Position numbers and translations under genes: made by a program. This document shows, one piece after another, positions 1 to 23,018 of a stretch of 23,018 nt of DNA. The notes under the pieces are model-generated. The model saw only the letters and a list, made by a program, of their open reading frames with translations, had not been told where the DNA came from and did not search any database. Where the stretch lies: positions 1 through 23,018 of IMG/VR virus record IMGVR_UViG_3300005915_000122; one strand, 5' to 3'. Source of the stretch: a virus. Within the stretch, counting starts at the first letter, position 1. The number at the start of each line of letters is the position of its first letter.

Positions 1-726
1 TACCATTCCCGAGTCTTTGCCGATGAACAGCTTGCAATTTTCAAGCACCCCGGCAATTTCGTTTAGGGTTAACATGCACCGCAAATCCCTGGCACCCAAA
101 GGAAGATGTTTTGTTACCTTCGCATCGTTACCCACTACTATAATTTTTTGTCTACTATTACTTAACGAGAGAGTAATTTTATATGCTTCCTCAAGAGACA
201 TATTCTTAGTCTTGCCCTTTGATATGTTTCTAATGTGTAAAACAACATAATCAAAGCCTTCTGGTAACACGTAATCCGGCTTAAATATGTTCTTTGGATA
301 TACCCCGTCTCTCGCATAATTGCAAAGCTCATTCATCATTCTATAATTTATAACCTGCGGCAGCTTTTCTATTTTCTGCTTGTCGTCACATAGAAACTCA
401 GATACAAATATCTTGTCAGGTTTTAAGATTTTTATCATTTCAAGTGCATTGTCTCCCGGCCGTGTCGTTATAACAGTTTCATCTGGATTGTCTTTTTTGT
501 ATTCGTCAAAAACCAATTGTGACATTATCAGATCACCCAAGGCCGCTCCGTCCTCGCTCGTACCGATGGGTGTAAATAAAGTAACTTTCCCAGCGGGGTA
601 ATCCTTTGTATAGATAACCGACACACAATTAATACAAATCCAGTTATTAATATCTACAATCTTTTCATGTTCTATGTATGATATTGATATTTCTTTTTTG
701 CATATTTTACAAATTAATCTTGGCAT
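1..726 (-). CDS. GT9-like (ADP-heptose:LPS heptosyltransferase-type) glycosyltransferase with N-terminal zinc ribbon; partial, runs off left edge
   Basis: The gene reads open for 242 codons from ATG 726 to the window edge, so its 3' end is missing. Residues 1-35 hold two CxxC pairs (CKIC near 6-9, CINC near 31-34), a small zinc ribbon. A segment near residues 55-70 (GAALGDLIMSQ) resembles the GxxGDxxxxxP start of family 9 glycosyltransferases. The last residues (LFIGKDSGMV) match the family's nucleotide-sugar motif, usually followed by H. GT9 enzymes add sugars such as heptose to surface glycans. In a phage this could modify host LPS or a virion or nucleic-acid target, which is inference. The start overlaps the stop of the upstream gene (TAATG). 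The GT9 call is fairly secure; a zinc ribbon on a GT9 fold is unusual. Confidence 0.7.
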   Translation of the reverse strand, partial: MPRLICKICKKEISISYIEHEKIVDINNWICINCVSVIYTKDYPAGKVTLFTPIGTSEDGAALGDLIMSQLVFDEYKKDNPDETVITTRPGDNALEMIKILKPDKIFVSEFLCDDKQKIEKLPQVINYRMMNELCNYARDGVYPKNIFKPDYVLPEGFDYVVLHIRNISKGKTKNMSLEEAYKITLSLSNSRQKIIVVGNDAKVTKHLPLGARDLRCMLTLNEIAGVLENCKLFIGKDSGMV

Positions 727-908
727 TAGAAATGCATCTCTTTTTTAGAGATAACTTCTAGCTTATCACCAACTGATACATCAAGCGCTGGATTCAACAA
801 TTCAATTGTGAATGGGCCACCGATTATTTTTATTATCTTTTCTTCGGGTGTGTCTCTCAACGTTTCAACTGATGCAATTTTTGTTTCATATGTATATGAT
901 ATTTCCAT
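726..908 (-). CDS. Hypothetical protein, 60 aa
   Basis: A short acidic/basic protein that I do not recognise. It is probably a beta-rich small domain (IIGGPFTIELLNP, then DVSVGDKLEVISKK). The SD GAGGGG lies within the last codons of the upstream gene, whose TAA is one base from this ATG (TAAGATG). Its own stop overlaps the ATG of the glycosyltransferase (TAATG), so it is translated between two tightly coupled genes. It reads as a real phage gene of unknown role. Confidence 0.65.
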   Translation of the reverse strand: MEISYTYETKIASVETLRDTPEEKIIKIIGGPFTIELLNPALDVSVGDKLEVISKKEMHF

Positions 909-909
909 C

Positions 910-1128
910 TTAACCCCTCTTAATTAATAACCAGTTTTTTAACATAAACAATTTATATTTAAGCCAATCCATTAGACCTAATGAATAAGTGATAGTTGCC
1001 TTGTCTATGTTTATCACCGTTGTCGGTATTTCAGTATTATTATCATTATCCCTGTTTACCGTTTCAATTGTCATCTTTGGTAAGTCAACCCATGTTGAGG
1101 GCGTTGCATCATGTATTTTCGTGTCCAT
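910..1128 (-). CDS. Hypothetical protein, 72 aa
   Basis: The N-terminal part is polar and rich in Asn, Asp and Thr. The last 22 residues (from LMDWLKYKLFMLKNWLL) are hydrophobic and basic and could be an amphipathic or membrane-associated helix. The SD GGAGG ends just before TAAGATG, so it follows directly on the small reading frame at 1130-1232. No family is recognised. Confidence 0.6.
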   Translation of the reverse strand: MDTKIHDATPSTWVDLPKMTIETVNRDNDNNTEIPTTVINIDKATITYSLGLMDWLKYKLFMLKNWLLIKRG

Positions 1129-1129
1129 C

Positions 1130-1232
1130 TTAACCTCCGCTATATTGTCTCATATCTACACAATTACGATCAATGAAAAACCCTTTAATCTTGTGCCATA
1201 TATTTATCTTTTCTTTTGATTTGTGTGTTCAT
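1130..1232 (-). pseudogene. Small gene, apparently frameshifted (about 33 codons)
   Basis: ATG 1232 sits in the same TAAGATG junction used by its neighbours, but its frame stops after 15 codons (1185). In the +1 frame an open stretch continues, coding for a plausible tail (IWHKIKGFFIDRNCVDM, then RQYSGG), and ends at TAA 1130 in exactly the junction that starts the next gene. Both ends therefore look like genuine gene boundaries, with a one-base frame change near the A-rich stretch around 1205-1220. It could be a mutation, an assembly error in a homopolymer, or a programmed shift. It is too short to assign a function. Confidence 0.4.
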
Positions 1233-1233
1233 C

Positions 1234-1479
1234 TTAAGCCCCCACTTTAAACGCTATGGAAATAGTTTCATTAAATTGGTTTTCTATAGCAAATGACTCA
1301 ACCCCACATATTGTTTTACCATCAAGCTCTTTACCGGACAACCTATTCAAATCCGTTCTTTTTATATTTTCAGGGCCAACTACTTTAAATGGATAGCAAA
1401 TAAAACCATGCGAGTTTAAACTAAACGGTTCACTGTCTATCCGTTCAACAGTAATGCCGTCAATGCAATATGTTTTCAT
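1234..1479 (-). CDS. Hypothetical protein, 81 aa
   Basis: Compact mixed-composition protein of 81 residues with three cysteines (C5, C28 and CGVE near 58) but no metal-binding pairs. Start ATG 1479 is preceded by an AAGGCTTAAG spacer. The last codons (GTG GGG GCT TAA) carry the G-rich element for the following frame. No family is recognised. Confidence 0.6.
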   Translation of the reverse strand: MKTYCIDGITVERIDSEPFSLNSHGFICYPFKVVGPENIKRTDLNRLSGKELDGKTICGVESFAIENQFNETISIAFKVGA

Positions 1480-1491
1480 CTTAAGCCTTTT

Positions 1492-1767
1492 TTATTTTCT
1501 GCTTCCCTTAACAATTATTTCTAATAGTTCCGGCCTTTCATTAGGTGCCTTCTGCGTTGCCCATTTCAACCGCTCTACAGCCCAAATCACATCGTCTATG
1601 ACTTGCCTTATTGCCTGTTCATCTTTACTTTTGATCAATGAATAATGACAGGCTCCCATTCCATAATCGTCGATATGTATTGGCAATCCGTATTCATTAA
1701 AACTTACCTTGCAATCTTTTGCAGATTCAAGTTTGCAACCTACTATTTGCCATTTGTATTCACTCAT
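1492..1767 (-). CDS. Hypothetical protein, 91 aa
   Basis: A mostly hydrophilic protein. Its middle (SKDEQAIRQVIDDVIWAVER) is predicted to be helical, while the N-terminal half looks like beta strands (YKWQIVGCKLES). The ATG follows a CAGGGGTTTAAG leader, a usable SD. It lies in the same co-directional run as its neighbours, with a 12-nt gap downstream. Function unknown. Confidence 0.6.
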   Translation of the reverse strand: MSEYKWQIVGCKLESAKDCKVSFNEYGLPIHIDDYGMGACHYSLIKSKDEQAIRQVIDDVIWAVERLKWATQKAPNERPELLEIIVKGSRK

Positions 1768-1781
1768 CTTAAACCCCTGTT

Positions 1782-2042
1782 TTAATAAAACGTCTTCAAA
1801 TATTTATATAGTTCATCTTTACTTGTTGTGATTAATACTCCGTCTTCGCCATAGAATACACGGATATGAAAGTAGCTATGGAATTTACTGTCGATATAAT
1901 CCCAACGTATAAATATGTCCTCATCCGTATCCAAGGTATTAAATAGCTCCATCATTCTGTCATCTTTATAATTGAACGCCTTTTCCATAAACCATATTAA
2001 TAGATGGTATGGTATACATTTATTAAATCTTTTCTTTTCCAT
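1782..2042 (-). CDS. Hypothetical protein, 86 aa
   Basis: Rich in aromatic and charged residues (YHLLIWFMEKAFNYKD, then IFIRWDYIDSKFHSYFHI). The 5' end overlaps the 3' end of the upstream gene by 20 nt in a different frame, and the SD AGAGATGGA lies inside that gene. A C-terminal helical tail (KDELYKYLKTFY) ends the protein. No family recognised. Confidence 0.6.
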   Translation of the reverse strand: MEKKRFNKCIPYHLLIWFMEKAFNYKDDRMMELFNTLDTDEDIFIRWDYIDSKFHSYFHIRVFYGEDGVLITTSKDELYKYLKTFY

Positions 2043-2343
2043 CTCTCACCTTCTTTAACTTCTCGTCGGCTTCCTTTTTTGCCTTATCGGCTTTTTCTTT
2101 GTTGTATTCCGCATGGGCAACCTCCCACTCGTATATACTGGGATACCTGGTTAATACTTTCCCACAATTACAGCATTCTTTAAAATAGTGAAACCCTGTA
2201 AATATTCTACTCCCAAAACTAAATTTTACATCACCATCATGTTTGCAAATCAACTGCTTAATTGTTTCCTCTAACTTGGAAATGCGTTCTATTAATTCTT
2301 CCACACGCTTATTTAAAATTGAAATCGTGTCTTTATTGCTCAT
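2023..2343 (-). CDS. Coiled-coil protein with central zinc ribbon, 106 aa
   Basis: Residues 5-35 form a heptad-rich coiled coil (ISILNKRVEELIERISKLEE). They are followed by C-K-H-D near 33-36 and CCNCGK near 57-62, which together could bind one zinc. The C-terminus is a highly charged Lys/Glu helix (KADKAKKEADEKLKKVRDGK). The layout suggests a small dimeric adaptor or nucleic-acid-binding protein, which is inference. The ATG overlaps the stop of a tiny upstream frame (ATGA), and the SD AAGGAGAAGAAA is good. Confidence 0.65.
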   Translation of the reverse strand: MSNKDTISILNKRVEELIERISKLEETIKQLICKHDGDVKFSFGSRIFTGFHYFKECCNCGKVLTRYPSIYEWEVAHAEYNKEKADKAKKEADEKLKKVRDGKEKI

Positions 2344-2408
2344 TTTCTTCTCCTTAGTTTAAATAAACTCTCCCGTAAAGTGTGTTTTTTAAACATTTCT
2401 GTAAACAT
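2340..2408 (-). CDS. Possible 22-aa basic leader peptide
   Basis: A 22-codon frame beginning MFTEMFKKH and ending in a run of arginines and lysine. Its TGA overlaps the ATG of the coiled-coil gene (ATGA), the coupling seen throughout this phage. There is no clear SD in front of it, so it may be only a chance frame or a translational-coupling leader. Nothing else is coded between here and 2481. Confidence 0.25.
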   Translation of the reverse strand: MFTEMFKKHTLRESLFKLRRRK

Positions 2409-2480
2409 TCGTTCTGTCGTTTTAATAAATAAAACTTTTTCCTTAATTCAACGTTTTGAGTAAAGAGTGAATTTATTAAC

Positions 2481-2780
2481 TTAGTTAATTTTAATATTAA
2501 TTTTAATTGTTCCATTATTTCCTTTTCCTGTACAAGAAATTCCTAAACTTGTTGCCATAATATTATTGTTTTTATAAACACCGTCTTTGGTAATTACCTC
2601 AACAAGTTTGCACTCAGTAGAACAATAAATAATCCCTCCATCTTTTCGACACATTAATTTAATGCCGTATCCAAGGTTACATTCATATTCAGCATAGCAA
2701 CGACTCATACAGTGACAATCACTGCAATCTATTACATTTATATAACCATTCGGTTCTTTTTGTTTTTTTCTTAAACTCAT
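2481..2780 (-). CDS. Cysteine-rich small protein, 99 aa
   Basis: Nine cysteines, most between residues 19 and 57 (CSDCHCMSRC, then C, C, CSTEC), could hold two metal sites or disulphides. The C-terminal third (NNNIMATSLGISCTGKGNNG) is polar and low in complexity. I see no signal peptide. The ATG follows GGAGTATAAG, and the gene starts 1 nt after the stop of the gene at 2782. The function is not recognised. Confidence 0.6.
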   Translation of the reverse strand: MSLRKKQKEPNGYINVIDCSDCHCMSRCYAEYECNLGYGIKLMCRKDGGIIYCSTECKLVEVITKDGVYKNNNIMATSLGISCTGKGNNGTIKINIKIN

Positions 2781-2781
2781 C

Positions 2782-3069
2782 TTATACTCCTATGCTATTT
2801 TTCCCCAAGCAAGCCTCAATGGCTTTTTTTTCGCTTATTCTTTTAGGGCCGCATGCGCCACATTTTTTATTAACACAAATCATTGTATAAAATCGCTTAC
2901 ACGCTCCTGGATCAAATGACAGGCCCTCCCAGCCTAACGATGCTTTCATGGGCCCTTTACAATACTGACACAAAATAACCACACTGTTTTCTTGAGCTGT
3001 TTCTTTATTAACGTATGCCTTTTCAACTTTATATTCAAGCTCTGGCTCGTCCATGAAATACCCATTCAT
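2782..3069 (-). CDS. Lar-like zinc-ribbon protein (restriction-alleviation type fold)
   Basis: A first CQYC pair near residues 34-37 is followed by C-x-n-KKCGACGPKRISEKKAIEACLG. This ending matches the pattern of the Lar family of phage/prophage zinc ribbons (V-C-xx-C-G-A-x-G-P, then S/T-E-x-x-A-I). Lar proteins were first linked to relief of type I restriction. Most family members are known only by fold, so an anti-restriction role here is inference. A second in-frame ATG lies at codon 6. The SD AGGAGAGATATAATA precedes ATG 3069. Confidence 0.55.
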   Translation of the reverse strand: MNGYFMDEPELEYKVEKAYVNKETAQENSVVILCQYCKGPMKASLGWEGLSFDPGACKRFYTMICVNKKCGACGPKRISEKKAIEACLGKNSIGV

Positions 3070-3084
3070 TATTATATCTCTCCT

Positions 3085-4044
3085 CTATGCCGCCTGTAAA
3101 TACGGAGAAGGTTCAGTCCAGATATTCTGAACTACTTTATCATATTCAAATAACGGTATTCTGATACAATAGCAGTTCGGGTGTGTATCTGCGACCGGTA
3201 TCGGCCCCTCTCCACGCTTCCAAACGTCCCCGTCAAGCGGTGAGCAAATCTCACAAGCGTTCCCGGCGGCTGACCATTGATCATACTTAATTCCTTGTGC
3301 ATCTGCCTGTACATCATAAGCGGCTTCCATTGCGAGAGTTATTTCGCTTCTCGCAAACCTTAACCACTGCCAGGCATCTCCCTCACCTACCATTTTATGT
3401 AATCTACTAGCTACCTGCATAGGTGTGGAATTGTTGATTATTCCGTCTGCGAGAATTCTTTCTATCAATTTCTTCTTGCCGACAGTAATGTCTTTGATTA
3501 TTCGAGTCGAGCCGTCCCGGACTATTGCTTGTAATCTTGGATTACCGTAAGATGCGAAAACAGTATTAGCCCTTATCTCGTCAATCCTGTCCTTGGGTGC
3601 AACTCGAAGAATTGCCTTTTGAGTTTTCGATAAGCCTATTCCAAATGCTTGCAGCTGTGAATTCTGATAGACCTCTTCACTACCGACAACATCATTCGCC
3701 CAGTCCGTAAGGATGGTACTCACGGCAGCACTTGCGTTAGCGGGTGGCACATATGGATCAGTTGTGCCCTTTGTTGCTTCTATTCTTACAGTGTTAATAT
3801 TCGGCAAACCCAGGACATCAAGCAATTTCTTCTCATGCTCTTCAACTATATCCATGTACTTATTAAATGTTTCTTTTGCTAACTTATTTACTTCGTCCCA
3901 CCTGTGGGGCTGTGAGGCGAGCTTCATAGCACAACCGGCAGAGCATTCATGTATCATTGCCTTGCCAATTAAATACTCTGGTTTAATCTCTGGTATTATT
4001 AAACCCTTTGCTATGCTATATTGTTTAAAATTGATTGACTCCAT
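3085..4044 (-). CDS. Mu gpF / SPP1 gp7-type minor head (head morphogenesis) protein
   Basis: This protein of about 319 aa joins the portal during procapsid assembly and is thought to help DNA entry. The C-terminal third carries the Mu-F domain signature: RSEITLAMEAAYD, then W-SAAGNACEICSPLDG, then DTHPNCYC, with the paired cysteines and His-Pro-x-Cys-x-Cys typical of PF04233. It follows terminase and portal in the standard order. I chose ATG 4044, preceded by GAAAGGG; a GTG at 4059 in the same frame is the alternative. Three small genes separate it from the portal, which is more than usual. Confidence 0.88.
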   Translation of the reverse strand: MESINFKQYSIAKGLIIPEIKPEYLIGKAMIHECSAGCAMKLASQPHRWDEVNKLAKETFNKYMDIVEEHEKKLLDVLGLPNINTVRIEATKGTTDPYVPPANASAAVSTILTDWANDVVGSEEVYQNSQLQAFGIGLSKTQKAILRVAPKDRIDEIRANTVFASYGNPRLQAIVRDGSTRIIKDITVGKKKLIERILADGIINNSTPMQVASRLHKMVGEGDAWQWLRFARSEITLAMEAAYDVQADAQGIKYDQWSAAGNACEICSPLDGDVWKRGEGPIPVADTHPNCYCIRIPLFEYDKVVQNIWTEPSPYLQAA

Positions 4045-4117
4045 ATTCCCTTTCTGCACTTTCCATATTAACTATTGCCCACCACAAACATGCTAAAAAG
4101 TTTTTAATTTTCTCCAT
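4025..4117 (-). CDS. Possible 30-aa overlapping peptide
   Basis: The frame starts with TGATG overlap on the stop of the upstream 56-aa gene and runs 30 codons into the 5' end of the Mu-F gene in another frame. Residues 7-16 (FLACLWWAIV) are hydrophobic, so it might be a tiny membrane peptide. The overlap and coupling support translation; no SD of its own is needed if coupled. Weak evidence. Confidence 0.3.
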   Translation of the reverse strand: MEKIKNFLACLWWAIVNMESAEREYGVNQF

Positions 4118-4287
4118 CAAACACCATCCACCGCCTTATCAATTTGAGTTTTTACAAAATCTTTCCATTCGGGACTTTTCTTAATTTCCTTTTTTAATTC
4201 ATCCTTCACCCAAGTTTGGAGCCATTCGCCTAAACCCTCAAACTCATTATAAAAATCATTTAGATCAATTTCAATATTTACTTTCAT
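4117..4287 (-). CDS. Hypothetical protein, 56 aa
   Basis: Frame MKVNIEIDLNDFYNEF to IDKAVDGV, strongly charged and probably mostly helical. Two Trp-containing segments (EWLQTWVKDEL, SPEWKDFVKTQ) look like an internal repeat. The SD GGGGGAGAT precedes the ATG, which overlaps the stop of the upstream 48-aa gene (ATGA). The short LNDFYNEF-type acidic start resembles small phage proteins in general, but no family is recognised. Confidence 0.65.
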   Translation of the reverse strand: MKVNIEIDLNDFYNEFEGLGEWLQTWVKDELKKEIKKSPEWKDFVKTQIDKAVDGV

Positions 4288-4430
4288 ATCTCCCCCAACA
4301 TAAAAAATATTTGTACCTTTGTAAAGCCCTCTGAAACAAGTAAATCACATTGTTCACAAATGGCCCGAGCCCGTAAAGTTATTTCTTCGATCATTTTCAT
4401 TGTCTCGAGATTCTCAGAGTAGCTATCCAT
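4284..4430 (-). CDS. Hypothetical protein, 48 aa
   Basis: A small helical protein (SENLETMKMIEEITLRARAI, then CEQC) with a single CxxC. It has a strong SD, AAAAGGAGAATTAT, before ATG 4430. Its TGA overlaps the next ATG. The good SD and the tight coupling make it a credible gene despite its size. Function unknown. Confidence 0.65.
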   Translation of the reverse strand: MDSYSENLETMKMIEEITLRARAICEQCDLLVSEGFTKVQIFFMLGEI

Positions 4431-4486
4431 TATAATTCTCCTTTTCTCTTTACTTATAAAATAACAAGTTTCATCTCCGAGTGATC

Positions 4487-4636
4487 TTAAATAAATTTTG
4501 GATTTTTATGTGTTATAGTGTCCCCACATTCAGAACACCTCCAGAACTCAAACCCAGGCCTATATTCACCGTCAGCACAAAAATATAAACATCCATAATT
4601 AGAAAATTCGTATTTGTGTTCGCATTTATTTTTCAT
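4487..4636 (-). CDS. Small zinc-ribbon protein, 49 aa
   Basis: Start MKNKCEHKYEF; cysteines/histidine at C5, H7, C16, C20 and a closing CSECGD near 34-39 form one zinc-ribbon-like unit. A very strong SD (AAGGAGGGGG) precedes the ATG. It is the first gene behind the promoter-like site at 4664-4692, just after the portal gene. A possible 6-codon frame (4454-4474) lies between it and the next gene; I do not count that as a gene. Confidence 0.65.
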   Translation of the reverse strand: MKNKCEHKYEFSNYGCLYFCADGEYRPGFEFWRCSECGDTITHKNPKFI

Positions 4637-4663
4637 AACATCCCCCTCCTTAAAAGTTGTTAT

Positions 4664-4692
4664 AATTTAACAATTTATTCTCACAATGTCAA
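4664..4692 (-). promoter_or_regulatory. Sigma70-like promoter after portal gene
   Basis: TTGACA (4692-4687), 17-nt spacer, TAAATT (4669-4664) on the minus strand. It begins 5 nt after the portal stop codon and would give the Mu-F block its own transcript. The -35 is perfect and the -10 moderate. Confidence 0.5.
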
Positions 4693-4696
4693 GAAT

Positions 4697-6034
4697 TTAT
4701 TTCAAAACAGCCTTAATAGTACGGTTTAGCGATAACTCTTTTTCTATATCGTACCATTCCCTTTCTGTAAACTTTCTGTCAAGTTCGGTCTCCACGTCTT
4801 GACGGCTCATTAATCCTGCTTCCATCTTCGCAAGTAATACTTCAAGTTCTGTCTTGGATGCGAAGGCGTTGGCCTTGCGAGTCTCTGCTTGTGATTTTTG
4901 ATCTCTAAAGCTAATCTCACGCCAGACACGTTCCCACTTAATACCTGTCATTCCGACCATTGCGAGACCTTCACCGAAAAACCGGTTAGCAAATGGATCA
5001 ATATTAGACCTATAACCTTTTACGCCCTCAGCTAACAAATCGGCTTGGTTATCGCTTAAACTTTCCGTTCTGCCGTAATTTTGTGAAAACGCCCAGTCAG
5101 GTAATCTTGATCCACCAATTATCTGTTTCATCACTTCTGCAATCGGAGTAGACAAAGCTGTTACCATTTTTTCGCCACCTTCTCCGATAATGCTAACGTC
5201 CAGATTTCCACCATACGGCAAACCTGTAATGACATCGCCGGTCTTGCCGCCATGTTTTAATTTCATGACTTTACCAAGTTGAGTTTGTACATTTTCCGCT
5301 GCATTCCTCGCCATTAGAGCCATTGCTTTAGGATTCTTGCTTTCCGCACCTGTTACGGTTATGAGAAAGCTGGGGTCTCCTACACGCCAGGCCGCATTAT
5401 TAATACACTGATATAGCCGTTCAAGTATTTGAGTCATCCAGGGCATACCGTGGTAAATTGAAAAACCCTGCGGGAATCCTTCTCTCAAATCAGGAGCCAT
5501 ATAATAAATATACTCTGGTTTCTCGAATACCTTTACTTGCCCCATTAAGTCTACTTGCCCAAGTACGGGCTTATCGTCTACCGTTTTAAATCTTAGCGTA
5601 TTAGTGTTTATATTGGTCAGGTGGTGCCAGCCCTTAAGGTTTGCCAATGGTACGGCTTCGCCAGCCGCGCCACCCTTTGCAATAGCCGAATCAACAAGCT
5701 GATTCTGAAATACCGGCCAGGATTTAGAAACGTTATTAACAACCACGTTTGAATATAAATCTTTTAAATAGTCCTCTGCTGATTTGTTCCCAAACGTCTC
5801 AAAATCAAACGTACCAATAAGCGAATTATAAATGGACGGCACAAGATCAATACAAGGCAATATACCCCTCAGCCTGTCGATGAACTCGCCGGACAGCTGC
5901 ATAATCGGTTTGTTAATATCAAAACTAAACCTTGTTGAATAACTTGATCTTGCTTGTGTTGATGCCGCAGTCTGGCTTATGGCCAACGCCTGGTCTGGTT
6001 TCTTCTCAAATAAAATAAAATCACCTATTCTCAT
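4697..6034 (-). CDS. Phage portal protein
   Basis: This 445-aa protein is expected to form the dodecameric ring at the capsid vertex, through which DNA is packaged. It is called from position between large terminase and Mu-F protein, from size, and from its portal-like C-terminal half: a conserved stem/wing region (RLYQCINNAAWRVGDPSFLI, and GGSRLPDWAFSQN) and a charged helical tail ending with LMSRQDVETEL, the kind of tail seen on many portals. No catalytic residues are expected. The ATG overlaps the terminase stop by 4 nt (ATGA), so the two are translationally coupled. The exact portal subfamily is not clear to me. Confidence 0.82.
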   Translation of the reverse strand: MRIGDFILFEKKPDQALAISQTAASTQARSSYSTRFSFDINKPIMQLSGEFIDRLRGILPCIDLVPSIYNSLIGTFDFETFGNKSAEDYLKDLYSNVVVNNVSKSWPVFQNQLVDSAIAKGGAAGEAVPLANLKGWHHLTNINTNTLRFKTVDDKPVLGQVDLMGQVKVFEKPEYIYYMAPDLREGFPQGFSIYHGMPWMTQILERLYQCINNAAWRVGDPSFLITVTGAESKNPKAMALMARNAAENVQTQLGKVMKLKHGGKTGDVITGLPYGGNLDVSIIGEGGEKMVTALSTPIAEVMKQIIGGSRLPDWAFSQNYGRTESLSDNQADLLAEGVKGYRSNIDPFANRFFGEGLAMVGMTGIKWERVWREISFRDQKSQAETRKANAFASKTELEVLLAKMEAGLMSRQDVETELDRKFTEREWYDIEKELSLNRTIKAVLK

Positions 6035-7548
6035 CGCTCACCTCCGCCAACAAAAAATATTGCATCAGTATCACCCGGATAAAAACTTATCGCTAAAGAA
6101 TCAGATTTATCGGGACTGCGTCCTATTCTTTTTTTAATCTCATCTTTAGGTTCTAAAACTATAGACCCGTCACTTCTCAAATTCTTTACTCTCGTTTCAC
6201 ATAATTCCTGCATTAGTTCTGCATCGGGCGGCAGGGCAAGGGCCCCTTCAAGTTTTGGGTCTAAGGCATCCCTAACCGCCCAAATGCATAATGATCGCAT
6301 ATTTGCAAAAGTTCTCTCTCCCGTTAAATCCGTATAACCTTTTGCACTTTCGGAAAATTTAACACTAACAGAATCTACTTCCATTTCAAGTAATCTTGCA
6401 TGAACACCAGCACCCTCACCAAGTGAATCAACAAAATCCTTATCACCACTTCTCAATGTTTGCTTTATCTTACCCGCTATTGCCATGTGTATTTTAGCCG
6501 GGTCGTCAACAGGTAAATCCCACTCTTCTATTTTCTCAACAAACGAACCATATCTAAAAGTAGGAACAGTTTTATCTCTACCCATACCGGCAACGTCAAC
6601 GCCGAGGCTTAATGGTGCACATCCTTTTGCGTCCCTGTCAAACTTGCCTATACCCTCAAGCCAACGTTCATTTGCCAACTCAACCCAACGCATGGGAATA
6701 ACCTGGCTTTCATCTTCTTCGGGGAACTCGCCTAAAATCTTAACTCTTGCAAGATTGTTCGGTCTCCACCATTTACCATCAAATTCAAAATCGCATTTAG
6801 CCTCTGATACTTCGTCTTTTTCTATTTGCCTACACCACATTTCTACATGTTCTTTTACCCACGGATAATCTACCTGGCCGGGAATATCATTGTTCTTATT
6901 GACTACGTTTGCCGCATCTAAACAAGACAATTTCCGTGATACATAAAACTTACTCGCTACGGACTTATATGCAAAACCTGAATTGTTATTTGGATTGAAC
7001 AATATTAATTTCTTTGGATCGACGCCCGTTAATATCCCCTCGGTTGCTTCATCAACAGCATCCTCTATACCGCTGGCCTCTGTCATTATTAAAAACAAAT
7101 TAGGTGAATGAAACCCTGTCCATGACTCAATACTTTTATCACCGGCCTTAAATGCCATTAAATAATGCTTGGTATCTGGTTTGTTTTTGTTTCCCTTATA
7201 CGGGAATTTAATTATATTGGTGAGGACTTCACCTGTAAGCGGTATTTTGGAATTACGATGTATTGATGAAATTTCGGCCATGTTTATGCTTATGGCTTGT
7301 CTATGGGTGGGAGCTGTACAAATTACGATAGCGGGATAATGAGAATACAAATAACAATTGGCGGAAAGTGCGGCCATGTAATCCTTACCCCAGGCATGGC
7401 CGGATCTTAGACTGATTTTTCTATTGTGCTGAATAAGATGTAATATTTCCTGTTTCTCAGTTGTTAGCTCTACACCAAACCCATCACGGGCCAGCCGGTT
7501 CCAATCGCTTGTTAAATATTTTATAGCCTTTACTTCTTCCCAGGTCAA
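6031..7548 (-). CDS. Terminase large subunit (TerL)
   Basis: This packaging motor and headful/cos nuclease has 505 aa. The ATPase domain shows a Walker-A-like loop RSGHAWGKD (residues 48-56), a Walker B strand with the catalytic acid in LFLIMTEASG (151-160), and the coupling motif LILFNPNN (181-188). The RNase-H-like nuclease domain begins with LGVDVAGMGRDKT (Asp near 318) and is preceded by the usual GEFPEEDE linker. No ATG fits the start: the frame opens just after a TGA, and TTG 7548 gives MTWEEV. A stronger SD (GGGGAGG, about 7576-7570) would instead serve a TTG in a different frame 16 nt upstream, so the 5' end deserves attention. It is coupled to the portal (ATGA). Confidence 0.93.
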   Translation of the reverse strand: MTWEEVKAIKYLTSDWNRLARDGFGVELTTEKQEILHLIQHNRKISLRSGHAWGKDYMAALSANCYLYSHYPAIVICTAPTHRQAISINMAEISSIHRNSKIPLTGEVLTNIIKFPYKGNKNKPDTKHYLMAFKAGDKSIESWTGFHSPNLFLIMTEASGIEDAVDEATEGILTGVDPKKLILFNPNNNSGFAYKSVASKFYVSRKLSCLDAANVVNKNNDIPGQVDYPWVKEHVEMWCRQIEKDEVSEAKCDFEFDGKWWRPNNLARVKILGEFPEEDESQVIPMRWVELANERWLEGIGKFDRDAKGCAPLSLGVDVAGMGRDKTVPTFRYGSFVEKIEEWDLPVDDPAKIHMAIAGKIKQTLRSGDKDFVDSLGEGAGVHARLLEMEVDSVSVKFSESAKGYTDLTGERTFANMRSLCIWAVRDALDPKLEGALALPPDAELMQELCETRVKNLRSDGSIVLEPKDEIKKRIGRSPDKSDSLAISFYPGDTDAIFFVGGGER

Positions 7549-7595
7549 AGAATGTTTTCCTCAAATAATTACCTCCCCTTTTATATCGTTTCTTT

Positions 7596-7754
7596 TTATA
7601 TTTTTATAAGCTGAACAATCTCAAATCCGTCACGTTCCCCACCTTCTGCAATAAATTCAAGACTCTCATTTTTTAACATTTTATTTAATATTTCCAATAT
7701 GTCCAAAAGGTTGTTGTCATAATCAATTTCTTCTATTGAGATACATTCAATCAT
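7596..7754 (-). CDS. Hypothetical protein, 52 aa
   Basis: Acidic frame MIECISIEEIDYDNN to IVQLIKI, with a leucine-rich helix (LLDILEILNKMLKN). ATG 7754 overlaps the upstream stop (TAATG), with SD GAAGAGGACG. It ends 47 nt before the terminase start; the space between holds the GGGGAGG SD. No family recognised. Confidence 0.6.
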   Translation of the reverse strand: MIECISIEEIDYDNNLLDILEILNKMLKNESLEFIAEGGERDGFEIVQLIKI

Positions 7755-7966
7755 TATTCGTCCTCTTCCCTGGTGAAATTGTCGTAATCTTCTTTTGATT
7801 TAAATTCAAGGGCAAATACGAGGTGGATGTAATTTGTAGGAATATCACCCGCATACGATTGTACCTTTTTAAATAATCTCTCCCTATTAGGAAAAGTTTC
7901 AGATTTTAAATCCATGGTACACTGTCCACCATGTTCCGTCATTGCTGTAAAGGTAAAATATCTCAT
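7754..7966 (-). CDS. Hypothetical protein, 70 aa
   Basis: Starts MRYFTFTAMTEHGGQ. I chose ATG 7966 because it overlaps the TGA of the upstream membrane-protein gene (ATGA) and follows the SD GGGAGGAAAAG; the frame is open further upstream but only as antiparallel overlap. The protein looks alpha/beta, with a terminal acidic segment (KSKEDYDNFTREEDE). It is a plausible small soluble partner of its neighbours. Function unknown. Confidence 0.65.
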   Translation of the reverse strand: MRYFTFTAMTEHGGQCTMDLKSETFPNRERLFKKVQSYAGDIPTNYIHLVFALEFKSKEDYDNFTREEDE

Positions 7967-8256
7967 GTTCTTTTCCTCCCTGAAATTTCTCCGGCTTTTC
8001 TCCAGTTTGCTTTTATCCATGTGGGTATCCCATCTATAAATATAACATAAAACAAAAACAATAGAGCCAAACACCCAAGCAACAATAAACACCCTATTAT
8101 CGTCCCGACAAAATTAATTTCAAACCAATTAAACCCGCTTACATCACGTATATGAACTAACAACCGAACACCAGGCCAGTTAACCAGAAACAACGCCACG
8201 CCTGCTCCGATAATCTCACCCACTTTCAAGCCGATAAAAATTAATATTCTTTTCAT
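7963..8256 (-). CDS. Small membrane protein, 97 aa, two to three TM segments
   Basis: Hydrophobic stretches near residues 2-25 (ILIFIGLKVGEIIGAGVALF) and 48-73 (FVGTIIGCLLLLGCLALLFL) flank a short loop. The C-terminus is basic and cytoplasmic-like (RKAGEISGRKRT). Size and topology would suit a holin or a superinfection-exclusion protein, but it lies among head genes rather than a lysis cassette and no such motif is visible, so I leave the role open. Confidence 0.6.
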   Translation of the reverse strand: MKRILIFIGLKVGEIIGAGVALFLVNWPGVRLLVHIRDVSGFNWFEINFVGTIIGCLLLLGCLALLFLFYVIFIDGIPTWIKANWRKAGEISGRKRT

Positions 8257-8266
8257 CTCTTTTCTC

Positions 8267-8785
8267 CTATTTCTTCCTCGCTATTATAATCATATTAAAA
8301 CCCTCTTCACAATATTCGATTTCTGTTAATCCCACCTTATTAATTTCTTCGTTAAAGAATTTCCTGTCAAAGCAGACATAATGAAAGTTCCCCGGATAGT
8401 CCTGGTTACCATAAAGCAGGCATGATTTTTTCTTTGAATCACTACCATTCCTTATAGAATCAGCAATAGCTCGTAAATTAGGTAACTTAAATTCTATGAT
8501 CCCGCCGGGCTTTAATACTCTCATCCATTTCGTTAAAACATTTTCAGTTTGTGCAATAGGGAAATGTTCGATAATACCAGACGCTAAAATATAATCAAAT
8601 TCGTCGGTAACAAAACTGTTATGCCATTTAGGCTTAAAGATGCTACTTGTTAAATCCCACGCGTCTACAATGTAATCAATTCCGGGCAGGTCACGCTCGT
8701 CAATATTAATACAATCATACTCTTTTGTAGGGTAGTGTTTGTATGTTCTTGTACCTGCTCCGATGTTTAAGGTTTTTTTTTGCAT
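8267..8785 (-). CDS. Class I SAM-dependent methyltransferase, 172 aa
   Basis: Motif I is LNIGAGTRTY (residues 6-15), the acidic end of strand 2 is INIDERDLPG, and the motif II/III region is DYILASGIIEHF followed by RVLKPGGIIEFKLPNL, all typical of the Methyltransf_11 fold. It would transfer a methyl group from S-adenosylmethionine, but the acceptor cannot be read from the sequence. Homologues in phages and in surface-polysaccharide clusters often act on sugars or small molecules. The SD AGGAAAAGATAA is good. It sits in the head module, not next to the DNA methyltransferases. Confidence 0.75.
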   Translation of the reverse strand: MQKKTLNIGAGTRTYKHYPTKEYDCINIDERDLPGIDYIVDAWDLTSSIFKPKWHNSFVTDEFDYILASGIIEHFPIAQTENVLTKWMRVLKPGGIIEFKLPNLRAIADSIRNGSDSKKKSCLLYGNQDYPGNFHYVCFDRKFFNEEINKVGLTEIEYCEEGFNMIIIARKK

Positions 8786-8955
8786 TTATCTTTTCCTAGA
8801 ATCGGTAACCACATTTTTTGACTTATAACGGCTTTGTTTAAACTACCTCTCGTAACACTCTTCATAACCAAACCGCCTAACCGTACCCTTGACAATATTC
8901 CCAAATGAACAGAACTTAAACTGATGCCATAAACATTTTTGGCAAAACTCATCAT
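8767..8955 (-). CDS. Hypothetical basic protein, 62 aa
   Basis: Starts MMSFAKNVYGISL and ends in a Lys-rich tail (GKDKCKKKP). It is predicted amphipathic, with a net positive charge. The ATG overlaps the upstream stop and its 3' end overlaps the methyltransferase start by 19 nt. Its own SD is weak (GAGATTGCTC), so expression would rely on coupling. No family recognised. Confidence 0.45.
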   Translation of the reverse strand: MMSFAKNVYGISLSSVHLGILSRVRLGGLVMKSVTRGSLNKAVISQKMWLPILGKDKCKKKP

Positions 8956-9116
8956 TGAGCAATCTCTATAACATATGCCATAGAATATAACAATGCCAAT
9001 AAAAACCCCGCCACTGCGGGAACATTTTTTTTGCCCGCCTCTCTCATTATATTAAACGCACACATAAAAATAACCATTACATTTAATATAATCCTTATTA
9101 TAATTCCTATTTCCAT
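8952..9116 (-). CDS. Small membrane protein, 54 aa, two TM segments
   Basis: Two hydrophobic segments (IGIIIRIILNVMVIFMCAF, and VAGFLLALLYSMAYVI) are separated by a basic turn (REAGKKN), which fits a helical hairpin. The SD TTGGAGAG is good, and the stop overlaps the following ATG. A terminator-like hairpin lies inside the coding sequence, so full-length expression may be conditional. A holin or antiholin role is possible by shape only. Confidence 0.5.
   Translation of the reverse strand: MEIGIIIRIILNVMVIFMCAFNIMREAGKKNVPAVAGFLLALLYSMAYVIEIAQ
8998..9020 (-). terminator. Terminator-like hairpin inside a small ORF (bidirectional)
   Basis: On the minus strand CCCGC-AGTG-GCGGG is followed by GTTTTTATT. 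On the plus strand the same stem is followed, after AACA, by a run of eight T. It has the shape of a rho-independent terminator in both directions but lies within the 54-aa membrane-protein frame. Confidence 0.4.
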
Positions 9117-9146
9117 TTTTCTCTCCAACTATGTTTAAGGTTTTTT

Positions 9147-9347
9147 TCATCTATTGCTTTCCTCTAAATAATAAACAGCTAAATCTTTTTTGTATATCTC
9201 TCCCATTGATTTAATTATGTTTTCAATTTCTTTAGATGTGGAGCTATGAATAAATGGCGTTTCAATTTCTTTATTCGTAATGGCTACCGCTCCACCCCTA
9301 AAAGCTTTTTCGCTTAGCTCTAGTACTGTCTTTTCAAACTGTCCCAT
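9147..9347 (-). CDS. Hypothetical protein, 66 aa
   Basis: Starts MGQFEKTVLELSEKAFRGG. ATG 9347 is preferred over an in-frame GTG two codons earlier because AAGGGAGTGAAG gives it a well-spaced SD. The protein looks mostly helical, with two acidic helices (LELSEKAF, and KEIENIIKSMGEIYKKDL). The gene ends 30 nt before the SD of the membrane-protein gene. No family recognised. Confidence 0.6.
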   Translation of the reverse strand: MGQFEKTVLELSEKAFRGGAVAITNKEIETPFIHSSTSKEIENIIKSMGEIYKKDLAVYYLEESNR

Positions 9348-9401
9348 CTTCACTCCCTTACATATCCAGCCGATTTAATTACATTCTGTTATTGCTTTCC
9401 A

Positions 9402-9572
9402 CTATCTGGCAGTTAAGAATTTCTCCTTAAACCATGTGCCACCATCTTTCGTTTTAACAAAGTACACCACACCAGAATCATCAAACCCTAACATACTTAT
9501 TCTACCAGGCCCACGTAAATCAGTTGCAACCATTTCGTCTAATCCGAATTTGTATTCAACTACTTTTTTCAT
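9402..9572 (-). CDS. Hypothetical protein, 56 aa
   Basis: Frame MKKVVEYKFGLDEMV to EKFLTAR, with SD GGAGAAAAAAAG. The second half (VVYFVKTKDGGTWFKEKFL) looks like a beta hairpin, so it may be a small beta-barrel. It fills the gap between the genes at 9347 and 9591. Function unknown. Confidence 0.6.
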   Translation of the reverse strand: MKKVVEYKFGLDEMVATDLRGPGRISMLGFDDSGVVYFVKTKDGGTWFKEKFLTAR

Positions 9573-9590
9573 CTTTTTTTCTCCTGTTGT

Positions 9591-9857
9591 TTATTTTGGT
9601 TGACCATCTCCCTTATATACCAACTTTGATAGTAATGTTAATATTGTAACATTTACCTTAAGCAATTCCGCAAGCATTTTATCTCTATAAATTACTCCAA
9701 ACCCAGAAATAGGACAACCATCAGCAAAATCACCAAAATCCTTTAATAAACTACTAAACTGTTTAAACTCTTCATACTCTGTCTTTTCCACTGTTCTCCT
9801 ATTCCGCACTGTTAAGGCGGGCTTGTAATAACGGGGATTATCAAAATTAGCAGTCAT
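9591..9857 (-). CDS. Hypothetical protein, 88 aa
   Basis: Starts MTANFDNPRYYKPALTVRNR. The N-terminus is basic, and the C-terminal half is leucine-rich and probably helical (DKMLAELLKVNVTILTLLSK). The SD is weak (CCGGGATTT). It belongs to the run of small genes between the terminase subunits. Not recognised. Confidence 0.55.
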   Translation of the reverse strand: MTANFDNPRYYKPALTVRNRRTVEKTEYEEFKQFSSLLKDFGDFADGCPISGFGVIYRDKMLAELLKVNVTILTLLSKLVYKGDGQPK

Positions 9858-9892
9858 AAATCCCGGAGGCCTTAAACATATATAGACTTGCT

Positions 9893-10090
9893 TTATACAT
9901 GTATCACCCCATCCATCAATTTTACAATTAATGGTGATCTCTTTGGTAAATCTTCAAGCTCACCCCAAAGACCAGCCTCAGTACAAACTATATCTCCATT
10001 CCTTGTGCCTAGTAATACACTATATAACTTAACGCGACCATTCTGTGCCACTTTAAACTTGTCACCCGTTTTCAAATCTGATCTTTTCAT
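9893..10090 (-). CDS. Hypothetical small beta-rich protein, 65 aa
   Basis: ATG 10090 gives MKRSDLKTGDKFKVAQNGRV. It is chosen because GGAGGAG precedes it and the stop of the small-terminase-like gene sits one base away (TAAGATG). The sequence (LKTGDKFKVAQNG, LGTRNGDIVCTE, SPLIVKLMDGVIHV) suggests a small SH3-like barrel. It is translated directly after the TerS-like gene. Function unknown. Confidence 0.65.
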   Translation of the reverse strand: MKRSDLKTGDKFKVAQNGRVKLYSVLLGTRNGDIVCTEAGLWGELEDLPKRSPLIVKLMDGVIHV

Positions 10091-10091
10091 C

Positions 10092-10562
10092 TTACTCCTC
10101 CGTTTCTTTTTTGTCTTTACCATGCATCTTGTCAAAATCTTCTTTGGTATTACATTGTTGAGATGCTTCAACTAAAGCTAAAAAATTAAATGGTGCTTCC
10201 GGGTCATTTGAAAGCTCTCTTCTATCCTTTTGGCCCAGGTGCTGTTTACCTAACCATATCTGCATTGTATCACTTGGTAGTTTTAAAAATTTACCATCTT
10301 TCTTTATACCAGATGCGTTCTGAAATTGTAATCTTCTCAATGATATTTTACCCTTAGCAGACTTCTTTTTAAAGACCTGTTCAAATGTTACTTTATACTT
10401 ACCTTTTATTTTACGTCTTAATGTCAACGTATCACACCCAAACCATTCAGCAATCTCTTCCTCGGTAGCCTGTAGGGAGCATAATTTCTCAAACTCTTCC
10501 CAGTCTATTATTATCTTAGCCTGTGGATCGTTTTGATCTATTTTGGGATTGTTCTTTGCCAT
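10092..10562 (-). CDS. Terminase small-subunit-like DNA-binding protein, 156 aa
   Basis: Residues 20-45 (IDWEEFEKLCSLQATEEEIA, then EWFGCDTLTLRR) form a helix-turn-helix. The middle reads GKISLRRLQFQNA, followed by MQIWLGKQHLGQKDRRE. I recall this pairing from phage proteins annotated as small terminase or packaging-associated HTH proteins that recognise the packaging start. It is encoded upstream of TerL and head genes and is the first sizeable gene behind the promoter at 10838, which supports the role. A tiny ParB-like frame ends immediately before its ATG. I am fairly sure of the family, less so of terminase function. Confidence 0.65.
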   Translation of the reverse strand: MAKNNPKIDQNDPQAKIIIDWEEFEKLCSLQATEEEIAEWFGCDTLTLRRKIKGKYKVTFEQVFKKKSAKGKISLRRLQFQNASGIKKDGKFLKLPSDTMQIWLGKQHLGQKDRRELSNDPEAPFNFLALVEASQQCNTKEDFDKMHGKDKKETEE

Positions 10563-10563
10563 T

Positions 10564-10617
10564 CTATTGCCTTATATATGGCTTAATTTCTGAAATGTTT
10601 ATATTTTCAATTCGCAT
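10564..10617 (-). pseudogene. 17-codon ORF resembling the N-terminus of a ParB-like domain
   Basis: MRIENINISEIKPYIRQ stops at TAG, one base from the TerS-like ATG. The pattern hydrophobic-E-x-I-x-I-S-x-I-K-P-Y is the usual start of ParB/Srx-fold domains, which normally continue with N-P-R. The SD AAGGGTGATTGAA is reasonable. It may be a relic of a ParB-methylase type gene often found near terminase genes, or just a leader peptide. Confidence 0.35.
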
Positions 10618-10632
10618 TTCAATCACCCTTAC

Positions 10633-10812
10633 TTATAATTCTATTTCACTTTCCTTAACATAATCATACATAACCATACGATTTATACTACCACGGCCAA
10701 GCGCCTTGCCGATTCTGTCCAATGCTTTTGTATGTCTTTTTAATAATTCACAGCCCTCTTCAAACGTTCTCGGATCGTCCTCATCAAAACTTATATTGTA
10801 ATTACTTGTCAT
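10633..10812 (-). CDS. Hypothetical protein, 59 aa
   Basis: Frame MTSNYNISFDEDDPRTFEE to YVKESEIEL. It has an acidic start and a basic centre (LKRHTKALDRIGKALGRGSI), probably two helices. It is the first gene downstream of the promoter at 10838-10866, with SD AAAGGATGTGAGAT. The basic helix followed by SINRMVMYDYV could be a short ribbon or HTH, not confirmable by eye. Unknown function. Confidence 0.65.
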   Translation of the reverse strand: MTSNYNISFDEDDPRTFEEGCELLKRHTKALDRIGKALGRGSINRMVMYDYVKESEIEL

Positions 10813-10837
10813 ATCTCACATCCTTTAAATATTGCGT

Positions 10838-10866
10838 AATATAATAAATATTTATCACATTGTCAA
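10838..10866 (-). promoter_or_regulatory. Strong sigma70-like promoter of packaging/head operon
   Basis: TTGACA (10866-10861), exactly 17 nt, TATATT (10843-10838) on the minus strand; transcription would begin near 10831. It stands in the longest gap before the packaging genes and probably drives the whole block to the left. A second TTGACA at 10886-10881 has no matching -10. Confidence 0.75.
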
Positions 10867-10883
10867 GTGATTAATTTAATTTG

Positions 10884-10931
10884 TCAATTTCTATTTTTAA
10901 CGTCACTGTCTTTCAGTTCTACATTAATCAT
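10884..10931 (-). CDS. Possible 15-aa peptide
   Basis: Frame MINVELKDSDVKNRN follows a strong SD (ATAGGAGAAAGATC) after the zinc-ribbon gene, but ends after 15 codons just before the promoter. The SD is the only support; it may be a decayed gene start. Confidence 0.25.
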   Translation of the reverse strand: MINVELKDSDVKNRN

Positions 10932-10941
10932 GATCTTTCTC

Positions 10942-11136
10942 CTATAATTTAAATATATCCTTAAAGAAATCCGGCATCGATTCAGTCCCGCCGGTATTCC
11001 GTTTGCTTTTCATCGCATTGTCCGCCAATTTTAGTTTGTTATAACAGGTAGGACATAGTCTAATCATACCCTTTAATATTTTACATTTATTAACCTCTCC
11101 GAGATATGCATTACAATCCTTACAGTATATTTTCAT
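10942..11136 (-). CDS. Small zinc-ribbon protein, 64 aa
   Basis: Two CxxC pairs (CKDC at 5-8, CPTC at 28-31) separated by about 20 residues make a one-zinc ribbon. A basic stretch (NKLKLADNAMKSKRN) and an acidic/hydrophobic tail (PDFFKDIFKL) follow. The ATG overlaps the metallophosphoesterase stop (ATGA), so the two are made together and may cooperate. A role in nucleic-acid or protein binding is inferred only from the fold. Confidence 0.65.
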   Translation of the reverse strand: MKIYCKDCNAYLGEVNKCKILKGMIRLCPTCYNKLKLADNAMKSKRNTGGTESMPDFFKDIFKL

Positions 11137-11981
11137 AATACAACCTTTTCTATGTCTTGAACTATCCCATCACGTATTTTAACTATTAAATAACCAAGCT
11201 CAACTGGATCGTAACCGGCGCGTTCTGCGTACCCATCAATTCCGATTTGATAAAGTTTTAAAAATGATCCGGTATTCCCGTACCATCTTCTATCTGGTTC
11301 AATATAAGAATCGGCACCGTTCCCAGCTTTTAAATATTCCTGGATTAACTCCTCATCATTTGATCTTAATATTAACTTTTCTGCCGGTGGACAAACTAAA
11401 AGTAAATGGGTGTGACCAATACACATGATAAGACAATCTGATGCTTTATGAATTAATTTCCTTTTAAGACTTGCTTTCATGTTGGCCTGTTGCTGTTCAT
11501 AATCTTTTGCATTTGAAACTATGCGTCCCCTAAAACCATGAGAGAGGAACATTTTACAAATTTGTTTTTCTTTATGTGTTAATTTTAATTTACAAGTCCA
11601 GGTTCCATACGGTACATTTAAATGATTTTCATCTGTCATTAATTTTGACAGGTCACCAAACCTTTTCAGGGTATCCTCATGATTACCTTTAAGCCATGCC
11701 AAACATTGACCGGCTATTGGTTTATAAATTTCAACCACTCTTTTGACTTGCTCTAATGGTATAGGTTCATCACATGAGGCGAAATCAAAACGTTTATCAT
11801 CTACTGTTATTCCTTCAATTGCATCACCCATATGTACAAAAAACCTACTATCCCTTTTAGCCAAAAGCCATTTTTTCATCTTATTGATACCAGCATGGTG
11901 ATACATGGTTGAACCGATATGTGTATCACCGTGTAATGCTATTTCACAATTCAAGGGAATTTCAGCTTTTAAAAGTTCCAT
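11133..11981 (-). CDS. Calcineurin-like metallophosphoesterase, 282 aa
   Basis: All five family motifs are visible in order: GDTHIGS (18-24), HMGDAIEG, LKGNHED, SHGFRGR and CIGHTHLL. These supply the Asp, His and Asn ligands of a two-metal centre that hydrolyses phosphomono- or diesters. Phage members include nucleases of the SbcD/Mre11 type and small phosphatases; this short single-domain form gives no clear substrate. ATG 11981 is preferred over the in-frame TTG 12008 because AAGGAGGACACCATA precedes it. The ATG overlaps the stop of the upstream zinc-finger gene (TAATG). Confidence 0.85.
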   Translation of the reverse strand: MELLKAEIPLNCEIALHGDTHIGSTMYHHAGINKMKKWLLAKRDSRFFVHMGDAIEGITVDDKRFDFASCDEPIPLEQVKRVVEIYKPIAGQCLAWLKGNHEDTLKRFGDLSKLMTDENHLNVPYGTWTCKLKLTHKEKQICKMFLSHGFRGRIVSNAKDYEQQQANMKASLKRKLIHKASDCLIMCIGHTHLLLVCPPAEKLILRSNDEELIQEYLKAGNGADSYIEPDRRWYGNTGSFLKLYQIGIDGYAERAGYDPVELGYLIVKIRDGIVQDIEKVVL

Positions 11982-12265
11982 TATGGTGTCCTCCTTGACG
12001 GTTTGCAATTACTTCTTTCGTGGCTTACGAATCCAGCATCCATCTCAGTTAATGGTTTCCCGCAGTTAATACAAAGATTATTTGCTTTCCATTTTTGCGT
12101 ATTTTCAAATACTAGCTTCCTATGTTTTGCAAGACATTTATCACATTTAGTAAATTGTGATCTTTTAGGTGCGCCACATTTATAACACAATCCCTTTCCC
12201 CGTCTGATTTCCTCCCACCTTCTTTTTGCACATGGAATATATTTTTTTAATATTTCATTATCCAT
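11981..12265 (-). CDS. Double zinc-ribbon protein, 94 aa
   Basis: The first ribbon is CYKCGAP with CDKC (residues 27-45). The second is CINCGKPL with a lone later Cys (SNCKPSRR). A basic N-terminus (KRRWEEIRRGKG) and basic linker suggest nucleic-acid contact. It is coupled at both ends (TAATG) to the gene before and the phosphoesterase after. I recall similar two-ribbon proteins in phage genomes but no known activity. Confidence 0.65.
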   Translation of the reverse strand: MDNEILKKYIPCAKRRWEEIRRGKGLCYKCGAPKRSQFTKCDKCLAKHRKLVFENTQKWKANNLCINCGKPLTEMDAGFVSHERSNCKPSRRTP

Positions 12266-12591
12266 TATGCCTCCGGTCTTTGTTCAACATGTAAATCGTT
12301 TTCTGTTATCTCTCCAATATCGAACACATAAAGTTTATTATTTGAAATTACAGATAAAGCATGTCGCATATTTCTACTTAACGCCTCGCCCGTTAGTATA
12401 CCTATTCTCGTAGAATTGTTAATCTCATCTATAACGCTTTGTTTGTCCCAGCCAACACCTAAAATTACCCCGCCACCCGGCATAAAATTATGAATTTGTT
12501 CTTCTTTATATTGATTTATAAACCCTATAATACTATCCTTGTCTGCCAACCAGACACCATTTCTGCCCTCCGGCGTTACTGTTATTTTCAT
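12265..12591 (-). CDS. Hypothetical protein, 108 aa
   Basis: Starts MKITVTPEGRNGVWLADKDS. ATG 12591 follows the strong SD CAGGAGGGGATT. An in-frame ATG at 12648 would add 19 residues, and its own SD (GGGGGAGG) is more distant. A conserved-looking glycine-rich part (HNFMPGGGVILGVGWDKQS) sits in the middle. The added region carries three regularly spaced TGTACA sites. Function not recognised. Confidence 0.6.
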   Translation of the reverse strand: MKITVTPEGRNGVWLADKDSIIGFINQYKEEQIHNFMPGGGVILGVGWDKQSVIDEINNSTRIGILTGEALSRNMRHALSVISNNKLYVFDIGEITENDLHVEQRPEA

Positions 12592-12670
12592 AATCCCCTC
12601 CTGTTCATGTACAACCCTTACAGTTTCCTGTACACGTTTTGTTGTCATGTACAAATTACACCTCCCCCTC

Positions 12671-12859
12671 CTATTCTGCATACATCGATAAATATAATGC
12701 TTCACGGAACTTCATTAATCTTATTCCCCGTGTATACCAATATGGCCGGAACCAATACCTTTTTTTCCTGACCATAAATACAGAACATACACCCTTACTA
12801 ATTATATAAATATGCCCTATAGGCCATATAATAATCATAAGCCATTTTAGTATAAACAT
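12671..12859 (-). CDS. Small membrane protein, 62 aa
   Basis: The first 22 residues (MFILKWLMIIIWPIGHIYII) are a membrane helix. The rest is basic and aromatic (VRKKRYWFRPYWYTRGIR), so probably cytoplasmic. The SD AGGAGAAAGTGAA is strong. It could be an inner-membrane peptide of the early region. No family known. Confidence 0.6.
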   Translation of the reverse strand: MFILKWLMIIIWPIGHIYIISKGVCSVFMVRKKRYWFRPYWYTRGIRLMKFREALYLSMYAE

Positions 12860-12860
12860 T

Positions 12861-13142
12861 TCACTTTCTCCTATTCTGAGCCATGTATAGCCTCAATTGT
12901 GCAAGTGTCCAATGTGGTACTTCGCTATCCTTGTCTATCTTTTTAAAACAGCCACGCACAAGATGGGTGAGGGATTTCCATGCGTGGTAATTTGCGGAGT
13001 GGTGTAAAAATTGCTCGTCTTCACCTATTGAATGTTTACGACCGTGACCGTAAAGGGCCGCTATAACCCGCTCGTGTTGGTCTGCAAAAAATCCATAAAA
13101 ATAATGATATTTTCCTAAAAGCTCATCTTCTGTTTGTTTCAT
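12861..13142 (-). CDS. Hypothetical protein, 93 aa
   Basis: Largely helical and rich in His and aromatics (LGKYHYFYGFFADQHERVIA, then HHSANYHAWKSLTHLV). The His/Glu/Asp pattern could hold a metal but matches no motif I can name. The SD AAAGGGGAAAATA is good. It is the first gene after the inverted-repeat element at 13168-13258. Confidence 0.6.
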   Translation of the reverse strand: MKQTEDELLGKYHYFYGFFADQHERVIAALYGHGRKHSIGEDEQFLHHSANYHAWKSLTHLVRGCFKKIDKDSEVPHWTLAQLRLYMAQNRRK

Positions 13143-13167
13143 TATTTTCCCCTTTCATCCTTTTAAA

Positions 13168-13258
13168 ACGACCGGCCTCTGCTAATATCTGTTAGCTCGA
13201 AAATCCCAAAGTACATCCAAATATTTTAAGATTTATAAAAGAACATAAGGCCAGTCGC
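13168..13258 (-). other. Structured intergenic element (long-range stem plus inner hairpin)
   Basis: Read as minus-strand RNA, GCGACUGGCCU (13258-13248) pairs with AGGCCGGUCGU (13178-13168) over 11 positions, two of them G-U. Within the roughly 69-nt loop a perfect hairpin GCTAA-CAGATA-TTAGC lies at 13181-13196. It fills the gap between the DPPY methyltransferase stop and the next gene's SD, and the outer stem is followed by UUU. It could be a regulatory leader, a weak terminator or a degenerate recombination site. Confidence 0.5.
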
Positions 13259-13263
13259 TTTGT

Positions 13264-13911
13264 TTATAACTCCATTTTTATCTGTTGCATCTTCTGCCGT
13301 TCCTGTTCTAATCTTTTTAAGCTGTCAGTCCAATAGTCTATATCTGTTTCAAATGCGATATAATCAAATCCCATCCATTCACAGGCTATTGCTAAACTGG
13401 CTGATCCGGAATGAGTGTCAAGTATCTTGTCGCCTTGTTTGGCGTAGTTGTGGAGTAGCCATTTGTAGAGCTTTATGGGCTTTTGAGTGGCGTGTATTGG
13501 CTTGCCCCCATTATCCGACAACGCACCAGCCCGGCTTAAATTGAAAACTTTTAACTTTTTATTGAAACTCGTATACGCCAACTCTCCATCGCTGGTAGAA
13601 AACTTTCTCTGTCCCTTATCCCAAAACACCCAACCCATTGATGGCTTTAAATGTTCAACCATATAATTCCCACCCCATATTATTTGGTTTTCCGAAATCC
13701 TAAACAATTCCTTAAAGTATTCAGGCTTTGGTTTTTCAGAATCCCATTCAGACCGCTTGTGTTGAACCCATCCAAATTCTTTCATGCCAAAATTTTTACT
13801 TCGATTTATCCCATACGGCGGGTCGACTATCGCCAACTCAAAATAGTTATCAGAAAAATGCGCCATACCTTTCATATTGTCCATGTTGTAAATTTTATTC
13901 AATTCTAACAT
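13264..13911 (-). CDS. DNA methyltransferase of the N6-adenine/N4-cytosine (DPPY) class, 215 aa
   Basis: Catalytic motif IV is DPPYGI (residues 30-35). The target-binding and SAM parts follow in circularly permuted (beta-class) order: HATQKPIKLYKWLL, then GDKILDTHSGSASLAIACEW, where the usual FxGxG is THSGSAS, then GFDYIAFE. It would methylate adenine N6 or cytosine N4 in a specific site; phages use such orphan enzymes against host restriction. It starts MLELNKIYNMD with a weak SD. A TTGACT-17-TAGATT promoter-like site lies 29 nt upstream. Family secure; target base not determinable. Confidence 0.85.
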   Translation of the reverse strand: MLELNKIYNMDNMKGMAHFSDNYFELAIVDPPYGINRSKNFGMKEFGWVQHKRSEWDSEKPKPEYFKELFRISENQIIWGGNYMVEHLKPSMGWVFWDKGQRKFSTSDGELAYTSFNKKLKVFNLSRAGALSDNGGKPIHATQKPIKLYKWLLHNYAKQGDKILDTHSGSASLAIACEWMGFDYIAFETDIDYWTDSLKRLEQERQKMQQIKMEL

Positions 13912-13939
13912 TTACTTAACCCGTTATTTATACACTATT

Positions 13940-13968
13940 AATCTACTGAAAATTATCGTAAAAGTCAA
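13940..13968 (-). promoter_or_regulatory. Possible sigma70-like promoter upstream of the DPPY methyltransferase
   Basis: TTGACT (13968-13963), 17 nt, TAGATT (13945-13940), in the 66-nt gap between the nuclease stop and the methyltransferase ATG. The -35 has one mismatch and the -10 two, so it is weaker than the other promoters here. Confidence 0.4.
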
Positions 13969-13977
13969 CAAGAATCT

Positions 13978-14400
13978 CTATTCCTTCCCGTTTAAAAACT
14001 CTTCAACTTCTTTTACAAAATCTTCAAAATTACGCTTGACAACTACATTAACTCGTTTAGCAAAATTCTTTTGGCCCTGCGATAATTTTCCAGTTGCCGA
14101 TTTTAATTCAATACAACAGGCCCTATTCCAGCGGCCAGCGGGGTCTAAAATTATAAGATCCGGCAAACCCTTAATGAATCTTGAAATCAACGCTTTAATA
14201 TATGGCTTAATTGTTCGGCTTGAAAAAATCGCTTTGTATATCGCATCAGGTACCCTGATAAATGGTATACCTTGAACCTGTAAATACTCCTCTGCTTGCC
14301 GTTGAAGATCAGCTTCTTTGCATACCATATTACGATATTCCGTTACGTCTATAGCACCCCGTCCAACTTGTTTCTGTTTTGAAAATGGGAGTTCTTTCAT
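13978..14400 (-). CDS. VRR-NUC-type nuclease, 140 aa
   Basis: The PD-(D/E)XK core is visible as KGLPDLIIL, then CIELKSATGKLSQGQKNF, then VVVKRNFEDFVKEVEEFL, the usual order and spacing of phage VRR-NUC domains (related to Holliday-junction resolvases and FAN1). Asp in GLPD and Glu-x-Lys in IELKS would bind the metal. The N-terminal half (EADLQRQAEEYLQVQGIPFI) matches the family's first helix and strand. It probably cuts branched or damaged phage DNA. The SD is weak (GGATTGTTATA). Confidence 0.82.
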   Translation of the reverse strand: MKELPFSKQKQVGRGAIDVTEYRNMVCKEADLQRQAEEYLQVQGIPFIRVPDAIYKAIFSSRTIKPYIKALISRFIKGLPDLIILDPAGRWNRACCIELKSATGKLSQGQKNFAKRVNVVVKRNFEDFVKEVEEFLNGKE

Positions 14401-14416
14401 TATAACAATCCGTTTT

Positions 14417-14644
14417 TTATGTTACGTTCTTTGCGTAACGTTTCACCTTTTTCCGATGTTTCCACATGTGGCCGGTTGTGCAAAACCTCTCGTTATCCGT
14501 AAGCTCGCCACACCACTGGCAGATATTCTTTTTACTTTTTATATTGCAGGTATGGAAATTCATTCCCCGATACCTGGTAACTTCTCCTCCCTCTAGTAAT
14601 TCACCCTTGCCGTGAACTACTCGGAAGACATGTGGCTTTATCAA
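14417..14644 (-). CDS. Small zinc-binding protein, about 75 aa
   Basis: A CxxC (CQWC) and a later C with two His (CTTGHMWKH) make a plausible treble-clef or zinc-ribbon site, followed by a strongly basic tail (RKKVKRYAKNV). I set the start at TTG 14644, which has AAAGGAG eight bases ahead. The alternative ATG 14680 lies inside the attC-like element, where the same ATG is conserved in a sister element that precedes an unrelated gene, so it is explained by that structure. Function unknown; the basic tail suggests nucleic-acid binding. Confidence 0.6.
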   Translation of the reverse strand: MIKPHVFRVVHGKGELLEGGEVTRYRGMNFHTCNIKSKKNICQWCGELTDNERFCTTGHMWKHRKKVKRYAKNVT

Positions 14645-14665
14645 ATATTTACTCTCCTTTATTTT

Positions 14666-14725
14666 GTCTAACCTGTTCATGAACCTGACCGTGGACTACA
14701 GCGGCAGGTTATGAAGTGGTTAGCC
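14666..14725 (-). repeat. attC-like site A (60 bp)
   Basis: On the plus strand: R box GTCTAAC (14666), spacer CTG, arm TTCAT[G]AACCTG[A]CCG, loop, return arm CGG-CAGGTT-ATGAA, spacer GTG, R box GTTAGCC. Brackets mark unpaired bases in an otherwise perfect 14-bp stem. CTAAC/GTTAG of the two R boxes also pair. GTCTAAC fits the integron RYYYAAC consensus exactly. The methyltransferase stop codon lies in the right-hand R box, and the next gene's SD follows on the other side. Confidence 0.7.
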
Positions 14726-15676
14726 TTGCGTACACAATGCCTCTTCTACACAGCGCAACCCCCAGAAAATTCGTTCAGCCACTTGCGGCACTATTGAGTT
14801 TCCGAGTGATTTAAGTCTGTCCACCCTTGAGGGTATCCCATCAGCCACTCGACCCACTGAGGGTTCAGGCTCCCACCCGTACATCCAATTGCGTTCGTTA
14901 ATCCCTTTTGTTTGCTGTTCGGGCCTCTCCCCTTCCATTCGCAAGCGGTCATTGTCGGCCACATCTTCACTGCATGCTCCAATCCTTTCTGCATTAACCG
15001 CCCCGTTTCCTTGTCGTACCATCTTTGATTGTGATGGGTTGGTGCATTTCCATTCTTGTCTACTGGTGTCCTGTATTTCCACCCCGGCTCGTTTACACTT
15101 GGGGTTGGCCACATTTGCCGACTCAACACTGATTCTAAGTTGTTGAATTTGTCCCCACACCTCTTTGGGGATAGGTTGCCCGTCAAACGACCCCTCATTG
15201 TTGGCAACAATCCAGACTCGGTTCCTTCTGTGTTTGGCGTCCGCACCGCAAGCTGGAATAATAAACGTTTCTGTCTCGTACCCCTCACCTTCCAACGAAG
15301 TAAGCACGTCGTCGAGTGCCAGATTGATGATTCCAGTAACATTTTCCCCAACAACCCAACGGGGCTTTGCTTCTTTAATAACGCGGAGCATTTCAGGCCA
15401 GAGGTAACGGTCATCCTCCCGGCCTCCCTGCTTCCCGGCAACACTAAACGGTTGGCATGGAAACCCCCCGGTAAGAATGTCAATTGTTCCCCATCCGCTC
15501 CCCTTGAATGTTTTAATGTCGTCATGTATTGTCACTCCTGGCCAATTTTTCATAAGTACCTTTTGACAGAACGGGTCAAGCTCTACCATGCATTTACAGT
15601 TTAGAGATTCCCCCCAAACCCTTTGCGCTGCTAATCGAAATCCGCCGATTCCTGAAAATAAGTCTAACATATTCAA
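14720..15676 (-). CDS. DNA (cytosine-5) methyltransferase, 318 aa
   Basis: Motif I DLFSGIGGF (5-13), motif IV with catalytic Cys GGFPCQPFS (70-78), ENV (111-113), HRRNRVW (about 149-155) and motifs IX-X RLKSLGNSIVPQVAERI near the C-terminus are all present, so the enzyme appears complete. It would methylate C5 of cytosine in a specific site. Between motifs VIII and IX a variable region repeats VAN/VAD segments, and this stretch also codes in a second frame. The gene is more GC-rich than its neighbours, suggesting separate acquisition. TTG 15676 has the better-spaced SD (GAGGGA); ATG 15670 is the alternative. An attC-like site flanks each end. Confidence 0.9.
   Translation of the reverse strand: MNMLDLFSGIGGFRLAAQRVWGESLNCKCMVELDPFCQKVLMKNWPGVTIHDDIKTFKGSGWGTIDILTGGFPCQPFSVAGKQGGREDDRYLWPEMLRVIKEAKPRWVVGENVTGIINLALDDVLTSLEGEGYETETFIIPACGADAKHRRNRVWIVANNEGSFDGQPIPKEVWGQIQQLRISVESANVANPKCKRAGVEIQDTSRQEWKCTNPSQSKMVRQGNGAVNAERIGACSEDVADNDRLRMEGERPEQQTKGINERNWMYGWEPEPSVGRVADGIPSRVDRLKSLGNSIVPQVAERIFWGLRCVEEALCTQG
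14791..15525 (-). CDS. Overlapping 244-aa protein in an alternative frame of the C5-methyltransferase gene
   Basis: This frame is open for 244 codons inside the methyltransferase gene, shifted by one base, and does not look like random translation. Residues 61-94 (KMLLESSIWHSTTCLLRWK, and RLLFQLAV), three P-T-rich repeats (LLPTMRG at 106, MWPTPSVNE at 138, MWPTMTACEWKG at 188) and the ending LNPQWVEWLMGYPQGWTDL match a protein type I recall from many phage and metagenome entries, usually found with C5-methyltransferases. Its function is unknown to me. The SD before ATG 15525 is weak. The repeats read as VAN/VAD segments in the enzyme frame, so both products may be under selection. Confidence 0.6.
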   Translation of the reverse strand: MTTLKHSRGADGEQLTFLPGGFHANRLVLPGSREAGRMTVTSGLKCSALLKKQSPVGLLGKMLLESSIWHSTTCLLRWKVRGTRQKRLLFQLAVRTPNTEGTESGLLPTMRGRLTGNLSPKRCGDKFNNLESVLSRQMWPTPSVNEPGWKYRTPVDKNGNAPTHHNQRWYDKETGRLMQKGLEHAVKMWPTMTACEWKGRGPNSKQKGLTNAIGCTGGSLNPQWVEWLMGYPQGWTDLNHSETQ

Positions 15677-15690
15677 GTCATCTTCCCTCG

Positions 15691-15756
15691 TGTACGCCGT
15701 TCATAAGCGTGGCTCTGTACGCCACATTCTCTAAGGCTAACAAAGTGCTGTACGCG
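15691..15756. promoter_or_regulatory. Repeated TGTACGC motifs and hairpin in methyltransferase leader
   Basis: TGTACGCC occurs at 15691-15698 and 15716-15723 and TGTACGCG at 15749-15756 (plus strand), all just upstream of the C5-methyltransferase start; the third lies inside attC-like site C. A hairpin GTGGC-GTACAGA-GCCAC (minus strand) spans the middle copy. They could be operators for autoregulation, as known for some C5-methyltransferases; inference. Confidence 0.35.
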
Positions 15757-15814
15757 GCAACCCGTCACAGCCAATTCCTTACCGCCTATTTGCCGGTAAG
15801 CACCAACGTTATAA
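15735..15814 (-). repeat. attC-like site C (80 bp)
   Basis: Plus strand: GGCTAAC, spacer AAA, arm GTGCT[G]TAC[G]CGGC, a 33-nt variable loop, arm GCCG-GTA-AGCAC, spacer CAAC, GTTATAA. The stem has 12 bp with two unpaired bases. The stop codon of the 61-aa gene lies inside the GTTATAA box, and the methyltransferase leader follows on the other side. Confidence 0.65.
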
Positions 15815-15994
15815 TTGTTCATTGTGTTTATAGGCCAGTTCTCTTAATTCTTCCGATTTCATCATAAATTCACCATCGGGATATGCTGGTGATTGATTGT
15901 TACTCAACCTAACCTTGTTTTCAATTTTCATTCCTTCAATGTCTGCTTGTATGGCCAAAATCAAAGCTAATCTTTTTACATCGTATTCATTCAT
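15809..15994 (-). CDS. Hypothetical protein, 61 aa
   Basis: Starts MNEYDVKRLALILAIQADIE. Helical N-terminal half, polar middle (RLSNNQSPAYPDGEFM) and acidic helical end (KSEELRELAYKHNEQL). The SD TTGGAGGG lies directly after attC-like site D, and the stop lies in site C, so the gene fills exactly one cassette-like unit. Unknown function. Confidence 0.65.
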   Translation of the reverse strand: MNEYDVKRLALILAIQADIEGMKIENKVRLSNNQSPAYPDGEFMMKSEELRELAYKHNEQL

Positions 15995-16010
15995 TTTATA
16001 TTCCCTCCAA

Positions 16011-16068
16011 TTATAACAAAATTATGCAGCGGACGATAAACGCCCGCCGCTGATAATGGGCGTTATAT
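16011..16068 (-). repeat. attC-like site D (58 bp)
   Basis: Plus strand: TTATAAC, spacer AAA, arm ATTAT[G]CAGCGG[A]CG, loop ATAAACGCC, arm CG-CCGCTG-ATAAT, spacer GGGC, GTTATAT. Stem 13 bp with two unpaired bases; R boxes pair as TATAAC/GTTATA. TAACAAA at one end and GGGCGTTATA at the other closely resemble the ends I recall for Vibrio cholerae repeats (VCR). Confidence 0.7.
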
Positions 16069-16086
16069 TTATTCACAGGGTATAGG

Positions 16087-16647
16087 TCAACCCCATTGAA
16101 TTGCCATTGCGTCAGCGATACCAAAATACGTTTTACTCCTCAACTTCGCCCTATCTTTAGAAGGCGGCAACATGTGCAATCGCTGCTCTCTTCCTTTAGC
16201 AATTCTAGTTGGTTCTAATTTTGGCAAGTTCTTTAGCCATAGACAAGTGGCCTTTGTCTCCCCGTGCCCGAATTGCCAAGGCTGTATAATCTGATCATAT
16301 TTTTTACCAATCTCTCTCACCGCATAACCATGTGGTATAGGATTCTCTATAGCAATTCTAGGTATGTCCGCATTTAGTAAAGTTTTGAAAAACCGGGCCC
16401 CCTCTCTCATTTCGTCCCAAAGGTTCCTTTTGTCAAGCCAGCAAACACCTGAGTTACATAATCTTGTACACGGTGGATGAGCAATCATAAGATCCCACCC
16501 TTCACCCAATAGGGGTAAAACATTACCCATATAATGGGGCCCGGATCTCTCTGTTGGTAAAATGTCACAACTCACTGCATCGTGGCCTCTCTTAATAAAT
16601 GCGTCACGCACTACACCGGAATATTCACAAGCAATTAACACCTTCAT
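16087..16647 (-). CDS. Phage C5-cytosine-methylase-like protein, 186 aa
   Basis: Begins MKVLIACEYSGVVRDAF, a Rossmann SAM-binding start like motif I of C5-methyltransferases. It continues to SCDILPTERSGPHYMG, then WDLMIAHPPCTRLCNSG, where PPC resembles the motif IV Pro-Cys. No clear motif IX-X follows (it ends SKTYFGIADAMAIQWG), so it is shorter than a classic enzyme. I recall this family as common in phages, annotated as DNA methylase or hypothetical. ATG 16647 is chosen for the SD AAAGGATTAGA; the longer in-frame start would run through attC-like site J. Confidence 0.7.
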   Translation of the reverse strand: MKVLIACEYSGVVRDAFIKRGHDAVSCDILPTERSGPHYMGNVLPLLGEGWDLMIAHPPCTRLCNSGVCWLDKRNLWDEMREGARFFKTLLNADIPRIAIENPIPHGYAVREIGKKYDQIIQPWQFGHGETKATCLWLKNLPKLEPTRIAKGREQRLHMLPPSKDRAKLRSKTYFGIADAMAIQWG

Positions 16648-16684
16648 TCTAATCCTTTCCATTCTTTGGTTATAGGGGTGAAAA

Positions 16685-16748
16685 ACATAACAAGCGATAT
16701 GAAATGGATGGTGAAAACCATCCACCAATTATATCTCCAACGTTATGC
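16685..16748 (-). repeat. attC-like site J (64 bp)
   Basis: Plus strand: ACATAAC, spacer AAGC, arm GATAT[G]AAATGG[A]TGG, loop, arm CCA-CCAATT-ATATC, spacer TCCAAC, GTTATGC. One A-A mismatch in the 6-bp part. R boxes pair CATAAC/GTTATG. An alternative perfect 8-bp hairpin (TGGATGGT-GAAA-ACCATCCA) forms its tip. It starts three bases from the stop of the zinc-ribbon gene at 16752. Confidence 0.6.
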
Positions 16749-16751
16749 ATG

Positions 16752-16874
16752 CTAAAAAGTTTCATCACTACTCAATTCAGTATTGCCGCATTTACTGCAC
16801 TTATCACCATTCTTACACTTATATTTTTTTAATATCACATGAATTTCGTTTGTACACTTTATTACATTTCTCAT
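16752..16874 (-). CDS. Very small zinc-ribbon protein, 40 aa
   Basis: MRNVIKCTNE to SSDETF, with C7, C20, C26 and C29 (CKNGDKCSKCGN) as a likely single zinc site. The ATG overlaps the upstream stop (ATGA), and GAGGGGATTTAAA is a good SD. It is the last gene before attC-like site J. One of about a dozen small zinc-binding proteins in the window. Confidence 0.6.
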   Translation of the reverse strand: MRNVIKCTNEIHVILKKYKCKNGDKCSKCGNTELSSDETF

Positions 16875-17188
16875 TTTAAATCCCCTCCCCTGCAATTATC
16901 GCACCTGTCACATAGTCCCCAGATGTCCCACCATTGAACAGCAAACTGAGATACTTTCTTTTTCCTGGCTACCCATTTACCACAGACACCGCAATGGAAC
17001 CCATCATGTTCAATTATTGTAATCTCCTCTACATCCCCTTCAATATCTTTAATATCTTTTTCATTCCAGATTTTACCATCCGGGAATTGAACTCCGTATA
17101 TATGATTCCCAAAATAGTTATCTATCCAACTAGCTTTTTGTAATTTGCCAGTGGATGGATTTCTGGTCATTTTATCAAAGTTGCTCAT
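16871..17188 (-). CDS. Zinc-ribbon protein, 105 aa
   Basis: The N-terminal 65 residues look like a small beta domain (YGVQFPDGKIW). It is followed by CGVCGKW near 67 and CDRCDNCRGG near the C-terminus, four to five cysteines for one zinc. It overlaps the end of the DNA-binding-like gene by 14 nt in another frame. The product ends GGDLK. No family assigned. Confidence 0.6.
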   Translation of the reverse strand: MSNFDKMTRNPSTGKLQKASWIDNYFGNHIYGVQFPDGKIWNEKDIKDIEGDVEEITIIEHDGFHCGVCGKWVARKKKVSQFAVQWWDIWGLCDRCDNCRGGDLK

Positions 17189-17366
17189 TGTCTCCTTGTT
17201 GAAGATCTATATTAAACCATTGGCATAATGCCTTTTCAATTGCACTGGCCTGATTATTTTCCATCTTCAACCGTTCAATCAATTTTGGATGAAGTCGAAA
17301 AGATACCATCCGCTTTTTGTGAAGGGCCGGTTTGCGTCCAGCCCCTAGTCGTTTGCCGCCCCTCAT
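17175..17366 (-). CDS. Small arginine/glycine-rich DNA-binding-like protein, paralogue 1, 63 aa
   Basis: The GGKRLGAGRKPALHKK start is the AT-hook-like GAGRK segment seen on many small phage proteins. It is followed by MVSFRLHPKLIERLK (a beta strand, then a helix), then NNQASAIEKALCQWFNIDL, the pattern of a ribbon-helix-helix protein. Two relatives lie at 18689-19057 and 21616-21765. It probably binds DNA as a dimer and may regulate local genes; inference from fold. ATG 17366 overlaps the upstream stop (ATGA). Confidence 0.65.
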   Translation of the reverse strand: MRGGKRLGAGRKPALHKKRMVSFRLHPKLIERLKMENNQASAIEKALCQWFNIDLQQGDNEQL

Positions 17367-17590
17367 ATTTTAACCATAGTTGCGTGGCTAACAAACTTAC
17401 GATTTTGTTTAAATGTTAATTTTCCGTCTTTATAAACGCCAAACCACACAACACTTGCCATCTCTCCGTTTTCCATGATTACAATAATCTTCTCAATCCC
17501 TGACTGGCCAACGGTCCAGTGTGTCCCATCTTCAAAATGAAGAGCTTCTACTTTTTGCCCGTCATAAAAATAAGTTTCATCCTGTCCCAT
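17363..17590 (-). CDS. Hypothetical protein, 75 aa
   Basis: Starts MGQDETYFYDGQKVEALHFE, chosen for the SD AAAGGAGACAAA; an in-frame ATG at 17647 has no SD. It looks beta-rich (THWTVGQSGIEKIIVIMENG, then VVWFGVYKDGKLTFKQ). It ends in ATGA overlap with the DNA-binding-like gene. Unknown function. Confidence 0.6.
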   Translation of the reverse strand: MGQDETYFYDGQKVEALHFEDGTHWTVGQSGIEKIIVIMENGEMASVVWFGVYKDGKLTFKQNRKFVSHATMVKI

Positions 17591-17671
17591 TTTGTCTCCT
17601 TTTTTACAAGTGTGCTTTAGTAGCTTCCAGATATTTTGCGGCGGCATAAATTTAAAACCGTCTGGTTGTCT

Positions 17672-18052
17672 TTATTCAATATTGCTTCCGAGCGAGGCCA
17701 AATAATCCTTATCCTTATCTGTAAGAGGATTACAAAAACCAAGAGAACTGCCTCTAAAAGATTTAATGTGTTTACCATTCTCGCGGATGTTAAGTGTTTT
17801 CAGGTTACCCTCACGCCCTTCGGTTGCCGTTCGTTTTTGGCCAAGCAAAATAGTTGTGCCGTGCCGTTTAATGTCTGCGGTTCTGATTGTAACTTTCATT
17901 TGATCCTCATAATCAATTTTTTGTACTTCTGCTTGATATTTTTTTGCTTCGCTTCCAATCATTTCAGCGCTATCAACGCCTTTTCCTGAGAAATTAAGTT
18001 GAATCAAGATGTTATTATCATCAATCATTTGCGCGCTCATTCTGACTTTCAT
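17672..18052 (-). CDS. Hypothetical protein, 126 aa
   Basis: Starts MKVRMSAQMIDDNNILIQL. Alternating hydrophobic strands and a charged middle (AEVQKIDYEDQMKVTIRTAD) suggest an alpha/beta fold. The C-terminal half is basic and low in hydrophobics (QKRTATEGREGNLKTLNIRE). The ATG overlaps the upstream stop (ATGA). I do not recognise a family. Confidence 0.6.
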   Translation of the reverse strand: MKVRMSAQMIDDNNILIQLNFSGKGVDSAEMIGSEAKKYQAEVQKIDYEDQMKVTIRTADIKRHGTTILLGQKRTATEGREGNLKTLNIRENGKHIKSFRGSSLGFCNPLTDKDKDYLASLGSNIE

Positions 18053-18279
18053 TTTAAACTCCCCGTTTTTATTTGTTTATTTATCAAGGTTGCTGAAATA
18101 TCACCATGAATCAATACATCTCCAAAAAAAACAGTTGTTTCGTCTTCGTCACCCCTGTTTATAACGGTTATCTCTTCTGTGTCATAATCAATCCGGCAGA
18201 GAATTTCCCAGTAGGTCTGTTTCTTTTTGTCGAATATACGAAATAACCGATTATTAAATATAATATTATTTAGAATCAT
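18049..18279 (-). CDS. Hypothetical protein, 76 aa
   Basis: Beta-rich: IIFNNRLFRIFDKKKQTYWE, then DTEEITVINRGDEDETTVFF, then GDVLIHGDI. Coupled on both sides by ATGA overlaps (zinc-finger gene upstream, 126-aa gene downstream). Small, acidic middle, basic tail. No family known. Confidence 0.6.
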   Translation of the reverse strand: MILNNIIFNNRLFRIFDKKKQTYWEILCRIDYDTEEITVINRGDEDETTVFFGDVLIHGDISATLINKQIKTGSLK

Positions 18280-18425
18280 TGTGTTACTTGCTCTTTCATC
18301 CTTTTATTCATCAAGATGTAATATTCTCCACAAAATGAACATCGTTTAGGAATGTGGCATTTCTTTTTACTATCAGCCTTGAGCCACAAGGTCATACCAC
18401 ATTTTTTACACTTTATAACCTTCAT
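18276..18425 (-). CDS. Small zinc-finger protein, 49 aa
   Basis: MKVIKCKKCGMTL with CKKC (6-9) and CSFCGE (29-34) makes a classic one-zinc ribbon. The C-terminus (LMNKRMKEQVTQ) is basic. The SD GAGGATTGA precedes ATG 18425. The DNA coding its last part resembles the 3' tail of the RHH-like genes read in a different frame (CTTGATGAATAAAAG occurs here and at the relic 18440-18469). Confidence 0.6.
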   Translation of the reverse strand: MKVIKCKKCGMTLWLKADSKKKCHIPKRCSFCGEYYILMNKRMKEQVTQ

Positions 18426-18439
18426 TCAATCCTCATCTT

Positions 18440-18469
18440 TTATTCATCAAGGTCTATCTCGAAATATTC
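18440..18469 (-). pseudogene. Relic 3' end of an RHH-like gene
   Basis: The frame EYFEIDLDE followed by TAA is almost the same as the ends of the paralogues (EYFGIDLGE and WFGIDLDEQ). It is not attached to a start and lies just after the stop of the 74-aa gene, so it is probably the remnant of a fourth copy cut by recombination. Confidence 0.45.
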
Positions 18470-18692
18470 AAAATTTATTAATCCTTTCTTCTATCTCTTC
18501 AATTGTCAAGTACTCATTGTTTATTAATATTAAAGGCTCTATTTCTTTAATGCAACTTTCAACAGGTTTTACAGGTGAACATGGCCCATAACTATAAAAC
18601 TTTCCCTGTTGGTCAATTAAAAACCATCCACATTCTGGCTCAATTGCGGATTTTTCATTTCCATCTATCTTAAATTTAACTCTAAAAATCAT
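18468..18692 (-). CDS. Hypothetical protein, 74 aa
   Basis: Starts MIFRVKFKIDGNEKSAIEPE. ATG 18692 overlaps the stop of the upstream gene (ATGA) and follows GGGGAAATAGTACT. Beta-rich front (CGWFLIDQQGKFYSYGPC) and acidic helical end (EYLTIEEIEERINKF). No family known. Confidence 0.6.
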   Translation of the reverse strand: MIFRVKFKIDGNEKSAIEPECGWFLIDQQGKFYSYGPCSPVKPVESCIKEIEPLILINNEYLTIEEIEERINKF

Positions 18693-19057
18693 AGTACTAT
18701 TTCCCCGGAATTTATTTGTTTTTTCATTTCTAATGCAGCCGCATAGACACAAGAACTACCATAATTTTTCCAACAGTCCTTACCTATCTTATAATCTACA
18801 AAATATGTTGGATAAGTATTGGCCCTTAAAATAATTTCATTAATTCTAACTATCTTCATTGCCTTGCCCTCTTTTTCTGTCTCTTGCTCATCAAGGTCTA
18901 TACCGAACCATCGGCACAATGCCTTTTCAATTGCACTTGCTTGGTTTTCTTCTCTCTTCAACCGTTCAATCAGTTTAGGATGAAGGCGAAAAGATACGGG
19001 CTTCTTTTTATCGGGCTTGGGCTTGCGTCCGGCCCCTTCTCGTTTGCCGCCTCTCAT
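18689..19057 (-). CDS. RHH-like DNA-binding protein paralogue 2 fused to a second domain, 122 aa
   Basis: Residues 1-58 (MRGGKREGAGRKPKPDKKKP, then VSFRLHPKLIERLKREENQ) are nearly the same as the protein at 17175-17366. After a linker (EQETEKEGKA) a second unit begins at an internal Met: MKIVRINEIILRANTYPTYF, ending MKKQINSGEIVL. An SD-like GAGGGCAAGGCA stands before that Met, so a separate shorter product is possible. The likely role is DNA binding as a dimer. ATG 19057 overlaps the upstream stop (ATGA) and has SD AAAGGAAG. Confidence 0.65.
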   Translation of the reverse strand: MRGGKREGAGRKPKPDKKKPVSFRLHPKLIERLKREENQASAIEKALCRWFGIDLDEQETEKEGKAMKIVRINEIILRANTYPTYFVDYKIGKDCWKNYGSSCVYAAALEMKKQINSGEIVL

Positions 19058-19311
19058 GCTACTTCCTTTAATTTCGATATACACCCTAAAAGATATTCGT
19101 TTTCGCTTTTTAAATATTCAACCTTATTGGTTGCAAAATTATTGAGTTCATTAATCATATCAGCAACGGCATAAGATATAGCAGCGTTAATTGATGTCCC
19201 CCCAAAACCTTTAATCTGATATAATTGCGCTCTTATCTCTGCATATCTTTTCAATTCTTGTTGTATCGCTGTCACTTTCTTTTCCTCGTTTTTTTTAGTT
19301 TGGTCTCTCAT
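19054..19311 (-). CDS. Hypothetical helical protein, 85 aa
   Basis: Almost entirely helical and charged: KKVTAIQQELKRYAEIRAQL, then INAAISYAVADMINELNNF, then a coiled-coil end. ATG 19311 lies only 10 nt from the -10 element of the promoter at 19321-19349, so the message would be nearly leaderless. An in-frame GTG at 19275 has a good SD (GAGG, eight bases) and may be the true start. First gene of the operon running down to about 16.7 kb. Confidence 0.6.
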   Translation of the reverse strand: MRDQTKKNEEKKVTAIQQELKRYAEIRAQLYQIKGFGGTSINAAISYAVADMINELNNFATNKVEYLKSENEYLLGCISKLKEVA

Positions 19312-19320
19312 GACACTATA

Positions 19321-19349
19321 AATATACTAATCATTTAGATTAAAGTCAA
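19321..19349 (-). promoter_or_regulatory. Sigma70-like promoter
   Basis: TTGACT (19349-19344), 17 nt, TATATT (19326-19321) on the minus strand; start of transcription expected near 19314. Same spacing and -10 as the sites at 10838 and 22026. It opens the operon of RHH-like and zinc-finger genes. A lone GCCTAAC (19399-19393), possibly a recombination-site remnant, lies 44 nt upstream. Confidence 0.65.
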
Positions 19350-19411
19350 GTCTTTTTTCAACTATTTTCAAAGAGGGCAACAGAAACAAGGGGTTAGGCG
19401 TGAAAAAATAT

Positions 19412-19900
19412 TCATTTTATCCTCACCTTCTCCAAACCAAACGATTCCCCGGCAGAATTATACGCCGAATACCTTAAATTTTCCAGCGTTACGGATGTGT
19501 CCTGACCTGCCCAGATCAAGTGATTTCCTAAATAAATCCGGTATCCGTATACTGGCCGCCGGGGATCGAATTTATTCTCATTCCAAATAAGTATAATTCC
19601 CCCGGTATCAACTTCCAACTTTGCAAGACGGTTCATTATTGCCGCTTGCCGGGTTTCAATGTCAATAATTTCTTCATCCAGCCCGTCGATTCCGAGCCAG
19701 ACTGTATTTATTTCTCGTCTCAATTCCGCCTTGAAAACCACACTGTCAAGAGCGGCCTCCGTTGCGACTTGCTTCTTTTCCAATTCTGCAATACGTTTCC
19801 AAACTGCCGTATCGTCACGGCATCCGGAAAAAAGAATGATTGCAATTACCGCCAGGATAAAACTGCAAATGGCCGCCTTAAATAAATTTTGCCTTTTCAT
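19412..19900 (-). CDS. Lipoprotein with coiled coil and FN3-like C-terminus, 162 aa
   Basis: The signal peptide is typical: basic start (MKRQNLFKA), hydrophobic core (AICSFILAVIAIILF) and a lipobox FSGC with Cys near 27. A charged coiled coil follows (RIAELEKKQVATEAALD, and IDIETRQAAIMNRLAKLEV). The last 60 residues (RPVYGYRIYLGNHLIWAGQD, TSVTLENL, SAYNSAGES) look like a fibronectin type III strand set. It should be an envelope-anchored protein, perhaps for lysis or superinfection exclusion. Coupled to the small membrane protein upstream by ATGA. Confidence 0.7.
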   Translation of the reverse strand: MKRQNLFKAAICSFILAVIAIILFSGCRDDTAVWKRIAELEKKQVATEAALDSVVFKAELRREINTVWLGIDGLDEEIIDIETRQAAIMNRLAKLEVDTGGIILIWNENKFDPRRPVYGYRIYLGNHLIWAGQDTSVTLENLRYSAYNSAGESFGLEKVRIK

Positions 19901-20046
19901 TTCGTCCCCCGTATTTTAATATACTTTGGTTTACCATAAGATTCTAACCCATCTTTAAAATCAAACAGGCCATATCCTAACAGAGTTACTAAAAACTCAA
20001 TGATAAACATTATTGTTTCACCGATTTTTCTTATAAGGTTTTTCAT
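19897..20046 (-). CDS. Small membrane protein, 49 aa
   Basis: A single hydrophobic helix (IMFIIEFLVTLLGYGLF) after a basic start (MKNLIRKIGE), then a basic tail (YGKPKYIKIRGTK). SD AGAAGAGGTAAACC. It overlaps the lipoprotein start by 4 nt, so the two envelope proteins are produced together. Together with the lipoprotein it could form a lysis or exclusion pair, but no motif proves this. Confidence 0.6.
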   Translation of the reverse strand: MKNLIRKIGETIMFIIEFLVTLLGYGLFDFKDGLESYGKPKYIKIRGTK

Positions 20047-20059
20047 GGTTTACCTCTTC

Positions 20060-20401
20060 TTACTGACTCCGATCAACCCACTCTTTAAGTATCTCCTTAA
20101 CTGCATCAACACTAATATTCAATGCAGTTAGTAATTTACTCGCTCTACTGTTCGCCGTTCTGTGATATTTCATGGTATCATCAATAAGTGGACGAATAAT
20201 ATCAACCTTTGCCGCCGCTCCGTCTTGGCTAACCACTGGCTGCACGGCGGATTTTGCCCCTTCATCCCCAAATATTACTACGGTAAAAACAAGCTTGTTA
20301 ATCCATTTTAATTCATCTTGTCTAAATTCCTCAAGACTTTCTGGGGTTGAAACACCCATAATTGCCAAAGCTTGTTTTAAATGTCTAATTGGTACGCTCA
20401 T
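20060..20401 (-). CDS. Hypothetical protein, 113 aa
   Basis: Starts MSVPIRHLKQALAIMGVSTP. Helical throughout, with a short hydrophobic stretch (WINKLVFTVVIFG) and a Gln/Asp/Ala linker. The end is charged (VDAVKEILKEWVDRSQ). It sits just after half-site E, and the SD GGAAAGG lies beside that hairpin. It precedes the two envelope genes and may belong with them. No family recognised. Confidence 0.6.
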   Translation of the reverse strand: MSVPIRHLKQALAIMGVSTPESLEEFRQDELKWINKLVFTVVIFGDEGAKSAVQPVVSQDGAAAKVDIIRPLIDDTMKYHRTANSRASKLLTALNISVDAVKEILKEWVDRSQ

Positions 20402-20419
20402 AGTATTCTATCCTTTCCC

Positions 20420-20450
20420 CACCGCTAAATCGGTGAGCCCAATGTTATAT
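20420..20450. repeat. attC-like half-site E
   Basis: Plus strand: short hairpin CACCG-CTAAAT-CGGTG, then AGCCCAAT and R box GTTATAT. The outer return arm is absent; the SD and start of the next gene take its place. The R box ends one base from the stop of the gene at 20452. Confidence 0.4.
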
Positions 20451-20451
20451 G

Positions 20452-20646
20452 TTAAGAAAATATAATTTTTAATCCGGCTTTTTGTGCTGATATGATTTTA
20501 TCCTTCTCATCCAATACAAGCCTAACCAATTCAGCTGGCGGTGTTCCTAATGGCCCATGTTCTTCTAATATAGAACCGGACAACTCTAACTCATTAACAA
20601 CATCTTCAAGCATGTTTTCCAGTTCTTCTTTTGTCCAGCAACTCAT
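20452..20646 (-). CDS. Hypothetical acidic protein, 64 aa
   Basis: Starts MSCWTKEELENMLEDVVNEL. ATG 20646 is chosen because GGAGAGGAG precedes it; upstream in-frame ATGs lie in attC-like site B. It is acidic and helical, with a proline-containing turn (EEHGPLGTPPAEL) and a second helix (LVRLVLDEKDKIISAQKAGL). It fills one cassette-like unit between site B and half-site E. No family known. Confidence 0.6.
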   Translation of the reverse strand: MSCWTKEELENMLEDVVNELELSGSILEEHGPLGTPPAELVRLVLDEKDKIISAQKAGLKIIFS

Positions 20647-20667
20647 AATAATTACTCCTCTCCGATT

Positions 20668-20725
20668 TTCTAACATGTTCATCAACCTGACCGGTGAAAC
20701 GTGGCAGGTTATGAAGTGGTTCTAC
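20668..20725 (-). repeat. attC-like site B (58 bp)
   Basis: Plus strand: TTCTAAC, spacer ATG, arm TTCAT[C]AACCTG[A]CC, loop, arm GG-CAGGTT-ATGAA, spacer GTG, GTTCTAC. Unpaired C and A on this strand correspond to G and T on the other, the same pair and 6-nt spacing as in classic attC sites. It shares 19 nt (GGCAGGTTATGAAGTGGTT) with site A although the neighbouring genes are unrelated. Confidence 0.7.
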
Positions 20726-20737
20726 ACATTAAATAAT

Positions 20738-21205
20738 TCATTCCCCAAGGGCCGCTTTTATTTTAACTAGTGCGTCTATTACAACTTGTACAGAAGTGGA
20801 GTTTGTAAATACTATTTCAAGTACTGTGCCGTTGTTGGTAGCAGGGTTGCCGGCAGAACCTTTTAGCTCTGACCCTATTTTTCTACACTCGTGATATTGC
20901 GTCAATACGAGGACATTATCAATACTGTCCTTATAATGGGCTTCACTGATAAGTGTTGATCCATCGCCAATCTTTAAACAAGCCCTTCCACCCATGAATT
21001 TTTTAATGCCATCCATCACCACACCGCCCCCCACTGTAGAACCACTAGATGAACCTGACGAAATCCCCGCCTCACCCTCAAGCTGTTCAATTGCTTTCTC
21101 TCCTGCTTGTATCCTATAAGCCGCCCACTCTGGTTCCATTTTTACGAGTTGAAGTATATTACATTCAATGTATTCACTGGTATAATATTTTTTATCTAAA
21201 TCCAT
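20738..21205 (-). CDS. Hypothetical protein, 155 aa
   Basis: Starts MDLDKKYYTSEYIECNILQL. A helical N-terminal third ends in a Ser/Gly linker (GISSGSSSGSTVGGG), followed by a mixed alpha/beta part (KIGDGSTLISEAHYKDSIDN) and an end with VFTNSTSVQVVIDALVKIK. The linker suggests two independent domains. ATG 21205 is chosen over an in-frame TTG; the SD is in GGGGGAAGG just after half-site F. Not recognised. Confidence 0.6.
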   Translation of the reverse strand: MDLDKKYYTSEYIECNILQLVKMEPEWAAYRIQAGEKAIEQLEGEAGISSGSSSGSTVGGGVVMDGIKKFMGGRACLKIGDGSTLISEAHYKDSIDNVLVLTQYHECRKIGSELKGSAGNPATNNGTVLEIVFTNSTSVQVVIDALVKIKAALGE

Positions 21206-21224
21206 CTTTTCCAATTCCTTCCCC

Positions 21225-21257
21225 CGCCATTTCGCAGGTTATCTTTGAACGTTCTAC
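21225..21257. repeat. attC-like half-site F
   Basis: Plus strand: CG-CCATTT-CG tip, then CAGGTTATCTT, TGAAC and R box GTTCTAC (21251-21257), the same R box as site B. The 20 nt GCAGGTTATCTTTGAACGTT recur at half-site H. The matching left arm is missing and the next gene's SD is there instead. Confidence 0.45.
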
Positions 21258-21261
21258 ACAC

Positions 21262-21570
21262 TTAAAAATCCCCCACCAATCTTTTCGGTATGTATTCCTC
21301 ACAAATCATTGCGCATTTTTCACTTATTATATCAGACGCACCACAACTTTGATTGTATTTGTCACCCCAATGTGGACAACGGCAATTCCTGCACGGCACC
21401 TTACTTTCGCGTTCATTCTTAAACCACCCACCATTTTTAAGGCCACCCTTCCCGTCCCGACTATCCCCTGTAGAACACGGTAATGAACACGGACTTTGCT
21501 CCGCCGCCAATATCCTCTCTCTCTCTTCGTCGTCTAACATTCTTTCGGTAGCCTCGTCAAATAAACTCAT
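21262..21570 (-). CDS. Cysteine-rich protein, 102 aa
   Basis: Starts MSLFDEATERMLDDEERERI, an acidic helix. Then CSLPC, and a cysteine cluster CRNCRCPHWG followed by C, C and C in the last 35 residues, probably binding one or two zincs. Middle Gly/Lys-rich (DSRDGKGGLKNGGW). ATG 21570 has SD GGGAAGGGAA; the in-frame TTG 21591 would run into half-site G. No family assigned. Confidence 0.6.
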   Translation of the reverse strand: MSLFDEATERMLDDEERERILAAEQSPCSLPCSTGDSRDGKGGLKNGGWFKNERESKVPCRNCRCPHWGDKYNQSCGASDIISEKCAMICEEYIPKRLVGDF

Positions 21571-21584
21571 TTTAAATTCCCTTC

Positions 21585-21615
21585 CCGGCAAAGCCGGTTA
21601 TTTGGGTCGTTATAT
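21585..21615. repeat. attC-like half-site G
   Basis: Plus strand: hairpin CCGGC-AAA-GCCGG, then TTATTTGGGTC and R box GTTATAT, directly abutting the stop codon of the gene at 21616. The run CGTTATATTTATTC is identical to the end of site D. The opposite arm is replaced by the next gene's SD. Confidence 0.45.
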
Positions 21616-21765
21616 TTATTCGCCAAGGTCTATACCGAAATATTCACATAATAAACGCTGAATAAGTGCATTATATTTACCCTCTTTTCTTAACCGCTTA
21701 ATTATGAAAGGGTGAAGGCGAATTCCTAATGGCTGTTTTGGATGCTTCTTTTTAGGTGCTGGCAT
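21616..21765 (-). CDS. RHH-like DNA-binding protein, paralogue 3, 49 aa
   Basis: MPAPKKKHPKQPLGIRLHPF, then IIKRLRKEGKYNALIQRLLC and EYFGIDLGE. This matches paralogues 1 and 2 in the RLHP-xx-I-x-RLK, helix and FxIDL parts but lacks the GAGRK arm. Basic start, ribbon-helix-helix-like pattern. It is the first gene behind the structured RNA and its promoter, so it may control this operon. SD AAGGAAAATTAA. Confidence 0.6.
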   Translation of the reverse strand: MPAPKKKHPKQPLGIRLHPFIIKRLRKEGKYNALIQRLLCEYFGIDLGE

Positions 21766-21777
21766 TTAATTTTCCTT

Positions 21778-22019
21778 AATAAAAATTGAGGGGTGTCCTC
21801 AGTACCATTTTGTGTTGGCTCGTTCGCTGGGGAATTTCCGAGTTGTTCGTCGGCTGCTATCCAGTCTTCACAGAGCTTGTCCTTCCGGTTAATTTGCTAC
21901 CCATACGGGGCCAAGATTGCCTATGGCACATGGCTGCTACTCGCTACTATAACCTTTCAACAAGTTGCGCGTCCAAATTTCCCAATGATCTCAATTACGT
22001 TTTCCCCTCAATTTTTCGT
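21778..22019 (-). ncRNA. Candidate structured RNA or regulatory leader, about 240 nt
   Basis: Starting a few bases behind the promoter, AAAAATTGAGGGG (22016-22004) pairs perfectly with CCCCTCAATTTTT (21793-21781), a 13-bp terminal helix followed by ATT. Inside, further helices nest: GGGAAATTT (21983-21975) with AAATTCCC (21837-21830), one bulge; GGTTA (21954-21950) with TAACC (21891-21887); and CCATA with TATGG further in. There is no convincing ORF with SD on the minus strand, and the stretch is more GC-rich than its surroundings. The U-rich 3' side of the outer helix resembles a terminator. I match it to no known class (not tmRNA, RNase P or SRP). Confidence 0.6.
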
Positions 22020-22025
22020 TATTTT

Positions 22026-22054
22026 AATATACATATATCATTTGTTAATGTCAA
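22026..22054 (-). promoter_or_regulatory. Strong sigma70-like promoter of the structured RNA
   Basis: TTGACA (22054-22049), 17 nt, TATATT (22031-22026) on the minus strand. Expected start near 22019, at the foot of the 13-bp helix of the RNA element. Confidence 0.75.
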
Positions 22055-22091
22055 GACATTTATTGATTAACTTAGGGATTAGGGGCGAAAA

Positions 22092-22167
22092 AGATAACCA
22101 AATATTGTACACGGACGGCCCTTCCGCCCACGTCCCAGCCTTCCGCCGGTGAATATAACTGTTATTC
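22092..22167 (-). repeat. attC-like site I (76 bp)
   Basis: Plus strand: AGATAAC, spacer CAA, arm ATATT[G]TAC[A]CGG[A]CGG, a 24-nt loop, arm CCG-CCG-GTG-AATAT, spacer AACT, GTTATTC. Stem 14 bp (one G-T) with three unpaired bases. R boxes pair ATAAC/GTTAT. It starts 5 nt from the stop of the zinc-ribbon gene at 22172; the RNA promoter follows on the other side. Confidence 0.65.
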
Positions 22168-22171
22168 GGAA

Positions 22172-22483
22172 TCAAGATTTTCCCACCCAAGTTATTTTTA
22201 CACCACACTTTGGGCAATAGTCGTCACTCTCAAGTACGACTTGTCGATTACATGCCTTGCAACCATACACCGGTTCAGGTCTAAACATATTCGGGTGCGC
22301 TAAAGCAAATGCCGTCTTTATATCAATAACCACCCCATCTTGATTACCGCCCAACTCACCTTGCCCCGCCTCCCTCAACTCTTTGATAACATCCCTCGAT
22401 GAACACAATAAATCATCTAAAAGTAAATTATTCCCAAGATTTGTTTTGTCTAAATACTCTTGAAGTGCATCAACTATATCCAT
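22172..22483 (-). CDS. Zinc-ribbon protein, 103 aa
   Basis: Starts MDIVDALQEYLDKTNLGNN; ATG 22483 is chosen for SD GAAAGGATT (an in-frame TTG lies 18 nt earlier). Helical N-terminal part (LLLDDLLCSSRDVIKELREA), acidic linker, then a C-terminal ribbon GCKACNRQVVLESDDYCPKC, G-V-K, with two CxxC pairs. I recall such ribbon tails on many phage proteins with no fixed function. Flanked by half-site H upstream and site I downstream. Confidence 0.65.
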   Translation of the reverse strand: MDIVDALQEYLDKTNLGNNLLLDDLLCSSRDVIKELREAGQGELGGNQDGVVIDIKTAFALAHPNMFRPEPVYGCKACNRQVVLESDDYCPKCGVKITWVGKS

Positions 22484-22505
22484 ATCATTAAATCCTTTCA
22501 ATTAT

Positions 22506-22545
22506 GCCCGACCACCGCAAGGCAGGTTATCTTTGAACGTTATCA
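22506..22545. repeat. attC-like half-site H
   Basis: Plus strand: GCC, loop, GGCAGGTTATCTTTGAAC and R box GTTATCA. It shares the 20-nt run with half-site F. No matching left arm can be found. It lies 44 nt from the helicase stop, farther than the other sites. Confidence 0.4.
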
Positions 22546-22588
22546 TTACACCCCTAGGTTTTATTAAAAAACAAGTTTTATTTTCACT

Positions 22589-23018
22589 TTAAAAATCTTT
22601 ATTAAACAACATCATTTCCTTCCTAAAATGTAATAGTATTTCGCCGATTTCACCATCTCTATATTTCGCCGTTTCAATTATTACCTCACTGACATTTTCG
22701 ATGTGAAGTCGACGAATAAATATAACCCTGTCGGCATCCTGCTCAATTGCTCCTGAACCTCGTAAATGTTCAAGCCCCGGTTTAACCTTTCCATCCCGGC
22801 TTAATTGTGATAAAATCAATAAGGGTACACCGGTTCTTTTTGCAAATCTCATCAAAGACCTGGAAATATTTTCAATCTCTATATTCTTACTTTCGCTTTT
22901 ACCTCCACGTATCAGCTGAAGATAATCAATGATTAATAATTTTATATTGTGTTCTTTTATCCATCTATGACCAGTAGCCAATACTTCATAAATCTTATCA
23001 GATGCAAAATCAAGATAT
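22589..23018 (-). CDS. DnaB-type replicative helicase, C-terminal part; partial, runs off right edge
   Basis: The frame is open to the window edge (143 codons), so the start lies outside. The RecA-like motor domain is clear: Walker B strand LLIIDYLQLI, then SLMRFAKRTGVPLLILSQLS, R-D, then LRGSGAIEQDADRVIFIRR, the usual DnaB motifs H2-H4. It ends HFRKEMMLFNKDF, like the last strand of DnaB. It unwinds DNA at the phage replication fork. Being next to the accessory region, it marks the border with the replication genes. Confidence 0.9.
   Translation of the reverse strand, partial: YLDFASDKIYEVLATGHRWIKEHNIKLLIIDYLQLIRGGKSESKNIEIENISRSLMRFAKRTGVPLLILSQLSRDGKVKPGLEHLRGSGAIEQDADRVIFIRRLHIENVSEVIIETAKYRDGEIGEILLHFRKEMMLFNKDF

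Follow-up and report, generated by a model that had tools for sequence, protein, structure and literature searches.

Clusters of attC sites lacking an integrase (CALINs) are already published from tailed phages, namely TJE1, PH101, P12002L and MW202573 (Qi et al. 2023, PMC9892861). As far as the accessible part of that paper goes, DNA methylases were previously reported in phage cassettes and five of six attC sites of virulent phages recombine with attI1 via IntI1; neither an antisense gene layout nor a phage-specific integrase clade is reported there. The locus described here resembles these systems as an integrase-less attC cluster in a tailed phage with DNA methylase cassettes. Its genes run antisense to attC, as in PH101 and MW202573 (by deposited annotation) and unlike TJE1, where they are sense. 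It shares the attC structure of the sedentary chromosomal integrons of Vibrio, Xanthomonas and Shewanella, in which, however, cassette genes are sense with attC, whereas the genes studied here are antisense and no intI was seen. R boxes, 6-nt spacing and A as second unpaired base are common to cassettes of class 1 mobile integrons, but resistance genes, IntI1, attI1 and the 3' conserved segment are absent. In the inverted Vibrio cholerae superintegron, a laboratory construct, cassette excision increases when the attC bottom strand is placed in the lagging template (PMC11023631). An antisense phage array with its genes along the fork would have the same effect; the replication direction of the present fragment is unknown, and the construct differs in that a whole array was inverted by engineering.

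The window, i.e. the whole stretch of DNA analysed, comprises 23,018 nucleotides (positions 1 to 23,018 of IMG/VR virus record IMGVR_UViG_3300005915_000122). The presence of genes for a portal protein and the terminase large subunit identifies the contig as a tailed phage. The attC array lies between the DnaB helicase gene on one side and the terminase and portal genes on the other, and head genes, genes of the array and phage-type helicase are all on one strand. The flanking genes are:

4697-6034, - strand: portal protein, within the packaging block 4697..7548
6031-7548, - strand: terminase large subunit, within the same block
13264..13911, - strand: N6/N4 DNA methylase, following the array in the direction of transcription
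22589..23017, - strand: DnaB-like replicative helicase, partial, array flank

A sequence-only reading had described six intergenic palindromes of this region as attC-like sites, and their presence was confirmed with a structural descriptor and a covariance model of 11 known attC sites, none of them from the window. With the model, these six elements scored best of all loci in the window; they lie on the + strand throughout and have about 13-38 bits, against one match in 1.2 Mb of other phage DNA. The strict descriptor (AAC/GTT, spacer, 5 bp, unpaired base, 6 bp, unpaired base, stem) found 14666-14725, 16011-16068 and 16685-16748, all on the + strand, and nothing comparable on the - strand. The sites are:

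14666..14725, + strand: attC site A, strict descriptor score 18, 34.7 bits with the known-attC model
15735..15814, + strand: attC site B, degenerate inner stem, 13.3 bits partial (filters off), 21.5 bits full length (default filters)
16011..16068, + strand: attC site C, strict descriptor score 19, 38.2 bits
16685..16748, + strand: attC site D, strict descriptor score 17, 19.6 bits
20668..20725, + strand: attC site E, stem near-identical to A, 16.5 bits
22092..22167, + strand: attC site F, 24.1 bits, an imperfect inner stem within intact R boxes and outer 5 bp

Dinucleotide shuffles yielded 0.005 strict-descriptor matches per strand at a score of at least 16, and a slightly looser descriptor gave 2 distinct matches in 617 kb of other phage DNA and 5 in a further 926 kb. 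Because many real attC sites (class 1, Vibrio) escape the strict descriptor, the lack of matches to it elsewhere was given no weight. The known-attC model recovered attC in the published CALIN phages TJE1, PH101 and MW202573; it did not recover those of P12002L. No matches were obtained with Rfam at gathering thresholds, and the exact A/E-type attC pattern was not found in viral and bacterial collections. The packaging and head region (1-13 kb) had been said to be free of such elements, rightly: nothing there exceeded 12.8 bits with the known-attC model.

The core AAC and GTT are present in 6/6 sites, with flanking bases that fit RYYYAAC/GTTRRRY only partly. Two unpaired bases, 6 nt apart on the L'' arm, occur at 14666, 16011 and 20668, and also at 16685 with one mismatch. 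Sites B (15735) and F (22092) keep R boxes and outer stem with the inner pairing broken. In the best sites the second unpaired base is A at 6-nt spacing, matching published phage attC sites. Site A reads TTCAT[G]AACCTG[A]CCG..CGG CAGGTT ATGAA, and its R' (GTTAG) shares bases with the stop codon of the methylase gene next to it on the - strand; site C reads ATTAT[G]CAGCGG[A]CG..CG CCGCTG ATAAT, both being intact and well paired along the stem. One mismatch occurs in the 6-bp stem of site D (GATAT[G]AAATGG[A]TGG), and the 3' box of site E is degenerate (R' = GGTTCTA). A nearly identical pair between unrelated genes does exist, but it consists of A and E and not of the first two sites in order: the right arm GGCAGGTTATGAAGTGGTT is identical and the left arm differs at the unpaired base only. 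The other four differ in sequence and keep the attC plan. Several degenerate, half-site-like remnants were also noticed. Across the window's sites and those of other viral arrays, 52 in all, the fold is kept by compensatory change (248 two-sided changes vs 99 shuffled; covariation score 0.441 vs 0.125 in shuffles), on an alignment that was itself fitted with the model.

The genes and intervals of the array are:

14720..15676, - strand: cassette A-B, C-5 cytosine DNA methylase (PF00145, phrog_363)
15809..15994, - strand: cassette B-C, 61-aa ORF without assigned function, filling the interval
16087..16728, - strand: cassette C-D, DNA methylase-like protein (phrog_757), likely start near 16650
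16749..20667, - strand: interval D-E, 3.9 kb, about a dozen small genes, no attC detected
20738..21214, - strand: 158-aa ORF without assigned function, adjoining site E
22172..22501, - strand: zinc-ribbon-like ORF adjoining site F (weak Pfam match, below cut-off)

Intervals A-B, B-C and C-D are each filled by one gene, as expected of one small gene per interval. The 61-aa ORF stops at R' of B and starts 17 nt ahead of R'' of C, and the A-B methylase has a GC3 of 0.48 vs about 0.33 in neighbouring phage genes. Interval D-E, whose genes include two ribbon-helix-helix-like paralogues, holds too many genes to be a single cassette. Four sites thus form a cluster of 2.1 kb (14.7-16.7 kb) and two outliers follow 3.9 and 1.4 kb on; the sites do not make up an evenly spaced array. 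No tyrosine recombinase was found in the window: TIGR02249 and PF00589 are without match in the whole record, a 23-kb fragment, and the integron integrase that was to be looked for elsewhere in the genome did not turn up on it. Without intI on this fragment it does not qualify as a complete integron (intI plus attI). A tailed-phage fragment with an attC cluster and no tyrosine recombinase is a CALIN, defined as two or more attC sites not more than a few kb apart and without intI close by.

Relatives of the window methylases are cassettes in viral attC arrays (L232, L253, L183, L188, L219, L247 and TJE1), some with an integrase gene. Those of the A-B C-5 methylase adjoin attC in other viral arrays, those of the N6/N4 methylase at 13264..13911 are cassettes in TJE1, L219 and L247, and that of the C-D methylase in L232 is the first cassette before intI, between attC and intI. 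A constant link of the C-D methylase to attC was rejected: almost all of 80 phages with a relative lack attC near that gene, so such genes also travel without attC. Scans with the terminase and the cassette genes turned up no sister phage that differs in its cassettes; apart from an identical fragment of 4 kb, they returned nothing but distant relatives (terminase relatives at most 45%).

The orientation of the genes relative to attC had gone unremarked in the sequence-only reading. By a codon-based score, genes are antisense to attC in 4/4 scorable intervals of the window, which thus lacks the bacterial arrangement of genes oriented with attC; bacterial integron cassettes gave 43 sense vs 3 antisense in total (sets of 26:1 and 17:2). 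For viral contigs the count was 33 antisense vs 12 sense, and for those with an integron integrase 23 vs 0. Orientation by ORF coverage alone was dropped after contradictory calls on high-GC contigs such as L074. The layout with genes against the attC orientation appears to be new. In viral contigs with intI, attC lies upstream of intI on the opposite strand, as in bacteria; the viral intI-bearing arrays (L214-L216 and L218-L262) are typified by attC upstream of packaging genes, antisense genes and intI in the operon. The window shares with these the packaging-upstream array and the antisense genes, with no intI on the fragment. Catalytic residues are retained in the viral IntI proteins, as is the IntI-specific segment; 30 of the 37 form one viral-only clade (SH-aLRT 96), and a terminase or portal gene is present on about 15 of the contigs concerned.

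The interpretation as attC sites and integron cassettes is supported; site structure, non-randomness, gene orientation and the same architecture in other viral contigs, with intI in some, are observed. We hold it to be quite probable that the six elements are attC-type sites forming, in a tailed phage, a CALIN of accessory cassettes exchanged by an integrase acting in trans or encoded off the fragment, IntI action and movement being inferred. The genes in such cassettes would be phage accessory genes, mainly for DNA methylases; being transcribed as part of the phage operon, they run antisense to attC polarity. The attC bottom strand, here the coding strand, would, once single-stranded, form a hairpin; an integron integrase bound to the R and L boxes would exchange at G|TT of R', the choice of strand being fixed by the unpaired bases; and whole methylase-type cassettes would be inserted or removed between phage genomes. 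The integrase might be supplied in trans or by the part of the phage genome beyond the 23-kb fragment. Binding and recombination by IntI at these sites, and continued cassette movement, remain inferences. Of the earlier proposal that the phage was built from, or still exchanges, integron-like cassettes, the first half is well supported; the second is not shown, with no integrase on the 23-kb fragment and no sister phage.

An inert array, attC by descent, that came from a bacterial integron in one event of ordinary recombination and has since been inherited, is unlikely but must be kept in mind. With three of six sites degenerate (B, E and F) the array is possibly part fossil, and the half-site-like remnants, the absence of an integrase from the 23-kb fragment and the many genes without sites in D-E point the same way. 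Sites A and C, however, are intact, the near-identical A/E attC stands between unrelated genes, and an array copied from bacteria, whose cassettes are nearly all sense, would be expected to be sense, while the window is antisense throughout. That the hairpins work at the RNA level, as terminators, mRNA-processing or stability elements, is very improbable, although they lie between genes, are transcribed and form palindromes, attC sites reportedly hold weak terminators (PMC9892861, accessible part) and one site overlaps a terminator-like match at 16050-16026. Terminator-like matches are at background (8 found vs 8.4 expected) with none at the other sites, on which the terminator reading was rejected, and R boxes, unpaired bases 6 nt apart and the second A are attC features that an RNA hairpin does not need. 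Hardly any weight is given to a chimera of a bacterial integron assembled beside a phage fragment: this is a single metagenomic contig and a second one (L001) confirms it over about 6.8-10.8 kb only, but the array stands between head genes and a phage-type DnaB helicase, all on one strand, and the layout recurs in independent viral contigs and two published phages. Dispersed REP- or MITE-like palindromic repeats resembling attC by chance, suggested by the near copies A and E, can be practically dismissed, as the other four sites vary in sequence and keep the attC plan and the independent model scores the sites and almost nothing else in 1.2 Mb.

Most likely, then, an IntI in trans shuffles phage-type, gene-reversed cassettes, a movement not shown here. 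A wider reading, to which we give an even chance, is that tailed phages own a kind of integron, with a phage-specific integrase clade placed in the operon near terminase and portal genes and a pool of reversed cassettes, and that the window array is part of this pool, with movement by an integrase from the missing part, a co-infecting phage or the host. The gene pool would consist of DNA methylases, RNA ligase and orphan families, its cassettes reversed with respect to bacterial ones and so readable by the phage operon. Such phages may swap small genes, e.g. DNA methylases, by the integron route. If this is true, phages use integron recombination to swap anti-restriction methylases, beyond carrying stray integron pieces, and their layout differs from bacterial integrons in a defined way. 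With the recombinogenic attC strand as coding strand, the reversed layout would offer a concrete test of the coupling of attC and gene polarity in bacteria, and phages would be indicated as both a source of integron cassettes and their carrier.

Six intergenic palindromes, proposed from the sequence alone as an array of attC-like recombination sites, are all present in the window, starting at 14666 (site A), 15735 (B), 16011 (C), 16685 (D), 20668 (E) and 22092 (F). A descriptor of the attC plan matched 14666, 16011 and 16685 on the + strand and nothing comparable on the - strand; at the same score shuffles yielded 0.005 matches per strand, and 1.5 Mb of other viral DNA gave 7 distinct matches at a similar score. 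A covariance model was built from an alignment of 11 attC sites already known from class 1 cassettes, phage TJE1, Shewanella and arrays of bacterial integrons, leaving out the window sites, after the structure of the alignment was checked via pair counts. With filters off, the top six loci in the window were exactly those of the sequence-only reading, all on the + strand. Site 15735 scored 13.3 bits in this search, versus 21.5 bits with default filters in a separate search. The model gave one match in 1.2 Mb of phage loci (gathered by terminase and methylase searches) and recovered sites in TJE1, PH101 and MW202573, published phages with attC clusters lacking an integrase (CALINs). In an alignment of 52 sites, drawn from the window and from other viral arrays and fitted to the model, compensatory changes preserve the hairpin.

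Site A is decomposed as GTCTAAC-CTG-TTCAT[G]AACCTG[A]CCG...CGG-CAGGTT-ATGAA-GTG-GTTAGCC, and a TJE1 site has the same plan (GTATAAC-AAC-GAGTT[C]GACCTG[A]CAACTT...AAGTTG-CAGGTC-AACTC-AAT-GTTATGC; unpaired bases in brackets). In all six window sites T precedes the first unpaired base and the inner stem has A at its second and G at its sixth position, columns that are invariant among the known attC set; the second unpaired base is A in sites A, C, D and E. Unpaired bases determine strand choice by the integron integrase, IntI (PMC2727003). A/E-type sites (AACCTG inner stem) were also found in bacterial integron arrays and other viral contigs. Remnants resembling L'-R' half-sites and ending in GTT lie in other intergenic gaps (20420-20447, 21232-21258, 21585-21618 and 22515-22545); two of the four have GCAGGTTATCTTTGAACGTT in common, and the attC model gave them no score. 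A TAGGGGYGAAAAA stretch lies ahead of the R'' boxes (outer AAC boxes) of sites D and F.

The window, an IMG/VR virus record, is 23,018 bp long, and its likely genes are nearly all on the - strand. No Rfam family, tRNA or tyrosine recombinase was found in these 23,018 bp. The main regions and cassettes are:

3-7.5 kb, - strand, minor head, portal and terminase genes
8-12 kb, nearly all - strand, small genes and an exonuclease
13-22 kb, genes nearly all - strand, methylases and the attC array
Right end, - strand, DnaB-like helicase
A-B cassette, C-5 methylase, filling the interval
B-C cassette, 61-aa ORF, filling the interval
C-D cassette, phrog_757 methylase-like protein, filling the interval

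The three cassette genes stop at R' (the outer GTT box) or within about 20 nt of it and likely start shortly before R''; a Shine-Dalgarno-like stretch lies immediately outside R'' of sites A, C and E. GC3 of the A-B methylase is 0.48, versus about 0.33 in neighbouring genes. The D-E interval, with about a dozen genes and no attC site, is not a cassette. Two paralogous ribbon-helix-helix-like small proteins lie within it (17175-17366 and 18880-19057), and a third stretch resembling them lies near 21630-21766. A strong promoter-like match, TTGACA-17-TATATT, is found on the - strand directly by site F (22026-22054), with a similar match at 19321-19349.

The position of the unpaired bases places the attC sites on the + strand, with the genes on the - strand. 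Orientation was scored by comparing the best ORF per strand in each inter-attC interval, using a codon log-odds model for which the contig itself served as training set. All four scorable window intervals were antisense. Bacterial integron loci gave 26 sense, 1 antisense and 6 undecided intervals, and a second bacterial control 17 sense and 2 antisense; viral contigs gave 33 antisense, 12 sense and 56 undecided. The counts are subject to near-duplicates among the viral contigs, possible bacterial flanks in some and simple gene calling, and a few bacterial loci (e.g. L171, L273) were counted in both controls. The CALINs of PH101 (locus L057, 31920-33988) and MW202573 (locus L054, 2069-3738) are antisense to the genes in the deposited annotation, a layout not mentioned in the accessible part of PMC9892861. 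Because antisense cassettes include phrog_67 and phrog_954 methylases and an RNA ligase, the direction is backed by homology too. In viral contigs bearing the integrase gene (intI), genes are co-directional with intI and intervals were 23 antisense and 0 sense, against the 17 sense and 2 antisense of the second bacterial control; the antisense excess has a Fisher p of about 2e-15 on pooled counts, which overstates independence since the contigs are related.

A protein above the NCBIfam cut-off for integron integrase is encoded in three viral contigs whose arrays are antisense; these proteins retain the catalytic residues together with the ALxRKYP...W segment specific to integron integrases. 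Their intI genes adjoin portal, terminase and, in one contig, capsid genes on the same strand. A scan with the three proteins found 50 viral loci, with a clear relative in about 43. Here the attC sites are nearly always on the strand opposite to intI and upstream of it, which is also the bacterial arrangement, and about 15 of the contigs carry a terminase or portal relative. In a quick 86-protein tree, a single viral-only clade (SH-aLRT 96, no bootstrap) unites 30 of the 37 viral IntI, and the remainder fall among bacterial IntI. Loci L214-L216 and L218-L262 carry TIGR02249-type integrases of the viral-only clade, often near terminase or portal genes, with gene-antisense attC arrays upstream. 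Three attC sites upstream of intI in L229 (118-989) are spaced at exactly 389 bp, suggesting one cassette in tandemly repeated copies. Another viral contig, 50 kb long, has four attC sites at its end (L066, 88-907), spaced 140-250 bp apart, the cassettes being nearly too small to hold genes.

Relatives of the window methylases occur as cassettes in viral attC arrays. A relative of the C-D methylase lies between attC (1049-1106) and intI in L232 (1153-1725); relatives of the A-B methylase have an attC site on either side in L253, both upstream of intI, and adjoin attC in L183 and L188; and relatives of the N6/N4 DNA methylase gene at 13264 lie inside the TJE1 array and adjoin attC and intI in L219 and L247. 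In most phages that carry the C-D methylase, no attC lies near this gene, so the window methylases are phage genes able to enter cassettes.

Clusters of attC in phages were already known (PMC9892861). Neither the gene-antisense layout nor a phage-specific integrase clade was reported in the open-access literature searched, subscription papers and preprints being outside its scope. It is the comparison with other contigs that raises the novelty of the window, which alone has neither intI nor a sister phage.

The data show attC structure, non-randomness, layout, recurrence and the presence of IntI in comparable phages. Published work has established that the recombined strand of attC is the bottom strand and that IntI1 can recombine attC sites carried by phages with attI1 (PMC9892861, PMC2727003). 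By inference, IntI supplied in trans would act on the window's sites. Excision in bacteria increases when the attC bottom strand is switched to the lagging template (PMC11023631); any gain for phage arrays from such placement depends on the direction of replication. Phage genes would presumably be read from the phage operon and not from the Pc promoter, so that cassettes would be retained only when their genes run in the direction of the operon, and the reversed layout would thus become fixed.
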